64,000 nt of DNA from Spirochaeta thermophila DSM 6578 (lineage in GTDB: Bacteria; Spirochaetota; Spirochaetia; Winmispirales; Winmispiraceae), in assembly GCF_000184345.1 (NCBI RefSeq), contig NC_017583.1:806001-870000 (forward strand), in the 5' to 3' direction. This document shows, one piece after another, positions 1 to 64,000 of this stretch (positions are counted from its first letter, which is position 1; each line of letters begins with the position of its first letter). Under the pieces are notes generated by a model that was not told where the DNA came from, made no database searches, and saw only the letters and a list, made by a program, of their open reading frames with translations. The translations under genes and the position numbers were made by a program.

Positions 1-379
1 ATTTCATCGCTATGAGTACGTGAAGGCCGAGACACGCTTCCCCTTCATCACCATTATCGAAAGTCCCACTCTGTTGGATGTGGCCGGCTATCTGGCTGCG
101 GTCAAACTGGCCGATCAGCACGGCTATGGCAAGTACTCGGCCAACCACGGCAAGTTTAAAACAGAGTTTCTGGCCGTCTCTACCGGCTACCCGCTCTTCT
201 CGGTTCTGGATTTGCTCACCTGGCTGGAAAATGGAGAACTAACCAACCCAAAGGAGAAATTACACTTTGAGACAGCCGTGAACAATCCGGTGACTCTCTT
301 CGGCGAAGAGATTGATGAGATTCGGAGCAAATTGGATGGTCAATTCCGGGCGTATATGGAAGCCTTGACCAAACAATAA
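1..379 (+). CDS. csc2: Csc2 (Cas7d) C-terminal part, truncated by window start
   Basis: The frame is open from base 2, so the GTG at 20 is internal and the gene begins outside the window. About 125 residues are visible. The pattern of a helix followed by HGYGKYSANHGKF, a short beta stretch and YPLFSVLDLLTWLE resembles the C-terminal third of type I-D Csc2/Cas7d. Csc2 is the backbone subunit that coats the crRNA spacer in the Cascade-like complex. Position supports this: in type I-D loci csc2 directly precedes csc1, and here a Csc1-like gene starts 56 bases downstream on the same strand, followed by a CRISPR array. The match is from remembered family pattern and synteny; another Cas7-family RAMP is possible. 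Confidence 0.6.
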   Translation, partial: FHRYEYVKAETRFPFITIIESPTLLDVAGYLAAVKLADQHGYGKYSANHGKFKTEFLAVSTGYPLFSVLDLLTWLENGELTNPKEKLHFETAVNNPVTLFGEEIDEIRSKLDGQFRAYMEALTKQ

Positions 380-435
380 TCTCAAGCACGGGGAGAGAAG
401 CCAAACCGTGGGCGCAGAGCAAAAAGAGGTGGGCT

Positions 436-1227
436 ATGAAAACTCTGTATGCACGAGCCATCTGGTTGCGTAACTGCGGTCGCTTTACCCACATCAGTTC
501 AGACTTTGGCTCGCAGTACCACACGCATACTTTTGTCACATCCGAGGCACTCTACGCCAGTCTGACCCGTGGAGTAACCTGGCGTCACCAGGGGCGATTT
601 GTAGACCTGGAAACCGATGCAAAAAAGTCTACCAGCCCGGATTACTTTCTCTGGGACTATGATATCACCCAGAAGCCTATATGGTTTACACCCGGAGTAT
701 TTGTAGACGAGTGCATGAGACAACTTGCAAAACAAGATAAAATTGCTGATACTCATGATTTTAACGTGATTTCAGAAGGTTATCCCAGTACAAGTAGTAC
801 TCCTTTAGGAAGCCCTCGGGATTTTTGGGTGCCCACATTTGGAAAAATAGAGACAATATTACCTGGATATACTCTAGTAGCATATGGCTTCTCTTATTCG
901 TTAGGGGAACTGAACATGTTTAGTAGAAATCAGATTTTCCTTTTAGGGAAAAAAAGAACGATGTTTCAGATCACAGAACTATCTGATGTAATAGAGGGAA
1001 GTCACAAGAAAGGCTACTGTGATACAGAGTGGTGGATAGAAGTTCCCCCGGTTTTTGGTGATAAGTTTCAACGTTTTGAAGTATTAGGAGCAACTATGCG
1101 ATATCTTATTTTGCGGGGCATGACAAAAGATAGTTTAGACTATGTGGAGTTCAACTTCTCTGACGGGAGAACAATTCGTTTGCCTTACTTTTATCTCAAA
1201 ACAGTTCCTTTGAATGACAGAGCGTAG
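436..1227 (+). CDS. csc1: Csc1 (Cas5d) type I-D Cascade subunit
   Basis: This 263-residue protein starts at ATG 436 after an AGAGGTG Shine-Dalgarno. In type I-D systems Csc1 is the Cas5-like RAMP that caps the crRNA 5' handle. The N-terminal beta-strand followed by GRFTHISSDFGSQYHTHTFV and an aromatic-rich helix (EALYASL) fits the Csc1 start. The length is at the upper end for the family. The gene lies between csc2 and the CRISPR array, with its stop 44 bases before the first repeat. The first third is GC-balanced like the neighbours, but from about 690 onward codon use becomes markedly A/T-ending, a sign of mosaic or foreign origin. The call rests on context plus weak pattern; a divergent Cas5 of another subtype is the alternative. 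Confidence 0.6.
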   Translation: MKTLYARAIWLRNCGRFTHISSDFGSQYHTHTFVTSEALYASLTRGVTWRHQGRFVDLETDAKKSTSPDYFLWDYDITQKPIWFTPGVFVDECMRQLAKQDKIADTHDFNVISEGYPSTSSTPLGSPRDFWVPTFGKIETILPGYTLVAYGFSYSLGELNMFSRNQIFLLGKKRTMFQITELSDVIEGSHKKGYCDTEWWIEVPPVFGDKFQRFEVLGATMRYLILRGMTKDSLDYVEFNFSDGRTIRLPYFYLKTVPLNDRA

Positions 1228-1271
1228 GGGCTGCCGTGGGGCACCGAGCGGACTCCCCCGCTTCCTCACCA

Positions 1272-3617
1272 CTTTCAGTATCCTCTAGCGGATCGTGGGG
1301 GCTGCAACGATACCAGACGTGCAGGGTGTATGCGTATAACCATCTACCTTTCAGTATCCTCTAGCGGATCGTGGGGGCTGCAACTAATGCGGCGTTAAAG
1401 TCGGTATTGATGCCGTTCTATCTCTTTCAGTATCCTCTAGCGGATCGTGGGGGCTGCAACGTCGTGTCGATGGGGCGGTTATCGTGCCCACGGGAACTTT
1501 CAGTATCCTCTAGCGGATCGTGGGGGCTGCAACTATTCTCATATATCAAACAGTCAATAAAGAAATTCTTCTTTCAGTATCCTCTAGCGGATCGTGGGGG
1601 CTGCAACGACATACCGCGACGATATCAGACTGTACAGGCCGTATCTTTCAGTATCCTCTAGCGGATCGTGGGGGCTGCAACTATTCATCACTTCGACCCA
1701 TCCTTCGCCCGGATGTGTCTTTCAGTATCCTCTAGCGGATCGTGGGGGCTGCAACCTGACGATGACATCGCAGTGGTCTATTACGACGACGACTTTCAGT
1801 ATCCTCTAGCGGATCGTGGGGGCTGCAACAGCTCGATATAAGCCTCGCTATTGCTCAGGCCGCAAAGGCCTTTCAGTATCCTCTAGCGGATCGTGGGGGC
1901 TGCAACAGGCGCTTGGCGTGTACAGCTGCACAGTGTCCATGTCACTTTCAGTATCCTCTAGCGGATCGTGGGGGCTGCAACCAAAAGCAGGCAAAAGCAG
2001 CAAAAGATCTTTCAAATGCTTTCAGTATCCTCTAGCGGATCGTGGGGGCTGCAACGTAAGGTAGTGCTCCTCAGCTAGTGCAAGTGCAGGTGCTTTCAGT
2101 ATCCTCTAGCGGATCGTGGGGGCTGCAACGAGGGCCACGCTCGCGTGAGGCGTAGCCCTCTGGGTACTTTCAGTATCCTCTAGCGGATCGTGGGGGCTGC
2201 AACATGTAGGTGTGTAGCACCTGCTATATCACTGTATCACTTTCAGTATCCTCTAGCGGATCGTGGGGGCTGCAACATAGATGCGATACTAGACATCGCG
2301 GGAGTTACCAGCCCTTTCAGTATCCTCTAGCGGATCGTGGGGGCTGCAACGATGATGGAGGCTGCATGGTAATCAAACTTATTTGTGGCTTTCAGTATCC
2401 TCTAGCGGATCGTGGGGGCTGCAACTACAGCACACCGGCGCGACTGGCCGCTCTGATGCGCCTTTCAGTATCCTCTAGCGGATCGTGGGGGCTGCAACCG
2501 GCGGTGAAAAAAATATGCAGAAAATATGCGGATCACTTTCAGTATCCTCTAGCGGATCGTGGGGGCTGCAACCTTGCTGCTGGTGAGCTTATCTCATTTG
2601 GGCTCCCAACCTTTCAGTATCCTCTAGCGGATCGTGGGGGCTGCAACTAGCCCTCTGGGTACGGCGTCCGTTAGCGATTAATGCTTTCAGTATCCTCTAG
2701 CGGATCGTGGGGGCTGCAACCTTTCTGAACTCAAAGAAAGATACATCGCAAGGAGCTTTCAGTATCCTCTAGCGGATCGTGGGGGCTGCAACTTATATGC
2801 TCTCCAGAGAGCAGCTGCTCGTTCTACCTTTCAGTATCCTCTAGCGGATCGTGGGGGCTGCAACAAGTCATCGATAAACTCGGAAATATGGCGCAAATCC
2901 CCTTTCAGTATCCTCTAGCGGATCGTGGGGGCTGCAACTATACATAGTCGATGATGACGATGAGGTAATCTCTGATCAGACTTTCAGTATCCTCTAGCGG
3001 ATCGTGGGGGCTGCAACAAGCATTGTATCTATTATCTTGCGGCGATAATTGATGTCTTTCAGTATCCTCTAGCGGATCGTGGGGGCTGCAACGCATAGTC
3101 GATGATGACGATGAGGTAATCTCTGATCAACTTTCAGTATCCTCTAGCGGATCGTGGGGGCTGCAACTTGCGGCCGTGTATACATCTCCAGCGCCCCGGC
3201 AGCTCTTTCAGTATCCTCTAGCGGATCGTGGGGGCTGCAACGTATATCACATTGCGCCTTTTCAGACACTACCATTTGGTCTTTCAGTATCCTCTAGCGG
3301 ATCGTGGGGGCTGCAACTGGAGGATTAATTACAGGTGCAGCCGGCACTATTGCCTTTCAGTATCCTCTAGCGGATCGTGGGGGCTGCAACGTGGGCCATC
3401 AAGTACGATCACTTGTTTGGACTGCGCCTTTCAGTATCCTCTAGCGGATCGTGGGGGCTGCAACTGCGGATATTAATTTCTCCTTATCTACTGTCTTATA
3501 TGTATCCTTTCAGTATCCTCTAGCGGATCGTGGGGGCTGCAACACCGTGAGATTCGCCATTCGAGCTCGTGCGGTTCGAACTTTCAGTATCCTCTAGCGG
3601 ATCGTGGGGGCTGCAAC
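1272..3617 (-). CRISPR. CRISPR array, 32 identical 37-bp repeats, 31 spacers
   Basis: I counted 32 repeats of 37 bp, starting at 1272, 1348, 1424, 1497, 1571 and so on to 3581; all copies I read are identical. On + the repeat begins CTTTCAGTATCC and ends GGGGGCTGCAAC. Read on - it runs GTTGCAGCCCCC to ATACTGAAAG, so the - strand has the TGAAAG 3' end typical of a crRNA 5' handle. A short ATCC/GGAT stem around TCTAGC could be the Cas6 hairpin. Spacers are about 36-42 nt. The AT-rich stretch with a -10 box lies on the right (3618-3794), so transcription and new-spacer insertion should be at the right end, moving leftward. Two spacer pairs share sequence (see findings). Confidence 0.98.
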
Positions 3618-3794
3618 AGCCCCCTCTGCAGCCCCGTGGGCCTGATGGTCGGCCCATATACAACCCTATTATACCACGTATTCTGGAATTAGAAAAGGGG
3701 GTTGATGCGCCTGTGTTCCTTCTTTTGAGCGAGAGGCCGCGTGGGTTCGCAAATCGAAATTTGTAAGAAAAACCGGGGGGATTTGCGAACTTTC
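3618..3794 (-). promoter_or_regulatory. Putative CRISPR leader and promoter
   Basis: This 177-base stretch between the last repeat and the cas4 stop is more AT-rich than its surroundings. On - it contains TATAAT at 3673-3668, about 50 bases before the repeat at 3617, which would place a transcript start near 3660. No strong -35 box is visible at 17 bp. Its position agrees with the repeat polarity deduced from the TGAAAG end. The leader assignment is inference. Confidence 0.6.
3745..3790. repeat. Perfect 11-bp inverted repeat beside cas4 stop
   Basis: GTTCGCAAATC at 3745-3755 is mirrored by GATTTGCGAAC at 3780-3790, with a 24-base A-rich loop. It sits 4 bases after the cas4 stop on -, within the presumed leader. 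It could end the cas1-cas2-cas4 transcript (there is no clean U-tract) or be a leader recognition element. Confidence 0.75.
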
Positions 3795-4406
3795 CTACAC
3801 AGTGTCGTTGCAGAAGCGTCTGAACTCGCACACCCTGCACTTGTGGTGGCTCTCTGTGGCCGGGGGAATGGCTTCGCTCTGGAGCATGCGGTACATCGCC
3901 TCAATGGTGGAGTGGACCGTCTCCCTTATCGGGGCCTCTATTGGGATCTCGCAGTGGTGTTTGAGCGGTATGAGATAGAGGAATCCTCTGCGGACCGGTT
4001 TTCTCCAGCAGTCTTCGAGAAGGAGTGCATAGGCGGCCACCTGGAGACGGAAGTGGTATCTGGGCCTGCGAGAGAGCTTGAAGTCGACGGGGATGAGTTC
4101 GTCTTCGGTCTCTATCACCATGTCCACTGTGCCGCGGAGTCCGTGGTGGGCTGAGCTGAGGTACACGTTGTAGTGTCGTTTTCCTCCCTCGATTCCGTAC
4201 CACCTGAGGGTTCGGCGGGCTTCCCTGGTTTCTTCTCCTTTTCCTGCTTCTTTACCTGCTCTCATGTGAAAGGTGGTGGGCCGTATGTCTGGGAGGCACA
4301 GGTGATAGTACACGATGCGGGGGCAATAGAGCCACTGTTTGAGATCGGTGACGGTGAAGACCGGTTCAGAAGTGGAATACGCCACCGTGTGGGTCGATTC
4401 GTTCAC
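3795..4406 (-). CDS. cas4: Cas4 exonuclease
   Basis: Cas4 is a RecB-like nuclease with a 4Fe-4S cluster that trims prespacers and selects PAM in adaptation complexes with Cas1-Cas2. The protein is 203 residues from GTG 4406. That start overlaps the cas2 stop as GTGA; the frame stays open upstream but there it is a shadow of cas2. Visible motifs are an N-terminal Cys (WLYCPR, about residue 28), the RecB core RGTVDMV, PVDFKLS and QVAAYALLLE, and a C-terminal CxxC plus Cys (KCRVCEFRRFC) that together provide four Cys cluster ligands. It is last in the tightly coupled cas1-cas2-cas4 operon, which points toward the array. Confidence 0.95.
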   Translation of the reverse strand: MNESTHTVAYSTSEPVFTVTDLKQWLYCPRIVYYHLCLPDIRPTTFHMRAGKEAGKGEETREARRTLRWYGIEGGKRHYNVYLSSAHHGLRGTVDMVIETEDELIPVDFKLSRRPRYHFRLQVAAYALLLEDCWRKPVRRGFLYLIPLKHHCEIPIEAPIRETVHSTIEAMYRMLQSEAIPPATESHHKCRVCEFRRFCNDTV

Positions 4407-4675
4407 TTGGGTTTTCCCTTTTGTTCTATGGTTTTGTGCTTCTTCCAGTCTCTGGAGCAGAAGGTGAAGAGCTGGATGTTGCCTTCTTTTTTCCCGAGGA
4501 TGCGGGTGAGCTTGAGGAAGAGCTCGTCCTGTTGGGTGGGAAGGAGCCATCCGAGAAAGGCGCTGTACTGGATGCGGTCGAGGCCGTAGTCGAGACATGC
4601 GTCGGCTACTTTGTTGCGTGTTCTGTCGTCGGGGATGTCGTACACCACGAGGGTGTTTGGGTCTTTTTCTTCCAT
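4403..4675 (-). CDS. cas2: Cas2
   Basis: Cas2 is a small ferredoxin-fold protein whose dimer bridges two Cas1 dimers in the spacer-integration complex. From ATG 4675 the protein is 90 residues and opens MEEKDPNTLVVYDIPDD, the classic Cas2 first strand with the conserved Asp. It ends with a charged tail. The ATG lies 2 bases after the cas1 stop. An in-frame ATG at 4684, overlapping cas1, would add three residues, and neither start has a strong Shine-Dalgarno, so translation is probably coupled to cas1. The stop overlaps the cas4 GTG by 3 bases. Confidence 0.95.
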   Translation of the reverse strand: MEEKDPNTLVVYDIPDDRTRNKVADACLDYGLDRIQYSAFLGWLLPTQQDELFLKLTRILGKKEGNIQLFTFCSRDWKKHKTIEQKGKPK

Positions 4676-4677
4676 GG

Positions 4678-5721
4678 TTACCATCTCATGCGATAGGGGG
4701 TGTAGTCTTTCCGTTCGCCCCGAAAAAAGGTGGCGATGCTGCGGGCCTGGATCTGGATGATGGCTCTGAGCGGATGCCGTTTGCCCCGGAAGGGGGCAGG
4801 AGTCTCGAGGCGTTCCAGTATCTTCTCTGCGATCATGAGTCGGGTCTCTCTGGCAAGGAGGCCGTCTTCTTCCTGATCGAAGGAGACGCCTTTTGTGGCG
4901 AGGCCAATGATGGTTCTGTCCACTACGGGCGTGCGGAACTCCTCCACAAAGTCGAGCACCATGGCCGGTTTTCCCGGTCTGTCGGCATGGAGGAAGCCTG
5001 CGTAGGGGTCGAGGCCTGCAAGGAGGAGGGCGCGCTCTGCCTCTCCGTAGAGGATGGCGTACCCATAGTTGAGGGCCGAGTTGAGGGGATCGCGGGCGCC
5101 CCTGCGTACCCGACCGGGAAAGCCGAGGGAGGCGGGGAGGATGTGTGCGATGGCCTCCCAATAGGCGTTCGCCGCCCTGCCTTCTTCGCCCATGATGTCG
5201 CTGCGCAGGCGGGTGAGGTGGTCGCCGGGGGATGGGGTGCGTTCGAGGATGCGTGACAGCTGTCGCCTGTGGGTGGTGATGGTCTCGATGGCGTGCGTGA
5301 GTGCCTCATGGGTGGGGGGATCGGTCTCCTTGCGGTATTTGGCCAGGTACTTGAGGAAGGCGGCCTGGTTGGTGAGCTTGCCTGAGGCGATCTTCACCAC
5401 AAGGGCGAGACCGAGACCGTTGTGGTAGGCGAGGAGCTGGGCCCTGCGGGTGGCCACGGTTCCGGTGAGGCCGGCGCTGTAGAGGCTCGCGTAGGGAGTG
5501 CCGTTCCGGGTGAGGAAGTGGATGGGTATGCCCCTCTCGGTACAGGCGTGGACTGCATCGCTACTGATGCCCACTCCGTTGCCGGTGATGAGCACTGCCT
5601 CGAGGTGGATGAGGGGCACCTGGGCAAGTCGCTCTTTGTCTTTGGTGACCACGAGGCGTTCGCTGTGCTTACCTATGAATGCGCCGTATTCATCGACGAT
5701 GAGGTGGGGAAGTACGGCCAT
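4678..5721 (-). CDS. cas1: Cas1 integrase
   Basis: Cas1 is the metal-dependent integrase that inserts spacers at the leader-proximal repeat. The 347-residue protein has the N-terminal beta domain (LIVDEYGAFIGKHSERLVV) and the C-terminal helical catalytic domain. The catalytic triad is visible: Glu180 in MGEEGRAANAYW, His245 in GFLHADRPGKP and Asp257 in MVLDFVEEFR. It is the first gene of a -strand operon with cas2 and cas4. Length and motifs are normal, so the adaptation module looks intact. Confidence 0.97.
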   Translation of the reverse strand: MAVLPHLIVDEYGAFIGKHSERLVVTKDKERLAQVPLIHLEAVLITGNGVGISSDAVHACTERGIPIHFLTRNGTPYASLYSAGLTGTVATRRAQLLAYHNGLGLALVVKIASGKLTNQAAFLKYLAKYRKETDPPTHEALTHAIETITTHRRQLSRILERTPSPGDHLTRLRSDIMGEEGRAANAYWEAIAHILPASLGFPGRVRRGARDPLNSALNYGYAILYGEAERALLLAGLDPYAGFLHADRPGKPAMVLDFVEEFRTPVVDRTIIGLATKGVSFDQEEDGLLARETRLMIAEKILERLETPAPFRGKRHPLRAIIQIQARSIATFFRGERKDYTPYRMRW

Positions 5722-6031
5722 CTCCTTCCTCCGGAACAGGTAAATTTATCGGCAAAGAGGGGATAAAATTTGTGCCTCAGGGGGATGGAAATTCACTCGA
5801 GAAACTCGCGGATGGGATACATCGCGTCCTTCACATGGGTGGAGGAAGTCCGGTCATCATGTCTCGATGCCTCTCGGATAGCGTATCCTTTGGGGAGAAT
5901 GCAGAGGGAGGGGAGCGGACCGGCGGTAGTATGTTTGTTCGGCAGGGGCTATGATGAGATGGCCGGTGCTTCTCTGTGAGATGTCGAGGGAGGTGCCGGG
6001 GCGGTACGTTGTTCGAAAGGAGGGATACGTC
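5722..6031. other. 310-base intergenic region, nothing recognised
   Basis: This separates the divergent cas1 and flavodoxin genes. Short open frames exist on + but lack a ribosome site or recognisable protein character. I looked for RNA-gene motifs (a GGAAGTCCGG near 5845 recalls RNase P RNA) but the rest does not fit. The promoters of both genes should lie here; I see no convincing -35/-10 pair. Confidence 0.5.
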
Positions 6032-6520
6032 ATGAACGTTCTGATCGTCTATGATTCGATCTTCGGCAACACCGAGCGGCTCGCCCGTGTGATGGGCGAG
6101 GCGTGCGGAGGGCGGAACCAGGTGCAGGTGCTCCATGTGAGCGAGGCCACGCCGGATCAGGTCGTGGGGGCGGACGTGCTCATCGTCGGGTCCCCCACCC
6201 GAGGTTTCAGACCCACGCCGGCCGTGAAGCTCCTGCTCAAGAGGATTCCTCACGGTGGATTGAAGGGGGTGAGAACGGCTGCATTCGATACCCGATTCCC
6301 GTTGGAGAAGATGAAGTCGGCGTTTTTCCTCCTCCCCTTTCTGGTGCGGGTCTTCGGGTATGCCGCAGGCCCCATGGCTGAGATCCTGGAGAAGAGGGGA
6401 GGGGAGGTCGCGGTGCCTCCCGAGGGGTTTTTCGTGGAAGGGGTCGAGGGTCCACTGGTGGAGGGCGAGATCGAACGTGCCGAGGCGTGGGTACAGGCCG
6501 TGGTCGGGGCCGGGGGGTGA
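6032..6520 (+). CDS. Flavodoxin family protein
   Basis: This is a probable cytoplasmic FMN-binding electron carrier of 162 residues. The start is ATG 6032 (MNVLIVYDSIFGNTERLA), preceded by GAAAGGAGG. The SIFGNTERL phosphate loop matches the flavodoxin T/S-x-x-G-N-T motif, and LIVGSPTRGFRPTP fits the second flavin loop. It is a little longer than short-chain flavodoxins because of the segment around residues 90-115. A frame open further upstream is not used, judging by the ribosome site. It stands between cas1 and cas6 but is not a CRISPR family; a link is unproven. Confidence 0.85.
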   Translation: MNVLIVYDSIFGNTERLARVMGEACGGRNQVQVLHVSEATPDQVVGADVLIVGSPTRGFRPTPAVKLLLKRIPHGGLKGVRTAAFDTRFPLEKMKSAFFLLPFLVRVFGYAAGPMAEILEKRGGEVAVPPEGFFVEGVEGPLVEGEIERAEAWVQAVVGAGG

Positions 6521-6665
6521 TGGCTGTGCTCCCCGCGCGTGAAGAGGCGAGGGGCGGCGACATGGAAGGGATGCCTGTGCCTTGTGCTTGAACGAAGCGT
6601 CGGACGGGTGTAGGATCCTCCCGACCGCTGGGAGGATGGACGCCGGAGGAAAGGTGAAGCGGAGA

Positions 6666-7332
6666 ATGCGAAGAGATGATGCCCTGTCCAGGAAGCTCCT
6701 GTTCGTGTCGTTGCCGGTGATTCTCATCGCCGGCATGTCGGCGGTTTTCTTTCTCGCTTCCCGTGCGCTGGGAAGGTACGGGGGCTACCTCGTGGGATTC
6801 CTCTTCGTATTGGGTATTCTGGTGTCTCTTCGTGCCCCTGCTGATCTCGAAGAGGCCGCTGAGGGACTTCTTCATGGATGAGAAGAGGTTGTGGGTCAAG
6901 GAGAACTGGTGGGTCATCCTCCTCTTCGCGGTAACGATACTCTCGCCCTTCTTCATGTACTTTCTTCCCAGGTTCTCGTCGACTCCTCCTCTCGTGTTGT
7001 TGCTTTCGGTGCCGCTGGCCTTGGTACATGCATTCTTCGAAGAGCTTTTCTGGAGGGGCTTGTATATCAAGGAGTTCCCCGACAGTGTCGTGTGGGGAGT
7101 CGTGATCCCCTCTCTGTTCTTCTCGTTGTGGCACGTGGCTCCACAATTCGCGATACCGGCGGATGATGTGGTCCTCTTCGTGGCCTCTACACTTCCCCTC
7201 GGGTTCGTGTACGGGTTCGTGGCGTATGCCACGAAATCGGCCAGGTGGAGTGCGATCGGTCACGGGATCAGCGGGGTCATGGCCTACAGCGGTTTCTTGT
7301 CGTTGAGTCTCTCCCGCGTGCTCACCCAGTGA
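6666..7332 (+). pseudogene. CPBP-family intramembrane protease, frameshifted
   Basis: CPBP (CAAX-like) proteases are multi-pass membrane metalloenzymes. The downstream frame shows the motifs: HAFFEELFWRGLYIKE (EExxxR), FFSLWHV (FxxxH) and GHGISG near the C-terminus, with several hydrophobic segments. The N-terminal membrane segment (KLLFVSLPVILIAGMSAVFF, from ATG 6666) lies in another frame that stays open to 6881. The downstream frame is open from before 6763 with no natural N-terminus. Joining the two near 6800-6815 gives one protein of normal length, about 220 residues. Either a single-base change disrupts the gene or the assembly has an error. Confidence 0.7.
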
Positions 7333-7422
7333 CCCGCTGTGTGGAGGAGTGGGGGCCTCGTACCGCCTGGGTGGAGTGGGACGGCGGGTCGAGAGACGGG
7401 AAATCCGGAGAGGGGGCTGCGA

Positions 7423-8466
7423 TCACGAAAGGCTCACCAGGAAGACCCCGTTGCCCTTCACCGCATCTTTTCCCACCTGGACCACGGTGCCCCACAGGAG
7501 CCATGGGAGGAGGGCTTCCCATACTTCGGGCGGGGCGGTGTAGGTGGCACTGCCGACGAGGCCGCTTATCCATGTGTGCCTGCGGGTGCGGGACGACCAG
7601 GTCTTCACGTCTTCCCACCGGGTGGTGTGGTGGTGGAGGCGGACGCGGGCGGCGAGGTCGTGGAGCCGGGTGCGCTCTCCAGGGGGGCGGGGTGGGGCAT
7701 CGGCGTGACGGGATGCGAGCATGTCCACGCGCTCGAGGAGGCGGGTAAAGAAGGGGAGGAACTCGGGGGTCTTCACCAGGTGGTTCTCGTGCACGAGTCT
7801 CAGGGGCGTGAGGAAATGGAGGGTGAGCCGGGGGCGCCTCATGCGGGGGAGGAGGGCTTCGGCGGCGCTGAGGATGTGCTGGTGGGTGAGGTAGGTGGGG
7901 GGCATGCGGACGGTGAGGTCGTCGGGGGCGCGCATCTCCCACTCTTCGGGGCGGGAGGTGGTGCCCGGGGGGGAGAGCTCGGCGTGTATGTGGTGGAGGG
8001 TGAAACGGCCTCGTCCCTTGCCCACGCCGGTTCTGCCCATCTCGTGGGAGGAGATGATGAAGTAGGGGATGTAGGTGGTGGCTTTTCCGAGGAGGGTGAT
8101 GTGGAAGCTGAACGGCTGTCCGGGGAGGTAGGTGTCGGCCGGGGGGAGGGGGGGCGTGATGAGGTAGCCGCGGCGTTCGTTGCCGGGCTGCTCGTTGGCC
8201 TGGATGAGCCAGCACACGGGACAGGTGGCGACGTGCTCGGGGTCCACTTCCTTCCGGCGCTCGTAGGGTACGCCTGTGAGCGGGCAGGTGGTGCGGAGCA
8301 TCACCGAGAGGAGGGCGCCGCGGAGCAGGGTTCCGGCCTTAAGGCCTTCCAGGTGCACCGGGGTCTCCGGGACGCAGGTGAGGCGCATCCTCAGGGCGGT
8401 GAGGGGGAAGGGGAGTGCCGCAGGGCATGAAGGGGACGATGTGGATGGGCGGGAGGAGGGCTTCAT
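7423..8466 (-). CDS. cas6: Cas6 pre-crRNA endoribonuclease
   Basis: Cas6 cleaves repeat RNA to make crRNAs and in type I-D probably stays on the 3' hairpin. The protein is 347 residues from ATG 8466, which follows a strong AAAGGAGGTGATGAG. The C-terminal half has the family signature: WISGLVGSATYTAP, then WLLWGTVVQVGKDAVKGNG, the glycine-rich loop of Cas6 RAMP proteins. A CPLTGVPY plus CPVC cysteine set near residues 60-90 suggests a bound metal. Coding-strand use is very rich in C-ending codons (CAC, ACC, CTC). It is separated from cas1 by two unrelated genes, and is coded 67 bases downstream of a small ATPase, probably as one operon. Confidence 0.88.
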   Translation of the reverse strand: MKPSSRPSTSSPSCPAALPFPLTALRMRLTCVPETPVHLEGLKAGTLLRGALLSVMLRTTCPLTGVPYERRKEVDPEHVATCPVCWLIQANEQPGNERRGYLITPPLPPADTYLPGQPFSFHITLLGKATTYIPYFIISSHEMGRTGVGKGRGRFTLHHIHAELSPPGTTSRPEEWEMRAPDDLTVRMPPTYLTHQHILSAAEALLPRMRRPRLTLHFLTPLRLVHENHLVKTPEFLPFFTRLLERVDMLASRHADAPPRPPGERTRLHDLAARVRLHHHTTRWEDVKTWSSRTRRHTWISGLVGSATYTAPPEVWEALLPWLLWGTVVQVGKDAVKGNGVFLVSLS

Positions 8467-8532
8467 CTCATCACCTCCTTTGTGGGTATAGTGCACGAGA
8501 TGAGCCGGTTGTTCCAGAGGGCGGCCGGGGGA

Positions 8533-9177
8533 TCATACCGGGCCGTCGCCGGGAGGGGTGTGCTGTTCGTTGTAGAAGTCCACAGCCTCGGCGAGGGCGT
8601 CGATGCAGTAATCGGTGTAGCCGGGGTGGAGCTCGATGATGAGGTCGTCCCGGAGGAGGGTGTGTTTTGCGAGGAGCACGGGGAAGATGCTGTGGCTCGA
8701 GACGATGACCTGAAAGTGGCGGGCGAGCGCGGGGAGGATGTGGCGCCAGAGGATGAACTGGGCGCCGAAGCCCACGTGGTGGTCCGGTTCGTCCAGAAGG
8801 AGGGTGGGGCGGAGGTGGGGAGAGAGGCGGTAGAGGGGGAAGCGGGAGAGGATGGCGTCGATGAAGGTGTTGATCGCGCCGGCCTGGATCTCGCCGGAAG
8901 ACCTGAGCTCGGGCCGCGAGAGGAAGAGGTCTGAGCGTACGAAGTCTTCCGGGTCGAAGAGCACGACAGGGGCTGCATCGCGATCGATGGAGTAGGTGAA
9001 GGGGAGGGGATCGGTGATGAGCCCGGCGGCGTGGGCGAGGGTGCGGATGATGGTGGTCTTGCCGCTCCCGTTGGGGCCGTAGACCACGGTAAGGTCGGGC
9101 GAAAAGGCAAGGGGTCTGCGTCGGATACCTGGGAGTGCGGTGGGATAGCCTGACGTGTAGGTGAGGGTGCGGATCAT
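8533..9177 (-). CDS. Small ABC/AAA_21-type ATPase next to cas6
   Basis: This 214-residue soluble ATPase has all core motifs: Walker A YGPNGSGKTT (about 34-43), a degenerate signature SSGE (about 93-96), Walker B LLLDEP followed by DHH (about 128-135), and the switch region IVSSHS (about 161-166). It has no membrane segments. Such OLD/AAA_21-like ATPases occur in DNA repair, overcoming and defence modules, but the specific family is not recognised. It lies directly upstream of cas6 on the same strand, with similarly C-skewed codons, so the two may be co-transcribed. Whether it serves CRISPR function is inference. Confidence 0.75.
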   Translation of the reverse strand: MIRTLTYTSGYPTALPGIRRRPLAFSPDLTVVYGPNGSGKTTIIRTLAHAAGLITDPLPFTYSIDRDAAPVVLFDPEDFVRSDLFLSRPELRSSGEIQAGAINTFIDAILSRFPLYRLSPHLRPTLLLDEPDHHVGFGAQFILWRHILPALARHFQVIVSSHSIFPVLLAKHTLLRDDLIIELHPGYTDYCIDALAEAVDFYNEQHTPPGDGPV

Positions 9178-9283
9178 GGGGGTTCCTGCCTTTCTGTGAA
9201 GGAAAATATATTGTAAAGAGAATATACTCTATTTTGTGTGATACGCTGTAGTGTCGTACTACCCCCTGTGAAATAACTAGCAT

Positions 9284-9312
9284 TTGACAATAATTCTAAG
9301 GCTTCGTATGTT
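9284..9312 (+). promoter_or_regulatory. Sigma-70-type promoter of DUF134 gene
   Basis: TTGACA at 9284-9289 and TATGTT at 9307-9312 are separated by 17 bp, with the DUF134 ATG 33 bases further on. It would drive DUF134 and probably the sigma-54 activator. Confidence 0.6.
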
Positions 9313-9344
9313 GAAGGCAGAAGACACCATGTGTGGAGTGTGGC

Positions 9345-9755
9345 ATGGCTCGACCTGTGAGACCGAGACGTGTTGTCTGCCTTCCCCGGCATCTCGTGTA
9401 CAAGCCGGCAGGGGTGCCTTTGAGCGATCTCGAGGTGATTGGGCTCTCGCTGGACGAGTGTGAGGCGCTCAGGCTCGTGGACCTCGAGGATCTCTCCCAG
9501 GAGGATGCGGCCCGCCTGATGGGGGTCTCCCGGCAGACGGTCTCATCCATCGTGCGGAGTGCGCGGCGGAAGGTGGCCGAGGCACTGCTGAAGGGCGCGG
9601 CCCTCCGGGTGGAGGCAGGGCCGGTGGACTATCCCGCGCCGCTCCACTTTCGGTGCAGGAAGTGCGGGCACCAGTGGGAGGGCGTGCTCACCCCGGAGTC
9701 GATGAAGGCCCGAGGGTGCGGTCACGAGGAGTTCGTGGAGCTTTCCTCCTCCTGA
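9345..9755 (+). CDS. DUF134 family HTH / zinc-ribbon protein
   Basis: The protein is 136 residues from ATG 9345 (MARPVRPRRV). DUF134 proteins are small predicted DNA-binding proteins found near NifX-like and orange-protein genes in anaerobes. The N-terminal two thirds holds the family pattern: the RxxxxxP-rich start, LDECEALRLVDLEDLSQEDA, then a sigma-70-like helix-turn-helix (AARLMGVSRQTVSSIVRSAR). The C-terminus adds a zinc-ribbon-like CRKCGHQW plus a later Cys and His. It lies 40 bases upstream of the sigma-54 activator on the same strand, so the pair probably controls the operon beyond. An in-frame ATG at 9333 lacks a good ribosome site. Confidence 0.85.
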   Translation: MARPVRPRRVVCLPRHLVYKPAGVPLSDLEVIGLSLDECEALRLVDLEDLSQEDAARLMGVSRQTVSSIVRSARRKVAEALLKGAALRVEAGPVDYPAPLHFRCRKCGHQWEGVLTPESMKARGCGHEEFVELSSS

Positions 9756-9795
9756 GGGACCGGAGGCCTGAGGAAGTACTCACTGGAGGGGGAGG

Positions 9796-11169
9796 ATGGG
9801 GCGATCGATGTCCGATGAGCGATTCCGCTACACAGACCGGGGGGTGGGGTTCACGTTCGACACGCTCGAGCTCCTCGATACACTGCCCGACGGACTTTTT
9901 GTGGTGGATGAATCCTGGCGGGTTGTGTATTTCAATGAGACGGCCGCTGAGATCACCGGGGTATCCCGCGAAGAGGCAGAGGGGAGACCTTGCTGGGAGG
10001 TCTTCAGGTCGAGCATGTGTGAGGGGGCGTGCCCGCTCAGGGAGGCGATGAGGAGAGGTGTGCCTGTACGGGAGAGAACCGGGTACATCGTGAGCGCAGA
10101 GGGGGAGCGTATCCCGGTGGTGGTCTCCTCCCGGATGGTGCTTCAGGGTGAGGGGCGCATGAAGTGGGGTGTGGAGCTCTTCCGGCCGGTGAGGGGAGGT
10201 GGTGCAGACGGTGCTGACCCGGCGGGGGACGATCTTCTGGCCAGGAGTCCTGCGATGAAGCCCGTGCTCGAACTCCTCCCTGAAGTAGCCCGTACCGAGG
10301 CAGTGGTACTCATCACAGGAGAAACGGGCACAGGGAAGGAGGTGGTGGCACGTGCCATCCATCGCATGAGTCAGCGTAAGGATGGTCCGTTTGTTCCTGT
10401 ACACTGCGCAGGACTCCCTGAATCCCTCCTCGAAGCCGAGCTTTTTGGGTATAAGAAGGGGGCATTTACCGGGGCAGATCGGGATAAGCCAGGACGCTTC
10501 TCCCTCGCACGAGGGGGGACTCTCTTTCTCGATGAGATTGGTGAGCTCCCCCTCCATCTGCAGGTAAAGCTTTTGAGGGTTCTCCAGGACAGGGCGTATG
10601 AGCCAGTAGGTGGGGTGAGGCCTGAGAAGCTCGATGCGAGGATCATTGCGGCCACCAACCGGAACCTCGAGGAGGAGGTAAAGGCCGGGAGGTTTCGAGA
10701 TGATCTGTACTACAGACTCAACGTGGTGAGAATTCATCTCCCTCCTCTGCGGGATCGCAAAGAGGACGTGCTTCTCCTTGCCGAGACGTTTCTTGCGCGT
10801 TTCAACAGGGCCTACGAGCGGGGGATCAGGGGGTTTAGCCCTGAGGTGGTGGATGTGTTTCTTCTCTACTCCTGGCCGGGGAATGTGAGAGAGCTCCAGC
10901 ACGTGGTGGAGCGGGCGGTGATCGTGTGCCACGAGGAGTTCATCCAGGTAGGGCATCTGCCTGAGGAGCTCGTGAGGGAGGCTGGTGGGGCGGAGGAGAC
11001 CGCGTACGGAGGCCTCCGGACGGAGCAGGAACGTGTGGAGAGGCGACGTATCCTCGAGGCGCTTGCGGCCTCAGGAGGATCAGTGAAAGAGGCGGCGCGA
11101 CTCCTCGGCGTGCACCGAAGCACGCTCTACCGGAAGATGCAGCGGTTGGGGATCCGGCAGGAAAGGTGA
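9796..11169 (+). CDS. PAS-domain sigma-54 (RpoN) dependent activator
   Basis: A 457-residue bacterial enhancer-binding protein. The N-terminal PAS domain (about 22-130) carries three close cysteines (C66, C75, C79, in RPCWEVF and MCEGACPL), suggesting redox or metal sensing. The AAA+ domain has Walker A GETGTGKE (175-182), GAFTGA (222-227, contacts sigma-54), Walker [10 protein letters not shown] and arginine-finger region [10 protein letters not shown]. The C-terminus is a Fis-type helix-turn-helix ([19 protein letters not shown]). The gene is followed at once by two tandem palindromes and a consensus -24/-12 promoter, so its target operon is almost certainly next door. In Desulfovibrio a similar activator drives the orange-protein operon with NifX-family genes. 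ATG 9796 follows GGAGGGGGAGG; ATG 9808 is an alternative. Confidence 0.95.
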
Positions 11170-11175
11170 CGAATC

Positions 11176-11226
11176 TGTTGCGCATATGCGACATGAGGGG
11201 AGGCGGATTGTCGCAGAAGTGCGACA
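11176..11226 (+). promoter_or_regulatory. Twin upstream activating sites for sigma-54 activator
   Basis: Site 2 (11209-11226) is a perfect palindrome TGTCGCA-gaag-TGCGACA. Site 1 (11176-11193), TGTTGCG-cata-TGCGACA, matches with two changes. Centres are 33 bp apart, three helical turns, and site 2 ends about 73 bp before the -24 element. Both geometry and place fit enhancer sites for the protein encoded just upstream. Confidence 0.8.
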
Positions 11227-11298
11227 CATGGGGTACGGGAGAAGGGTGAGAGAAGTGTAAATCCTGTTTATAGAGTGAAAAAGCTGATTTTTCCTTTA

Positions 11299-11314
11299 TG
11301 GCACGAAAATTGCT
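11299..11314 (+). promoter_or_regulatory. Consensus sigma-54 promoter
   Basis: TGGCACGAAAATTGCT contains TGGCACG, a 4-base spacer and TTGCT, an exact fit to the -24/-12 consensus. It lies 23 bases before the ATG of the first NifX-like gene. Confidence 0.93.
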
Positions 11315-11337
11315 CGGTAAGGATGAGGAGTCGTACG

Positions 11338-11706
11338 ATGCGTGTCGCGATTTCCGAGTGGAACGGGGTGGTGGCCCCGGTGTTCGATGCCTCACAGAAG
11401 GTACGGATCTTCGACGAGGGGAGCGGGCATGGGGAGGTGAGGGAATTCTCGAGTCCTCTCCCAAGTGCAAAGGTGTACGAGCTTCTGGGATGGGGGGTGG
11501 ACCTGCTCATCTGTGGGGCAATTTCGAGGCCACTTGCAGAGATGCTCGAGAGTGCGGGGGTGAGGACAGTGAGTTTCGTCCGGGGTGAGGTGGAGGAGGT
11601 ATGGGAGGCGTGGAACCAGGGGCGTCTTGCGACCGGCTCTTTCACGATGCCCGGATGCAGGCGTCGGGGAAAGGGATGTAGACGACGGGGTTGGATGTGG
11701 CATTAG
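11338..11706 (+). CDS. NifX/NifB-C-like (Nitro_FeMo-Co) protein 1
   Basis: The protein is 122 residues from ATG 11338 after GAGGAG; a longer upstream frame is excluded because the sigma-54 promoter lies within it. The fold pattern MRVAISEWNGVVAPVFDASQ, strand KVRIFD, and GVDLLICGAISRPLAEML is that of the dinitrogenase iron-molybdenum cofactor biosynthesis family (PF02579), small RNase H-like proteins that bind metal-sulfur clusters. The C-terminus is short and basic with two Cys (PGCRRRGKGCRRRG). No nitrogenase genes are present, so the role is more likely in a Mo/Cu or Fe-S cluster protein system as around orange protein. Confidence 0.88.
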   Translation: MRVAISEWNGVVAPVFDASQKVRIFDEGSGHGEVREFSSPLPSAKVYELLGWGVDLLICGAISRPLAEMLESAGVRTVSFVRGEVEEVWEAWNQGRLATGSFTMPGCRRRGKGCRRRGWMWH

Positions 11707-11758
11707 CAATAGGAGGTCCTGTAGTGGGCCTTTGATTCTACATGAGTGGGAGGTACAT

Positions 11759-12094
11759 ATGCCGTACGGAGATAGAACTGGACCCTGGGGAGCCGGCCCC
11801 AGGACCGGGCGAGCGGCCGGATACTGTGCAGGTTTTGGCAGGCCCGGCTATGCGAACCCGTGGGTTGGGGGCGGATGGGGTCGTGGGTGGTGCCATCGCA
11901 ACTGGTACTACCTTACAGGGCTTCCAGGCTGGGCCAGGGGCTGGATGGGGCCAGAGGCCCCCGGATGGTGGACGTCCCCTTCTCCCGAGGAGGAGAAGAA
12001 GATCCTGGAAGCACGGGCTTCGGCGCTTGAGAGGGAGATGGAGGCACTGAAGAAGAGGATGGAAGAGCTCTCCAGGGAATCCGGTGAAGCGTGA
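11759..12094 (+). CDS. DUF5320-like Gly/Trp-rich small protein
   Basis: This 111-residue protein starts at ATG 11759 after GTGGGAGG. The N-terminal half is rich in Gly, Trp, Arg and aromatic residues (MPYGDRTGPWGAGPRTGRAA, then a Cys at about 22 and WGRGWCHRNWYY). The C-terminal 40 residues form a predicted coiled coil (EEEKKILEARASALEREMEA). This is the DUF5320 layout, a family regularly placed between NifX-like genes in anaerobes; its function is unknown. It is the second gene of the sigma-54 operon. Confidence 0.8.
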   Translation: MPYGDRTGPWGAGPRTGRAAGYCAGFGRPGYANPWVGGGWGRGWCHRNWYYLTGLPGWARGWMGPEAPGWWTSPSPEEEKKILEARASALEREMEALKKRMEELSRESGEA

Positions 12095-12100
12095 GGAGGA

Positions 12101-12122
12101 CGGGGAGACATGCTTCTCCCCG
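12101..12122 (+). terminator. Intercistronic hairpin without U-tract
   Basis: CGGGGAG and CTCCCCG flank an 8-base loop just after the DUF5320 stop. There is no T-run, so it may be an mRNA processing or stability element instead of a true terminator. Confidence 0.35.
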
Positions 12123-12193
12123 CCTCTATCGTAACGAGGGAGAGAGGTCGCAGAGAGGTCCTCTCCCGCCTAGGTCTCACATAGGAGGTTTCC

Positions 12194-12577
12194 ATGCGTA
12201 TTGCGGTGCCGCTTGAGAAAGGGAAAGTCTCTTCCCATTTCGGTGGTTCAGAAAGGTTCTGTATCATCGAAGTTGACGAGAACGGAAACGAGCGCTCATA
12301 TGAGGAATTCGTACCTCCTCCTCACGAGCCAGGTGCCTTTCCTCGCTGGTTCGCACAGCAGGGAGTGGACGTGGTGATCACCGGGGGCATTGGATCAAGG
12401 GCGCTTGCGATGTTCAAGAGATTGGGAATCGAAGTGAGATCGTGTGTCCCCCCCGAGGATCCCCGTGAAGTGGTGAGAGCGTATGTGGAAGGGCGTCTCC
12501 CCGAAGCAGAGGAACCGTGCACCGACCATCACCATCATCACCACCACCATGCCCACCACCATCACGAGGAGGAATGA
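12194..12577 (+). CDS. NifX-like protein 2 with histidine-rich tail
   Basis: This is a 127-residue PF02579-type protein from ATG 12194 after ATAGGAGG. The core is MRIAVPLEKGKVSSHFGGSE, a strand with FCIIEVDENG, and GVDVVITGGIGSRALAMF. The C-terminus ends in a natural run of His (CTDH then a long His cluster broken by one Ala) and three Glu, an obvious metal-binding tail (Ni, Co, Zn or Cu). It overlaps functionally with the following MBL gene, whose ribosome site lies within its last codons and whose GTG starts 4 bases after the stop. It may donate or buffer metal for the operon's cluster protein. Confidence 0.88.
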   Translation: MRIAVPLEKGKVSSHFGGSERFCIIEVDENGNERSYEEFVPPPHEPGAFPRWFAQQGVDVVITGGIGSRALAMFKRLGIEVRSCVPPEDPREVVRAYVEGRLPEAEEPCTDHHHHHHHHAHHHHEEE

Positions 12578-12581
12578 GCGG

Positions 12582-13397
12582 GTGGAGATACTCATCCTGG
12601 TAGACAATAAGGCTTCACCACGTTTCCGTGCTGAGCATGGTTTTTCTGTGCTCGTACGTATGCGACAGCGATCGATCCTCTTCGATACAGGGGCGGGAGC
12701 CGCGCTCTCTCATAATGCCTCGGTCCTGGGAGTGGGCAGGGATGAGATTCAGGTGGTGGTTCTCTCCCATGGGCACTACGACCACACAGGAGGTCTCACC
12801 TGGTGGGAGGGGGAGGTCTCTCCCACCCTCTATCTTTCTCCTTATGCGTTACAGTCCCGTTACAGCGTGAGGGCTGGACAGGCACGCCCCATCGGAATGC
12901 CGGCAGAGGCCCGTGCATGGGTGAACAGTCTCCCCCCCGATCGGGTTGTGTGGACCACTGAACCGCATATGATCGAGGAAGGGTGCTGGGTGACTGGCCC
13001 CATTTCCAGGAGTCCCCATGAGGATACCGGTGGTCCGTACTTCCTCGATGAGGAAGGAAGGTTCCCGGATCCCATGCTCGAGGACCAGGCGATGTGGGTA
13101 GAGACAGAGGAAGGACTGGTGGTGATCTCCGGGTGTGCCCATGCAGGGATCGTCTCCACCCTCGAGTATGTGATTCGGGTGGCAGGAGCCTCGAAGATCA
13201 GGGCGGTGATTGGGGGATTCCACCTCGCCCACGCCTCGGTAGCCCGTCTTACCTACACTGCCGAACACCTTGCGCGTCTGGGGGTGCATACCCTCGTACC
13301 CTGTCACTGTACCGGGGAGGATGCGGTCTCCTTTCTCTCCCGCTCCCTCGAAGGTCGCGTGGTGACCGGTGAGGTGGGCTTCCGTCTCTCGTTCTAG
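12582..13397 (+). CDS. MBL-fold metallohydrolase
   Basis: The protein is 271 residues from GTG 12582 (VEILILVDNKAS), chosen because AGGAGG lies 8 bases upstream; the frame is open earlier but there only shadows the His tail. The metal motifs are LSHGHYDHTGG (HxHxDH), a later His in VISGCAHAGIVST, and GGFHLAH near the C-terminus, with VPCHCTGED. This pattern is that of the DHPS-like MBL group often labelled 7,8-dihydropterin-6-methyl-4-(beta-D-ribofuranosyl)aminobenzene-5-phosphate synthase. It is last in the sigma-54 operon and ends 4 bases from a convergent gene. The substrate is unknown. Confidence 0.9.
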   Translation: MEILILVDNKASPRFRAEHGFSVLVRMRQRSILFDTGAGAALSHNASVLGVGRDEIQVVVLSHGHYDHTGGLTWWEGEVSPTLYLSPYALQSRYSVRAGQARPIGMPAEARAWVNSLPPDRVVWTTEPHMIEEGCWVTGPISRSPHEDTGGPYFLDEEGRFPDPMLEDQAMWVETEEGLVVISGCAHAGIVSTLEYVIRVAGASKIRAVIGGFHLAHASVARLTYTAEHLARLGVHTLVPCHCTGEDAVSFLSRSLEGRVVTGEVGFRLSF

Positions 13398-13401
13398 CTC
13401 C

Positions 13402-13599
13402 TTATGCCCTGCCCGTCACCTTGAGGTAGTACTCGATGGAACGGTTGTAGGTCTTCTCCGCCTCGGGAGGGAAGTAACAGGCGGGAAGTTCCCCCATGCT
13501 TCGATGGTAGGCGAGGCACTCGCAGCAGATTCCTTTTTTGGAACAGGGATAGGTGCAGTTGCACCGGGCCTTGTTCTTCTCGATGGTACAGGTCCGCAT
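13402..13599 (-). CDS. DUF6485-like cysteine-rich small protein
   Basis: This 65-residue protein starts at ATG 13599 after GAAGGAGG. It holds seven Cys in the first half ([20 protein letters not shown], then [10 protein letters not shown]) and a conserved-looking Tyr-rich end ([13 protein letters not shown]). The arrangement suggests a zinc or Fe-S binding fold. I recognise it as the DUF6485 type common in anaerobes; function unknown. It converges on the MBL gene with only 4 bases between stops. Confidence 0.75.
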
Positions 13600-13716
13600 C
13601 GCCTGCCTCCTTCTCGTGTGATGGTGACGGGATATGTGTCTCTCCAACCGTGACACGTGATGGGAACGGACGCCCACATACTAGCAATTGGAAGGCCTTT
13701 TTTCTAGTATCACGCC

Positions 13717-14625
13717 ATGGAGAGAGACAAGCTCATCGGCGTGGCGGCCATGCTCTTCTCTGTGGTGGTGTGGGGCATCTCCTTTGTCTCCACAAAGATT
13801 GCCCTTGCCGCCTTCGGGCCCATGATGCTGGCCTTCATACGGTTCGCTATGGGGGTAGGGGTGCTCGCGCTCCTGCTGCGTTTGCAGGGAAAGAACTTTC
13901 GGGTGAGTCAGCGGGAGGTTCCTCTCCTCATCGCAGGAGGGGTGATAGGGGTGACCCTCTATTTCTACTTTGAGAACAATGGACTCGTACACCTTCCGGC
14001 CTCGGATGCCTCCCTCATCGTTGCGAGTATTCCCATCGTGTCCCTTCTCGCTGAGGTGGTGGTGTTCCACAGGCGTATGGAAGTGCGGGAGGGGATCGGT
14101 GCCCTCCTCTCCTTTGCCGGGGTATACCTCATCGTTCGTGAGGGGCTCAGGCTCACCGGCCGGCCTGCAGGATACCTCCTCATGGCCGGTGCTGCGGCAA
14201 GCTGGGTGGCCTACGGCTTTCTCTCACGACCCGTTCTCGAAAGAAACGACCGCCTGGTGGTGGTCTTCTGGCACTTCGTGGCAGGGACGCTCGCGTTCCT
14301 CCCCTTTCTTCCCACAGAGGCCCAGCACGTTGAGCTGCTCGATGGCCTCATCCTCGTCCATGTCGTCTTCCTCGGTGTTGGGTGTTCGGCCCTGGCCTAC
14401 TGGACGTATCAGGTGGCCATCCACCGGTTGGGGGTGGCGGTGGCCAATGTCTTCATCAATCTCATTCCCTTCATCACCGTGCTTGCGGCCCTGGTGGTGC
14501 TGGGGGAGGCGCTCTCACCCCTCAAGTGGGTGGGAGGGGCGGTGGTGGTGGCAGGCGTTTCGCTCGCCCTCATGCCCGGGAGAAAGAAGGGGGCCGGCTC
14601 CGCGAGGGAACCGGCCCCTCATTGA
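13717..14625 (+). CDS. EamA-family (DMT) transporter
   Basis: A 302-residue inner-membrane protein with about ten hydrophobic segments in two EamA repeats. The first begins MLFSVVVWGISFVSTKIAL and the second around AAASWVAYGFLSRPV. RhaT/EamA members export or import small metabolites; the substrate cannot be told. There is no clear Shine-Dalgarno before ATG 13717. The 3' end of the coding sequence contains the stem of a hairpin that can terminate the convergent gene downstream. Confidence 0.9.
   Translation: MERDKLIGVAAMLFSVVVWGISFVSTKIALAAFGPMMLAFIRFAMGVGVLALLLRLQGKNFRVSQREVPLLIAGGVIGVTLYFYFENNGLVHLPASDASLIVASIPIVSLLAEVVVFHRRMEVREGIGALLSFAGVYLIVREGLRLTGRPAGYLLMAGAAASWVAYGFLSRPVLERNDRLVVVFWHFVAGTLAFLPFLPTEAQHVELLDGLILVHVVFLGVGCSALAYWTYQVAIHRLGVAVANVFINLIPFITVLAALVVLGEALSPLKWVGGAVVVAGVSLALMPGRKKGAGSAREPAPH
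14578..14618 (-). terminator. Terminator of sulfur oxidoreductase, inside EamA 3' end
   Basis: GGGGCCGG (14590-14597) pairs with CCGGCCCC (14611-14618). Read on -, the stem is followed by CTTCTTTCTC. It lies 20 bases after the - gene's stop and within the last codons of the convergent + gene. Confidence 0.6.
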
Positions 14626-14637
14626 ACGGGCACTGTT

Positions 14638-17106
14638 TCAGATGAAGAGATTGATGGTGCTCCTGGATGCCGCCTCCATGTAGGTGGCAACCCCGCCTAT
14701 CTCGATGCCGTCGATGAGTTCCTCTTTCGATACACCCATCACGTCCATGGACATCTGACAGGCAACGATTCGCACGTCGGCCTCGAGGGCCGATTCTATC
14801 ATCTCCTCGAGCGATGCGATCTGCTTGGCCTTCATTCTCCCGCGCATCATCCGCGCACCCATGCCGCCGAAGTTCATCTTGGAGAGACCGAGCTTTCCTG
14901 CATGGGAGGGGAGCATCCAGGAGAAGAGTCTCCCCATGAGGTCTTTCTTCACCCGGGGCTTCTTCCGCTTCTTGATGATGTTGAGTCCCCAGAAGGTGAA
15001 GAACATGGTGGTCTTCTTCCCTGCACTCGCAGCTCCCTGGGCGAGGACGAATGCGGCGAGGGCGCGGTCGAGATTGTCGGAGAAGCAGATGATGGTAGCC
15101 CCCTCTCCCTGAGGTACGGGCTCGGTCTGGGCTCCATGGGGGCCGGCCTTCTCCACCACAGCCGTGATCACGCCGCGCTCCTGTTCCAGACTCACCAGCT
15201 TGTTACCTGTCATGGAACACCAGGCCTCTACGTCTCTCGCAAATCCGGGGTCGGTGGCCTTGAGCACGATGCGGTCGCCCGGGGAGGCCTCGTCCATGGC
15301 CTGTTTGAGACGCATGATCGGACCGGGACACTGCAGCCCGCACGCATCCACCTCGAACCTGCGCACTTCGAGCACACCCTGTCGTCCCGTGCCCCGCTGG
15401 TAGAGGATGTCGTCTTTCTCTATCACGTCGCCCTCGAAGATGTCCTCGTTGCCCTGCTTTTGGGTGACGTGCTGGTAGGTCTTGTAGCCACCTGAGAGGT
15501 TGAAAACCTCTGTGTACCCATGCTGCCTGAGGATGCGCTCCGCCACGTAGGCGCGGAAGCCCACCCCGCAGAAGACCACCACCTTCCGGTCCTTCGGGAT
15601 CTCCGCAATACGGGCCCGAAGCTGCTGTACCGGAATGTTCACCGCCCCCTCGATGGTGCCGAGGGCGTACTCCTCTGGCGTCCGCACGTCCACCAGGTAG
15701 TATTCACCTTGGGGTGCGTTGAGAATGTCGTACCAGTGGATGTGTCGGCTCTTTCCAAGAAGTACGTTCTCGGCCACGAAGCCCACGATGTTCACCGGAT
15801 CCTTTGCAGAGGAGTAGGGCGGGGCGTAGGCGTGCTCGATCTCGGTGAGCTCGACCACCGTGCCTTTACGCTGGATCACCGAGGCGAGCAGGTCGATCCG
15901 CTTGTCCACCCCCTCGTAGCCCACGATCTGGGCGCCGAGTACCCGGCCATCGTCCGGGGAGAAGACGAGCTTGATGGTCATGGGCTGGGCGCCGGGATAG
16001 TAGCCTGCGTGGGAACCCGGATGCACGATGACCGCCTGGTGGGGGATGCCTTCTTCCTTGAGGACCTTCTCGGGCATGCCCGTGGAGGCCACGGTGAGGT
16101 CGAACACCTTTGCGATGGCCGTGCCGATGGCGCCCTTGTAGGTGTACCTGTTCCCTTCGACGATGTTGTTGGCCACGATACGGCCCTGCTTGTTCGCGGG
16201 GCCCGCGAGAAAGGTGGGCATCGACTTGCCGGTGATGGGGTTGGGGAACTCGATGGCATCGCCCACGGCGTAGATGTCGGGATCAGAGGTCTGCAGGTAT
16301 TCGTTCACCTTGATGCCCCCGCGAGGACCGAGCTCGAGTCCCGCCTCCTTGGCGAGGCGGCTGTCGGGCCGCACACCGATCGAGAGGAGCACGAAGTCGC
16401 ACACCAGGGTGCGCCCGCTCTTGAGCTGTACGCGGAGCTCGTCCCCGTTGCGTTCGAAGGCGCTCACCGCATCGCCGAGGAAGAAGGCCACGTTCTTGGT
16501 CTTGAGGTGCTGGTGGACCTCGGCGGCCATCTCGAAGTCGAGCACGTTCATGACCTGGGGTGCGAGCTCAACGATGGTGACCCTGAGTCCCCGGGAGTGG
16601 AAGTTTTCGGCCATCTCGAGTCCGATGAACCCGGCCCCCACGATCACCACCCTGCGAGGCTTTTTCTCCTCGATGAAGTGTACGATGGCATCGGTATCGT
16701 CGACCGATCGCAGGGTGAAGATGCGCTCGTCGTTGATGCCGGGGATGGGGGGGCGCACCGGTTCTGCACCCGGCGAGAGGACCAGCTTGTCGTACGACTC
16801 GCGGTATTCTTCTCCGCTTTCCAGGTTGCACACCACCACCTCTTTCTTTTCCCGATCTATGAATCGCACCTCATGGCGAACCCTCACGTCAACGTTGAAC
16901 ATGGCCTTGAATGTATCTGGTGTCTGAACGAAGAGCCGCTCGCGTTCAGGGATCACCCCGCCCACGTAATAGGGGAGTCCACAGTTCGCATAGGAGATGT
17001 ACCTTCCCCGCTCAAACATGACGATCTCGGCCTCTTCGTCGACTCTCCGCAGTCTCGCTGCGGTGGTCGCTCCGCCTGCCACACCACCTACGATGAGGTA
17101 TTTCAT
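14638..17106 (-). CDS. CoA-disulfide reductase-like flavoprotein fused to rhodanese, TusA and DsrE domains
   Basis: The 822-residue protein has four domains. Residues 1-450 are an FAD/NAD(P) disulfide oxidoreductase (GGVAGGATTAARLRR; the single active Cys in ISYANCGLPYY; second dinucleotide site VVIVGAGFIGLEMAE). About 465-560 is a rhodanese with active Cys in VVVFCGVGFRAY. About 600-670 is TusA-like (VDACGLQCPGPIMRLKQ). About 690-822 is DsrE2-like (ATIICFSDNLDRALAAFVLA, Cys in VACQMSMDVMG). Such fusions pass sulfane sulfur between cysteines and reduce CoA persulfides or polysulfides with NAD(P)H. ATG 17106 follows TGGAGG. The divergent GH10 gene is unrelated. A second sulfur-relay cluster lies at 37642-41846. 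Confidence 0.93.
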   Translation of the reverse strand: MKYLIVGGVAGGATTAARLRRVDEEAEIVMFERGRYISYANCGLPYYVGGVIPERERLFVQTPDTFKAMFNVDVRVRHEVRFIDREKKEVVVCNLESGEEYRESYDKLVLSPGAEPVRPPIPGINDERIFTLRSVDDTDAIVHFIEEKKPRRVVIVGAGFIGLEMAENFHSRGLRVTIVELAPQVMNVLDFEMAAEVHQHLKTKNVAFFLGDAVSAFERNGDELRVQLKSGRTLVCDFVLLSIGVRPDSRLAKEAGLELGPRGGIKVNEYLQTSDPDIYAVGDAIEFPNPITGKSMPTFLAGPANKQGRIVANNIVEGNRYTYKGAIGTAIAKVFDLTVASTGMPEKVLKEEGIPHQAVIVHPGSHAGYYPGAQPMTIKLVFSPDDGRVLGAQIVGYEGVDKRIDLLASVIQRKGTVVELTEIEHAYAPPYSSAKDPVNIVGFVAENVLLGKSRHIHWYDILNAPQGEYYLVDVRTPEEYALGTIEGAVNIPVQQLRARIAEIPKDRKVVVFCGVGFRAYVAERILRQHGYTEVFNLSGGYKTYQHVTQKQGNEDIFEGDVIEKDDILYQRGTGRQGVLEVRRFEVDACGLQCPGPIMRLKQAMDEASPGDRIVLKATDPGFARDVEAWCSMTGNKLVSLEQERGVITAVVEKAGPHGAQTEPVPQGEGATIICFSDNLDRALAAFVLAQGAASAGKKTTMFFTFWGLNIIKKRKKPRVKKDLMGRLFSWMLPSHAGKLGLSKMNFGGMGARMMRGRMKAKQIASLEEMIESALEADVRIVACQMSMDVMGVSKEELIDGIEIGGVATYMEAASRSTINLFI

Positions 17107-17160
17107 GATTCCTCCAGATTAATAATAGTATTCTAATATAGATAAAATGCTATAGTTCTA

Positions 17161-17188
17161 ATTATAGCGAATTCCCGGAAAAAGTCAA
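17161..17188 (-). promoter_or_regulatory. Promoter of the four-domain sulfur oxidoreductase
   Basis: On - TTGACT (17188-17183) and TATAAT (17166-17161) are 16 bp apart, in a very AT-rich spacer upstream of ATG 17106. Confidence 0.7.
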
Positions 17189-17200
17189 GATGTAAAAAAC

Positions 17201-17229
17201 TTGACAGATGTAGAAAATGCCCCTACAAT
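17201..17229 (+). promoter_or_regulatory. Promoter of GH10 xylanase gene
   Basis: TTGACA (17201-17206) and TACAAT (17224-17229), 17 bp apart, lie 67 bases before ATG 17297. It is back to back with the divergent - promoter, 12 bases away. Confidence 0.8.
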
Positions 17230-17296
17230 AATAAAAGACTTTTTAAAAAATTTTATTTTTATTTGTTGGGATGATGGCACGCTTGAGGAGGTACGC

Positions 17297-19711
17297 ATGA
17301 GAATCCGTCCCCTGATCCTGGTTACAGGCGGGATGTTGTTCGCTCTTCTTGCAGGATGCACCTCCATGGAGGCGGGAGGCGCTCCTGACCGGGTGGAGAC
17401 CGATAGGATAGCCCCCCCCCACATGACCACGACGCTCACCCCGCCCCCGCTCCGCGAGGATGCGGATGCGCTCGGAATAAAGATCGGCTTGGGCATCGAC
17501 GATTGGTTTTTTGGTTTTGAAGATGCGAAGACCTACGCCGGGATCGTGAAGCGCGAGTTCAACATCGTCACACCGGGCAACTCCATGAAGTGGGACTCTC
17601 TCCGTCCTTCGAAGGACGACTACAACTTCGAGGTGGCGGACAGAATTGTAGATTTTGCCCTCGAGAATGGCATGGTGATGCACGGTCACACCCTGGTGTG
17701 GCACAGTCAGCTTCCCAAGTGGCTCACCCTCGGGAGTTGGAGCAAGGAGGAGCTCGAGCGCGTCCTCCACGACCACATCACCACAGTGGTGACGCACTAC
17801 AAAGGCAAGGTGAAGGTATGGGATGTGGTGAACGAGGCGTTCGAGGAGAACGGAGATCTGCGGTCGAGTATCTGGTATTCCACGATAGGGCCCGAGTACC
17901 TCGAGAAGGCCTTCAGATGGGCCCATGAGACCGATCCCGAGGCGATCCTCATCTACAACGACTACAACATCGAGACCATCAATCCGAAATCCGATGCGGT
18001 CTACGCCATGGTGAAGGACTTTCTCGACCGAGGGGTACCGATCCACGGGATAGGGTTCCAGATGCATCTCACCGTGGGAGGCCTCGACGTCCTCAGCTTC
18101 AGGCGCAACATGCAGCGGTTCGCAGACCTGGGACTCAAACTCTACGTCACCGAGATGGACGTGCGGCTTCCCATGCCGTACACGAGGGAACACCTCGAGA
18201 AACAGGCCGAGATCTACCGGAACGTGGTGCGTGAGTGCCTCATGCAGCCTGCGGTGGAGGCGATCCAGGTCTGGGGCTTCACCGACAAGTACTCGTGGAT
18301 CCCTTCGCACTTCCCGGGCGAGGGTTCCGCCCTCATCTTCGACGAGCACTACAGGCCCAAGCCCGCCTACTACGCCATCAAAGAGGTGCTCACCGCCTAT
18401 CGTATGGCGATGACCGCGGAGAGGCTCCTTGCCGTGAACCGCATGGGCGGGCTCTACCAGTTTCAGGTTGAGGAACAGAACGTCACGCGCGAACCAGAGG
18501 AACGTGTGGTGGAGTTCGTGGTGGACGGAAAGGTGGTGGAGAAGAAGAAGCTCTCCCTCCCCCCACGCAAGGGAGAGACCGTGACGTTCAGATACACCTT
18601 CGAGGAGAGTGGGGTACATGAGGTGAGGATAGGAGGGCTTGAGCCCATTCGTATAGAGTTAAAGGGAGGGCTTGTGCTCAGGAAGCCTCCTGTGTGGTTC
18701 AACTTCGACGGAGACTTTGTGAACCTCTCGGGCTCCGGGGTGAAGGCAGTGCCGGAGGGCAACATTACGTTTGAGGAAGGGGTCGCAGGGAAGGCCGTGC
18801 TGTTCGACGGCTCCTCCCGCCTCGTGCTCGAGGATCCCCTCTATCAGGCCACAGAGGGTGCCCAGCGGCTTGTGATTCCTCCTGAGGGGGTGTTCACCAT
18901 CTCCCTGTGGTACAAGCCCACCACGGACGAAGAAGGCCTCAGGTCGATCTTCGACGCCTCCCGGAATCCCATCTACTTTGCGCTCTTCGCAAGTCCCACC
19001 GGGCTTGGGTGGTACTACGAGGACGAGACCGACGCCGACTTCCAGATCGATGTGGAATATCCTTTTGAGGTAGGGAAGTGGTACCACATCGCAGTCACGG
19101 GCGGGTTCAATGCAGGCACCATCCCCATGAGGGTGTACATCAACGGAGAGGAAGTGGCATCCAGGGATGTGACCCCCGGGAAGAGTGGCGCGCTTTCCCC
19201 GCTCGTGCTCGGTGCGGACGCCGACCCCACCTACTTCCCCGATCATGGTCCGCTCGTGGGTGGTATGGATGACCTGCGTATCATCCCGCGAATCCTCAAT
19301 GCCGATGAGATCAGGACCCTCGCCGAGACGCATGAGTTCAAGATTTCGGCGAGCGGCACGCACACCACTGAGTGGCGGAGTCTCTCGGCTGGCATCTCTT
19401 TGCTCGAGGCGAATGCCGTGCTCGGTGAAGGGGATACGGTGAAGGTGAGGATAGAGGTCTCGGACGATCAGAATACCGTGAAAGATGCGGCCGAGATCAC
19501 GATGAAAGACGGACGTGCCACCTATCCGGTTCGGATCTCGAGCGGTGCATTCGTACGGATTGTGACCGACCTTTCCGGTGCGAATCCGGTGGTCGGTCTC
19601 TACAGACTCAAGCTCAAGGACGGCAGTACGCTCGTCTGGAGTCTGGAACCTGATTGGAAGAAGGGGAGCTGGTCCAGTACCGTGGGGGTGGACGCCCTCC
19701 TGGAACAGTGA
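17297..19711 (+). CDS. GH10 xylanase lipoprotein with C-terminal LamG-like domain
   Basis: Endo-beta-1,4-xylanase, 804 residues from ATG 17297 (ribosome site GAGGAGG). The start is a lipoprotein signal with lipobox LLAGC (Cys21), so the enzyme is probably anchored on the cell surface or in the periplasm. The GH10 barrel covers about 60-385: GHTLVWHSQLP, acid/base Glu180 in VWDVVNEAF, nucleophile Glu286 in LYVTEMDVR. After a beta linker, about 500-680 is a concanavalin/LamG-type fold (FTISLWYKPTTDEEG, then VLGADADPTYFPDH), probably carbohydrate binding. A further beta domain ends the protein. It has its own promoter and terminator, so is monocistronic. Confidence 0.95.
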   Translation: MRIRPLILVTGGMLFALLAGCTSMEAGGAPDRVETDRIAPPHMTTTLTPPPLREDADALGIKIGLGIDDWFFGFEDAKTYAGIVKREFNIVTPGNSMKWDSLRPSKDDYNFEVADRIVDFALENGMVMHGHTLVWHSQLPKWLTLGSWSKEELERVLHDHITTVVTHYKGKVKVWDVVNEAFEENGDLRSSIWYSTIGPEYLEKAFRWAHETDPEAILIYNDYNIETINPKSDAVYAMVKDFLDRGVPIHGIGFQMHLTVGGLDVLSFRRNMQRFADLGLKLYVTEMDVRLPMPYTREHLEKQAEIYRNVVRECLMQPAVEAIQVWGFTDKYSWIPSHFPGEGSALIFDEHYRPKPAYYAIKEVLTAYRMAMTAERLLAVNRMGGLYQFQVEEQNVTREPEERVVEFVVDGKVVEKKKLSLPPRKGETVTFRYTFEESGVHEVRIGGLEPIRIELKGGLVLRKPPVWFNFDGDFVNLSGSGVKAVPEGNITFEEGVAGKAVLFDGSSRLVLEDPLYQATEGAQRLVIPPEGVFTISLWYKPTTDEEGLRSIFDASRNPIYFALFASPTGLGWYYEDETDADFQIDVEYPFEVGKWYHIAVTGGFNAGTIPMRVYINGEEVASRDVTPGKSGALSPLVLGADADPTYFPDHGPLVGGMDDLRIIPRILNADEIRTLAETHEFKISASGTHTTEWRSLSAGISLLEANAVLGEGDTVKVRIEVSDDQNTVKDAAEITMKDGRATYPVRISSGAFVRIVTDLSGANPVVGLYRLKLKDGSTLVWSLEPDWKKGSWSSTVGVDALLEQ

Positions 19712-19740
19712 TGCCCTTTGCGTCTCATACCCTCCTCGGG

Positions 19741-19774
19741 AAGGGCGATCAGTTTGATCGCCCTTCTTCTTTTT
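19741..19774 (+). terminator. Rho-independent terminator of GH10 gene
   Basis: AAGGGCGATCA and TGATCGCCCTT form a perfect 11-bp stem with a 3-base loop, followed by CTTCTTTTTC. Confidence 0.92.
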
Positions 19775-19797
19775 CCCGGGAATATTGAACGCTGGGG

Positions 19798-20382
19798 TTA
19801 GCGCGGCTTCCACCTCACTGCGAGGAGTCCCATGCCCTCCAGCCGCCTCCGCGCCTCTTCCTCCTCTTGCGCTGCCACCACCACCCGGTACACCCCATCC
19901 TCCCCGCGGTGCACCTCCGGCCAGACCCCCTCCTCGGCGAGCCGTACCCCCAGCCTGAGGGCATTTGCCTCCTTCCGGAAGGCTCCCACCTGCAGGTACA
20001 CCACCCTCTCTCCTTCACCACCCTGAGGAAGCCCCTCTTTCGCGAGGAGCTCCACCTTCACGTGGGCCGTCCCCTCCTCCAGGAACCCCAGCATCTCGGC
20101 TGCGCGGCGCGAGAGATCGATGACCCTTCCTTCCACGAACGGCCCCCTGTCGGTGATCCGCACCACCACCGCGTGCCCCGTCTCCCGGCACCACACCCGC
20201 ACCAGCGCACCGAACGGCAGGCTCTTGTGCGCCGCGGTCATCTCCTCCGGGTTGTAGACCTCGCCCGAAGCAGTGAGTTTGCCTGCGAACCCCGGTCCGT
20301 ACCACGAGGCGAGCCCCTCCTCGTGCCAGGACTCCGCCATGAGCGTGGCGCTGAAGACGAGCAGGAAGAGCACACGTCTCAT
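19798..20382 (-). CDS. rlpA: RlpA-like lipoprotein/lytic transglycosylase with SPOR domain
   Basis: The 194-residue protein begins with a signal peptide (MRRVLFLLVFSATLMAES). The double-psi beta-barrel domain (about 22-110) contains the RlpA pattern GLASWYGPGFAGKLTASGE, TAAHKSLPFG and VRITDRGPFVEGRVIDLS, with the conserved Asp. About 125-190 is a SPOR repeat (VVYLQVGAFRKEANA), which binds denuded septal peptidoglycan. RlpA cuts glycan strands during cell separation. No lipobox Cys is evident, so it may be secreted or periplasmic. It stands alone between two terminators. Confidence 0.9.
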   Translation of the reverse strand: MRRVLFLLVFSATLMAESWHEEGLASWYGPGFAGKLTASGEVYNPEEMTAAHKSLPFGALVRVWCRETGHAVVVRITDRGPFVEGRVIDLSRRAAEMLGFLEEGTAHVKVELLAKEGLPQGGEGERVVYLQVGAFRKEANALRLGVRLAEEGVWPEVHRGEDGVYRVVVAAQEEEEARRRLEGMGLLAVRWKPR

Positions 20383-20480
20383 CGTTCATGCTATCGGCAG
20401 GATACCCCACCTCCTTCACTCATCCCACTCTCCTTGTCATCCCCTATGGGAACCCCGCAGACTCCCCCGAATCCCCTCAC

Positions 20481-20508
20481 GAAAAAGGCCGCCCCGAAGG
20501 GCGGCCCT
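20481..20508 (-). terminator. Terminator of iron alcohol dehydrogenase gene
   Basis: On - a GC-rich stem (GGGCCGCCC and GGGGCGGCC) is followed by TTTTTC, 20 bases after the stop at 20528. Confidence 0.88.
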
Positions 20509-20527
20509 TGCTGACCCACTCTCGTAC

Positions 20528-21697
20528 CTACTCGAGCGCGAGCGTGAGGATGTGCTCTATGTCGTCCGTGGAGAGCTGCACGAAGCTCCCCACAGGCCGT
20601 TTCCCGTCCCGCGTCTTCTCGGCCATCTCCCTGATGCGGGAGCCGTCGATCCCCGCCTCCTTGAGCCGTACCGGCAGCCCCATGTCCCGGTAGAACTGCT
20701 CGAGCCGCCGGATACCTTCTCGTGCCGTCTCTTCTGGATTGTCGAAGTAGTAGTCCACCCCGAACACCCTGTGGGCGAACTGGGCGATCTTCTCGGTGCG
20801 CTTGGGGAGCACGTACTTCAGCCATGCGGGGAACACGATACTGAGCCCCGCGCCGTGGGCGAGGTCGTAGATACCGCTTATCTCATGCTCGATGCCATGG
20901 CTCGTCCAGTCACCCTCGCGCCCTGTGCCGAGCAGGTCGTTGTGCGCCACCGTACCCGCCCACATGATCTCGCTCCGGGCGTCGATGTCGTCGGGGTTCT
21001 CCTTGAGCCGGTACGCCTGGTGGATGATGGTGCGCATCACCCCCTCGGCCATACGGTCGGTGAGCTCCACATGAGGCACCGTGGTGAAGTAGCGCTCCAT
21101 CACGTGGGCGAGCATGTCGCTTATGCCGCACGCCGTCTGGTACCACGGCAGGGAGAGCGTCCACTTGGGATTGAGGATGGCGAACTGAGGCCTGAGGATA
21201 TCATAGGTGATACCCCGTTTCAGCTGCCCCTCCTCTTTGGTGACGACCGAACTCCCGCTCGTCTCGCTTCCCGCCGCAGGAATGGTGAGCACCACGCCCA
21301 CCGGGAGGGTCTCCTTTGGCTGGGCCTTCCCCGCATAGAAGTCCCACACATCGCCCTCGTACTTCACCCCGGCCGCGATCGCCTTGGCCGAATCGATCAC
21401 ACTCCCGCCGCCCACCGCGAGGATCCCGGTGACACCCTCCTTCCTGCAGAGATCGATACCCTCATGGACCAGACTGAGGCGTGGATTGGGCTTCACCCCA
21501 CCGAGCTCGAGCCATTCCACCCCTGCATCCTTCAAGGCCTTCACCACCACGTCGTAGAGTCCGATCTTCTTGATGCTCCCGACGCCGTAGTGCAGGAGGA
21601 CCTTCTTGCCCAGTAGAGGAATGTAGGAGGGAAGTTCCTTCTCCGCCTCGAGACCGAACACCACCCTCGTATAGTTCCAGAACGTGAAACTCTTCAT
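20528..21697 (-). CDS. Iron-containing alcohol dehydrogenase (BDH/YqhD type)
   Basis: A 389-residue cytoplasmic NAD(P)H-dependent dehydrogenase of the group III family. The start MKSFTFWNYTRVVFG is typical of butanol dehydrogenase BdhA/YqhD. The nucleotide site GILAVGGGSVIDSAKAIA and the iron-ligand region (Asp of GTVAHNDLLG, His of HGIEHEISG and HGAGLS, later HRVFG) are intact. Expected activity is reduction of aldehydes to alcohols in fermentation. It has its own terminator; the upstream gene runs divergently. Confidence 0.95.
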   Translation of the reverse strand: MKSFTFWNYTRVVFGLEAEKELPSYIPLLGKKVLLHYGVGSIKKIGLYDVVVKALKDAGVEWLELGGVKPNPRLSLVHEGIDLCRKEGVTGILAVGGGSVIDSAKAIAAGVKYEGDVWDFYAGKAQPKETLPVGVVLTIPAAGSETSGSSVVTKEEGQLKRGITYDILRPQFAILNPKWTLSLPWYQTACGISDMLAHVMERYFTTVPHVELTDRMAEGVMRTIIHQAYRLKENPDDIDARSEIMWAGTVAHNDLLGTGREGDWTSHGIEHEISGIYDLAHGAGLSIVFPAWLKYVLPKRTEKIAQFAHRVFGVDYYFDNPEETAREGIRRLEQFYRDMGLPVRLKEAGIDGSRIREMAEKTRDGKRPVGSFVQLSTDDIEHILTLALE

Positions 21698-21845
21698 GTC
21701 GCCTCCCTAATATAGAGTGCCTGTTATAATGTGTTGTACCATAAACATAACGATATTTCGAAAAAAAGGCCACAACCTGCTCGTTTCCTTTGCATTCTCG
21801 ACATCGACGCACTATACTGTAAGTAAGCCCTCCCAGGAGGTCCTT

Positions 21846-22052
21846 ATGAAGTTTGGAGAGTTCCTGGTGTCTAAGGGGTATGTCACCGAAACCCAGGTGG
21901 ACGTGGCCCTCATGATTCAGCGGGAGCGCATGGAGAAGGGCCAGCAGCATCTCAGGGTAGGCGAGATCCTCGTCGCCCTCTACGCGATCAATCACGACAG
22001 ACTCAAGAAGGCCCTCAAGGAGTATGCAGAGGCAGGCCTCACCGTAGGCTGA
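21846..22052 (+). CDS. Stand-alone GspE/PilB N-terminal-like small protein
   Basis: The 68-residue protein starts at ATG 21846 after CCAGGAGG. The sequence GEFLVSKGYVTETQVDVAL, then VGEILVALYAINHDRLKKAL matches the helical N-terminal domain of type II secretion/type IV pilus ATPases, here without the ATPase. Such orphan domains occur in spirochaetes and may act in protein-protein or nucleotide signalling. It is monocistronic with its own terminator. Confidence 0.7.
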   Translation: MKFGEFLVSKGYVTETQVDVALMIQRERMEKGQQHLRVGEILVALYAINHDRLKKALKEYAEAGLTVG

Positions 22053-22069
22053 TCGCGGTTCCCTCCGGA

Positions 22070-22100
22070 CAGGCCCCCGCTTCTGGGGGCCTGTTTCCTT
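22070..22100 (+). terminator. Terminator after the 68-residue protein
   Basis: CAGGCCCCC and GGGGGCCTG form a 9-bp stem with a 6-base loop, followed by TTTCCTT. Confidence 0.85.
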
Positions 22101-22124
22101 TGTGCCCGATATGACAATTTTTGC

Positions 22125-22180
22125 TTGACAGATGACGTTTCTGTGGTATAATGAAAGAGTATTCATGAAAGCACTTTCAT
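22125..22180 (+). promoter_or_regulatory. Promoter and LacI-type operator of sugar operon
   Basis: TTGACA (22125-22130) and TATAAT (22147-22152) are 16 bp apart. Just downstream ATGAAAGCACTTTCAT (22165-22180) is a 7+2+7 palindrome covering the start of transcription and ending 11 bases before the LacI gene. This points to autorepression of the regulator and operon. Confidence 0.88.
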
Positions 22181-22191
22181 ACAGGTGAAGC

Positions 22192-23190
22192 ATGCCCAGA
22201 CGTCCTACCATATACGATGTGGCCAGAATGGCCGGAGTGAGCATCTCGACGGTCTCCCGGGTACTCAACTCACCCTCGATGGTGCGACCCGCCACCAGAG
22301 AGAAGGTCAGAGCGGCCATTGCGGAGTTGGGGTTCGAACCCGCGGCCGATGCAGCCGCCCGAGCGAGGAAACATCTCCGAAGGGTCGGCGTCCTCACCCC
22401 CTTCTTCACTGAGGCCTCGTTCGTGCAGCGCATACGAGGCGTCTCCGAGGTGCTCGGCCCCGAGAACTTCGAGGTGATCATCTATACGGTGAAGAGCGAG
22501 ACCCACCTCGAGGAGTATCTCGAGCTGCTCTCCATGGGGGGGCGTGTGGACGCCCTCGTCTCCCTCAGCCTCATGATGGAGGGAGAGCTCCTCGAACGTC
22601 TCCTCGATCTCCGCATTCCTGTGGTATCGGTGGAGAGCGCCCTGCCCGGCTGTTCGTCCGTGCTCATCGACAACAGGGAGGGGGGAAGGCTCGCCGCCTC
22701 CTACCTGCTCTCGAAGGGATATCGTCGGTTCTCCTTCATAGGGGAGTTCTCCAGGAAACGGTTCACCCTGGATGCCACCGAGCAGCGTCTCGATGGTTTC
22801 CTTTCCAGATTCGAGGAGGAAGGGATATCCAGATCTTCCGTACGAGTCGCCATGTGCGAATTCGAAGAGCACACGATACAGGACCAGGTTGAGGAGTTCG
22901 TGGCCCACCACGCGGTGGGAGAGGCGGTCTTCGCCGCCTCGGACATCGTGGCCGCACGCCTGCTGTCGGCCGCCCGCAACAGGGGGATCAGCGTGCCGGG
23001 CGAGCTCGCCATACTGGGGTTCGACGACCTCGACATGGCCGGCTACCTGGGACTCTCCACCATCTCCCAGGCGCTCGATCAGTCGGGGATGATCGCCGCG
23101 CGTATCCTTCTCTCGCACCTCGAGAACCCTGAACTGCCGGCCCAGAAGGTGTTTCTGGAGCTCTCGGTGGTGGAGCGATCCACCACCTGA
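22192..23190 (+). CDS. LacI-family transcriptional regulator
   Basis: A 332-residue repressor. The N-terminal helix-turn-helix and hinge are canonical: TIYDVARMAGVSISTVSRVL, then a hinge region near 45-60. The rest is a periplasmic-binding-like sugar-sensing core (RVGVLTPFFTEASFVQRI, VISVESALPG-like segment, IDNREGGRLAASYLLSKG, LGFDDLDMAGYLGLSTI). It is the first gene of an ABC importer-alpha-glucosidase operon, so an alpha-glucoside or its product is the likely inducer. The palindrome at 22165-22180 is the probable operator. Confidence 0.95.
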   Translation: MPRRPTIYDVARMAGVSISTVSRVLNSPSMVRPATREKVRAAIAELGFEPAADAAARARKHLRRVGVLTPFFTEASFVQRIRGVSEVLGPENFEVIIYTVKSETHLEEYLELLSMGGRVDALVSLSLMMEGELLERLLDLRIPVVSVESALPGCSSVLIDNREGGRLAASYLLSKGYRRFSFIGEFSRKRFTLDATEQRLDGFLSRFEEEGISRSSVRVAMCEFEEHTIQDQVEEFVAHHAVGEAVFAASDIVAARLLSAARNRGISVPGELAILGFDDLDMAGYLGLSTISQALDQSGMIAARILLSHLENPELPAQKVFLELSVVERSTT

Positions 23191-23238
23191 CGATACAGGA
23201 TCGTTGATCCTGCATATTTCGCAAAGAGGAGTGTAGTA

Positions 23239-24513
23239 ATGAGACGTGTCGCACTGTTTCTCCTGGTGATCTCCTCGACCTGCAGTCTGTTGCTTGCCAC
23301 CGGCACGCAGGAGCAGCAGCAGACAGGTGGCCGTGTGGTGCGCGTGTTCGGCGCGTTCCGCGGTGAAGAGGCCGCCCGTTTCGAGGAGGCCATACGGCCC
23401 TTCGAGGATCGAACCGGGATCGACGTGATCTACGAGGGATCGCCCGAGTTCGAGACCCAGATCTTCGTCCAGGTGGAGGCGGGGACCCCGCCCGACATCG
23501 CCGCCCTCCCCCAGCCCGGGCTCATGAAACGGTTTGCGGGCAAGGGGCAGATCATCCCCCTTCCCGCCGAGGTGGTGGCGAAGATAGACGAAAACTACAA
23601 GCCTGTGTGGAAGGAGCTCGGTTCGTACGAGGGCAAGGTGTACGGCGTGTTCCACCGGGTGAACATCAAGAGCCTCGTCTGGTACCCCAAGAAGTTCTTC
23701 GAGTCGAAGGGATGGAAGATCCCCGCCACGTGGGACGAGCTCATGGCCCTCACCGAGCAGATCGCATCTGAAGGCTACGTGCCCTGGTCCATCGGTATGG
23801 AGAGCGGGACGGCCACGGGGTGGGTCGCCACCGACTGGATGGAGGACATCATGCTTCGGACCGCGGGGCCCGAGGTGTACGACAAGTGGGTGAATCACGA
23901 GATCCCGTTCGACGATCCGGCGGTCAAGCGTGCGGGCGAGATCATGATGGAGATATGGGGTAACGAGCGCTACGTGCTCGGCGGGCCGCAGAATATCCTC
24001 ACCACCCGGTTCCAGGATGCCGTGCTCCCGCTCTTCGAGAATCCTCCCCGGGCCATCCTCCACCGCCAGGGCAACTTCGTGACCGGATTCATGCCAGAGG
24101 AGATCCAGGCCAACCTCGACGAGGAGGTGGGAGTGTTCGCCCTTCCGTCCATCGATCCGCGTTGGGGAACCCCGGTGCTGGGCGGCGGCGACCAGTTCGT
24201 GATGTTCAGGGACACTCCCGAAGTGCGCGCGTTCCTCGAGTTCCTCACCACGTGGGACTCCGCGAAGATCTGGGCGCAGGCCGGTGGGGCACTCTTCCCC
24301 TACAAGAATCAGGACCTCGACGACTACAGCTCCCAGCTCGAGCGGAAGATGGCAGAGATCCTCGTGAACGCCGACGTCTTCAGGTTCGACGCCTCCGACC
24401 TCATGCCCGCCGAAGTGGGTGCCGGAACCTTCTGGACCGGGATGGCGGACCTGGTCTCCGGTGTGCCTCTTGAAACCGTGCTCGACCAGATAGAAGCAAG
24501 CTGGCCCAGGTAA
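23239..24513 (+). CDS. ABC sugar-binding protein (alpha-glucoside, AglE-like)
   Basis: A 424-residue periplasmic or lipid-anchored solute-binding protein of cluster B. The signal peptide MRRVALFLLVISSTCSLLLA could be cut at or after the Cys16 region; the typical lipobox is not perfect. The mature part reads VVRVFGAFRGEEAARFEEAI, PDIAALPQPGLMKRFA, and ends with the usual helix-rich lobe. The sequence is close in style to AglE-type alpha-glucoside binders. RBS AGAGGAG precedes ATG 23239. A strong hairpin follows the gene, a common way to make more binding protein than permease. No ATPase subunit is encoded here; a shared one elsewhere is likely. Confidence 0.92.
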   Translation: MRRVALFLLVISSTCSLLLATGTQEQQQTGGRVVRVFGAFRGEEAARFEEAIRPFEDRTGIDVIYEGSPEFETQIFVQVEAGTPPDIAALPQPGLMKRFAGKGQIIPLPAEVVAKIDENYKPVWKELGSYEGKVYGVFHRVNIKSLVWYPKKFFESKGWKIPATWDELMALTEQIASEGYVPWSIGMESGTATGWVATDWMEDIMLRTAGPEVYDKWVNHEIPFDDPAVKRAGEIMMEIWGNERYVLGGPQNILTTRFQDAVLPLFENPPRAILHRQGNFVTGFMPEEIQANLDEEVGVFALPSIDPRWGTPVLGGGDQFVMFRDTPEVRAFLEFLTTWDSAKIWAQAGGALFPYKNQDLDDYSSQLERKMAEILVNADVFRFDASDLMPAEVGAGTFWTGMADLVSGVPLETVLDQIEASWPR

Positions 24514-24538
24514 AACCCGAGCCAGCTCCGTATGCCGG

Positions 24539-24563
24539 GGCCGAAGCCCCTGGGGCTTCGGCC
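24539..24563 (+). terminator. Intercistronic hairpin after binding-protein gene
   Basis: GGCCGAAGCCCC and GGGGCTTCGGCC pair around a single base, followed by TCCTTCTTCG. It is probably a partial terminator or stabiliser that sets binding protein above permease. Confidence 0.7.
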
Positions 24564-24584
24564 TCCTTCTTCGTGGAGGAAAGT

Positions 24585-25679
24585 ATGCATGGTTCTCATG
24601 AGATTCGCAATACGGGCTTCTTGGCTTCGAGGGTGTTGGCGGGAATCCTCCTCCTCGCAGGGGTGTCGGTGTGGTTCTACGTCGGATTCTCGCTCCTCAA
24701 GGTGATGCGTGAGGCGAGGCTCCTCATGACGCTGCTCGCCATCGTGTGGGGATGCGGGACCCTCCTCGGACTCTTCCTCGCCGCCTGCACGTTGGTACGC
24801 AGCCTTCCCATGGAATGGCAACGGAGGATCGTCCCCTTCGTGTTCGTGGGGCCGGCGGTCCTGGTGATGGGCTGGTATCTCTTCCTCCCCATCGTGCGCA
24901 CGTTCTACCTGAGTTTCTTCGATCGTATGGGTTCCGGGTTCGTGGGACTTGCCAACTACCTCTACATATTCACCGACAGGACGATGCGTATCGCCTTCGT
25001 GAACAACCTCGTCTGGCTCGTGGTGGGCACCGGTCTGGTGGTCTTCTTCGGCCTGGTGGTGGCCCTCCTGGCCGACAGGGTGCCGTTCGAGCGCACGGTC
25101 AAGACGCTCATCTTCCTTCCCATGTCCATCTCGTTCGTGGGGGCGGGGGTGATATGGCGTTTCGTCTATGCCTACCAGCCCCCAGGCTCTCCTCAGTACG
25201 GCGTACTCAACGCCCTCGTGGTGGCCCTTGGAGGGGAGCCGCAGAACTGGATCGTACTGAGGCCGTGGAACACCTTCTTCCTCATCGTGATACTCGTATG
25301 GCTCTATACAGGATTCGCCATGGTGATATTCTCGGCCGCACTCAAGGGTATCCCAAAGGAGCTCAGGGAGGCGGCCCACATCGACGGGGCGGGGGAACTC
25401 GTCACCACGGTGAAGATACTCATCCCCTGTATCAAGGGAACGATCGTCTCGGTCTCCACGACCATCATACTGGTGACGCTCAAGATCTTCGACATCGTCT
25501 ACACCATGACGAACGGACTCTACGGTACCGAGGTGCTCGCGAGCCAGCAGTACAAGCAGATGTTCAAGTTCCTCCACTACGGGAGGGGTTCGGCGATCGC
25601 GGTGGTCATATTCCTGGCCGTGATTCCCATCATCTGGTACAACCTCAGACAGTTCGGGAGAAGGGAGGTATTCAAATGA
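24585..25679 (+). CDS. ABC sugar transporter permease 1
   Basis: A 364-residue inner-membrane permease from ATG 24585 (ribosome site GGAGGAAAGT). It has two extra N-terminal membrane segments (to about residue 75) ahead of the six-helix core, a feature of AglF/MalF-like permeases. The EAA motif is visible as ELREAAHIDGAGELVTTVKI, the coupling site for the ATPase. Its TGA overlaps the next ATG (ATGA), so the two permeases are translationally coupled. Confidence 0.93.
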   Translation: MHGSHEIRNTGFLASRVLAGILLLAGVSVWFYVGFSLLKVMREARLLMTLLAIVWGCGTLLGLFLAACTLVRSLPMEWQRRIVPFVFVGPAVLVMGWYLFLPIVRTFYLSFFDRMGSGFVGLANYLYIFTDRTMRIAFVNNLVWLVVGTGLVVFFGLVVALLADRVPFERTVKTLIFLPMSISFVGAGVIWRFVYAYQPPGSPQYGVLNALVVALGGEPQNWIVLRPWNTFFLIVILVWLYTGFAMVIFSAALKGIPKELREAAHIDGAGELVTTVKILIPCIKGTIVSVSTTIILVTLKIFDIVYTMTNGLYGTEVLASQQYKQMFKFLHYGRGSAIAVVIFLAVIPIIWYNLRQFGRREVFK

Positions 25680-26575
25680 GAGAGATGTCCACGGTTCGGC
25701 GGGTGATCATGGGGCTCATCCTCGCAGTGCTCTGCGCGGTCTGGACCATACCTACCCTGGGGCTCTTCATCACCTCCTTGCGGCCCAGAGAGGAGGCAAC
25801 CAGATCGGGATGGTGGACGGTCTTCTCCTCTCCAGGCGGGCTCACCCTGGAGAACTACCGCCAGGTGCTCGCAGGGGCCGACTACTCCTACATCACCCGA
25901 GACGGCAGGAAGGTGACCGTGCGCGGGGACAATATGGCTTCAGCTTTCTTCAACAGCCTCGCGGTGACCATTCCCTCGGTGATCATACCCATCTTCCTCG
26001 CCGCCCTCGCGGCCTATGGCTTCGCCTGGCTCGACTTCCCCGGAAGGAAGCTGCTCTTCACCCTCATCGTCTCACTCCTCGTGGTGCCGCTTCAGGTGGC
26101 GCTCATTCCCATCCTCAGGGATTACCAGAAGATAGGTCTCAACGGCACCTTTCTGGGCATCTGGCTGGCCCATACGGGGTTCGGCCTCCCCCTTGCCACG
26201 TACCTGCTCTTCAACTACATCTCCACCATCCCCAGGAGCATCATCGAGAGCTCGCTCATCGACGGGGCCGACCACTTCCAGATCTTCACGCGGCTCATCG
26301 TGCCGCTCTCGGCTCCGGCGCTCGCGAGCTTTGCCATCTTCCAGTTCCTCTGGGTGTGGAACGACCTGCTGGTGGCCCTGGTGTTCTTGAGCGGCGTGGG
26401 CCAGAACATGGAGGTGCTCACCCAGCGACTCCTCAACATGGTGGATACCAGGGGCCAGAACTGGCACCTGCTCACGTCGGGGGCTTTCGTCACCATGTTA
26501 CTCCCGGTGATCGTCTTCCTCGGGTTGCAGAAGTACTTCGTGCGTGGTCTCATGGAGGGATCCATAAAGGGCTGA
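25676..26575 (+). CDS. ABC sugar transporter permease 2
   Basis: A 299-residue inner-membrane permease that pairs with the preceding one. Six membrane segments are visible, starting VIMGLILAVLCAVWTIPTLG. A charged periplasmic loop follows (YSYITRDGRKVTVRG), typical of AglG-like proteins. The EAA loop is IIESSLIDGADHFQIFTRLI. The start is fixed by the ATGA overlap. The last segment QKYFVRGLMEGSIKG is the usual MalG-type C-terminus. Confidence 0.93.
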   Translation: MREMSTVRRVIMGLILAVLCAVWTIPTLGLFITSLRPREEATRSGWWTVFSSPGGLTLENYRQVLAGADYSYITRDGRKVTVRGDNMASAFFNSLAVTIPSVIIPIFLAALAAYGFAWLDFPGRKLLFTLIVSLLVVPLQVALIPILRDYQKIGLNGTFLGIWLAHTGFGLPLATYLLFNYISTIPRSIIESSLIDGADHFQIFTRLIVPLSAPALASFAIFQFLWVWNDLLVALVFLSGVGQNMEVLTQRLLNMVDTRGQNWHLLTSGAFVTMLLPVIVFLGLQKYFVRGLMEGSIKG

Positions 26576-26627
26576 AAGCCGGGACGCACGCGATACTCGC
26601 GAGTCTACTCGAAAGAAAGGAAGGAGC

Positions 26628-28268
26628 ATGTCTCGACAGTGGTGGAAAGAGGCGATCGTCTATCAGATCTATCCGCGTAGTTTCATGGACAGCAACGGCG
26701 ACGGAATCGGTGATCTGAGAGGGATCATCCAGAGGATCGACTACCTCGTTTCCCTGGGGGTGGACGCCGTGTGGCTCAATCCTGTGTACCGCTCTCCCAA
26801 CGTGGACAACGGCTACGACATCAGCGACTTCTTCTCCATCATGGAGGAGTTCGGCAGCATGGAGGACTGGGAGGAGCTTCTCAGTGCCCTCCATGCGAGG
26901 GGCATCCGCCTGGTCATGGATCTGGTGCTCAACCACACCTCGGATCAGCACCCGTGGTTCATCGCCTCCCGATCTTCGCGGGATGATCCCTACCGGCACT
27001 ACTACATATGGCGCGACCGGCCGAACAACTGGCGCTCGCTCTTCGAAGGCCCGGCATGGGAGTACGACGAGGCCACGGGGGAGTACTACCTCCACGTCTT
27101 CGCCAGGGAACAGCCAGATCTCAACTGGGCGTACCCGCCGCTCAGGGAAGAGCTGTATCGCATGGTCAACTGGTGGCTCGACAAGGGGATAGACGGATTC
27201 CGGCTCGACGCGATAAGTGTGATATCAAAACATCCCGATTTCCCCGACGGCGAAGAGGTGGGCCCCGATGGTCTCGCCCCCGGGACGCCGTACTTCATGA
27301 ACGGCCCGCACCTCGGGGAGTATCTCGAAGAGCTCTACCGGCGCTGTTTCCATGGGAGGGACGTGCTCACCGTGGGGGAGTGTGCGGGTGTCCACCCGGA
27401 CGATCTCCCCCATCTCGTAGGCGACGACAAGGCCCTCAAGAGCATCTTTTTCATGGACCACATGTTCCTCGACCTTGGGCCCGACGGGTACCGATTCGGC
27501 AACCCCTACCCCTATCCCTGGCGGTGGTCGCAGTTCAAGCGCATCGTGCATACCTGGTACCGGGCCTTCTCCCGCGCAGGGTGGATGAGCTTCTACCTGG
27601 GCAACCACGACTTTCCCCGCTGTATCTCGCGTTTCGGCTGCGACGGGGAGTACTGGCTCCCCTCGGGCAAGCTGCTCGCCACCCTGCTGCTCACCATGCC
27701 GGGGACGATCTACCTCTATCAGGGTGACGAAATAGGGATGACCAATGCCCACTTCACCTCCATAGAGAGCTACCGAGACGTGGAGACCCTCAACTACTAC
27801 CGACGGGCCATGGAGGAGGGGAGGGACACGGGAGAGGTGATGGCCGAGATCATGGCGAGGAGCAGGGACAACGCGCGGACCCCCATGCAGTGGTCATCAG
27901 CCCCTCACGCGGGATTCACCACGGGCGAGCCGTGGATACCGCTCAACCCCAACTATCGAACCATCAACGTGGCTCGGCAGGAGAGCGACCGCGACTCCCT
28001 GCTCTCCTACTACAGGCGGCTCATCCGCATGAGGAAGGAACACGCCGACGTCCTGGTCTACGGCGACCTCCTGATGCGCGATCTCGACTCGGACCACCTG
28101 TGGGTCTACGACCGGACGGCAGGGCACGGTGGATTCAGGATCGTGCTCAACCTCACCCCTGAGGAACAGGAATGGGAAGAAGGGGATGCTGCCCTCGTTC
28201 TCTCCTCTCTGGGTGATGCGGAGACCGGAAGGCTCCGACCCTATGAGGCGCGCATCTACAGGATCTAG
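26628..28268 (+). CDS. GH13 alpha-glucosidase (oligo-1,6-glucosidase/AglA type)
   Basis: A 546-residue cytoplasmic enzyme without a signal peptide; hydrolyses imported alpha-glucosides or isomalto-oligosaccharides. The family regions are clear: WWKEAIVYQIYPRSF, DLVLNHTSDQHPWF, GFRLDAI (nucleophile Asp), LTVGECAG (acid/base Glu) and FYLGNHDFPR (third Asp). The start MSRQWW follows GGAAGGAG. Being last in the LacI-ABC operon fits intracellular hydrolysis of the ABC substrate. The exact linkage preference cannot be read reliably. Confidence 0.94.
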   Translation: MSRQWWKEAIVYQIYPRSFMDSNGDGIGDLRGIIQRIDYLVSLGVDAVWLNPVYRSPNVDNGYDISDFFSIMEEFGSMEDWEELLSALHARGIRLVMDLVLNHTSDQHPWFIASRSSRDDPYRHYYIWRDRPNNWRSLFEGPAWEYDEATGEYYLHVFAREQPDLNWAYPPLREELYRMVNWWLDKGIDGFRLDAISVISKHPDFPDGEEVGPDGLAPGTPYFMNGPHLGEYLEELYRRCFHGRDVLTVGECAGVHPDDLPHLVGDDKALKSIFFMDHMFLDLGPDGYRFGNPYPYPWRWSQFKRIVHTWYRAFSRAGWMSFYLGNHDFPRCISRFGCDGEYWLPSGKLLATLLLTMPGTIYLYQGDEIGMTNAHFTSIESYRDVETLNYYRRAMEEGRDTGEVMAEIMARSRDNARTPMQWSSAPHAGFTTGEPWIPLNPNYRTINVARQESDRDSLLSYYRRLIRMRKEHADVLVYGDLLMRDLDSDHLWVYDRTAGHGGFRIVLNLTPEEQEWEEGDAALVLSSLGDAETGRLRPYEARIYRI

Positions 28269-28283
28269 CTTTCCACGCACATG

Positions 28284-28318
28284 AAAAAGAGAGGGGCGCT
28301 GTGCCCCTCTCTTTTTTC
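28284..28318. terminator. Bidirectional terminator between GH13 and copA
   Basis: A perfect 14-bp stem (AAAAAGAGAGGGGC and its complement) with a 5-base loop has T-runs on both strands, serving the + sugar operon and the convergent - copA gene. Confidence 0.92.
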
Positions 28319-28335
28319 CTGGAACCGTTTCTATG

Positions 28336-30798
28336 TCACAGCCTCGCCCGGCGCAGCCTCAGCGAATTGGTCACCACGTTCACCGAACTGGCCGCCATGG
28401 CGATCTCTGCCACCACCGGGTGGAGCAGGCCCAGCACTGCGATGGGTATGGCGATCACGTTGTAGAAGAATGCCCAGAAGAGGTTCTGCCGGATCTTGCG
28501 GAACGTGGCGCGCGAGAGCCCGATGGCCCGCGGCACTCCCAGCATGTTCTCCGAGACCAGGGTGATGTCCGCCGACTCTATGGCGATGTCGGTCCCCGTG
28601 CCGATGGCGATCCCCACATCCGCCTGGGTGAGGGCGGGGGCGTCGTTGATCCCGTCTCCCACCATGGCCACCACCCGGCCCTGAGCCTGAAGCTCCCTGA
28701 TGACCCCGATCTTGTCCTGGGGCAGGAGCCGGGCGCGCACCTCGTCGATCCCCACCTGGGAGGCGATGGCCCGGGCCGCCCGCTCGTTGTCGCCGGTGAG
28801 CATGATGCAGCGGATCCCGAGCTCCTTCAGGGCCTCCACCGCCTCCTTCGAGGAGGGCTTGAGTGTATCCGCCAGGCTCACGAGCCCCACGAGCCTCCCG
28901 TCCTGCGCCACCCACACCACGGTCTCGCCCCTGCCGTAGGCCGCCTCCGCCTCCCCTGCGAAGCCCTCCGTCGCCACCCCCTCCTCCTCCAGCCACTCCT
29001 GCCTCCCGGCCAGGACCACGCTCCCCCCCACCACGCCGCGCACCCCCTTGCCCGGCACCGCCTCCACCCCCTGCGCCTGCGCACCTCCTGCCCCTCGCTC
29101 CTCCGCCCACGCGCACACCGCGCGCGCGAGCGGGTGCTCAGAAGCCGACTCCACCGCCCACAGGAGCCGCGCGAGCTCCTCCTCACCCCCCGGCGCCCAC
29201 ACGCCCACCACCCGGGGCTTCCCCTCGGTGAGCGTCCCGGTCTTGTCGAAGACCACATCCTGCACGCTCTGGGCGATCTGGATGGCCTTGCCGCTCCGTA
29301 TGAGAATCCCGTGCTCGGCCCCCAGCCCCATACCCACCATGAGGGCCGTGGGCGTGGCGAGTCCCAGGGCGCACGGACATGCGATCACCAGGGTGGCGAT
29401 GGCGGCGAACAGGGCCATGGACACCACTCCCCGCGAGGGATCCACCCATGGGAGGAACCCCGCCGCCCAGCGCATCACCTCGCCGAGCGCCTCGGGGAGG
29501 AGGAGCCACACCACGAAGGTGGCGGCAGAGATCGAGAGCACCACCGGCACGAACACCGCCGTCACCCTGTCGGCGAACTCCTGGATGGGCACCTTGCTCG
29601 CCTGCGCCTCCTGCACCATCCGGGCCACCTGCGCGAGGAACGTCTCCTTGCCCACCTTCTCGATACGCACCGTGATCGCCCCCTGCTGGTTCACCGTGGC
29701 CCCTATCACCTGATCCCCCGGCCCCCTGTCTGCCGGCACCGACTCACCGGTGGCGATCGACTCGTCCACCGCGGTATGCCCCTCCACGATCACCCCGTCG
29801 GAGGGGATCTTCTCGCCCGGCCGTACGAGCACCAGGTCTCCCTTCCTGAGGGCCTGCACCGGCACGTCCTCGATCTGCCCGTCCTCCCGGATCCGGTGGG
29901 CCACCTTGGCCCCCAGCTCGAGGAGGCGCCGTATCGCCTGTGAGGCCCTGCCGGTGGCCACCAGCTTGAGGTAGTTGCCAATGAGGTGGATGGAGAGGAT
30001 CATGGCCCCCACGAGGGAGAAATCTTCGATATCCACTCCCACCTGCCGGAGCACACCTGTGGAGAGCGAGGCGAGGGCCCCTATACCGATGAGGGAATCC
30101 ATGGTGAACGAGAGATGCCTGAAGGCGTACCAGGTGGACTTCACCACCGGCCAGCCCAGAGCCAGCACCACGATACCTGCGATCGCAAGGTCCAGCCAGG
30201 GGACGATCGCCACAGGAACGAGGGAGATACCGAAGAACATCCTCATCACCATGAGCACGGCCGCAGGACCGGTGAGGACCCATGCCGCAATGAGCCTGCG
30301 CCGCTCCTGTCTGAGGTACCGCTCCTCGGCATCCTCCTCCTCTTCCCACAGGAGCCTGTAGCCCGCATCCTCCACCGCGTGGGCGAGCACCTCGTCCGGC
30401 ACCTCCTCCTGCAGCACCACCCGCGCCTCGCCCGAGGCAAAGGAGACCTCGGCCTCCTGCACACCCTCCACCTTCTCGAGGGCCCGCTTCACCCGCTGGG
30501 CGCACGAGGTGCAGCTCATCCCCTCCACCCGGTAGGTCTTCACCGCCACCTCTCCCACCTCTGCGAGTCGGGCGCGGTAGCCTGCCTCCTCCACCGCCTT
30601 GAGGAGCTCCTCCATGGCAACCGCCCCTTCCACCACCACCTTGGCCCTGTGGGACGGAAAGTCCACCTCGGCCTCCCGCACGCCCTCGCGGGAGGAGAGC
30701 GCCTTCTTCACCCGCTGGGCGCACGAGGTGCAACTCATCCCCTCTATATCGAGCACAAGGGGCCGCACCCCTCTCATCTCTCTCGTTCGTTCGGCCAT
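28336..30798 (-). CDS. copA: CopA copper-exporting P1B-type ATPase
   Basis: An 820-residue inner-membrane Cu(I) pump. Two N-terminal HMA domains each carry GMSCTSCAQRVK (residues about 18-29 and 91-102). About eight membrane segments follow, with CPCALG in helix 6, the copper path. The phosphorylation site is DKTGTLTEGKP, and the hinge MVGDGINDAPAL. This is the P1B-1 type. ATG 30798 is preceded by AAGGAG, 5 bases away. It is third in a - operon after the SHOCT and LDCC-CopZ genes; the hairpin at 30872-30897 lies between. Confidence 0.96.
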   Translation of the reverse strand: MAERTREMRGVRPLVLDIEGMSCTSCAQRVKKALSSREGVREAEVDFPSHRAKVVVEGAVAMEELLKAVEEAGYRARLAEVGEVAVKTYRVEGMSCTSCAQRVKRALEKVEGVQEAEVSFASGEARVVLQEEVPDEVLAHAVEDAGYRLLWEEEEDAEERYLRQERRRLIAAWVLTGPAAVLMVMRMFFGISLVPVAIVPWLDLAIAGIVVLALGWPVVKSTWYAFRHLSFTMDSLIGIGALASLSTGVLRQVGVDIEDFSLVGAMILSIHLIGNYLKLVATGRASQAIRRLLELGAKVAHRIREDGQIEDVPVQALRKGDLVLVRPGEKIPSDGVIVEGHTAVDESIATGESVPADRGPGDQVIGATVNQQGAITVRIEKVGKETFLAQVARMVQEAQASKVPIQEFADRVTAVFVPVVLSISAATFVVWLLLPEALGEVMRWAAGFLPWVDPSRGVVSMALFAAIATLVIACPCALGLATPTALMVGMGLGAEHGILIRSGKAIQIAQSVQDVVFDKTGTLTEGKPRVVGVWAPGGEEELARLLWAVESASEHPLARAVCAWAEERGAGGAQAQGVEAVPGKGVRGVVGGSVVLAGRQEWLEEEGVATEGFAGEAEAAYGRGETVVWVAQDGRLVGLVSLADTLKPSSKEAVEALKELGIRCIMLTGDNERAARAIASQVGIDEVRARLLPQDKIGVIRELQAQGRVVAMVGDGINDAPALTQADVGIAIGTGTDIAIESADITLVSENMLGVPRAIGLSRATFRKIRQNLFWAFFYNVIAIPIAVLGLLHPVVAEIAMAASSVNVVTNSLRLRRARL

Positions 30799-30871
30799 GA
30801 CCACTCCTTCACATGATATCCCATAAGATACAGACAGAGATCCCCCCCGTCATCCGGGAGAGCCGCCTATC

Positions 30872-30897
30872 GAAAAAGGGGCGCGAGCGCGCCCCTT
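30872..30897 (-). terminator. Hairpin between copZ-like and copA genes
   Basis: On - AAGGGGCGCG and CGCGCCCCTT pair around a short loop and are followed by TTTC. It may partly stop transcription so that chaperone exceeds pump. Confidence 0.75.
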
Positions 30898-30900
30898 CAC

Positions 30901-31356
30901 TCACGAGGCGATCTTCGCCGTGTAGCCCGCCTCTTCCACCGCCTTCACTAAGGCCTGAGGATCCACCTGCCCCTCCACCTCCACCTCTGCACTCCCTATC
31001 CTTACCTTCGCATCCTTCACGCCCTCCTGCTTCACGAGGGCACTCTTCACTGACATGACGCAGTGATCGCACGTCATGCCTTCGATCGTGAGGCGTATGG
31101 TCGTCGCCATCCTGGAACCTCCCGTGGTAATGGATTGGTATGCCTGCAGGTACGTGTCGTACTCACCTGCAGGGACTGCTGCCTCCTCCGTAGGGAGCCT
31201 CCTCTTCCTCGCCACAGAAGAGGAGCCCGGCTGTTTGCCAGGGAGGTTGCAGCAGTCAAGGTTTCCGGAGGTCCCGAAGGTCCGGGTGTTCTCTCTTGCG
31301 AGGGAGTCGATCCAGCGCTTCACGCCCTCTTTGAGTGAGGAGAAAAGACCTGCCAT
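30901..31356 (-). CDS. LDCC-motif metal-binding protein fused to CopZ-type copper chaperone
   Basis: The 151-residue frame has a strong start at ATG 31356 (CTGGAGGAGGTATGT). Residues 1-47 form an amphipathic helix then SGNLDCCNLPGKQ, the LDCC motif of small putative metal-binding proteins normally separate. Residues 83-151 are a complete CopZ/HMA domain (RLTIEGMTCDHCVMSVKSAL). An internal ATG at 31110 has its own GGGAGG ribosome site 7 bases away, so free CopZ (69 residues) may also be made. It sits directly before copA, with which CopZ exchanges Cu(I). The linker (48-82) is polar. Confidence 0.85.
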   Translation of the reverse strand: MAGLFSSLKEGVKRWIDSLARENTRTFGTSGNLDCCNLPGKQPGSSSVARKRRLPTEEAAVPAGEYDTYLQAYQSITTGGSRMATTIRLTIEGMTCDHCVMSVKSALVKQEGVKDAKVRIGSAEVEVEGQVDPQALVKAVEEAGYTAKIAS

Positions 31357-31386
31357 ACATACCTCCTCCAGGTAGTGCCGCTCCTC

Positions 31387-32037
31387 CTAAGAGGAGAGGA
31401 TGCGGCTCTTCAGACGTTCGTACTCCTCCTCGGTGATCTCGCCCCTCGCGAGACGGGCCTTGAGCACCGAGAGAGGATCCTCCTGCCCTCCCAGCGATCG
31501 GAAGATACCCCGATTCTGCTGGAGGAGCACGATGAGTGCGGCGATGATACCCGCAAGGATGAGAAATCCAAAGATCATCATGATGATACCTCCGTATCTG
31601 TACCAGAAGGTGCCGGGTTCGCCCCCGGCCCATCCGTACATCATCCAGGGACCCATACCGGCCCCCATCGTACCAGGACCCATCATCCCCCACCCCCAGA
31701 GGTCCTCCCTGCCATTCACCAGCGCCACCAGGTAGCGGTAGCCCATGGCCCTGTGCATGGCGGCGAGGCTCTCCGAACCCTCCCCCCCCATCATGGCGTC
31801 CATGATCTCGTGTGCCTCGCCGGGGTGCGCCTCTTCCATCACCGCATCGCCCAGCTCCTCGAGGAGCTCCGACGCCACCCTGTCGGGATCCACGTCCTGA
31901 ATCCGCTCTACCCCCTGGGATGCCATGATCTCCTGGAGCACCACCTCCACACTGAGTCCCTCGTGACCCTCCTCATCGGCCGCCATCCCCAGAAGGGGAG
32001 AGAAGAGAACCACTCCTACCAAAAGCCATCGTTTCAT
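31387..32037 (-). CDS. Membrane protein with SHOCT domain in copper operon
   Basis: A 216-residue exported protein: signal peptide MKRWLLVGVVLFSPLLGMAA, an acidic helical part (25-90), a Met/Gly/Trp-rich stretch (GWGMMGPGTMGAGMGPWMMY) that looks fit for Cu(I) binding, one membrane helix (about 150-172), and a C-terminal SHOCT motif (DPLSVLKARLARGEITEEEY). SHOCT proteins are short oligomerisation modules at membrane protein ends. The Met-rich loop and position ahead of LDCC-CopZ and CopA suggest periplasmic copper capture. RBS GGAGG precedes ATG 32037. Confidence 0.8.
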   Translation of the reverse strand: MKRWLLVGVVLFSPLLGMAADEEGHEGLSVEVVLQEIMASQGVERIQDVDPDRVASELLEELGDAVMEEAHPGEAHEIMDAMMGGEGSESLAAMHRAMGYRYLVALVNGREDLWGWGMMGPGTMGAGMGPWMMYGWAGGEPGTFWYRYGGIIMMIFGFLILAGIIAALIVLLQQNRGIFRSLGGQEDPLSVLKARLARGEITEEEYERLKSRILSS

Positions 32038-32054
32038 ACGTCCTCCATGAGAAT

Positions 32055-32083
32055 ATAGTACTAAAATCTACAACATAAAACAA
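32055..32083 (-). promoter_or_regulatory. Promoter of SHOCT-copZ-copA operon
   Basis: On - TTGTTT (32083-32078) and TACTAT (32060-32055), 17 bp apart, lie 18 bases before ATG 32037. Confidence 0.55.
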
Positions 32084-32130
32084 GAAAACCAATGAAATGT
32101 TACAGATTTGTATATAAAAATTATAAGATT

Positions 32131-32360
32131 TTATGGATCATAGTTTCCTTTATCCTTACTTGCTAATCCCAAAAGCGCTGCACCCAGGTATCCCCCGGCG
32201 GCGAGGAAGAGAAGGGAGCTGAATCCCCACTGTACTGCGGACAGGAGGCCTACCCCCCTGCGATCATGCTCCCTGCACTGTTGAGGGCGATGGCCTCAGG
32301 GACGAGATCCGGCTCTGTCCGATTGTGGAATAGGGAGAAAAGCATTCCTAATGAAGCCTA
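32131..32360 (-). pseudogene. Remnant of a membrane transporter C-terminus
   Basis: Two overlapping - frames give protein-like text: FHNRTEPDLVPEAIALNSAG then SMIAGG and a stop near 32260, continued in another frame as LLSAVQWGFSSLLFLAAGGY, then LGAALLGLASKDKGNYDP and TAA (32133-32131). Together they resemble the last two membrane helices of an MFS-type permease (compare the ALNSxxxxxA pattern), with a frameshift and no 5' part. This fills the otherwise empty 32041-32508 gap. Confidence 0.5.
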
Positions 32361-32508
32361 ACTGAACCGCAAGGAGGAGTAAGGAATCGCACTTCGACTG
32401 TGGAACCAGGCTTGATTATTGAACAACTCAATTATCTCCTGAGTAGAGACAAAATACTTACTGTGTAGGGAGGTGACTTTAAAAATTGCTAATTTTCTCA
32501 AGAAAAGA

Positions 32509-32557
32509 TCTCGAAATTTTCGAGAAATTTGACACCAATTATTGCATGATGTATACT
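32509..32557 (+). promoter_or_regulatory. Palindromic operator and promoter of DUF302 gene
   Basis: TCTCGAAATTTTCGAGA (32509-32525) is an 8+1+8 perfect palindrome ending 3 bases before TTGACA (32529-32534). TATACT (32552-32557) follows after 17 bp. A repressor or activator site overlapping the -35 region is likely. Confidence 0.8.
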
Positions 32558-32563
32558 TGTTCC

Positions 32564-32956
32564 ATGGATACCTCCTATGCCATGAAGAAAAGGGTAGCGC
32601 GTGGGGTAAAGGAGACCTGCGAGATGGTGAAGGAGGCCCTCTCCCGCGAGGGGTTCGGCATCCTCTGTGAGATCGACGTGCAGGCCACCCTCAGGGCCAA
32701 GCTCGGAAAAGAGGTGGAGCCCTACGTGATTCTTGGGGCGTGCAACCCGCCTCTCGCCCACCAGGCCCTCTCGCTGGAAGAGGACATCGGCCTCATGCTC
32801 CCCTGCAATGTGGTGGTGTATCGAAAGGAAGGTCACACCGTGGTGGCGGCCATACGGCCCACTAAGGCCATGGAGGTAGTGGGGAACCCACGCCTCCTCG
32901 AGGTGGCATCCCAGGTGGAGGAGAAGCTCGCGCGGGTGATCGACCATGTCGGATAG
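32564..32956 (+). CDS. DUF302 family protein, apparently leaderless
   Basis: A 130-residue soluble protein of the DUF302 family: KETCEMVKEALSREGFGIL, then the family core EPYVILGACNPPLAHQAL and LMLPCNVVVYRKEG. The conserved Cys pair (GACNPP, LPCNV) is present; function is unknown, though it is often next to copper or sulfur genes. ATG 32564 falls exactly where transcription should begin (7 bases after the -10 box) and lacks a Shine-Dalgarno, implying a leaderless mRNA; ATG 32582 is an alternative. The 3' end overlaps the following methyltransferase by 11 bases. Confidence 0.85.
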   Translation: MDTSYAMKKRVARGVKETCEMVKEALSREGFGILCEIDVQATLRAKLGKEVEPYVILGACNPPLAHQALSLEEDIGLMLPCNVVVYRKEGHTVVAAIRPTKAMEVVGNPRLLEVASQVEEKLARVIDHVG

Positions 32957-33569
32957 GGCTACCGAGCGTACGCGGCGCAGGTACGACAGGTTCGCCCGGT
33001 TCTACGACAGGGTGGAGGCGTGGGTGGAGGAACGGCTCTTCGCCCCCTGGCGGCGCGAGACCCTCTCACAGGTCTCGGGAAAGGTGCTGGAGATAGGGGT
33101 GGGTACGGGAAAGAACCTCCCCTACTATCCCGAGGGGGTGGAGCTCGTGGGGATCGATCTCAGCCCGAAGATGCTCGAACGCGCAAAGGCCCGGGCCGAA
33201 CGACTGGGTCTGAAGGTGACCCTGCTCGAGATGGACGCACAGGAGCTCTTCTTCCCTCCTGCCACCTTCGATTTCGTGGTGGGGACCTTCGTCCTCTGTT
33301 CCATCCCGGATCCGGTGAGGGCCCTGAGAGAGGCCGGCCGGGTGCTCAAGCCAGGGGGGAGACTCATCTTCCTCGAGCATGTGCTCAGCAGACACCCCCT
33401 CATCGCCCTCTGGGAGCACCTCCACAATCCTCTCACGAGGAGCCTCTTTGGATTCAACGTGAACAGGGACACCAGGGGTAATCTCCTGAAGGCAGGACTC
33501 GTGCTCGAGAGGGACGAGATCCTCGGCCTTGTGGATGTCTTCAGACGCTTTGTGTGCAGGGTCCCCTGA
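32946..33569 (+). CDS. Class I SAM methyltransferase (UbiE/Coq5-like)
   Basis: A 207-residue cytoplasmic methyltransferase. The SAM motifs are standard: VLEIGVGTGKNLPYYP (motif I), GIDLSPKMLERA (acidic loop), LEMDAQELFFPPATFDFV (motif II), and RVLKPGGRLIFLEHVLS (motif IV region). The methyl acceptor is not evident; similar short proteins are annotated from phosphatidylethanolamine to metalloid methyltransferases. It overlaps DUF302 by 11 bases and is followed by a metal-binding protein and a CopB gene on the same strand, suggesting a metal-response operon. Confidence 0.88.
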   Translation: MSDRATERTRRRYDRFARFYDRVEAWVEERLFAPWRRETLSQVSGKVLEIGVGTGKNLPYYPEGVELVGIDLSPKMLERAKARAERLGLKVTLLEMDAQELFFPPATFDFVVGTFVLCSIPDPVRALREAGRVLKPGGRLIFLEHVLSRHPLIALWEHLHNPLTRSLFGFNVNRDTRGNLLKAGLVLERDEILGLVDVFRRFVCRVP

Positions 33570-33597
33570 GCAAGACCTATCATGAAGGGAGGACCGT

Positions 33598-33927
33598 ATG
33601 ACCCGCTATCGCTGTCCTACCTGTGGTATGACCTTCGAGCAGGAGGGGGTGTGTCCTATGGACGGGACACCCCTCGTACCGGCATCCGAGGGGACTCCCC
33701 GTTCGAGGGGCGGAATGGGCTCCCTTCACGAGGATGCTCCCGCGTCCCATCGGCACGATCACGGATCGTCCCCGATGCACTCTTCCCATGGCGATCACCC
33801 TGTCCACCATGAGGGACACGAGGGCCATGAGCACCACGGGGGGCCCACCGGAGAGGCCGGGCACGCGCACCATGGGGGACATGAGCACCAGGGGGGCACG
33901 ATCATGCGGAACATCACAAGGCCATGA
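33598..33927 (+). CDS. Zinc-ribbon, histidine-rich metal-binding protein
   Basis: A 109-residue protein whose N-terminus (YRCPTCGMTFEQEGVCPMDG) resembles the heavy-metal-binding domain found at the start of CopB/SilP ATPases. The rest is a long His/Gly-rich stretch (HHEGHEGHEHHGGPTGEAGH and more). ATG 33598 follows AGGGAGG. The stop overlaps the start of the CopB frame (ATGA). It may be a detached N-terminal metal domain of the ATPase, delivering copper or silver to it. Confidence 0.78.
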   Translation: MTRYRCPTCGMTFEQEGVCPMDGTPLVPASEGTPRSRGGMGSLHEDAPASHRHDHGSSPMHSSHGDHPVHHEGHEGHEHHGGPTGEAGHAHHGGHEHQGGTIMRNITRP

Positions 33928-35842
33928 TCCGCGACTTCAGGAGGAGGTTCTTCGTCTCCCTTTTCCTCACCCTTCCCATACTGGCCCTCTCGCCCCTCAT
34001 TCAGGAGGTCTTCGGCTTCTCTTTCGACCTTCCCGCTCAGGAGTACCTCCTGTGGGCCCTCTCGAGCCTTGTCTTCTTCTACGGCGGATGGCCCTTCCTC
34101 GTAGGCGGACGAGACGAGATTCGGCGCAGACAACCCGGGATGATGACCCTCATCGGCCTCGCCATCTCGGTGGCCTACGTGTACAGCACCGCGGTGGTTT
34201 TTGGGCTTTCCGGAAAGTTCTTCTTCTGGGAGCTCGCCACCCTCATCGATGTGATGCTCCTGGGGCATTGGATCGAGATGGCCTCCGTACTCGGGGCCTC
34301 ACGTGCGCTGGAGAAGCTCGCCCAACTCCTGCCTGACACCGCCCACAAGGTGGAGGGGGAGGAGGTGGTGGACGTCCGTACCTCCGAGCTTGCCACTGGT
34401 GATCTGGTGCTCGTGAAGGCGGGGGAGAAGATCCCTGCGGATGGTGAAGTGGTGAAGGGGACCAGCTATGTGAACGAGTCCATGCTCACAGGGGAGTCCG
34501 TGCCGGTGAAGAAGGGAGCCGGGGATGGGGTGATAGGTGGTTCGGTGAAGGAGATGGCGTGCTCACGGTGCGCATCACCGGTACGGGTGAAGACTCCTAT
34601 CTCCAAAAGGTGATCCACCTCGTCGAAGAAGCGCAGCGGACCAAGTCGAAGACCCAGCGGCTCGCCGATAGGGCGGCGCAGTGGCTCACCTTCATCGCCA
34701 TAGGGGCGGGATCCCTCACTTTCGTGCTCTGGATGGTCTTCACAGGGGATCTCGCTGCTGCCATCGAGCGGATGGTCACGGTGATGGTCATCACCTGCCC
34801 CCACGCCCTGGGGCTCGCCGTACCCCTGGTGGTGGCGGTCTCTACCTCGCTTTCGGCCCGCAACGGGCTTCTCATACGGAACCGCACGGCATTTGAGAAC
34901 GCGAGGAAGATCTCCACCGTGGTCTTCGACAAGACCGGCACCCTCACCGAGGGGAGGTTCGGTGTGGCAGGGGTGGCGGCCTTTGTGGGATCCGAAGAGG
35001 AGCTGCTCACCCTGGCAGCCTCGCTCGAGCGCAATTCCGAGCATCCGGTGGCGCGGGGGATAGTGGAGGAGGCCGAGAAGAGGGGCCTTGCGCCTCTCCC
35101 TGTGGAGGACTTCTACGTGAGGAAGGGCGAGGGGGTTGAGGGCGTGGTGAACGGGAGGAGGATCGCCCTCCTCAGCCGTCGCGCCCTCGAGGAGGGGGGG
35201 TACACGGTTCCCGAGACTGAGGGTTCCCACATAGGCACGCTGGTCTACGTGGTGGAGGAGGGGAAGGTGCGAGGGGCCATTGTGCTCGCCGACAGGATAC
35301 GGTCGGAGTCGCGTGAGGCGGTACGCACACTCCAGAAGAAGGGGATACGCTGCTGGATGCTCACCGGCGACAACAGAAAGGTGGCGGAGGCGGTGGCGAA
35401 GGAACTGGGGCTCGATGGGGTGTTCGCCGAGGTCCTTCCCCATGAGAAGCAGGAGAAGGTGAAGGAACTCCAGGCCAAGGGCGAGTTCGTGGCCATGACC
35501 GGAGACGGGATCAATGATGCCCCGGCGCTGGCCCAGGCGGATGTGGGGATCGCGATCGGTTCCGGCACGGACATAGCTGCAGAGACCGCCGATATCATCC
35601 TGGTACACGACAGCCCGGCGGACGTGGCGGCCTTGATAGACTTTGGACGGGCCACCTATCGGAAGATGGTGCAGAACCTCCTCTGGGCAACGGGCTACAA
35701 CGTGGTGGCGATTCCCCTCGCTGCAGGGGTCCTGTATCCCCTCACCGGTCTCCTCCTCTCGCCTGCCGTCGGGGCGGCCCTCATGTCGCTGAGTACGGTG
35801 ATCGTGGCCGTCAATGCGAGCTTCCTCAGGGTGAGGCGTTGA
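33924..35842 (+). pseudogene. copB: CopB-type P1B-3 ATPase, single-base frameshift
   Basis: The two frames together give about 635 residues of a CopB-like copper/silver ATPase. The first (33924 to about 34550) has four membrane segments and the actuator TGES loop (ESMLTGESVPVKKG). The second has the metal path CPHALG (Cys-Pro-His, the P1B-3 mark), DKTGTLTEG, HP locus SEHPVARG and MTGDGINDAPAL. At 34541-34556 the expected GGSVNGDGVLTV reads GGSVKEMAC; adding one base after GTGAA restores it. So one base is missing, by real mutation or assembly error. It is coupled to the His-rich protein by an ATGA overlap. Confidence 0.88.
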
Positions 35843-35944
35843 TCGGGGGGGAGTGGCTTGTGGGTAGACGGGGGTCCCCCACAGGTGTGCTCCCCCCATC
35901 CCCCGTTGAGAGGGGGAAGAGCGGTACGGGGAACACCGGAGGCC

Positions 35945-36566
35945 TCACTTCTCCCCGTAGGCCGCGAAGATGCTCACCGAGGCGCTCGAACACCCACATG
36001 TAGAGCTGGCACAGCAGGTCTCGTCGATGCACTCCACCCTCACGTTGCGAAGCCCCGCAGCTCTGAGCCACCGCTCCACCTCGGCCCGCTCGAACCCCAT
36101 CCAGCGGTCGTGCTGTTCGGTCCGGAGGAACTCGAACTCGTGGCTGTCGAGGTCGGTGATCACCAGCCTTCCGCCCGGCTTGAGGATGCGTGCCATCTCC
36201 TGGATGGCCCGGGGAGGGTCTTCCACGTGATACAGGTACATGTTGGCAAAGACGTAGTCCACCGACTCGTCATCGATGGGAAGGTGTGCGGCCTCACCCT
36301 GTCGGCACTCGATGAGGGCATCGGGAAACGTGCGCGCGAGCTCCTCGAGCATGGCCCTTGATTGATCCACCGCACTCACCTCCACCCCCCCTTGAAAGGA
36401 GTCCTTCGGTGATGAACCCTGTGCCGCATCCCACGTCTGCCGCCACGGTTCCTCTTGCTACTCCTGCAAGGTTGTAGGCCTTCTCCCTCACGGCCTCGGA
36501 GAAGAACTCCTTTCACATGGCATCCCACTGCGAAGCCACCTCGTCGAAATAGGCGTTACTGGACAT
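35945..36566 (-). pseudogene. SAM methyltransferase broken by stop and frameshift
   Basis: ATG 36566 has a good ribosome site (CAGGAGG), and the frame reads MSSNAYFDEVASQWDAM, then TGA (36515-36513), then KEFFSEAVREKAYNLAG and motif I VAADVGCGTGFITEGLL. A run of seven G (on -, near 36390) then shifts the frame; with six G the text continues VSAVDQSRAMLEELARTF. The rest is intact to RILKPGGRLVITDLDS and a Cys-rich end (ETCCASSTCGCSSASVS) that recalls metalloid methyltransferases. Intact relatives usually have Arg or Lys where the TGA is. Two lesions make this a pseudogene, not just a sequencing error. Confidence 0.82.
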
Positions 36567-36749
36567 GGGCTTCCTCCTGGTGTTGCTCACAGTCCCACTA
36601 TAAAGACATTCGCCTGGAGTGTATATCACCACGCAGGGGCATCGATCTCTCGCATCGTGATGTTTGTAGTCCTTATATCTTACTAAAATGCTGGATATTT
36701 TTTGCAGAAAGGATATATTTTAAGTGAATCCTCGTATGAAGGAGCGTTC

Positions 36750-37151
36750 ATGAGACGGATACCGATACTGCTCATCCTCTTCGGACTGATCGTCCTCTCC
36801 GGAGGAGCCTTGCTCACAGCCCTCGGCGCAGGAGAGGCCGCGGAGCCCGCCCCCCAGGCGGAGGAGGCCTCCCCCTCGCCTCCGGACCTTCCCTTCTACA
36901 CCATGGAGGAGGTGGCCCGCCGCGCCGAGGCCGGTGAGTGCTGGATGGTGATCCACGACAAGGTCTACGACCTCACCGAGTTCGTGGCCCGGCATCCGGG
37001 TGGCAAGGCCATACTCGAAGGCTGCGGCAAGGATGCCACCGAGCTCTTCGAGACGAGGCCCATGGGCTCGGGCACGCCCCACTCCGAGAGGGCACGGGCT
37101 CTGCTCGACCGCTATCTCATCGGTTACCTCGAGGAAGAGGAGACGCGCTGA
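36750..37151 (+). CDS. Exported cytochrome b5-like heme protein
   Basis: A 133-residue protein from ATG 36750 (GAAGGAG). It has an N-terminal signal/anchor (PILLILFGLIVLSGGALLTA), a Pro/Ala/Glu linker, and a cytochrome b5 domain (about 52-130) with FYTMEEVARRAEAGECWMVI, the heme-ligand FVARHPGGKAIL and a second His probably in GTPHSERAR. This is a bacterial b5 of the periplasmic type. The next gene overlaps by one base and encodes a two-helix membrane protein, likely a partner in electron transfer. Confidence 0.88.
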   Translation: MRRIPILLILFGLIVLSGGALLTALGAGEAAEPAPQAEEASPSPPDLPFYTMEEVARRAEAGECWMVIHDKVYDLTEFVARHPGGKAILEGCGKDATELFETRPMGSGTPHSERARALLDRYLIGYLEEEETR

Positions 37152-37363
37152 TGTTTCTCTCGATCGCCTACTACCCCATCCTTGGAAAGCCTCTCATCTT
37201 CTGGCTTGGGCTCCTGAGCATCCTCTCCCTCATCCTCACCGTGGGATTCGCCTATGCGGCGCGAAGGAGGAAGCTTCCCCTCAGATGGCACATGCGAATG
37301 GGAAAGCTCACCCTTCTGCTCGCCCTCCTCCACGGCCTCCTCGCCCTGGGAGCGTACGTGTAG
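37151..37363 (+). CDS. Small two-helix membrane protein beside cytochrome b5
   Basis: A 70-residue protein whose ATG overlaps the preceding stop (TGATG). Two hydrophobic stretches (KPLIFWLGLLSILSLILTVG and KLTLLLALLHGLLALGAYV) frame a basic loop with RRRKLPLRWHMRMG. His in the loop and second helix (HMRMG, LLHGL) could ligate heme, as in small membrane cytochrome b parts. No family recognised; coupling suggests action with the b5 protein. Confidence 0.7.
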   Translation: MFLSIAYYPILGKPLIFWLGLLSILSLILTVGFAYAARRRKLPLRWHMRMGKLTLLLALLHGLLALGAYV

Positions 37364-37641
37364 GGAGCAGGATTGTATTTTGGTTTACGAACATCTGGAA
37401 TGGTTCTTCCGAGAGAGTAGTGTGAGTCTTTCTCCAGAGTTACATCGAAGTCACTGAAGCCAGGTGAAAGAGAGCGAGGAGAATATCCTTCACAGGTTTA
37501 GGTCGGAACAGTGATCTGATAGATCGAGTCATATCATCTGAAAATCTCGTTACTCTGTACGGTCCCTTCAGATGTACTGGAAAGAAAGAGGGGCGGCCGT
37601 CCGGCCGCCCTGAATCGTCCTCTGGGCCCCGCAGAGAGGAA
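37364..37641. other. 278-base gap with a - strand terminator
   Basis: No gene is seen. GGGCGGCCG and CGGCCGCCC at 37591-37610 form a strong stem; on - it is followed by CTCTTTCTTTCC and ends the sulfur-relay operon 30 bases after the gcvH-like stop. Confidence 0.75.
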
Positions 37642-37995
37642 TCAGACGGGAGGATCCTCGTCGAGAAGATCGTCCAGTTCCTTGGGGTCTTCGATTTCGA
37701 GTACCGCGATCCACCCCTCGCCCTCAGGGTCGCTGCTGAGGAGTTCGAGGTTCTCCCGAAGTGCTCCGTTGATCTCCACGATGGTGCCGCTTACGGGGGC
37801 CTTCACCTCCTGGGTCGCCTTCACCGATTCCACGGTGGCGATGATCTCGCCTTTTTTCAATGTGCGTCCCGCTTCGGGAAGCTCGATGGCCACCAGGTCT
37901 CCCAGTTCTTCGGCCCCTGCGGAGGTGATACCCACCTTCCCTTTAGGTCCTTCCACTACGATGTACTCGTGATCGTTCGTGTATTTCTTTATCAC
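37642..37995 (-). CDS. GcvH-like lipoyl carrier protein in sulfur operon
   Basis: A 117-residue protein of the glycine cleavage H family. The lipoyl-Lys site is ATVESVKATQEVKAPVSG (Lys near 59). HEYIVVEG replaces the usual HEW start, and DPEGEGWI matches the end pattern. No gcvT or gcvP is next to it; instead it is last of six genes encoding thiosulfate uptake and DsrE/F/H-type sulfur carriers. The divergent gene encodes a dihydrolipoyl dehydrogenase. Established parallel: LbpA lipoyl proteins of sHdr sulfur oxidisers. A role as dithiol sulfur carrier or reductant is inference; ordinary GcvH is the alternative. Confidence 0.88.
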   Translation of the reverse strand: MIKKYTNDHEYIVVEGPKGKVGITSAGAEELGDLVAIELPEAGRTLKKGEIIATVESVKATQEVKAPVSGTIVEINGALRENLELLSSDPEGEGWIAVLEIEDPKELDDLLDEDPPV

Positions 37996-38005
37996 TTCGT
38001 TTCTC

Positions 38006-38272
38006 CTAGCTTATGATGTTTCCCTGCTGGAAGATGAGGTCGACCAGTCCGCCGTAGTCCACACACCGGGGAGCAATGTGTTCTCCATAGCCTCTGGCTA
38101 CGAGATCCTCTTTCAATACATAGACAGAGCCTTTCGTAGGGACGGGCTCGCCCTGCACCACCCAGTAGATCCCGTCCTGGATGAGCACCACCACGTCTTC
38201 TTCAGTGGCGCACTCCAGTTTGACCTGATCTTCTTTGTGTTCCGGTCCGTGTTTCACCAGAATGAGTGCCAT
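38006..38272 (-). CDS. DsrH/TusB-like sulfur-relay protein
   Basis: An 88-residue protein resembling the smallest subunit of the DsrEFH/TusBCD hexamer. The start MALILVKHGPEHKEDQVKLE and the strand DVVVLIQDGIYWVVQG fit DsrH. Its one Cys (IAPRCVDYGGLVDLI, about residue 69) may be the active one. It lies 16 bases after the DsrF-like gene and 10 before the gcvH-like gene. Confidence 0.78.
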   Translation of the reverse strand: MALILVKHGPEHKEDQVKLECATEEDVVVLIQDGIYWVVQGEPVPTKGSVYVLKEDLVARGYGEHIAPRCVDYGGLVDLIFQQGNIIS

Positions 38273-38287
38273 GTGTTCCCCCTTTCC

Positions 38288-38644
38288 TCACATCCAGATC
38301 ACGAAGTTGTGTTCGTGAAAGAGCTTTGAGAGATGCTCTTTGCTCACCAACGTGACGGGATACCCCTCATCCAGATTCTCCACTCGGTATGCCGAGAGAT
38401 CCTCTTTTACTGCGTAGAGCTGAGTCCCGAACCGGTTGAGCTGCTTCTGTGCGAGGGAGCAGGGGAGGAGTCCCACCTTGTCCGGCGCAAGGGCTGCATT
38501 GAGCGCCGCCACCGCCCTGTCCAGGAGAAGCACGGAGGGTTCTAAGTCGTCACCGGCGTACATGCCGAGGGCGGTGCGGAACGCCTCGTTCACCCATATG
38601 GTTCCTACCGGCGCATGATGCACCACGAACAGTATCTTCTTCAT
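38288..38644 (-). CDS. DsrF/TusC-like sulfur-relay protein
   Basis: A 118-residue DsrE-superfamily protein. MKKILFVVHHAPVGTIWVNE and ALGMYAGDDLEPSVLLLDRA are the strand-helix units of the fold; the C-terminus LSKLFHEHNFVIWM is typical of DsrF-like members. DsrF subunits are structural and lack the main sulfur-binding Cys; here the single Cys is in LLPCSLAQKQ. It is 12 bases after the dsrE-like gene. Confidence 0.8.
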   Translation of the reverse strand: MKKILFVVHHAPVGTIWVNEAFRTALGMYAGDDLEPSVLLLDRAVAALNAALAPDKVGLLPCSLAQKQLNRFGTQLYAVKEDLSAYRVENLDEGYPVTLVSKEHLSKLFHEHNFVIWM

Positions 38645-38656
38645 CGCTTTCCTCCC

Positions 38657-39013
38657 CTATGGACTGAGACTGATGAAACGATCAGACGTGGTGATGAGCT
38701 CTGCAAGACCCGGAAGCCCCGACGGAGACGAGCCCTCTATGATATCCTCCACCCTGAGCCCTCGATACTCCATACAGAGCGAGCAGATCTGCACATCGAG
38801 TCCCTTCTCCTGGATGAGATTCTGAAGCTTCATCGGAATGTTCCTGTCGATCTTCATGGGCTTCACGTGCTTCGAGGTGGCGAGGACGGCATCGGCGAAG
38901 AGGAAGATGGTCACCTCGTGGCCTTTCTCCAGGGCAGCCTCGGCGATATGGATCGCTGTGTCCATGTCCTCGTAGCTGTACGGCGGAGCGATGACCTGAA
39001 TGGTGAGTTTCAT
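38657..39013 (-). CDS. DsrE/TusD-like sulfur-transfer protein
   Basis: A 118-residue protein from ATG 39013 after AGGAGGTAGG. KLTIQVIAPPYSYEDMDTAI, then EAALEKGHEVTIFLFADAV is the DsrE fold. The active Cys is likely in VQICSLCMEYRGL, at the place of the DsrE/TusD persulfide Cys. It should accept sulfur from the TusA-like TsuB and pass it on. It begins 5 bases after the tsuA stop. Confidence 0.85.
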   Translation of the reverse strand: MKLTIQVIAPPYSYEDMDTAIHIAEAALEKGHEVTIFLFADAVLATSKHVKPMKIDRNIPMKLQNLIQEKGLDVQICSLCMEYRGLRVEDIIEGSSPSGLPGLAELITTSDRFISLSP

Positions 39014-39018
39014 CCCGC

Positions 39019-40011
39019 CTACCTCCTGAAGAGGATCCATGCCATGGTCCAGTTGCCGAGGATGAAGAAGATGGAAGCGAGCCAGGAGGAGAGTGCGAGC
39101 TGCGGTACACCGGTGAGGAAGTGACCGATGTTACACCCTCCGGCGGTGACCGCCCCTATGCCCATGAGGAGTCCGCCGATACCCACCTGGAGGTAGGTCA
39201 CAGGGTTCTTCGGCATGCGCAGCTTGAACTCGCCGGCCACTGCGGCGGCCACTCCTGCACCCAGAATGATTCCCACGATCTCGAGTCCCTCCCAGTTGAG
39301 GGGGCTGTTGGTGAGGAAACCCTGGAAGAGGTTGATCCATCCGCCGGTGATCCCGAGTCCGTACTTCCGTCCGGAGAGGGTGCTGGTGATGAACCCGAGG
39401 CCTGCGACGAGGGCGAGACAGACGCTTGCGATCTTCCAGTTGAACTTCGTCTCTCGGGAGGTGGTCTTCGTGCCGAACGCCCACAAGATGAAGAGGGCTG
39501 CGATCACCAAAGCGGGGATCCATGGGTTCAGGCCGAGGACGCTCGAGATGGTGGGACCTGCGCCTTTCACATAGTAGGCCGATTCTTCCACGGAGAGTGG
39601 TGACTTGAACTGCCCCACCCAGGAGAGCCACCATGAGAATGCGCCGCTCTTGGTGGCATAGGCGCCGAGGCCGTAGAAGAGGGCGGCGAACCAGGCGGTG
39701 GTGAGTCCTTCACCCACGCGGTAGGTCACGCCCGAGGCGCACCCGCCTGCGAGTACCATGCCGAGGCCGAAGACGAATCCTCCTATGATGTTCCCCACCA
39801 GGTTGAGAGGCTTGGGGTTCATCTGCATGAGTCCCACCTGTGAAAGGAGGACGAAGAGTATCATTTCAAGGGCGAGAGTGAATACCGCGAGCTTGAAGAG
39901 ATAGTTGTCCTTGAAGAGGAGCACGTCCCTGAAGGCGGAATTGAAGCAGATACGCCCTCGTTGGAGAACTATCCCGAAGAGGAATCCGACCAGAAGTCCT
40001 GTCCAGATCAT
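39019..40011 (-). CDS. tsuA: Thiosulfate transporter TsuA (YeeE/YedE family)
   Basis: A 330-residue inner-membrane protein that brings thiosulfate into the cell. The three cysteines needed for relay of the substrate are at positions 22 (QRGRICFNSAF), 91 (LAGGCASG) and 293 (TAGGCNIGHF), the same numbers I recall for the crystallised S. thermophila YeeE. About nine membrane helices and the pseudo-twofold GGC-containing loops are evident. It follows tsuB by 14 bases; TsuB is its cytosolic partner. ATG 40011 is preceded by AGGAG. Confidence 0.96.
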   Translation of the reverse strand: MIWTGLLVGFLFGIVLQRGRICFNSAFRDVLLFKDNYLFKLAVFTLALEMILFVLLSQVGLMQMNPKPLNLVGNIIGGFVFGLGMVLAGGCASGVTYRVGEGLTTAWFAALFYGLGAYATKSGAFSWWLSWVGQFKSPLSVEESAYYVKGAGPTISSVLGLNPWIPALVIAALFILWAFGTKTTSRETKFNWKIASVCLALVAGLGFITSTLSGRKYGLGITGGWINLFQGFLTNSPLNWEGLEIVGIILGAGVAAAVAGEFKLRMPKNPVTYLQVGIGGLLMGIGAVTAGGCNIGHFLTGVPQLALSSWLASIFFILGNWTMAWILFRR

Positions 40012-40025
40012 ACGTATCTCCTAGG

Positions 40026-40268
40026 TTATTTCTTCACTTTGATGTAGATGTTCCATTCACCGGGGGCGGCTTCCTCGATTTCCAGCACCTCGCTCCCCAG
40101 CTTCTTCACTGTTTCCGGGATCCTTTCTTTCGAGAGAGGATAGTCGATGCGGACGAGGATGATCTCCCCGTCGTTTGCTGACTGCACGGCCCGCTTCGCC
40201 TCCACGTCGGGGATGGGGCACACTTCACCTCTCACGTCGATTTCCTTGCTGACCTGGTAGTTCGCCAT
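40026..40268 (-). CDS. tsuB: TsuB, TusA-like sulfur carrier for thiosulfate uptake
   Basis: An 80-residue protein of the TusA fold. The start VSKEIDVRGEVCPIPDVEAK holds the CPxP motif with Cys17, which forms the persulfide or thiosulfonate. It is the first gene of the operon, 14 bases before tsuA. TsuB-type proteins receive the sulfur of thiosulfate at the cytosolic face of TsuA. ATG 40268 follows TAGGAGG, and the promoter at 40301-40328 lies just upstream. Confidence 0.94.
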   Translation of the reverse strand: MANYQVSKEIDVRGEVCPIPDVEAKRAVQSANDGEIILVRIDYPLSKERIPETVKKLGSEVLEIEEAAPGEWNIYIKVKK

Positions 40269-40300
40269 AGATCCTCCTATAGGATTGATGGTATACGATG

Positions 40301-40328
40301 ATTATACCTCATCTATGATATCAGTCAA
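40301..40328 (-). promoter_or_regulatory. Promoter of tsuB-tsuA-dsr-gcvH operon
   Basis: On - TTGACT (40328-40323) and TATAAT (40306-40301) are 16 bp apart, 33 bases before the tsuB ATG. Confidence 0.8.
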
Positions 40329-40397
40329 GAAATATTTATAATTTGGTGATGTATATGAAAATATGTATATATTCTGTATAAATCGGCTCTTTCGTGC

Positions 40398-40426
40398 TTG
40401 TTATTCCCGGATTCACGTAGTATCTT
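40398..40426 (+). promoter_or_regulatory. Promoter of dihydrolipoyl dehydrogenase gene
   Basis: TTGTTA (40398-40403) and TATCTT (40421-40426), 17 bp apart, lie 32 bases before ATG 40458 and are divergent from the tsuB promoter. Confidence 0.6.
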
Positions 40427-40457
40427 GAACACACAATACTCATGCACGGGAGGTTCC

Positions 40458-41846
40458 ATGTCCTATCAATATGATCTCGTGGTCCTGGGAAGCGGTCCCG
40501 GGGGGTATGTGGCTGCCATACGGGCATCCCAGCTCGGCCTCAAGGCCGCAGTGGTGGAGAAGGACAAGCTCGGCGGTGTGTGTCTCAACATAGGGTGCAT
40601 TCCTTCGAAGGCCCTCATCCACATGGCCACCCTCTACCGGCAGGCCCAGGAGACCCTCTCCCGGACCGGGGTGAAGGTGGATACCTCCGGGTTCGACTAC
40701 GAGAAGGTCTTCTCCTACTCGCGACAGGTGGCGGACAGGCTCAGCAAGGGGGTGCAGTACCTCCTCAAGAAGAACAAGGTGGATGTGATCACAGGGGAAG
40801 GGGTGCTGGAGGATCCCCACACCGTGCGTGTGGGTGATGCCCGCTACACCGGCAAGTTCGTCCTTGTTGCCACGGGCTCCTCGCCCCGGAGCATCCCCGG
40901 ATTCGAGATCGACGAGCTGGTGGTGCTCTCGTCCACCGGGGCCCTCATGCTCAAGGAACTGCCGACGCGCATCATCATCCTGGGTGGTGGAGCGATTGGG
41001 ATGGAGTTCGCCTACGTCTTCAGCAGCTTCGGCGTACAGGTGACGGTGGTGGAGATGCTCGATCAGGTGCTGCCCTTCATGGACCACGAGGTGGTCGAGG
41101 TGCTCGTGAAGGACTTTTCCAAGCGGGGGATCACCATCCTCACCTCCTCGAAGGCCACCTCTCTTGTGAAGACTGAGAGTGGTGTAGTCCTCACGGTGGA
41201 AGGGGCTTCGGGCAGGCAAGAACTTCAAGCGGAGAAGCTCCTCGTCTCCATAGGTCGGGCTCCCAACACCAGGGGCATCGGCCTCGAGGAGATAGGGGTG
41301 CAGCTCGATGAGCGGGGATTCGTGAAGGTGGGCGACTACTACCAGACGGCGGTGGAGGGGGTGTACGCCATTGGCGACATCCTGCCTACGCCGCAGCTCG
41401 CCCACGTGGCTTCCAAGGAGGGCGAGATCGCGGTGCTCCACATGGCGGGCAGGCCCAAGGAGAAGGTGTTGCCCCAGGAGGAGATCCCCTCCGCGGTGTA
41501 TACCGAGCCCCAGGTGGCCGGCTTCGGCCTCACAGAGAAGGAGGCGAAGGAGAAGGGTCTCTCCTACAAGACCGCGGTCTTCCCCTTCAGGGGAGTGGGC
41601 AAGGCGGTGGCCGTGGGAGAGGTAGACGGGTTCGTGAAGCTCGTATACGATCCGGAAACTGAAGAGATCCTGGGTGCCTTCATCGTGGGACCCGAGGCGA
41701 CCGAGCTCGTCCACGAGCTCCTCCTCGCGAAGCGGAGCGAGCTCCTCCTCGACGACATATCACACATGGTACACGCCCATCCCACCCTCTCGGAGGGGGT
41801 CATGGAGGCGGCCCGCATGGCCCAGGGCTGGGCCATCCACGTCTAG
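40458..41846 (+). CDS. lpdA: Dihydrolipoyl dehydrogenase
   Basis: A 462-residue FAD disulfide reductase that reoxidises dihydrolipoyl groups with NAD. FAD site LVVLGSGPGGYVAAIRASQL; redox pair GGVCLNIGCIPSKAL (CxxxxC); NAD site IIILGGGAIGMEFAYVF; C-terminal active base His-x-x-x-x-Glu in MVHAHPTLSEGVMEAA. ATG 40458 follows CGGGAGG. It is alone on + and ends at a terminator; no 2-oxo-acid dehydrogenase genes are nearby. Opposite it is the operon with the GcvH-like lipoyl carrier, its likely partner. Confidence 0.95.
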   Translation: MSYQYDLVVLGSGPGGYVAAIRASQLGLKAAVVEKDKLGGVCLNIGCIPSKALIHMATLYRQAQETLSRTGVKVDTSGFDYEKVFSYSRQVADRLSKGVQYLLKKNKVDVITGEGVLEDPHTVRVGDARYTGKFVLVATGSSPRSIPGFEIDELVVLSSTGALMLKELPTRIIILGGGAIGMEFAYVFSSFGVQVTVVEMLDQVLPFMDHEVVEVLVKDFSKRGITILTSSKATSLVKTESGVVLTVEGASGRQELQAEKLLVSIGRAPNTRGIGLEEIGVQLDERGFVKVGDYYQTAVEGVYAIGDILPTPQLAHVASKEGEIAVLHMAGRPKEKVLPQEEIPSAVYTEPQVAGFGLTEKEAKEKGLSYKTAVFPFRGVGKAVAVGEVDGFVKLVYDPETEEILGAFIVGPEATELVHELLLAKRSELLLDDISHMVHAHPTLSEGVMEAARMAQGWAIHV

Positions 41847-41871
41847 CCGAATACCCGTTCGGACATCTCGT

Positions 41872-41902
41872 GCCCTCCCGCGTGTGCGGGAGGGCTTTTT
41901 TC
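41872..41902 (+). terminator. Terminator of lpdA
   Basis: GCCCTCCCGC and GCGGGAGGGC with a 3-base loop, followed by TTTTTTC. Confidence 0.93.
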
Positions 41903-41960
41903 TTGACAGATCTCAGGATACGGGGTACCACTTGTGGAGAGATCGCACAAGGAGTCTGCC

Positions 41961-43190
41961 ATGGATCTTCTCTACTCCGGCCGTATCTTCCTCTCCCTCC
42001 TCACGGGCTATCTCCTCGGCTCGTTCCTTCCGGCCTATTTCCTCTCGCTCGGGTTCAGGGGCACGGACATCCGTACGGTGGGTGACGGAAATCCCGGCGT
42101 GGTGAACGCCGCCCGCACGATGGGACTCGCCTACGGTATTGTGACCGCCCTCTACGACGTCACCAAGCCCCTCGTCGCCCTCTATGTGGCGTATAGCCTC
42201 TTCCGCCTCCCCCTTCCGCTCGCCTATCTTTCGGGGTTCTGTGCCATACTGGGCCACAAGTACCCCTTCTATCTCGGGTTCAAGGGAGGCCGGGGTATCG
42301 CCGCCACGGTGGGGCTCTTCCTCTTCCTCTTTGCCATGCTCCTCGTGACCACCGTGCCCCCTATGGAGACCGTTGCCTTCTTTGCCTTTGTAGGGATCTA
42401 CGCCCTCATCTTCCTGCTCGCCACCCATGGGAGCGGTGACCTCTTTGCGGTGAGCATACTCCCCATGACAGGTTTCTGGCTCGCCCTCCATGTGGAGGAC
42501 CTGCTTTCACTCGCCGTTGTGTGGCTGCTCTTGGGTACGATCACCTTCGAGGCGGGGAAGAATCTCGCCCGCGATGGCATCGCCCTCTATCCGGAGAAGA
42601 GCACCTCCTGGCGCGTACTCGCCCGTCCCCTCGCCCTCGTCTTCATTCCCCTCGATCTCCTCGTGGGACGCTGGCTCGTCTACCTGCTCCTCGGCCTGGT
42701 CCTGGGGGTCTTCTTCATCCTCGACCTGCTCAGACTCCTCATCCCCGTGATGGAGGACCGCCTCCAGATGGAGGTCGCCACGGATCTCAAGATCTTCAAG
42801 AAGAAAGAGGAAGGACGTATCTCCTCCATCACCACCTTCCTGTTCGGGATCCTCCTGTGCTTCCTGCTCTTCGACCGGTACGTGGCCTACGCCGCGGTGG
42901 GTTTCGTGGCCCTTGGGGACATGTTCGGCAAGATCGTGGGGATCAATTTCGGCAGGCGCGTACTCTTCAGGCGTTCCTCGAAGACCCTCGAGGGCACGCT
43001 CGGCTTCCTCGCGGCGGCGTTGGGAGTGGGATTCTTCCTCTGGGTGAGCGGCGCCCTGCCCCTGCCCGTGCTCCTCATAGGGGGGGTGAGTGCCGCGGTG
43101 GTCGAGGCCCTTCCCGGTCAGGTGGACGACAACTTCACTGTGTCGGTGGTTTCCGGCGTGCTCATGGAGCTGGCCCTCAGGTTTCTCTAG
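41961..43190 (+). CDS. plsY: PlsY acyltransferase fused to phytol/dolichol-kinase-like domain
   Basis: A 409-residue membrane protein from ATG 41961 (AAGGAG). Residues 1-200 are PlsY, which acylates glycerol-3-phosphate from acyl-phosphate: motif 1 FLPAYFLSLGFRGTDIRTVG with DGNPGVVNAAR, motif 2 GHKYPFYLGFKGGRGIAATVG and a third Glu segment near GTITFEAGKN. Residues about 230-409 are a second group of helices with VALGDMFGKIVGINFGRR, EGTLGFLAA and EALPGQVDDNFTV, the pattern of SEC59/DGK1/VTE5 CTP-dependent lipid kinases or CDP-lipid synthases. PlsY alone is normally about 200 residues. The end overlaps the convergent GT2 gene by 4 bases. Confidence 0.88.
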   Translation: MDLLYSGRIFLSLLTGYLLGSFLPAYFLSLGFRGTDIRTVGDGNPGVVNAARTMGLAYGIVTALYDVTKPLVALYVAYSLFRLPLPLAYLSGFCAILGHKYPFYLGFKGGRGIAATVGLFLFLFAMLLVTTVPPMETVAFFAFVGIYALIFLLATHGSGDLFAVSILPMTGFWLALHVEDLLSLAVVWLLLGTITFEAGKNLARDGIALYPEKSTSWRVLARPLALVFIPLDLLVGRWLVYLLLGLVLGVFFILDLLRLLIPVMEDRLQMEVATDLKIFKKKEEGRISSITTFLFGILLCFLLFDRYVAYAAVGFVALGDMFGKIVGINFGRRVLFRRSSKTLEGTLGFLAAALGVGFFLWVSGALPLPVLLIGGVSAAVVEALPGQVDDNFTVSVVSGVLMELALRFL

Positions 43191-43948
43191 CGAAGGGCCG
43201 GATAGGAGGCACGTTTTTTGAGCTCATAGGGGAGGAAGTGGAGGTAGATCCACGTGAAGAGTTGCCTCATCCATCCTCTCTTCTCGAACCGCCGGGTGGA
43301 CGAGAATACCTTGTCCGTGGGAAGGTAGAAGTATCTGCCCCGCCTCTTGCAGGCTGAGAGGAGCCTCGTGTCCTCACCGAAGGCGGGGGCTTCGTCGAAC
43401 CGCACCTCTCGGAGGATGTCGCGCCGCACGATCTGGATGGAGCGGGTGGTGTGTGTGACTCTGTTGGCGAAGTTGTAGAAGGCGTACCAGGCTCTGGCCT
43501 TGAGAGTCTCGGGATACGGCCGCAGACGCACCATGCCGCAGGTGAGGTCGTGCTCTCTGTGCGCGAGGAGGAAGTCGTTGAGTTCTCGGAGAAAGCCGGG
43601 GAGCGCGTAGGTGTCTGCATCGAGAAAGATGACCCAGTCCGCCTCGGGCGCACAGGCCTCGATCCCGGCGTTCTTGGCCCGGGAGACCCCGTGCTGCGCC
43701 ACGTGGAGGATGTGCCAGTGGGGGAGGGCTGTCTGCTCCACCACCTCCCTCGTGCGATCCGAGGACCCGTTTTCGACGATGAGCACCTCGAAGTACTCGT
43801 GTGGGTAGTCCGCTTGGGCGAGATGGGTGAGGGTATTCCCGATGTACCGTTCCTCGTTGTAGGCCGGGATGATGATGGAGAAGAAGAGGGGCCTCGTGTG
43901 TCCCTCTGTGGGAGGACTCGTCTCAGCAGAAGATAGTGTTTCTCGCAT
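43187..43948 (-). CDS. GT2 family glycosyltransferase
   Basis: A 253-residue inverting glycosyltransferase with GT-A fold. FFSIIIPAYNEERYIGNTL is the nucleotide-sugar site, WVIFLDADTY holds the DxD metal motif, and RFDEAPAFGEDTRL gives the ED motif. A C-terminal amphipathic helix (FTWIYLHFLPYELKKRASY) could bind the membrane. Substrates are unknown; it may glycosylate lipids given the adjacent PlsY fusion, but the genes are convergent. Confidence 0.9.
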   Translation of the reverse strand: MRETLSSAETSPPTEGHTRPLFFSIIIPAYNEERYIGNTLTHLAQADYPHEYFEVLIVENGSSDRTREVVEQTALPHWHILHVAQHGVSRAKNAGIEACAPEADWVIFLDADTYALPGFLRELNDFLLAHREHDLTCGMVRLRPYPETLKARAWYAFYNFANRVTHTTRSIQIVRRDILREVRFDEAPAFGEDTRLLSACKRRGRYFYLPTDKVFSSTRRFEKRGWMRQLFTWIYLHFLPYELKKRASYPALR

Positions 43949-43998
43949 AGAGCGTTAGTCTATCAGACCTCGAGGGGTCGGTGCAAGGAAAGCAGCGT

Positions 43999-44391
43999 CT
44001 AGATCCCGGTTTTTACCGCTTCCACGGCGTGGAGGACCTGTTGGGGGGTGAGAGGCTTTATCAGGAGTCCCCGGGGGCTGAGGGCCTTCACCTTCTGGAG
44101 GATGGGCTCGTTTGCATACCCTGTGATGAAGATGACGGGAATTCCCTGCTGGATGAGCTCCCTGCCCAGGTCGATCCCCTCGAAGTGGCCGCCCAGGTTG
44201 AGATCCATGATCACCACGTGGGGTTTGAGGGCTGCCACGAGGGACCGCACCTCCTCTGGAGCGGCGACCGGGCCTTCCGCGAGATAGCCCGCCTCCTTGA
44301 GCATGTCCTTGATCGCGAGGCCGACGAGGAGTTCGTCTTCCACCACGAGGATGCGGGAAAATTCGCGTGAGTCTTTCATCTCCTCACCCAC
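43999..44391 (-). CDS. Single-domain response regulator
   Basis: A 130-residue CheY-like receiver with no output domain. The acid pocket is VVEDELLVG, the phosphoacceptor Asp is in VVIMDLNLGG, the switch Thr in VIFITGYANE, and the Lys in LLIKPLTPQQV. Starts are uncertain: GTG 44391 has no ribosome site, ATG 44379 has GAGGAG touching it. No kinase is next to it; a hybrid kinase elsewhere must phosphorylate it. Confidence 0.88.
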   Translation of the reverse strand: MGEEMKDSREFSRILVVEDELLVGLAIKDMLKEAGYLAEGPVAAPEEVRSLVAALKPHVVIMDLNLGGHFEGIDLGRELIQQGIPVIFITGYANEPILQKVKALSPRGLLIKPLTPQQVLHAVEAVKTGI

Positions 44392-44597
44392 GGTAACCGA
44401 ATAAGGTCACGCTCTTTCCTCCCCACTCTGTGAGGGGAGCTCGACATCTTGACATGGTGATATGCTCCTCCTTACTCCTTGTTCGACTTCATTTTACTCC
44501 GGTTTTGATGAGATGTCAAAGTATTTCTTTTAACGCTTCACTTGACTTCCCGAGGGGATGGGAGTGTAATGGGGGATCCCATCCGTTGGAGGACCAC

Positions 44598-45659
44598 ATG
44601 ACCCTTTTCGATCTGGGATACCACGAGAAACTCGATCGATTCAGGCGGGAACAGGGACTCGAGGGGTCCGATGTGGGCAGGGTGATCTCGGTACACAGGG
44701 ACTGGTACCTCGTCGGAACCACAGAGGGTGAGGTGACGGCTCAGGTTGCAGGGAATCTCCGATTCTCGGCCCAGGGGCCGGAAGACTTCCCTGTGGTGCG
44801 GGATTGGGTGGCCCTGAAGGTCTATGGTGAGGACGGTGGTATCATCCACCGGGTCTTTCCTCGCTTTTCGGTCATCTCCAGGAAGGCAGCCGGTGCCGCC
44901 GGCTCGATCCAGGTGATCGCAGCGAATGTCGATTACGGACTCCTCATCCAGTCCGTGGACCGGGATTTCAATCCCAACAGACTCGAGCGGTACCTCGCCA
45001 TCTGTCGCGCTGCCGGCGTGGAACCGATCGTCGTGTTGACCAAGGTGGATACGGTACCCGTCGCACGGGTGGAGGAAACCACTGACCGCATACGAAGGCG
45101 TCTCGGGGAGATCCCCCTCGTGGCGATAAGCAACACCACACGTCGGGGGTATGGGGACCTGATGCGACTCCTGAAGAGGACCAAGACGTACTGCATGCTC
45201 GGCTCGTCCGGGGTCGGGAAGTCGACGCTGGTGAACAACCTCGCCTGCCGGGCAAGGATGAAGACCGGGGCGGTGAGTGAGCATACGAAGAAGGGGACCC
45301 ATGTGACCACACACAGGGAGTTGATCGTGCTCGACTGTGGAGCCATGATCATCGACAATCCGGGGATGAGGGAGGTGGGGATCGCCTGCGCGGCGGAGGG
45401 AGTGGACGAGGCCTTCGGTGCCATAACGGCCTATGCCCGGGGATGCAGGTTCAGGGATTGTACCCACGTGAAGGAGATCGGCTGTGCTGTGCGCGAGGCC
45501 GTGGAGCGTGGTGAGATAGAGAGGGCCGCCTATGAGAACTACCTCAGGATGAGGAAAGAGCAGGAACACTTCGGAGCCACGTTGCAGGAGAGACGCAGGA
45601 AGGACAGGGCGTTCGGGAGGATGGTGCGACAGTACAAAAAGATGAAGAGGATGCGTTGA
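44598..45659 (+). CDS. rsgA: RsgA ribosome small-subunit GTPase
   Basis: A 353-residue circularly permuted GTPase involved in 30S maturation. An OB domain (about 30-90) leads to the permuted G motifs: G4 VVLTKVDTV, then G1 CMLGSSGVGKSTLVN, G3-like DCGAMIIDNPGMREVG, and a C-terminal zinc-binding Cys/His cluster (CRFRDCTHVKEIGCAV). ATG 44598 follows TTGGAGG. The long upstream open frame is rejected. A basic tail ends the protein. It looks monocistronic. Confidence 0.95.
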   Translation: MTLFDLGYHEKLDRFRREQGLEGSDVGRVISVHRDWYLVGTTEGEVTAQVAGNLRFSAQGPEDFPVVRDWVALKVYGEDGGIIHRVFPRFSVISRKAAGAAGSIQVIAANVDYGLLIQSVDRDFNPNRLERYLAICRAAGVEPIVVLTKVDTVPVARVEETTDRIRRRLGEIPLVAISNTTRRGYGDLMRLLKRTKTYCMLGSSGVGKSTLVNNLACRARMKTGAVSEHTKKGTHVTTHRELIVLDCGAMIIDNPGMREVGIACAAEGVDEAFGAITAYARGCRFRDCTHVKEIGCAVREAVERGEIERAAYENYLRMRKEQEHFGATLQERRRKDRAFGRMVRQYKKMKRMR

Positions 45660-45848
45660 CCCGGGTGTCCGTCTGAGTGTCTTCTCTTTCCGGGGTGCGC
45701 AGTCCGTATGCGATCTCGATCCGAGCATCTCCTGAGGATCGCTCTTCGTCCTGCGGGGGGTGAAGGGGACGGGGAAGACTCCCACGATAGAGATGCTCTC
45801 GTATCGCACCTGGACTCTTCATCCCCCCGGGGTGAGGGTCCGGGCTCT

Positions 45849-46445
45849 TCATCGCAGGGCGTGAATCCAGAGGGAGAGGGCGGTGTAGGCGAGGAGCACG
45901 GCGAGGGTGATGTTGAGGGAGAGTCTCACCCGCTCGTTGCTCATGTGGGTGCGGATGGCGCTTCCTCCCAACGCCCACAGGGAGACCGAGAGGAAGGTGA
46001 TGAGGGCGAGGAGGAGGGATGAGGTGAGGGTCCAGGGGATGGTCCTCGGGAGGTTCCTCAGGAAGGTGGTGTGGAGGGTAAGGGCGTAGATGAGGCCTTT
46101 TGGGTTTACGAACTGGAGGAGGAGTCCGGAGGGGAAGCCAAGCGGGGGGTGGGGGTCGGTTTCCACGTCGTACTGGGCCTTCAGGATGTGAACGGCGAGC
46201 CATAGGATGTAGAGCCCGCCGAGGAGAGAGATGGGGGCTTCGATCCAGGAGAGGTGTTGCAGGATGAGGCTGGAGAGAAGGGAGGCGATCGTGAGTAAGA
46301 TGAAGAATCCTGTGCTGATACCCAGGAGATAGGGCAGGGTGTTCCGGTATCCGTGTGAGAGCGCCATGGATGCGCTGCTTATGTTGTTCGGTCCCGGGGT
46401 GAGGCTGGTTATGAGGACGAAGATGGTCGTGGCGGTGAGGTCCAT
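45849..46445 (-). CDS. LysE/RhtB-family exporter
   Basis: A 198-residue inner-membrane protein with six hydrophobic segments. The family N-terminus is clear: TTIFVLITSLTPGPNNISSA, with SMALSHGYRNTLPYLLGIST and later LQFVNPKGLIYALTL. Members export amino acids such as lysine, threonine or homoserine. It is 51 bases downstream of the DUF115 gene on the same strand. The substrate is not predictable. Confidence 0.92.
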   Translation of the reverse strand: MDLTATTIFVLITSLTPGPNNISSASMALSHGYRNTLPYLLGISTGFFILLTIASLLSSLILQHLSWIEAPISLLGGLYILWLAVHILKAQYDVETDPHPPLGFPSGLLLQFVNPKGLIYALTLHTTFLRNLPRTIPWTLTSSLLLALITFLSVSLWALGGSAIRTHMSNERVRLSLNITLAVLLAYTALSLWIHALR

Positions 46446-46496
46446 GAGGTCTCCTGATCGTGAGGGTGTGAAGGGGGTTATACCATGAAGAGGGGC

Positions 46497-48101
46497 CTAT
46501 GTCAGCGTGGTGAGAGAGAGGTGGTCCAGGAGGCGGAGGGCGGTGGTGAGGGTCTGGCGGCTCGCTTCTTCGAGGGGGGCGCTGAGCGTGCGGCGTTGTG
46601 TCGAGGCGAGGAGGGGGAGCAGGGTTGCCCAGAGGGCGCGTGCCTCGTCCGGGAGGGTGTCGAACTGGAGGCGGGAGGCGAGGGGGGGGAGGTCTTCGAG
46701 AGAGTTCCGATAGGTGGTCATGGTGCGGGAGAGATCTTCGAGTGTGGGCGGTCGGCTGGGAATGGTCTCGGGTGGTGTCTCCGGGGCGCTGATGTGAAAG
46801 GTGCCAGGTCGGTATTCCACGACAGTGCCACCTGCCTTTTCGAGGTGCGCGAGGAGTGTGGTGCGGTAGTGTGAGAGAAGGGGGCTCGTGGGAGGAGTGT
46901 GATCGCCGTGGATCCGGGGGAGAGTGAGGGAGAGGAGGCCGGAAAGGAGGGGGCTCGTGTGGGTGGTGCGTGAGAGGAGGTAGGGCCAGAGGAAGGTGCC
47001 GGGGGGGTAGGGGAGGAGGTGGGGGTAGGCGAAGTCGGTGCCGGCGAGGAGGATCTCTCGGGCGCCGTGGGAGAGGGCGAAGAGGGTGAGGGTGGCTGCC
47101 ACGTTGCCGGTGTGGGAGGGGATGTGGGGAAGGGGAAGGTGTGCGGCGAGGTACTGATGGAGAGGGTGGGGGCCTGCGGCGAGGAGTGGTGCAGGGAGGG
47201 TGCGCACGAGCGGGGGTGGGGCGGCGAGGTCGAGGAGTACGGGGTAGCGGGTGGAGGGGAGTCCTGCGTAGTGGAGGAGGGTGTACGGCTGGCAGTCGAT
47301 GCTCGTAACGAGGAAGGGGGTGATGTCGTGGTGGAGGAGTACGGGGAGGCTCGTGTCCGAGGCGAGGACGGGGTGGTTTCTGAGGAGGGGTATGGTGTGG
47401 ATGAGAGAGGGGCCTGCGCCGGTGATGGCGAGGCGAGGGGGGAGGGGGGGGATGGTGGTGTTTCGCATGAGGTGAGGGAGGTTGAGGAGGGTGTTGCGCA
47501 TCCATGTGGTGCCGAAGCGTGTCTGGGTGGCGTGGTCGGAGCTGAGGGTGTCGAGGATGGTGCGGGTGGTGGTGAGGAGGTGGTCGAATGCGGTGGGGGC
47601 GAGGAGGGTCCTGGAGCGGAGGGGTATGATGGTGTAGGTGTGGTCGAGGGAGGGGATGAAGAGGCGGCTTATGGTCCGGGAGAGGAGGTCCGGGGAGGGG
47701 TCGAGGAGGAGGTGGATGCGGGGATGTGAGAGGATGTCGGAGAGGTCGACGAGGGAGAGGAGGGCGGCGAGAAAGGAGGGGTCGTGTTCGAGGACGAGGA
47801 TGTGGTGTACCTCGGGGGTGTGGAGGAGGATCTTGAGGTGGTAGCCTGCGCCGAGTCCGAGGACGATGCAGAATCCCTTGGGGCGCTGGGCTTTGATGAG
47901 GCGCTGGGCTTCCCGGTCTGGATCGATGCGTGAGTGGAGGGTCCGGATGCCTGTGGGGGTGGTGAGGGCGGGAATGGTCTCGCCGTGGGGGGTGTGGGCG
48001 AGGGTGAGTCCGGGGTGTGGTGAGGTGTGGGCGATGAGCCGGGCGAGGGAGGGGTCTTTGGGGGTGAGGACCTGTAGGTTGCGGGCGAGTGTGGTGTTCA
48101 T
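46497..48101 (-). CDS. DUF115 (Maf-like motility-associated glycosyltransferase family) protein 1
   Basis: A 534-residue cytoplasmic protein. The core is the DUF115/MAF_flag10 region: FCIVLGLGAGYHLKIL, then DHTYTIIPLRS and RLAITGAGPSLIHTIPLL, SIDCQPYTLLHYAG, and HTGNVAATLTLFALSHGA with ILLAGTDFAYPH. In Campylobacter and others Maf proteins attach nonulosonic acids to flagellin; spirochaete members lie in or near motility operons. Composition is extreme in His, Thr, Pro and Leu through CAC/ACC/CTC codons. ATG 48101 overlaps the previous stop as ATGA. Confidence 0.82.
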   Translation of the reverse strand: MNTTLARNLQVLTPKDPSLARLIAHTSPHPGLTLAHTPHGETIPALTTPTGIRTLHSRIDPDREAQRLIKAQRPKGFCIVLGLGAGYHLKILLHTPEVHHILVLEHDPSFLAALLSLVDLSDILSHPRIHLLLDPSPDLLSRTISRLFIPSLDHTYTIIPLRSRTLLAPTAFDHLLTTTRTILDTLSSDHATQTRFGTTWMRNTLLNLPHLMRNTTIPPLPPRLAITGAGPSLIHTIPLLRNHPVLASDTSLPVLLHHDITPFLVTSIDCQPYTLLHYAGLPSTRYPVLLDLAAPPPLVRTLPAPLLAAGPHPLHQYLAAHLPLPHIPSHTGNVAATLTLFALSHGAREILLAGTDFAYPHLLPYPPGTFLWPYLLSRTTHTSPLLSGLLSLTLPRIHGDHTPPTSPLLSHYRTTLLAHLEKAGGTVVEYRPGTFHISAPETPPETIPSRPPTLEDLSRTMTTYRNSLEDLPPLASRLQFDTLPDEARALWATLLPLLASTQRRTLSAPLEEASRQTLTTALRLLDHLSLTTLT

Positions 48102-49561
48102 GTGTCGAGTCCATAGGTGTGGCGGAGGGTGTCGAAGAAGGTGCGGACCGCCTCGCGGAAGGTGTGGGTTTTCTCAAGGGTGACGGGCGGGGTGAGGAGA
48201 TGTCTGAATGGAGGACCGCCCAGGAGAAAACCGAGTTCCGTGAAGCGGGGGTCGTCAGGGGCGAGGAGGGTGCGTTCTTCGAGGAGGTGGAGGAGGCCTC
48301 CGAGGGCTCGTCTGCGGGTGGGGAGTGGTGGGGCGGGGTGGGGGGTGAGGTGGAGTGGGTGGGGGGTGGTGGTGGGTTCGGGGAGGGTGGGGGTGGTTTT
48401 CCAGTGTGGGAAGGGGTGGGGGGATGGGTTGATGCGGATGAGGGTGTGGGAGGGGGATGGGGGATGGGAGGCGAACCAGCCGGCGTAGGTGGTGAGGGAT
48501 TCGGTGGTGTGCCAGGGGGTGCCGGGAATGGGACGGGTGTGGAGGAGGATGGGGGTGTGCCGCAGGTGGAGGAGGGGGGTGGTGCGGGTGGCTGCGGTCT
48601 CTATGAGGGGATCGAAGGTGTGAGGCCGCACGTGTTGCCAAGGGGGAAGGATGGCGAGGTCGAGGCCGGCCGTGAGGATCCGTGTGGCGCCGAGGGAGAG
48701 GGCGAGGAGGAGGGCGGTGCCGGCGACGGTGCCGTGGGGGCCGAGGCGGATGTGGGGGAGGGGGAGGAGGGAGAGGAGGGCCTGTTCGAGGGGGCTGTGG
48801 AGGGAGAGGGGGATGAGTCTGGCGTGTGGGGTGAGGGCGGCGGTGAGGGGGGCGAAGAGGGGGGTGTCGGGTGGGAGGTGGGAGAGGTGGAGGCGGGCGT
48901 AGGGGGAGCCGTCGGTGGCGACGGCGGCGTGGGGGCGGATGCGGTGGGCAGAGAGGGCGGCGAGGGAGGAGGGGAGGGCCCAGAGGTGGTAGGGGGTGCG
49001 GGTGAGGGAAGGGAGGAGGGTGGTGAGGGAGGGGCCGGAGGCTGCGACGAGGATCTCGGGTGGGGGAGTGTCGGGAAGATAGTAGGTGTCGAAGATGAGG
49101 GTGTTCCGCACCAGGTTTCTGAGCCACCGTCTCCCCGAATGGAGGGAGGTGAGGATGGTGCCTGTCCTCTCCCTGACGAACTGTGCTACCAGGTCCCTTG
49201 TGGTGCGGGAGGTTTCCGGCCATATCCTGGCGGAGGGGGGCCATTCCAGCACCACGAGGCCGGGGACGAGGGTGTCATGGATGTGCCGGGAGAGGAATCC
49301 CTCCACTGTCTCGGAAGTGCCGGGATACCAAAAGGGTTCGGCCCCCTCAGCCTGTGAGGCGGGTTCTGGATCGTAGAATATCCGGATCACCGGGATGTCG
49401 GGGAAACGTTCCTTGATGGCCTTGAAGACATGTCCCTCTCCGGCGCCGAGGAGGAGTATGCACGAGGGATGTGCTCTCCTGAGGGCTTCCTGCGCCTCTA
49501 TGAATCGGAGTGCTTCCCTGCGGGGATCATAGGCGGAGTGGAGGCGGGGTCTCTCAGCCAT
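48098..49561 (-). CDS. DUF115 (Maf-like) protein 2
   Basis: A 487-residue paralogue of the following gene. ILLLGAGEGHVFKAIKERFP, then EILVAASGPSLTTLLPSL, AAVATDGSPYARLHLSHL and HGTVAGTALLLALSLGATRI repeat the DUF115 core. The two genes overlap as ATGA and probably form a pair. From about residue 290 onward codon bias shifts to almost all C-ending codons. Function as flagellin or surface-glycan transferase is inferred from the family, not seen. Confidence 0.8.
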   Translation of the reverse strand: MAERPRLHSAYDPRREALRFIEAQEALRRAHPSCILLLGAGEGHVFKAIKERFPDIPVIRIFYDPEPASQAEGAEPFWYPGTSETVEGFLSRHIHDTLVPGLVVLEWPPSARIWPETSRTTRDLVAQFVRERTGTILTSLHSGRRWLRNLVRNTLIFDTYYLPDTPPPEILVAASGPSLTTLLPSLTRTPYHLWALPSSLAALSAHRIRPHAAVATDGSPYARLHLSHLPPDTPLFAPLTAALTPHARLIPLSLHSPLEQALLSLLPLPHIRLGPHGTVAGTALLLALSLGATRILTAGLDLAILPPWQHVRPHTFDPLIETAATRTTPLLHLRHTPILLHTRPIPGTPWHTTESLTTYAGWFASHPPSPSHTLIRINPSPHPFPHWKTTPTLPEPTTTPHPLHLTPHPAPPLPTRRRALGGLLHLLEERTLLAPDDPRFTELGFLLGGPPFRHLLTPPVTLEKTHTFREAVRTFFDTLRHTYGLDT

Positions 49562-49567
49562 GGACGT

Positions 49568-50620
49568 TCATGAAAAGAGTCGGGTATAGAGTGCTTCGGG
49601 AGGTTCCTCTCCTTCGGCGAGGGAGGCCCAGCGTGCCTGAAGGGCCACCGTACACTGTCCGCCTCCTATCTGGAGGCAGAGCCTGTGCCATATCTGGTGG
49701 AGCACGAGTTCCACGTCCACCTCCTCTCCCGTGATTTCCAGGAGGAGGTGCTCGCGATGGATGGCGAGGATGTTCCCTTTGTCCTTGAGGAGCCGGTTCA
49801 CGAGTGCCGTGATGCACCCTGTGGTTCTCTTGTAGAAGAGGTCCTGCACGCTCAGGTCCAGTTTCTGTTGGAGGGGTACGAGGGAGAGGGTGGCGAGGGA
49901 GACTGGTCCGTGATGTTCTTTACGTATCGATCCGATCCGCTCCTCGCAGTCTTCCTTTCGGACTGCGAGAGGAGGATCTTCTTCCAGGATCTGGAAGAGG
50001 TGTTGCACCTCCCTGATGCGTGGTGTGCCCAATTCCCTGAGTACGGTGGTGAGAGTTCCGATTTCGGAAGGGGAAGAGGGGCTGTTCGGTTTCTCGATCA
50101 CCACGAGACTCAGGGGGAGGAAGAGTCGCTGCTCCGTGAAAGGGAGGAGGATGATACGGGAGGGTGTACCTTTCGGGAAGATCTTTTCCTGGACGGGACG
50201 TCCCTCCGAGGAATCGGTGGAGGTGAGGAGGTCCACCACTTCGTCCCGTGAGAGCTCGGGAGGTTCTTCCTCTCCCCGGACGATCCAGGGGAGGTACCGC
50301 GTCCCGGCGAGGTCAGGAGCGTACCAGACAGCCTTCTCGGGATTGAGGATACGCAGGAGCGCCCGGAAGGTCTCGTGAATGTAGAGGAGGCATGCAGGAG
50401 TGGTGGTGAGGGTATGGATGAGGTATTCCAGCTGGTCTTGGAATCGTGGAGACGAGGGTTCCCTGTGGTCTGGACCAGCTGTCTGTGGCGTCTTTTTTTT
50501 TTCGTCTTGGGAGGGGGGTGATGGCCGTGTCACCTCTTCTCTGTAGGCACGTGCCTTCGAGTAGAGTCCACCACCTCCCTGTTGGTCTTTGAGTGTCTGC
50601 ACCTTGTGGAGCAGTCCCAT
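49568..50620 (-). CDS. Conserved-looking protein of unknown function
   Basis: A 350-residue soluble protein with no family that I recognise. The first 70 residues are polar and low in structure (a basic, Pro/Ser/Lys-rich stretch). After that alternate helices and strands, e.g. LEYLIHTLTTTPACLLYIHE, RIILLPFTEQRLFLPLSLVV and a C-terminal strand-helix HREHLLLEITGEEVDVELVL. It could be a GAF- or GGDEF-like fold without motifs. It is translationally close to its neighbours (3 and 6 bases) in the acidic protein-DUF115 operon. Confidence 0.7.
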   Translation of the reverse strand: MGLLHKVQTLKDQQGGGGLYSKARAYREEVTRPSPPSQDEKKKTPQTAGPDHREPSSPRFQDQLEYLIHTLTTTPACLLYIHETFRALLRILNPEKAVWYAPDLAGTRYLPWIVRGEEEPPELSRDEVVDLLTSTDSSEGRPVQEKIFPKGTPSRIILLPFTEQRLFLPLSLVVIEKPNSPSSPSEIGTLTTVLRELGTPRIREVQHLFQILEEDPPLAVRKEDCEERIGSIRKEHHGPVSLATLSLVPLQQKLDLSVQDLFYKRTTGCITALVNRLLKDKGNILAIHREHLLLEITGEEVDVELVLHQIWHRLCLQIGGGQCTVALQARWASLAEGEEPPEALYTRLFS

Positions 50621-50623
50621 CGG

Positions 50624-53176
50624 TTACGACTCCAGACCGAGCTCTTCGAAGAGTCGTTTGTAGGTGTCGAAATAGGGGGATCGAGCGAATTCCTGGATCT
50701 TTTCCTCGGGTAGGGCCTCGAGGAGTTGATCCATGTAGGAGAGGACCGCCTTCAGTTCCTCCTTCAAAGTGTCGGGGAGGCTAGCTCCTTCTCCTCCCGC
50801 GCCCCGCTCGCTCTCTTCCTTCTGGAAGGCCTCCTCAGCCACCCGGGAGACTTCTTCCATGTCCACTTCTTCCGGAAGTGAGGGCTCCATTTCTATGAGT
50901 TCGGCGGCCTGGAGGAGGTCCTCTTCGGGCTGGAGTTCCTCGGGTTCCTCGACGGGTTCTTCCGTCTCTTCTCGAGGTGTGATGCTGAGTTCGAGTTCCT
51001 CCTCGGGCGGGGTTTCGGGCTCCTCTTCCGGGATGATTCCTTCATACGACCCGTAGGCCACCGCTTCTTCGGGTTCCCCTGTGATCTCGAGCTCCATCTC
51101 TTCTTCAGGTATGGCCTCGAGTCCTTCTGTCCCGCTCTTCTCCTGCGCCGTCTCCTCCATGGGGGCGGCCTCGAGTTCCTCGAGTGAGATTTCCTCCACT
51201 GCGGGTGGGATGGCCGTCCCCAGGGGTTCCTCTTCTTCCAAGGCCTGCTCCTCTGTTTCCTCGGAGGGCTCCATCTCGAGTTCTTCGAGGGAGATCTCTT
51301 CGAGTTCCTCCTCGGAGGGGAGTGGGATCTCCTCTTCCACCTCGGGGATCTGTTCTGTACTGAATTCCTCGAGTTCCTTGTTGTACTCCTCTATGATGTC
51401 CTCGGTTTCCGGTGTTTCCTCTTCCATGGAGAGAGGCTCTTCCACTTCTTCCTCGGTGAGGCCCTCTTCTTCCTTCTCTTCGATCTCAGCGGTGTTGAGG
51501 ATGTTCTCCAGCTCCTCTCCGGTGAGGGCGATGGTCTCGTCCTCCTCTTCTTCATCGAAGAATCCGCCTCCGGAGGGGCTGGCGAGCTCCTCCTCCTCGG
51601 CGGGGGTCTCCCCCTCTTGGAGTCCGCTGATTTCCTCCATGGAGGAGTATTCCTCTCGCTCTTGTACCTGCGGTTCCTCCGCAGCCGGGAAGGGTTCTTC
51701 TCCCTCAGGTACGACGGGAGGCGAGGTGGTCCTCAGGGAGGAGAGTTCCGCCTTGAGGGATGCGAGTTCCTGTTTGATGGTGGCGAGTTCTTCCTCGATC
51801 CTGTTCAGGAGATTCTCTTCGGGAGAGACCTTAGGCGGAGCCATGGTGTGGGGCTCCGGTGGTGTTTCCGGTGTTTCTTCCTCGCTCAGCGGGGCGCTCA
51901 TGGCCTCGGCTACCGCGGCGATGTCGCTGAACTCCTCTTCAGGAGGGAGCTCCGGAAGCTCCGCGGACTCGAAAGATTCGGTCCCCACGATGGGTTCCTC
52001 GGGTGCGGCTTCTTCCGGCGGGAGGATGGGTTCGAACTCCTCGTAGGTCTCTTCTGCCACGGGAGATTCCTCCAGGGAGATGGACGCTTCCTCCGATGCT
52101 TCCTCCATGGAGGGGGCTTCCTCGGGGTGCCCTTCCTCACCGGGTTCCTCGAGAAAGGAGGGCGCTGCTTCGACGGATTCCTTCTGGAGCTCCGAGAGGT
52201 CCAGATCAGATTCGAGCTCGAGTGAGGAGAGGTCCTCCTCTTCCCCAGCACGGATTCCTCCTTCGCCCTCTGCAGACTCCTCTCCCCATGATTCGGACGG
52301 GAGTTCTTCGAGGGAGAGGGGGGGTGTCTCCTCTTCAGGGGAGGGGATCTCCTCGAGGGAGAGCGATTCCTCCGGGAGCTCTCCGAAGGGTTGCTCCTCC
52401 GGTGAGGGTGGGGTCTCTTCTTGCTGCGGGGGTTCCTCCGGGGAAAGGGCTTCTTCGGCGAGGAAGTCGGAGACGGGGATTTCCTCCACTGCCGCCTCCT
52501 CGCTGATTTCTTCCGGAGGTGCGACCTCCTCCTCTCCCAGATCGATCTCGAGGAAGTCTCCGGCCTCGAGATCGCCGGAGAAGGTCTGCTCTTCGTGGGA
52601 GGATGGTTCTTCTGGCTCGAGTTCTTCTAGCTCGAATTCCTCGAGGTCCACGTGCGGTGTGGCTTCTTCACCGGTCTCTTCTTCGAGGGAGGGTTCGTGG
52701 GTCTCCTCGCCGGCGGGTTCCTCCGGGGGTTCTTCGGGCGCGGGTGTTTCCTCTTCGAAGAGTGCCTCTTCCGTCTCCTCGGAGGGGAAGGCCTCCAAGG
52801 TGGTCTCACCTGTCTCCTCCTCGAAGGGAAAGGCCTGGAGGTCTTCGTCGACTGTGGGTTCGGGGAGGGATGCCCCGGAGGGCTCTTCGAAGGGGGGTTC
52901 GAGGTCCTCGATCGATGTCTCTTCCCCGGGTGCTCCACCTTCGAGGGAGAGTCCTTCGATTTCGGGATATTCGGTCCCTTCTTCTATGCCTCTGTTCTCG
53001 AGTTCGGAGAGGATGGCTTCTTCTTCTTCGGTGAGGCCGCTCTCTTCGGGGAGGACGAGTTCCTCTCCATCGAAGGCGTCTTCGGGGATGTCCTCGGGTC
53101 CGGCTTTTACCCAGACCCCGTATTCTTCGAGGTTGTCGTCTGAGGGCTGAAGATCTTCTCGGTCCCGATCGGTCAT
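50624..53176 (-). CDS. Very acidic 850-residue low-complexity protein
   Basis: ATG 53176 opens MTDRDREDLQPSDDNLEEYG. From about residue 30 to 780 the chain is dominated by Glu with Pro, Leu, Ser and Thr in irregular EEP/LEE repeats; one stretch (about 445-475) is a coiled coil (ENLLNRIEEELATIKQELAS). The last 55 residues are ordered-looking: LKEELKAVLSYMDQLLEALP, then EEKIQEFARSPYFDTYKRLF. There is no signal or membrane segment. It is first in the operon leading to the DUF115 pair. A disordered scaffold with a C-terminal docking helix is the simplest reading; similar C-termini may exist in other spirochaetes. Confidence 0.8.
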   Translation of the reverse strand: MTDRDREDLQPSDDNLEEYGVWVKAGPEDIPEDAFDGEELVLPEESGLTEEEEAILSELENRGIEEGTEYPEIEGLSLEGGAPGEETSIEDLEPPFEEPSGASLPEPTVDEDLQAFPFEEETGETTLEAFPSEETEEALFEEETPAPEEPPEEPAGEETHEPSLEEETGEEATPHVDLEEFELEELEPEEPSSHEEQTFSGDLEAGDFLEIDLGEEEVAPPEEISEEAAVEEIPVSDFLAEEALSPEEPPQQEETPPSPEEQPFGELPEESLSLEEIPSPEEETPPLSLEELPSESWGEESAEGEGGIRAGEEEDLSSLELESDLDLSELQKESVEAAPSFLEEPGEEGHPEEAPSMEEASEEASISLEESPVAEETYEEFEPILPPEEAAPEEPIVGTESFESAELPELPPEEEFSDIAAVAEAMSAPLSEEETPETPPEPHTMAPPKVSPEENLLNRIEEELATIKQELASLKAELSSLRTTSPPVVPEGEEPFPAAEEPQVQEREEYSSMEEISGLQEGETPAEEEELASPSGGGFFDEEEEDETIALTGEELENILNTAEIEEKEEEGLTEEEVEEPLSMEEETPETEDIIEEYNKELEEFSTEQIPEVEEEIPLPSEEELEEISLEELEMEPSEETEEQALEEEEPLGTAIPPAVEEISLEELEAAPMEETAQEKSGTEGLEAIPEEEMELEITGEPEEAVAYGSYEGIIPEEEPETPPEEELELSITPREETEEPVEEPEELQPEEDLLQAAELIEMEPSLPEEVDMEEVSRVAEEAFQKEESERGAGGEGASLPDTLKEELKAVLSYMDQLLEALPEEKIQEFARSPYFDTYKRLFEELGLES

Positions 53177-53328
53177 GTACTCTCCCGTGCTGGAGCTGTT
53201 TTTTTCATCTTCGGCATGAGGGTCTCTCTATTTAAGTATAATGGTATGCCACTGCGTGTGCAATGTCAATGCGGAACACAGGATGCGGCTCCGAGGTTAA
53301 GTCTCTGCGGGTTTCTACCGTAAGATAA

Positions 53329-53808
53329 GTGATGATGTGGCGTGTGTGGGTCTCCGTATGGGTATCGGTTGTGCTCTACTTGTCGCTCTCGCTCTTTTTC
53401 GGGAACCAGGGGCTCCTGTCGTACGCCCGGGTGTCCCGTGCGGTGGGGGCGATGGAGGAAAATCTCCGTGAGCTCTCCTTCATCCAGAACAGGCTCAAGG
53501 AACAGGTGCGGCTCCTCTCCTCGAGAGAGGAGGTGCGCAAGGAGGCCCGCCGACTCCTCCTGGTGGGTGAGGGGGAGGGGGTGATCGATGTGCTGGGGCT
53601 CCCTGTGCCGCAGGATCCGGTGAGTCCGGGGGCGGTGATCTTTTTCCAGGGGGCCGAGAGGGATGTGCGCCCGCTCCTCAGAGGAGTGGCCGTGAGTGTG
53701 GGGTTGCTGGTGTTCCTGTTGTCGTGGTTCGTGGTACCTGCGGGCGAGCGGAGGAGGAGAGAGGGGGGTCCGTACGGGGTTCACAGGATGCAGCGGGCCT
53801 CGAGGTAG
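53329..53808 (+). CDS. FtsB/DivIC-like septum protein
   Basis: A 159-residue single-pass protein. The N-terminal membrane helix (VWVSVVLYLSLSLFFGNQG) leads into a coiled coil (EENLRELSFIQNRLKEQVRL) and a short motif EEVRKEARRLLLVGEGEGVI, in the style of FtsB/DivIC. A second hydrophobic segment (VAVSVGLLVFLLSWFVVPAG, about 122-141) is unusual for the family. ATG 53329 or 53332 lacks a strong ribosome site. The last 28 bases overlap the convergent DUF1015 gene. Confidence 0.65.
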   Translation: MMMWRVWVSVWVSVVLYLSLSLFFGNQGLLSYARVSRAVGAMEENLRELSFIQNRLKEQVRLLSSREEVRKEARRLLLVGEGEGVIDVLGLPVPQDPVSPGAVIFFQGAERDVRPLLRGVAVSVGLLVFLLSWFVVPAGERRRREGGPYGVHRMQRASR

Positions 53809-55040
53809 TAGCGCTTCTCTTCTGGTTCTCCAAGTGAAAAGCTTTTTCTCGGGAGTACGGTGCGGCGGGAGAGTGCCTCGAAGATGGCTTCCCGGGGGAT
53901 GGGGGGGAGGAGGATGGCGGTGCCTCGGGGTGCGAGGTCCATGGTGTGGGCGAGGCCGTGGGTGTAGTCGATGCGGGTGCCGGGGTGCTGTGAGAGGAAG
54001 GTGTCGAGGAGGGGTTGGAGGGTCTCCACAGGGAGGGTGCCGGGGGGGAGGAGGAGGTGGTGGGCGCTGGTCCCGTCATAGAGGATGGCGGACGAGGGGT
54101 GTGTCGCGAGGAGGGTGGGGATGTCGTCGGGCGGAGCGGGGCGGTGGGATGTCGCGTGGGGGGTGAGGTGGTCGAGAAGGGCGGAGAGGGGGGTGTCGAA
54201 GAGGATGCGGTGTATGGGTTCTATGGCGAGGCCGGGGTCGTGGATGCTCACCACTTCCACGAGGCTGTACCGGGCGGGGTGGGTGGGGGGGGCGCCTGCA
54301 CGCAGGTGTTCTTCCCACAGGGCTTTCGCCGTGGCGAGCGAGTGGTTGCCGTCTCCTACTGCGGCGATGATGCCTTGCGCGGCGAGCAGGGGGAGGGTGC
54401 GTTCCAGGTGGGGGAGGATGTCTTCCTCGGGGATGAAGACGCCGGCCACGGTGCCGCCTCCGAGCATGAGGGGGGTGTGGTAGAGGGTGTGGTGCGGGGC
54501 GAGGGGGGCGATGAGGGGTGCATGGCGGTCGTCGACGAGGAGGAGGGTGTGGGGGAGTTCGAGGGGGGCGCCGCGGCGGATGCGGAGGCGGGGTGGGATG
54601 CGTTCGGGGACGGTGGCTTCGGTGGGGATGATGGAGACGGAGGCGGGGTCCTGGTAGGAGTAGGCCTCCAGGTCCACGGCGAGGAGGAGGCCGGTTCTGG
54701 TGCGGCCGTAGCGGGTGGTGCGGCGGGTGAGGACGGCGCCGGGAGGGAGGGGGCGGAGGAGGCGGGAGTCCAGATAGGTGCGCATGGTGTGGTGGATACG
54801 GGCGATGCGCGCCTCGAGGTCGGGTTCGTCCAGGTGGACTTCGGGGAGGACGAGGTGGAGGGTGGAGGGGGCCTCCCCGACGATGCGCTCCACCTCGCGC
54901 CAGTACTCGGGCTGGGAGGTGAACTGATCGCAGGCGATCACGGCCCAGCGATGGAGGTCGACGCCCTCGTCGGGGAGGAGGATGGTGGTGGGGAGTAGGG
55001 GGAGAGTTTGAAGTGCGTCCGGCGATGTGCTCTTGTTCAT
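53781..55040 (-). CDS. DUF1015 family protein
   Basis: A 419-residue cytoplasmic protein from ATG 55040 (MNKSTSPDAL; ATG 55046 also possible). DUF1015 marks include WAVIACDQFTSQPEYWREVE, then AVGDGNHSLATAKALWEEHL and NHSLA with the ending KRYYLEARCIL. Members are linked by context to amino-acid or phosphoserine metabolism; one group is called SerC-associated. No such genes are here. Codons are strongly C-ending like the DUF115 genes. The 3' end overlaps the FtsB-like gene. Confidence 0.85.
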   Translation of the reverse strand: MNKSTSPDALQTLPLLPTTILLPDEGVDLHRWAVIACDQFTSQPEYWREVERIVGEAPSTLHLVLPEVHLDEPDLEARIARIHHTMRTYLDSRLLRPLPPGAVLTRRTTRYGRTRTGLLLAVDLEAYSYQDPASVSIIPTEATVPERIPPRLRIRRGAPLELPHTLLLVDDRHAPLIAPLAPHHTLYHTPLMLGGGTVAGVFIPEEDILPHLERTLPLLAAQGIIAAVGDGNHSLATAKALWEEHLRAGAPPTHPARYSLVEVVSIHDPGLAIEPIHRILFDTPLSALLDHLTPHATSHRPAPPDDIPTLLATHPSSAILYDGTSAHHLLLPPGTLPVETLQPLLDTFLSQHPGTRIDYTHGLAHTMDLAPRGTAILLPPIPREAIFEALSRRTVLPRKSFSLGEPEEKRYYLEARCIL

Positions 55041-55046
55041 GCACAT

Positions 55047-55489
55047 ACAATAGTGATCTCGTTCAGAGATGGCAAGGTGTGTGTGTTCTACGAAAAAGTT
55101 GATACTGAGTGAAATATCCTTGACACTCAGCCCAGGGTGGTATAATAATATGGGTAATATATCCGATAGATTGATATTGAACATGAAAATAGATAAAATT
55201 CTGGCAAGGAGGCTTTTCCCCCCGGGGGGGTAATGCCGAGGCAAGGAGAAGAGGAATATGCGGCAATCTCGATCCTTCCCAAAAGAGGAGGTCCCGGGGC
55301 GTGGATCTCATAGGTGCACTACGATGGTTGTGCTCCAGGAAGGTACGGGAACAGGCGTGCGCGGGCACGTGGGATGCGTCTCTCCTTCGTAGCGGACGGG
55401 AGGAAATCCCTATTGCGGATACGAGGGAATGAAGTGCATCTCGTGAGGAGCCATATATTTATCAAGAGATTTTTGATTTCGGAGGCATC
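55047..55489. other. 443-base intergenic region upstream of arabinofuranosidases
   Basis: On + TTGACA (55120-55125) and TATAAT (55141-55146) are only 15 bp apart, a short spacer that suggests an activated promoter for the GH51 operon. A run of seven G after seven C lies near 55218-55232. From 55300 on, GC-rich text in one + frame looks weakly protein-like but no family is recognised. No RNA gene seen. Confidence 0.5.
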
Positions 55490-56995
55490 ATGCAACAGGC
55501 GAAGATCATTCTCGATCGTGATTTCGTGATCGGAGAGGTGGATCGGTATCTCTACGGTTCGTTCATCGAGCACCTCGGACGAGCAGTCTATTCCGGGATC
55601 TATGAGCCGGGGCACCCGGATGCCGATGAGCAGGGATTCAGGAAGGATGTCCTTCAGCTGGTGAAGGATCTGGGAGTCACCATCGTGAGGTATCCCGGAG
55701 GAAATTTCGCCTCCGGCTACAACTGGACCGATGGTATTGGTCCGAGAGATCGTCGTCCCAGAAGGTTGGAGCTCGCCTGGCGTTCCATCGAGACGAACGA
55801 GGTGGGCATAGACGAGTTCGTTGACTGGGCCCGCAAGGCGGGTGTGGATGTGATGGCTGCCGTCAACCTCGGGACCGGTACCCCTCAGGAGGCGGGGTAC
55901 TTCATCGAGTACTGCAATCACCCGTCGGGTACGTACTGGAGCGATCTCAGGATCGAGTACGGACACAAGGATCCTCATTCGATCAAGGTATGGTGCCTGG
56001 GAAACGAGATGGATGGTCCTTGGCAGATCTGCCATCTCGAGGCAGACGATTACGGCAAGAAGGCCCTGGAGACGGCGAAGATCATGAAATGGGTGGACCC
56101 GGAGATAAAGCTGGTGGCGAGTGGGAGTTCCACCTCCTTCATGCCCACGTTCCCGGAATGGGACAGGACGATTCTCGAATACCTCTACGATCATGTGGAG
56201 TACATCTCCCTCCATCGTTATTACGAGAACGAGGGAGACGTGGATGATTTCTTGGCTTCTTTCGTGGATATGGATCGGTTCATCCGTGCGGTGGTGGCCA
56301 CAGCGGATTTCGTGAAGGCGAAGAAGAGGAGCGCCAAGTCGCTCATGCTCTCGTTCGATGAATGGAATGTGTGGTATCAGAAGAAGCTGAAACTCATGCC
56401 CTGGGAGACGGCACCTCCCATCCTCGAGGACAGATATTCGTTGCTCGATGCGCTGGTGGTGGGGGGACTGATCTCTACATTGATAAACAATGCCGATCGG
56501 GTCAAGATGGCGTGTCTGGCTCAGCTTGTGAATGTGATCGCGCCCATCTATACTGAACGGGGGGGGAGGGCCATCAAGCAGACCATCTACCATCCTTTCC
56601 GGCTCGCTGCCAGGTATGGGAGAGGTGAGGCTCTCAAACCCATCGTGAAGGCTCCCACCTATGGAACGAGGAGCTATGAGGAGGTCCCCTTGGTCTATCC
56701 TGCCGCCACCTACGATGAGGCGTCGGGTGACATCACGGTGTTCGTGCTCAACACCTCCCAGGATGTCCCCGTGAAGGTGGAGCTGGATTTCCGGTCCTTC
56801 GATGGGGTTTCCTTCGCGGAGCATATAGTCCTGGATGGTCCTGATCTCCATGCGATCAACACCTTCGAGGAGCCGGACAAGGTGCACCCCCGTCGAGAGA
56901 AACGTGTGGAACCGATGAAAACGGATGTCTTTTCGGTTACCCTCCCCAGACTGTCATGGAACGTGCTCAGGTTCAGGAGGAATCGTGATGAATAG
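55490..56995 (+). CDS. GH51 alpha-L-arabinofuranosidase 1
   Basis: A 501-residue cytoplasmic enzyme without signal peptide, removing arabinofuranosyl ends from arabino-oligosaccharides. [20 protein letters not shown]-type start (here [20 protein letters not shown]), then [19 protein letters not shown]. The acid/base is Glu of WCLGNEMDG and the nucleophile Glu of [10 protein letters not shown]. The C-terminal beta domain ends in [11 protein letters not shown] 55490 follows TCGGAGG. The stop overlaps the next gene by 8 bases, so both are coupled. Confidence 0.95.
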
Positions 56996-58478
56996 AGTCA
57001 TAGTGTATCCAGAGCCATCGTGGAAGATCCCGCGAGAGATCTATGGGCACTTCTCAGAACATCTCGGACGGTGTATCTACGAAGGGATATGGGTGGGGGA
57101 GGATTCTCCCATACCCAACATCAGAGGGTACCGAAAGGATGTGGTGGAGGCCCTGCGAAGGATAAGGATTCCCGTGCTCCGGTGGCCCGGTGGATGTTTT
57201 GCCGATGAGTATCACTGGAAAGACGGGGTGGGACCGAGGGAGAACCGGCCCAGGAGGATCAATACCCACTGGGGAAGGGTGATCGAGACGAACCACTTCG
57301 GTACGCATGAGTTCCTCGACCTCTGCGAGCTGTTGGGGTGTGAGCCCTACGTGGCGGCCAACGTGGGAAGCGGGACCGTGCAGGAGATGGGGGAATGGAT
57401 AGAGTACATGACCTTTGGTGGTGATTCGGAGATGGCGGAGTGGCGCAGGAAGAATGGGCGTGAGAAACCCTGGCGGCTCCCCTATCTGGGGATAGGGAAC
57501 GAGACGTGGGGGTGCGGGGGCAATATGCGTCCGGAGTTCTACGCCGATCTCTACAGGCGGTATCGGACCTATGTCCGTGATTACGGAGAGGAACCGATTT
57601 ACAAGATCGCCTCGGGAGCGAACGTAGACGACTATCGGTGGACCGAGGTGCTCATGAGAGAGGCGGGCCACCTCATGGATGGGCTGAGCCTCCACTACTA
57701 TACCGTGCCGGGAACCTGGGAGGAGAAAGGGGCCGCAACGGGTTTTCCCGAGGAGGAGTGGTTCGAGACCCTCAAAAAGGCACTCTTTATGGAAACGCTC
57801 ATTGTGCGGCACGGCACGATCATGGACCGGTACGATCCGGAACGAAGGGTGGGGCTCATTGTGGACGAGTGGGGTACCTGGTACCGGGTGGAAGATGGCA
57901 CCCATCCCGCGTTCCTCTATCAGCAGAACACCATCCGGGATGCCCTGGTCGCGGGGATCCATCTCAACGTGTTCAACCGTCACGCCTACAGGGTGAGGAT
58001 GGCGAATCTCGCCCAGCTCGCCAATGTGCTCCAGGCCCTCTTTCTCACGGAAGGAGAGAAGGTGGTCTATACCCCCACGTACCATGTCTTCGACCTTTAC
58101 GCTCCCCATCAGGAGGGGGAACATCTTCCCCTCCGTTACGAGGGAGATGAGTACCGGATGGGAAAGGAGGCGATTCCTCTCGTGAGTGCGTCCGCATCGA
58201 GGAAAAAAGGGAGGATCCACCTTACCTTGTGCAATCTCCATCACGAGAAACAGGTGGAACTCACCTGCGAGTTCATGGGCACCTCTGTCGCTTACCGGGA
58301 GGGGCATATACTCACCGCAGACACGCTCGATGCACACAATACGTTCGAAGATCCGGACAGGGTCGTGCCTCGGCCCTTCGATGGAGGAGTTGTCTCGAAG
58401 GAAGGGGTGGTGCGGACGGCCCTTCCTCCCAGATCCGTCGTGGCGCTGAACTTCTCGTCCGGGGAAAAGGGAGCGTGA
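56988..58478 (+). CDS. GH51 alpha-L-arabinofuranosidase 2
   Basis: A 496-residue cytoplasmic GH51 enzyme, clearly different from its neighbour. The start is ATG 56988 after CAGGAGG. It has [39 protein letters not shown], acid/base [12 protein letters not shown] and nucleophile [12 protein letters not shown]. The GCGGNMRPE loop is of the type seen in enzymes annotated as intracellular exo-alpha-arabinofuranosidase from Thermotoga-like bacteria. Two non-identical GH51 enzymes in one operon suggest different linkages (alpha-1,5 chain versus 1,2/1,3 branches). Confidence 0.94.
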
Positions 58479-58479
58479 C

Positions 58480-59676
58480 TTGAGGATGGGGGATCCGGTG
58501 TCCAGGAGTGGGTCGATGGGAGGGGGGGGCTGTGCCTGTGGAAGGGTGCATGAGAGTAAGGTGCAAAGCGTGCGTATCTGTGAAGCATCCTGTGAGGAGG
58601 ACCTTCTCTCTCTTCTGGAAGGTCTACATCTGGAAGGGGATGTGCTGTGCGTGGCGGATGAGTACACATGGGAGGTACAGGGGAAGGAGGTATACCAGGA
58701 ACTTAGAGGCCACCTGGGGCGATCCGTTCGATCGTTTGTCTTTCCGGGTCGGAAGAGACTTCATCCAGATGAGCACGCCGTAGGAGCGCTCACGATTTCC
58801 GCACATTCCGGGGTGGGCATGATCGTGGCCGTGGGCTCCGGCACTATCAACGATATATGCCGGTTCGTGTCGTTCGTGCTGGGCATCCCATACCTGGTGG
58901 TGGCGACTGCTCCCTCGATGGACGGCTATGCATCTTCCGTGAGCCCTCTCCTTGTGAACGGGAAGAAGCAGACCTTCCCCGCTCATGTGCCGTTCGCTGT
59001 CTTTGCGTCCCGGAGGGTGCTCCAGGAGGCACCGGCGGAATTGATCCGGGCCGGAATGGGAGATATGATAGGAAAAAGGACCGCCCTCACGGACTGGCGG
59101 CTCTCCCACAGGAGGAAGGGGGAATACTACTGTCCAGAAGTAGCATCCCTCATGGAGCAGGCGGTGGACGCGGCGCTCGACTCCCTTCGATCCGGAGACG
59201 GGGCAACGGGTGTGGACGTCACTGCCCTCATGGAGGGGCTCGTCCTTTCCGGTCTTGCGATGGAATACGTGGGCAGTTCCCGCCCTGCCTCCGGCTCGGA
59301 GCACCACCTCGTGCACTACTGGGAGTACAGACTCCTCGATGCGGGAGTGGAGCCTCCCTTTTTCCATGGGTCTGCCGTAGGAGTCGCTACGTTGTGTATC
59401 GCCCACTGCTATGCCTTCATGAGCGCACGCCTTCCAGATCTGGTTTCGGATCTGGGCCTTGTCCCTCCTTCTCCTTCGGAGGTGCATGCCTTGCTCGTGT
59501 CCTCGGGGTTGAAGATCAGGCCGGCACAATTGGGTATCGATGGGAATCTCCTCCATGACAGTATCCGTCAAGCGAGTGAACTGCGGCCCCATCGGTACAC
59601 CATATTACAGATGGCACGAGAGATGGACCTCATCGATGACATGGCCGACTATGTGGTATCCCACCTGGGGGGATAA
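58480..59676 (+). CDS. araM: AraM-like sn-glycerol-1-phosphate dehydrogenase
   Basis: A 398-residue NAD(P)-dependent dehydrogenase of the AraM/EgsA family, which reduces dihydroxyacetone phosphate to glycerol-1-phosphate. VGSGTINDICRFVSFVLGIP is the dinucleotide site; metal ligands likely Asp of AGMGDMIGK, His of SEHHLVHYWE and His of FFHGSAVGV. The start is uncertain: TTG 58480 has GGGAG six bases away, ATG 58486 is next. The N-terminal Cys-rich stretch GGGCACGRVHE is unusual. It is third in the arabinofuranosidase operon, as araM lies in the Bacillus arabinose operon. Confidence 0.9.
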   Translation: MRMGDPVSRSGSMGGGGCACGRVHESKVQSVRICEASCEEDLLSLLEGLHLEGDVLCVADEYTWEVQGKEVYQELRGHLGRSVRSFVFPGRKRLHPDEHAVGALTISAHSGVGMIVAVGSGTINDICRFVSFVLGIPYLVVATAPSMDGYASSVSPLLVNGKKQTFPAHVPFAVFASRRVLQEAPAELIRAGMGDMIGKRTALTDWRLSHRRKGEYYCPEVASLMEQAVDAALDSLRSGDGATGVDVTALMEGLVLSGLAMEYVGSSRPASGSEHHLVHYWEYRLLDAGVEPPFFHGSAVGVATLCIAHCYAFMSARLPDLVSDLGLVPPSPSEVHALLVSSGLKIRPAQLGIDGNLLHDSIRQASELRPHRYTILQMAREMDLIDDMADYVVSHLGG

Positions 59677-59720
59677 AAGAGAACACTTTTGATGCCATAT
59701 GGCAACCTCATGGGAGAAGG

Positions 59721-59752
59721 AGAGGGACGTCCCAGAGAGACGTCCCTCTTTA
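59721..59752 (+). terminator. Terminator of GH51-GH51-araM operon
   Basis: AGAGGGACGTC and GACGTCCCTCT form an 11-bp stem with a 7-base loop, followed by TTAG; on - the stem is followed by CCTTCTCC, so it acts mostly on +. Confidence 0.8.
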
Positions 59753-59788
59753 GTGGATGGTACCACTTTTTTACCTTAGTGGGAATCC

Positions 59789-60793
59789 TCAAGGTGAGGG
59801 CGAGATAAGAGGTATGTTCCCCTCCTCGTCGTAGGTGAGATATTCGGCGCACACTGATCTCCGGTAGGATCCTCCGCCTGGAAGCGTACCGTTGTGATAG
59901 AAGATGTACCACTTCCCCTTGAACTCGACGATCGCATGGTGACTCGTATTGCAATTTTCCGCATGGGTCATCAGTTTCCCTCCAGGTTTCCATGGGCCGG
60001 TCGGATGGTCACTCGTGGCGTACACCAGCTGTTCCTCCCATCCGGCAGCCCACGAGAGGTAGTACTTGCCTTTGTATTTGTGAATCCACAGGGCCTCTGT
60101 AAAGGGGAGTCCTGCCACGAAGGGGAGAAGAAGAGGTTGTATCCCCGTCTCTTCGTCGAAGCTGATCATGTCTTCATTGAGTTTCACATACTTGGGGTAG
60201 GTGTTGCCGAAGTACAAGTATGCCTGACCGTCGTCATCGATGAGCACAGTGGGGTCGATGTCGTCCCAGCTCCATCTCGGTTGCCCGGAGAACTTCGTCA
60301 TGCTGGAGGTGATGAGCGCCCTTCCCAGGGCGTCCGTGAAGGGACCGGTCGGACTGTCCGAAACCGCTACCCCTATCGCCATACCCCCTGTGGAGGCCTG
60401 GGCCACACTCACATAGTAGTAGAATTTGCCGTTCCGGTGTACCACCTGTCCCGCCCAGGCATTCCCATCTGCCCATGCGAAATCCCTGACGGAGAGCACC
60501 GGACCGTGATTGGTCCAGTGGATCATGTCTTTCGTGGAATAGCAGTACCAGTCGTTCATCACATACGTGGTTGCACCTTCTGGGGCCTCATCATGCCCTA
60601 CGTAAAGATAGAGTGTATCTCCATGGACAAGTGCTGCAGGATCCGCTGAATAGATGTCTCGTATGATGGGGTTGTCCCAGGGGGTAGGGTCCACCTCGCC
60701 TTCCGGTAGGATTCGACACCCTGTGGAATAGGAGAGAAAAAGGATCAAGAGCGTCCCCAGAATAGCAGGTAGATGATGCTGAGTGTTTTTCAT
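59789..60793 (-). CDS. GH43 arabinanase-like lipoprotein 2
   Basis: A 334-residue surface lipoprotein from ATG 60793 (AAGGAG). The lipobox is LSYSTGC (Cys26). The five-blade beta propeller shows the catalytic set: Asp in YSADPAALVHG (base), Asp in DDIDPTVLIDDDG, and Glu in FTEALWIHKYKGKYY (acid). The family hydrolyses arabinan, arabinoxylan or xylo-oligosaccharides; arabinan is favoured by context. It starts 4 bases after the previous GH43 gene and is co-transcribed with it. Confidence 0.93.
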   Translation of the reverse strand: MKNTQHHLPAILGTLLILFLSYSTGCRILPEGEVDPTPWDNPIIRDIYSADPAALVHGDTLYLYVGHDEAPEGATTYVMNDWYCYSTKDMIHWTNHGPVLSVRDFAWADGNAWAGQVVHRNGKFYYYVSVAQASTGGMAIGVAVSDSPTGPFTDALGRALITSSMTKFSGQPRWSWDDIDPTVLIDDDGQAYLYFGNTYPKYVKLNEDMISFDEETGIQPLLLPFVAGLPFTEALWIHKYKGKYYLSWAAGWEEQLVYATSDHPTGPWKPGGKLMTHAENCNTSHHAIVEFKGKWYIFYHNGTLPGGGSYRRSVCAEYLTYDEEGNIPLISPSP

Positions 60794-60797
60794 AGGC

Positions 60798-62444
60798 TTA
60801 CTCCTTGTTGCCGAAGAAATATTCTCCCGTTTCCGGGCAGAATGCAGTGAAGGTGAGAGTGTGTCTCTCCACATCACCTATTCGTGACCAGTCCAGGGCA
60901 TCGCTCACGATGCCCTTGTAGGTCCCGAGGAGGGTCCCCTGGTTGTCCTCGAGCTGGATGGTGATGTGGTAGTGGTTCGAGATCGACCAGGTGCCTTGGT
61001 AGGCTCCTGAGATCGTACCCTCCGGGTGAAAGGTCACATTCTCGGATACCGTCTCGATCGCATCTTCCAGATTCACTTCGTCGGAGCTCTGGGTACCTTC
61101 ATAGGTTGAAACGAATCCCCAACTGGTTCCTCTTTTCGTGTGGATGACTTTATAGGTCCCTGCGAATTCCGTAGGATTCATCTCTCTCAAGGTTTCCCCG
61201 GCGTATTCGTTGGGATTGGCCACCGGCCATCCGTCTTCAGTGAAGTAGATTTGTCTCACCTGGAGATAGAAGTACCAGCTCTCTCTGAATGTAGTCCTCG
61301 TATGGTGGGCCATGAGGATCCTGCCATCCTGAGTGATGAGGAGCGATTGTCCTCCTGGATTCCTCCAGCCGTATTGACATTCAAACTGATGAGCACCAAG
61401 GATCTTGTTCCCGTATCTATGGGATTCCTCCCAGGTGAGTGTGGTGAGATCTCTTCCTTCGGAATCGTAATATGGCCCTACGATGCCTTCGGAGATCGGA
61501 CGACGTCCCACCCGTATACTGTAGTCATAGAGGAGGTCTCCCAGGGAGTAGAAGAGATAGTAGTACTCTCCATATTGAAAGATGCACGCTCCTTCGATTG
61601 CTATTCCATTCCCACCCGCGATCAGGGTCCCGTATCCGTTTTCTATGGTATCCGCAGGATAACCGTCGATCGGCATGCCGGTAGTGGGATCGAGTTCGAG
61701 TATGGCGATCCCCCCTTTCCATGAGCCATAGGTGAGCCACATGTGCCCTTCCACATCGAAGACCACCTCGGGGTCAATGGCTCCGAACCCTTTCGACCAG
61801 TCTCCTCCGCTCTCGTTGAGGCAATCCTCGTCGATCGTTCCGGGAGTCCTCGTGAAGGTGTAGCGGACCACAGTGGAACAAGAATAGGTGGAGGGATCAT
61901 ACTCGTCGGCCGGGAGATACGGGCCGATAGGCGTGTCGGCTATGGCAAGACCGATCCAGGCACGGGGTCGGTTGTCATTGTCGGGGACGTCCACGATGAC
62001 CCCGTGGTACATGTAGTAGCGGCCGTTGAGTTTCACCACTGAGGGAGCCCAGGTATAGGCCTCTGCATCAGAGGAGAATCCGAGCCACTCCTTCATCTCC
62101 TCGTCCCACATGCCGAGGGCCGGTTCAGGCAGGCATTCCCAGTGTACGAGGTCCTTCGATCGACGGACCTGGACGCCTCCTTGCCAGGTGTTTCCAATGC
62201 TTGCATCGGTGGAGAACACATAGAAGGTGCCGTCATCGTCCTGGAATAGTTCGGGGTCGTGGACGTTCAAAGGTCCCCACGTCGTGGGATCGTAGATGTC
62301 GATGGAACGTGTGTACTTTTCTGTGATTGCAGGATCTTCTCCGCCATCCACAGGAGTGTCCGTGGGTGAGTATTCACTCCCCACTCGGCATGAGAGAAGA
62401 AGGATGACATACCATGTAGTAAGAAAAAAGGTGTGCTTTACCAT
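60798..62444 (-). CDS. GH43 endo-arabinanase-like lipoprotein 1, IS inserted at start codon
   Basis: A 548-residue protein from ATG 62444 (MVKHTFFLTTWYVILLLSC, lipobox Cys19). The GH43 propeller (about 50-390) has VHDPELFQDDDGTFYVF (base Asp), FGAIDPEVVFDVEGHMW, and AIEGACIFQYGEYYYLF (acid Glu). A C-terminal beta domain (about 430-548) fits the GH43_C domain of extracellular endo-1,5-alpha-arabinanases. The ATG lies in the 9-bp target duplication of the adjacent IS; the native promoter and ribosome site are now over 1.3 kb away. A TTG at 62456, inside the IS end, is in frame and could serve. Confidence 0.93.
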   Translation of the reverse strand: MVKHTFFLTTWYVILLLSCRVGSEYSPTDTPVDGGEDPAITEKYTRSIDIYDPTTWGPLNVHDPELFQDDDGTFYVFSTDASIGNTWQGGVQVRRSKDLVHWECLPEPALGMWDEEMKEWLGFSSDAEAYTWAPSVVKLNGRYYMYHGVIVDVPDNDNRPRAWIGLAIADTPIGPYLPADEYDPSTYSCSTVVRYTFTRTPGTIDEDCLNESGGDWSKGFGAIDPEVVFDVEGHMWLTYGSWKGGIAILELDPTTGMPIDGYPADTIENGYGTLIAGGNGIAIEGACIFQYGEYYYLFYSLGDLLYDYSIRVGRRPISEGIVGPYYDSEGRDLTTLTWEESHRYGNKILGAHQFECQYGWRNPGGQSLLITQDGRILMAHHTRTTFRESWYFYLQVRQIYFTEDGWPVANPNEYAGETLREMNPTEFAGTYKVIHTKRGTSWGFVSTYEGTQSSDEVNLEDAIETVSENVTFHPEGTISGAYQGTWSISNHYHITIQLEDNQGTLLGTYKGIVSDALDWSRIGDVERHTLTFTAFCPETGEYFFGNKE

Positions 62445-62445
62445 A
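62437..62445. repeat. Target-site duplication, left copy
   Basis: TTTACCATA directly precedes the IS end at 62446 and recurs at 63791-63799. On - it reads TATGGTAAA and contains the ATG of the GH43 gene. Confidence 0.95.
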
Positions 62446-63790
62446 GGGATTGTCAAGGGGGAGTGTTGAAATTGAGCTGGAGCTGATAAGGGGTGCGTCT
62501 CCCCACCTCTTGTATCACCTGCATGCCCACCACGTAGAGGCCTACCACCTCATCTGCATGGGCATGGCTCATATACCCAGGATACCTCCGTAGAAAGCTT
62601 CTCATGTGCCGAAACATGTTCTCCGCAAGGTTGCTCGTCCTCACCTTCTCCTTCCACTCATAGGGTAACTCCAGATAGGAGAAAAGCCGGTCCTTCCGCC
62701 ACAGGAGGGAGGCCGTCATCCGGGGAGCCTTCGCCGCCCACTTCTTCACGAATGCCTCCAACGCACGTGCTGCGTCCTCCTTCCCTCCTGCCTCAAAGAG
62801 CTTCCAGTACTCCGCTCGAAAAGCTCGCCTCTCCTTCTGGAGGTCTGCGTTCTTCCCCTTCCGTTCCCCCATGTCCTGCAGGAGCTTCTGCTCAAGCGTA
62901 CCCTGCAGGTGCCAGAGGCATACCTGCTTCTTCGCCTCAGGATACACCGTCTCCACGGCCTGCCGGATCCCCTCAGCCTCATCGGCCACCACCAGCTCCA
63001 CCTCATGAAGCCCTCGCTCATAGAGCCTGGTAAGGAGTCGCTCGTAGCTCGCCTGGTCCTCCTGCTCCGCAACGACCCAGTCGAGGAGCTCATGAGATCC
63101 GTCCTCCTTCACCCCCACGGCACTCAGGACAACCAGCTTCTTCTGACCCCTCCCACGCCTCTTTGCCCACACTCCATCCAGCACAAGGGCCTTCACTCCT
63201 CTAAGGGACCTCCTCCGCCACTGCTCCTTCTCCTCACGAAGACGCTTTATGAGCCGCAGGAGTGTCTGCGGGTGAGCCTCGCCTATCCCCAGCTCCCGTA
63301 ACAGGATGGCCCACGTCCGCGCGCTCATCCCTCCCACATACCCGAGAAGGAGCTGCTCGGCGAGGGCCACGAGCCTCTGCTCATAGGCGACCAGCTTCAC
63401 CTCCTTCCCCCCGCCGGTGCGGATGCGGGGCACGCGTACATCCTCGATCGGCCCCCAGGGGGTCTGCACGGTCTTCCACTTTCTGTAGCCGTACCGGTAG
63501 TACGGTGCCTTCTCAGCCTCCCCTCGTGCATATCGTGGTCGTCCTACTGCCTCCTCTCTCAGCGTCTCAAGGAGGTGTTCCAGGTACGTCTTGTAGGTGT
63601 GGCGCACCTCCTCCCGGAGTTGGGCCTCTACTTGCTTCATCAGAGCAGAGAGGGTATACTGTGTTTCAGTCAATGCGCGTGTGTTACCACGCTTCATGGG
63701 GTATCTCCTCCTTGAAAAAAGGATTAGTGTGGTGGGAGATACCCCTTATCTTTTTTCCCCGCCTTTTTCAACACTCGATGTTACAGTCCC
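62446..63790 (-). mobile_element. IS256-family insertion sequence, 1345 bp
   Basis: The ends are imperfect inverted repeats: GGGATTGT-N7-GAGTGTTGAAA from 62446 and, read inward from 63790, GGGACTGT-N6-GAGTGTTGAAA. Flanking 9-bp direct repeats TTTACCATA at 62437-62445 and 63791-63799 prove the borders. One complete transposase gene fills it. The GH43-side end reads TTGACA outward on -, a ready -35 box. Confidence 0.95.
62453..63697 (-). CDS. IS256/Mutator-type transposase
   Basis: A 414-residue DDE transposase. Catalytic residues are Asp174 (LVLDGVWAKRRG), Asp239 (LVVADEAEGIRQAV) and Glu359 (RTSNLAENMFRHM), with the C-x2-H motif QVCLWHLQG at 260-263 typical of IS256/MULE. ATG 63697 follows AAGGAGGAG. 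The stop TGA lies inside the inverted repeat at 62455-62453. All parts are intact, so the element may still be active. Confidence 0.96.
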   Translation of the reverse strand: MKRGNTRALTETQYTLSALMKQVEAQLREEVRHTYKTYLEHLLETLREEAVGRPRYARGEAEKAPYYRYGYRKWKTVQTPWGPIEDVRVPRIRTGGGKEVKLVAYEQRLVALAEQLLLGYVGGMSARTWAILLRELGIGEAHPQTLLRLIKRLREEKEQWRRRSLRGVKALVLDGVWAKRRGRGQKKLVVLSAVGVKEDGSHELLDWVVAEQEDQASYERLLTRLYERGLHEVELVVADEAEGIRQAVETVYPEAKKQVCLWHLQGTLEQKLLQDMGERKGKNADLQKERRAFRAEYWKLFEAGGKEDAARALEAFVKKWAAKAPRMTASLLWRKDRLFSYLELPYEWKEKVRTSNLAENMFRHMRSFLRRYPGYMSHAHADEVVGLYVVGMQVIQEVGRRTPYQLQLNFNTPP

Positions 63791-63799
63791 TTTACCATA
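63791..63799. repeat. Target-site duplication, right copy
   Basis: TTTACCATA directly follows the IS end at 63790 and matches the left copy exactly. Confidence 0.95.
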
Positions 63800-63825
63800 A
63801 AGTACGCCCCATTGCAGCCTGTTGA

Positions 63826-63857
63826 GGGAAAACCCCTGCCCCGGGGTGGGGCAGGGG
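63826..63857 (-). terminator. Terminator of the partial LamG-protein gene
   Basis: On - CCCCTGCCCC and GGGGCAGGGG pair around a 5-base loop and are followed by TTTTCCC, 13 bases after the stop at 63871. Confidence 0.88.
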
Positions 63858-63870
63858 GTGAGGAGGGAAC

Positions 63871-64000
63871 TTATCGTACAGGGATACCCGACTGCATGAT
63901 GGCCTTGATCTGTTGGTCCGTGTATGCCGCGTCGGCGATGAGGATCTCGTCCATCTTTCCCACGAAGAGCGGATCGGGCCAGTTGCTCGCACCTATGTAG
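63871..64000 (-). CDS. C-terminus of LamG-domain protein, cut by window end
   Basis: This frame is open from 64000 to TAA at 63873-63871. It gives 42 residues: GASNWPDPLFVGKMDEILIA, then DAAYTDQQIKAIMQSGIPVR. The VGKMDEILIADAAYT pattern is the last strand of LamG/concanavalin-like domains (compare the GH10 protein, GGMDDLRIIPRILNADEIRT). It probably belongs to another secreted glycosidase of the arabinan cluster. The terminator follows, so before IS insertion the GH43 pair formed a separate transcript. Confidence 0.78.
   Translation of the reverse strand, partial: YIGASNWPDPLFVGKMDEILIADAAYTDQQIKAIMQSGIPVR

Follow-up and report, generated by a model that had tools for sequence, protein, structure and literature searches.

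In the thermophilic spirochaete Spirochaeta (Winmispira) thermophila DSM 6578, an operon for thiosulfate uptake and sulfur relay ends in a gene for a lipoyl carrier, gcvH2. Judged by its sequence and by the gene content of the genome, GcvH2 is not a functional H protein of glycine cleavage and is not an LbpA either. We tentatively propose that, in this acquired operon, the dihydrolipoyl form of GcvH2 would reduce the sulfane sulfur held by TsuB and DsrE to sulfide and be re-reduced by Lpd with NADH, a real possibility that falls somewhat short of an even chance. The operon lies in a window of 64,000 nucleotides (NC_017583.1, positions 806,001 to 870,000), on whose minus strand tsuB-tsuA-dsrE-dsrF-dsrH-gcvH2 run from 40268 to 37642; lpd diverges from them on the plus strand. 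All six genes and lpd are intact. The features are as follows.

14638 to 17106, minus strand: fusion of CoA-disulfide reductase, rhodanese, TusA and DsrE2 (822 aa), a candidate rival sulfane reductase about 20 kb from the operon
37364 to 40394 (right edge approximate), no strand: block inserted relative to the sister genome and the sister genus, from the sister-genome comparison
37591 to 37610, minus strand: rho-independent terminator 3' of gcvH2, a GC-rich hairpin with 8 GC pairs and then a T-rich tail
37642 to 37995, minus strand: gcvH2, H-protein-like lipoyl carrier, 117 aa (PF01597, 117.8 bits)
38006 to 38272, minus strand: dsrH/tusB-like, 88 aa (TIGR03011, 58.3 bits; cut-off, 49.2)
38288 to 38644, minus strand: dsrF/tusC-like, 118 aa (TIGR03010, 5.8e-6, under the curated cut-off; place in the operon)
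38657 to 39013, minus strand: dsrE, 118 aa counted from ATG 39013 (PF02635, 2.4e-21; 2hy5_A, 1.2e-10)
39019 to 40011, minus strand: tsuA (YeeE), thiosulfate transporter, 330 aa (full-length match to 6leo/8j4c; NF052577)
40026 to 40268, minus strand: tsuB (YeeD), TusA-family sulfurtransferase, 80 aa, with Cys17 as its CPxP cysteine (80/80 identity to S. thermophila YeeD in 8j4c)
40301 to 40328, minus strand: promoter-like site of the operon, TTGACT-16-TATAAT, 11/12 matches, graded strong
40458 to 41846, plus strand: lpd, dihydrolipoyl dehydrogenase (E3) (TIGR01350, 553.5 bits; cut-off, 408.8)

The gaps from tsuB to gcvH2 are, in order, 14, 5, 12, 15 and 10 nt. The first-pass annotation had described closely spaced genes behind one promoter, and the gaps of 5 to 15 bases, the promoter-like site and the terminator bear this out. 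The gcvH2 open reading frame has a good ribosome-binding site, lies 10 nt from dsrH and is followed by the terminator. It thus belongs to the sulfur operon as had been claimed, being part of one transcription unit and one inserted block.

TsuA and TsuB match the crystallised proteins of this species (6leo, 8j4c). TsuA scored 559.6 bits against NF052577 (cut-off, 400), and TsuB was a strong match to Thermotoga maritima TM0983 (1jdq, 8e-35). The DsrH/TusB-like protein matched T. maritima TM0979 (2.4e-15); among homologues outside the species, these solved T. maritima proteins are the closest to TsuB and DsrH. Cys77 of DsrE aligns with the active Cys78 of A. vinosum DsrE. The DsrF/TusC-like protein scored 26.3 bits against TIGR03010, under the cut-off of 94.15, with a weak match to 2hy5_B (E 0.18). 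No match to the DsrC/TusE profile PF04358 was obtained in the genome, and among 14 control genomes only that of E. coli has one; a DsrC-dependent relay was ruled out on this ground. In addition, the genome was searched for the CCG domain (HdrB/sHdr/DsrK) and has none, in agreement with the earlier statement that sHdr is absent.

GcvH2 bears its lipoyl Lys59 in an ESVK motif, contains no cysteine and has a short C-terminus. It shares with the GcvH of glycine cleavage the fold (model pLDDT 95; TM 0.95 to the T. maritima H protein 1zko), the lipoyl-lysine motif and about 50% identity. On the other hand, it scored 108.4 bits against the gcvH equivalog TIGR00527, under the cut-off of 115.85, and passed that of the broader NF002270 subfamily (130 vs 117); GcvH1, the second H protein of the genome, scored 149.5 against TIGR00527. 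Of all the H proteins compared, GcvH2 lies furthest from the H-protein consensus, with near-invariant residues lost. This divergence looks like re-purposing; decay would look alike.

The profile of the glycine-cleavage P protein (GDC-P), which matches 10 of 14 control genomes, had no match in the S. thermophila genome, and a glycine-cleavage role for GcvH2 was ruled out for that reason. GcvH1 is likewise an orphan. The view that GcvH2 has no glycine cleavage system to serve was therefore upheld. It had also been considered that GcvH2 might group with true H proteins: these are indeed nearest in sequence (T. maritima GcvH, 53-54% identity), but no glycine cleavage system is present. In the tree, GcvH2 forms a long branch joined with weak support (85/26) to T. 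maritima GcvH. GcvH-L of SirTM/macrodomain operons (TIGR03077, 5a35) is also an H-like protein outside glycine cleavage; however, GcvH2 reached 71.8 bits against this family (cut-off, 144.05) at 28% identity, and a macrodomain/SirTM gene was not recognised beside gcvH2. LbpA of the sHdr pathway is a GcvH-like lipoyl protein in sulfur metabolism, with lpd linked to it in archaea, but it has two conserved cysteines and the sHdr complex (PMC6067878), and the gcvH2 locus has neither. Membership of GcvH2 in the LbpA/sHdr group was ruled out by the missing cysteines and CCG protein. With no GDC-P, DsrC/TusE or CCG domain encoded, the genome offers GcvH2 no part in glycine cleavage and DsrEFH no acceptor of the usual kind. 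Lipoylation machinery is encoded (LipA, LipB and LplA); the lipoate ligases that the first-pass annotation had wished to see sought elsewhere in the genome were found with PF21948, PF03099 returning only BirA-like proteins.

The divergent gene is the sole lpd of the genome, in which two PDH-type E1-E2 operons without an E3 are found elsewhere, and relatives without the tsu operon keep it too, at 94% and 69%. A dedicated lpd-gcvH2 pair, as had been suggested, was rejected: lpd persists where the operon is missing, and both E1-E2 operons have it as their sole E3. The accompanying remark that no 2-oxo-acid dehydrogenase genes are present holds locally but not for the genome. The lpd start is ATG 40458, and about 65 bp directly upstream align with the upstream region of lpd in the sister genome; lpd therefore probably retains its own ancestral promoter. 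That lpd is a housekeeping E3 weighs against a lipoyl reductase in this operon.

In the sister genome, 82 bp replace window positions 37364 to 40445 (3.08 kb), exactly the tsu-gcvH2 block being missing, and homology upstream of lpd resumes at about 40395. The block is also missing from the sister-genus genome, where an SDR gene occupies its place. The GC content is 54-60% in the block and 62.8% in lpd, and the sister genome has GcvH1 only. By these comparisons, the tsu-gcvH2 unit is a recent, lineage-specific insertion beside a pre-existing lpd. Loss in the sister genome was considered and is less parsimonious, because the sister genus also lacks the operon.

The arrangement was not seen in any of the other spirochaetes sampled, the search covering 393 genomes; three other spirochaetes have a TsuA at 32% identity with neither dsrEFH nor gcvH adjoining. 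The expectation that relatives would share the arrangement thus failed among the spirochaetes sampled, but, the block being a recent insertion, other phyla are the place to look for its relatives. A scan of genome contigs with gcvH as the query returned alphaproteobacterial H proteins, and the one locus checked was flanked by gcvT and gcvP; Sphingomonas H proteins adjoining gcvT and gcvP are among the closest relatives of GcvH2. Plasmid searches returned distant TsuA and TusA only, and the scans of viral contigs found nothing. No account of gcvH together with tsuA came up in the literature searched, and we know of no gcvH in the yeeE/dsrE/tusA unit of T. maritima. Occurrence in a single genome among the spirochaetes sampled is a point against the lipoyl-reductase reading.

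According to the proposed mechanism, a whole operon for thiosulfate use would have been gained horizontally. TsuA imports thiosulfate and passes it to Cys17 of TsuB, where sulfite is released and a persulfide stays on TsuB, as others have demonstrated in vitro for the S. thermophila proteins (PMC11073785). By homology, the sulfur would then pass to Cys77 of DsrE in a DsrEFH complex. The lipoyl arm of GcvH2 may be the final acceptor or reductant in place of the missing DsrC/TusE: its dihydrolipoyl dithiol would reduce the persulfide to sulfide and turn into the cyclic disulfide, which the housekeeping Lpd of the adjoining gene, common to the two PDH-type complexes, could re-reduce with NADH. 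The net reaction would be thiosulfate + NADH to sulfide + sulfite; it could serve to assimilate sulfur or to dispose of electrons during fermentation. Such reduction of TsuB/DsrE sulfane sulfur, already put forward in the first-pass annotation, fits the reduction of thiosulfate by rhodanese with dihydrolipoate (Villarejo & Westley 1963; Silver & Kelly 1976; both as cited in PMC6067878), but the dedicated lpd of that proposal has fallen away. It also fits the statement of the authors who solved and assayed these TsuA/TsuB that the electron route of thiosulfate breakdown and the protein acceptors of TsuB sulfur are open (PMC11073785); the gene order names four small candidate proteins that are easy to express, one with a redox cofactor. 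GcvH2 is thus a concrete candidate for the electron or sulfur acceptor in bacterial thiosulfate uptake. More doubtful, though still clearly possible, is the fuller claim that an H protein was recruited as the lipoyl terminal reductant of a TsuA-TsuB-DsrEFH-GcvH2 relay drawing NADH through a shared Lpd. Such a relay would be the reductive equivalent, free of cysteine, of the LbpA system, which is oxidative, and would answer the TsuB electron route. If true, lipoate works in reductive sulfur metabolism besides 2-oxo-acid, glycine and sHdr chemistry, and orphan H proteins, which often carry a 'glycine cleavage' label in genomes that lack the system, gain a testable function.

In T. maritima, TusA, YeeE and DsrE-family genes (TM0979, TM0983 and neighbours) likewise form one thiosulfate-induced unit (42.6-fold), but the reductase is the flavoprotein NSR (PMC9431562), which speaks against the lipoyl-reductase reading. 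E. coli TsuA-TsuB (YeeE-YeeD) is of the same transporter family with a TusA-like partner essential for use, but the described operon (yeeE, yeeD) has no dsrEFH or lipoyl gene. In cable bacteria and sulfur disproportionators, YTD/dsrEFH type II clusters also hold yeeE, tusA and dsrEFH in synteny (PMC13293266; the text of that paper has no 'lipo-' word). There, however, the acceptor is DsrC, feeding DsrAB, whereas here DsrC and CCG proteins are missing and a lipoyl protein follows dsrH.

The operon might instead only import and split thiosulfate, with the fusion at 14638 to 17106 or small thiols reducing the sulfane sulfur and GcvH2 standing last by chance as a spare lipoyl carrier or lipoate-assembly relay. 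We consider this unlikely, though it carries real weight: the fusion has the right domains, is the only other Pyr_redox_dim protein in the genome, is kept in the sister and sister-genus genomes and could take the part that NSR, an NADH-dependent thiosulfate reductase, has in T. maritima (PMC9431562). A spare carrier would agree with human structures showing the H protein as substrate of LipA (8ugo) and with orphan GcvH1, present without GDC-P. However, GcvH1 already serves as a general lipoyl carrier, GcvH2 is closely packed into the unit and arrived with it, and the fusion is older than the operon and unlinked to it. GcvH1 could also share or replace any lipoyl role of GcvH2.

It is improbable that gcvH2 is a passenger, an H gene of glycine cleavage that came along with the transferred DNA and has no function in sulfur metabolism. 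The true H proteins of T. maritima and Sphingomonas are its nearest relatives by sequence and fold, and no gcvH-tsu linkage was seen in another spirochaete sampled; its intact frame and translation and termination signals, together with its consensus divergence, ambiguous as this is between re-purposing and decay, argue the other way. Supply of sulfur for cofactor or tRNA thiolation, with GcvH2 as an octanoylated LipA substrate and thiosulfate sulfur passing to lipoate or FeS, is quite improbable. TusBCD homologues in E. coli do relay sulfur for tRNA thiolation, but here TusE is absent, LipA draws sulfur from its own FeS cluster, and the sister genome, which lacks the operon, still makes lipoyl proteins. 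LipA and LipB are nevertheless present, and LipA acts on the H protein (8ugo). Finally, lipoyl-GcvH2 as an LbpA-like oxidative sulfur carrier, with Lpd passing electrons to NAD, is very improbable: no CCG-domain protein, DsrC or LbpA cysteines are present and a sulfur-oxidising enzyme was not seen in the loci read, although the GcvH-like LbpA is essential for sHdr sulfur oxidation and archaeal sHdr clusters carry lpd (PMC6067878).

The genome of DSM 6578 is a single contig of 2,560,222 bp, in which the window occupies positions 806001-870000. The species, with strains DSM 6192 and DSM 6578, is currently named Winmispira thermophila. The operon and the divergent lpd described in the first-pass annotation were confirmed by gene positions, gaps, and family searches, as follows.

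40268-40026, minus strand: tsuB, 80 of 80 residues identical to the crystallised Spirochaeta thermophila protein
40011-39019, minus strand: tsuA, full-length match to the crystallised Spirochaeta thermophila protein
39013-38657, minus strand: dsrE, by family search, with Cys77
38644-38288, minus strand: dsrF, by family search, the weakest assignment in the operon
38272-38006, minus strand: dsrH, by family search
37995-37642, minus strand: gcvH2, by family search, the last gene of the operon
40458-41846, plus strand: lpd, a clear dihydrolipoyl dehydrogenase by family search

The genes from tsuB to gcvH2 are separated by 14, 5, 12, 15, and 10 nt, and sequence inspection revealed a near-consensus promoter ahead of the operon and a hairpin terminator after it. 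When the two DsrE sequences were aligned, Cys77 fell at the position of the active cysteine in the A. vinosum protein.

The window matched the sister genome of the same genus (G006; 2,472,645 bp) as far as 37363, and the match resumed at 40446; 82 bp separate these points in G006 versus 3,082 bp in the window. Alignment with the sister showed that homology upstream of lpd in fact restarts near 40395; therefore, the block brings its own promoter and lpd probably retains the old one. In the sister genus (G138), which belongs to the same family, the flanks carry the same genes, but an unrelated short-chain dehydrogenase lies between them. The coding GC content was 54-60% in the tsu-gcvH2 block versus 62.8% in lpd. 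These comparisons suggest gain of the block in this lineage as the simplest history. Thus, gcvH2 most likely travelled together with the sulfur genes, a linkage seen in one genome only. Among 393 spirochaete genomes searched, TsuA of this type was found above the cut-off in DSM 6578 only. Three weaker homologues in other spirochaetes (loci L092, L093, and L094; ~32% identity) occur in a different setting, with no dsrEFH or gcvH beside them. A TusA-like gene is located near the homologue in L092.

A search for gcvP elsewhere, as the first-pass annotation had proposed, detected no GDC-P domain in the complete genome, whereas the domain was present in 10 of 14 control genomes. GcvH2 is thus left without a glycine cleavage system in which to act. 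GcvH2 scored 108.4 bits against the curated gcvH equivalog model, below its cut-off of 115.85, and passed the broader subfamily model; the other H protein, GcvH1, scored 149.5 bits. In a balanced H-protein set, 6 of 23 near-invariant positions were changed in GcvH2, the most of any sequence, compared with 4 of 25 in the runner-up and one in GcvH1. HEW is replaced by HEY, DxAQ by SAGA, LVN by LSS, and SDVY, directly after the lipoyl lysine, by QEVK, and the C-terminus is shortened. The predicted fold is nevertheless a confident H protein (pLDDT 95), whose nearest structure is T. maritima GcvH (TM 0.95, 54% identity); in the H-protein tree, GcvH2 formed a long branch next to T. maritima with weak support. 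GcvH2 contains no cysteines and thus differs from LbpA, which is characterized by two conserved cysteines (PMC6067878). A scan of a collection of genome contigs with a gcvH query retrieved Alphaproteobacterial H proteins.

The GcvH1 gene adjoins yidC and jag close to the chromosome start (1480-1866 of locus L002; near 7467-7799 of the genome), and its product shares 43-45% identity with GcvH2. GcvH1 was also found in G006 and the sister genus, and GcvH genes lie at a similar coordinate in G006 and two further genomes (G126 and G200). GcvH1 is likewise an orphan, its textbook partner, the P protein, being absent from the genome.

The lpd product is the sole Lpd of the genome, which encodes just one further Pyr_redox_dim protein. 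Two operons elsewhere carry E1 and E2 with E3-binding domains and are missing E3. Furthermore, lpd is conserved in G006 (94% identity) and G138 (69%), both of which are devoid of the tsu operon. It is therefore apparent that lpd is a housekeeping gene that serves 2-oxo-acid dehydrogenases, whatever its other roles. The earlier interpretation correctly drew attention to the lipoyl protein but wrongly regarded lpd as its dedicated partner.

The TsuA and TsuB proteins encoded here are those for which thiosulfate transport by TsuA, thiosulfate binding via Cys17 of TsuB, and formation of persulfide and H2S with an artificial reductant have been reported, the authors describing both the route of the electrons and the acceptors of the sulfur as unknown (PMC11073785). 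In the proposed route, TsuA would import thiosulfate, TsuB would hold the sulfur on Cys17, and, judging from homology, would pass it to DsrE; sulfur transfer between TusA and type II DsrEFH has been demonstrated in other systems (PMC13293266). The dithiol of dihydrolipoyl-GcvH2 would then replace the missing DsrC/TusE and release sulfide, and NADH and Lpd would regenerate it. We infer this lipoyl step from gene order, chemistry, and the absence of alternatives. No DsrC/TusE was detected in a domain search of the genome, nor was any CCG domain, and thus there is no subunit of the HdrB, sHdrB, or DsrK type, in agreement with the reported lack of sHdr. LipA, LipB, and the lipoate ligase that the first-pass annotation had suggested looking for are all encoded, so lipoylation is possible. 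The potentials are near −0.29 V for lipoamide, −0.32 V for NAD, and −0.40 V for thiosulfate reduction to sulfide and sulfite; therefore, the net reaction would be uphill under standard conditions and would need product removal, e.g., by assimilation or export. The proposed chemistry has precedents: rhodanese catalyses thiosulfate reduction with dihydrolipoate as reductant (papers of 1963 and 1976, as cited in PMC6067878), and T. maritima shows NADH-driven thiosulfate reduction and a 42.6-fold induction of its yeeE/dsrE/tusA unit by thiosulfate (PMC9431562). The other Pyr_redox_dim protein of the genome was identified by domain searches.

14638-17106, minus strand: CoA-disulfide-reductase/rhodanese/TusA/DsrE2 fusion of 822 aa

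Its domains suggest that it is likely an NADH-dependent sulfane/polysulfide reductase, and it could alone carry out the reduction without the lipoyl step. Both G006 and G138 encode apparent orthologues of this fusion. No paper linking gcvH with tsuA was found in the literature collection searched. The cluster is a thiosulfate-uptake cluster of a known sort in altered form, which merits a direct biochemical test.

Next to lpd, the interval 36702-37363 (plus strand) encodes a 70-aa membrane protein and a protein with a cytochrome b5 domain, both retained in G006 and the sister genus. A SAM-dependent methyltransferase gene (35945-36491, minus strand) is apparently split across two frames. A P-type metal ATPase gene (33598-35842, plus strand) is split across three reading frames in the window, and its G006 counterpart is a single 762-aa ORF (12081-14369 of locus L137).
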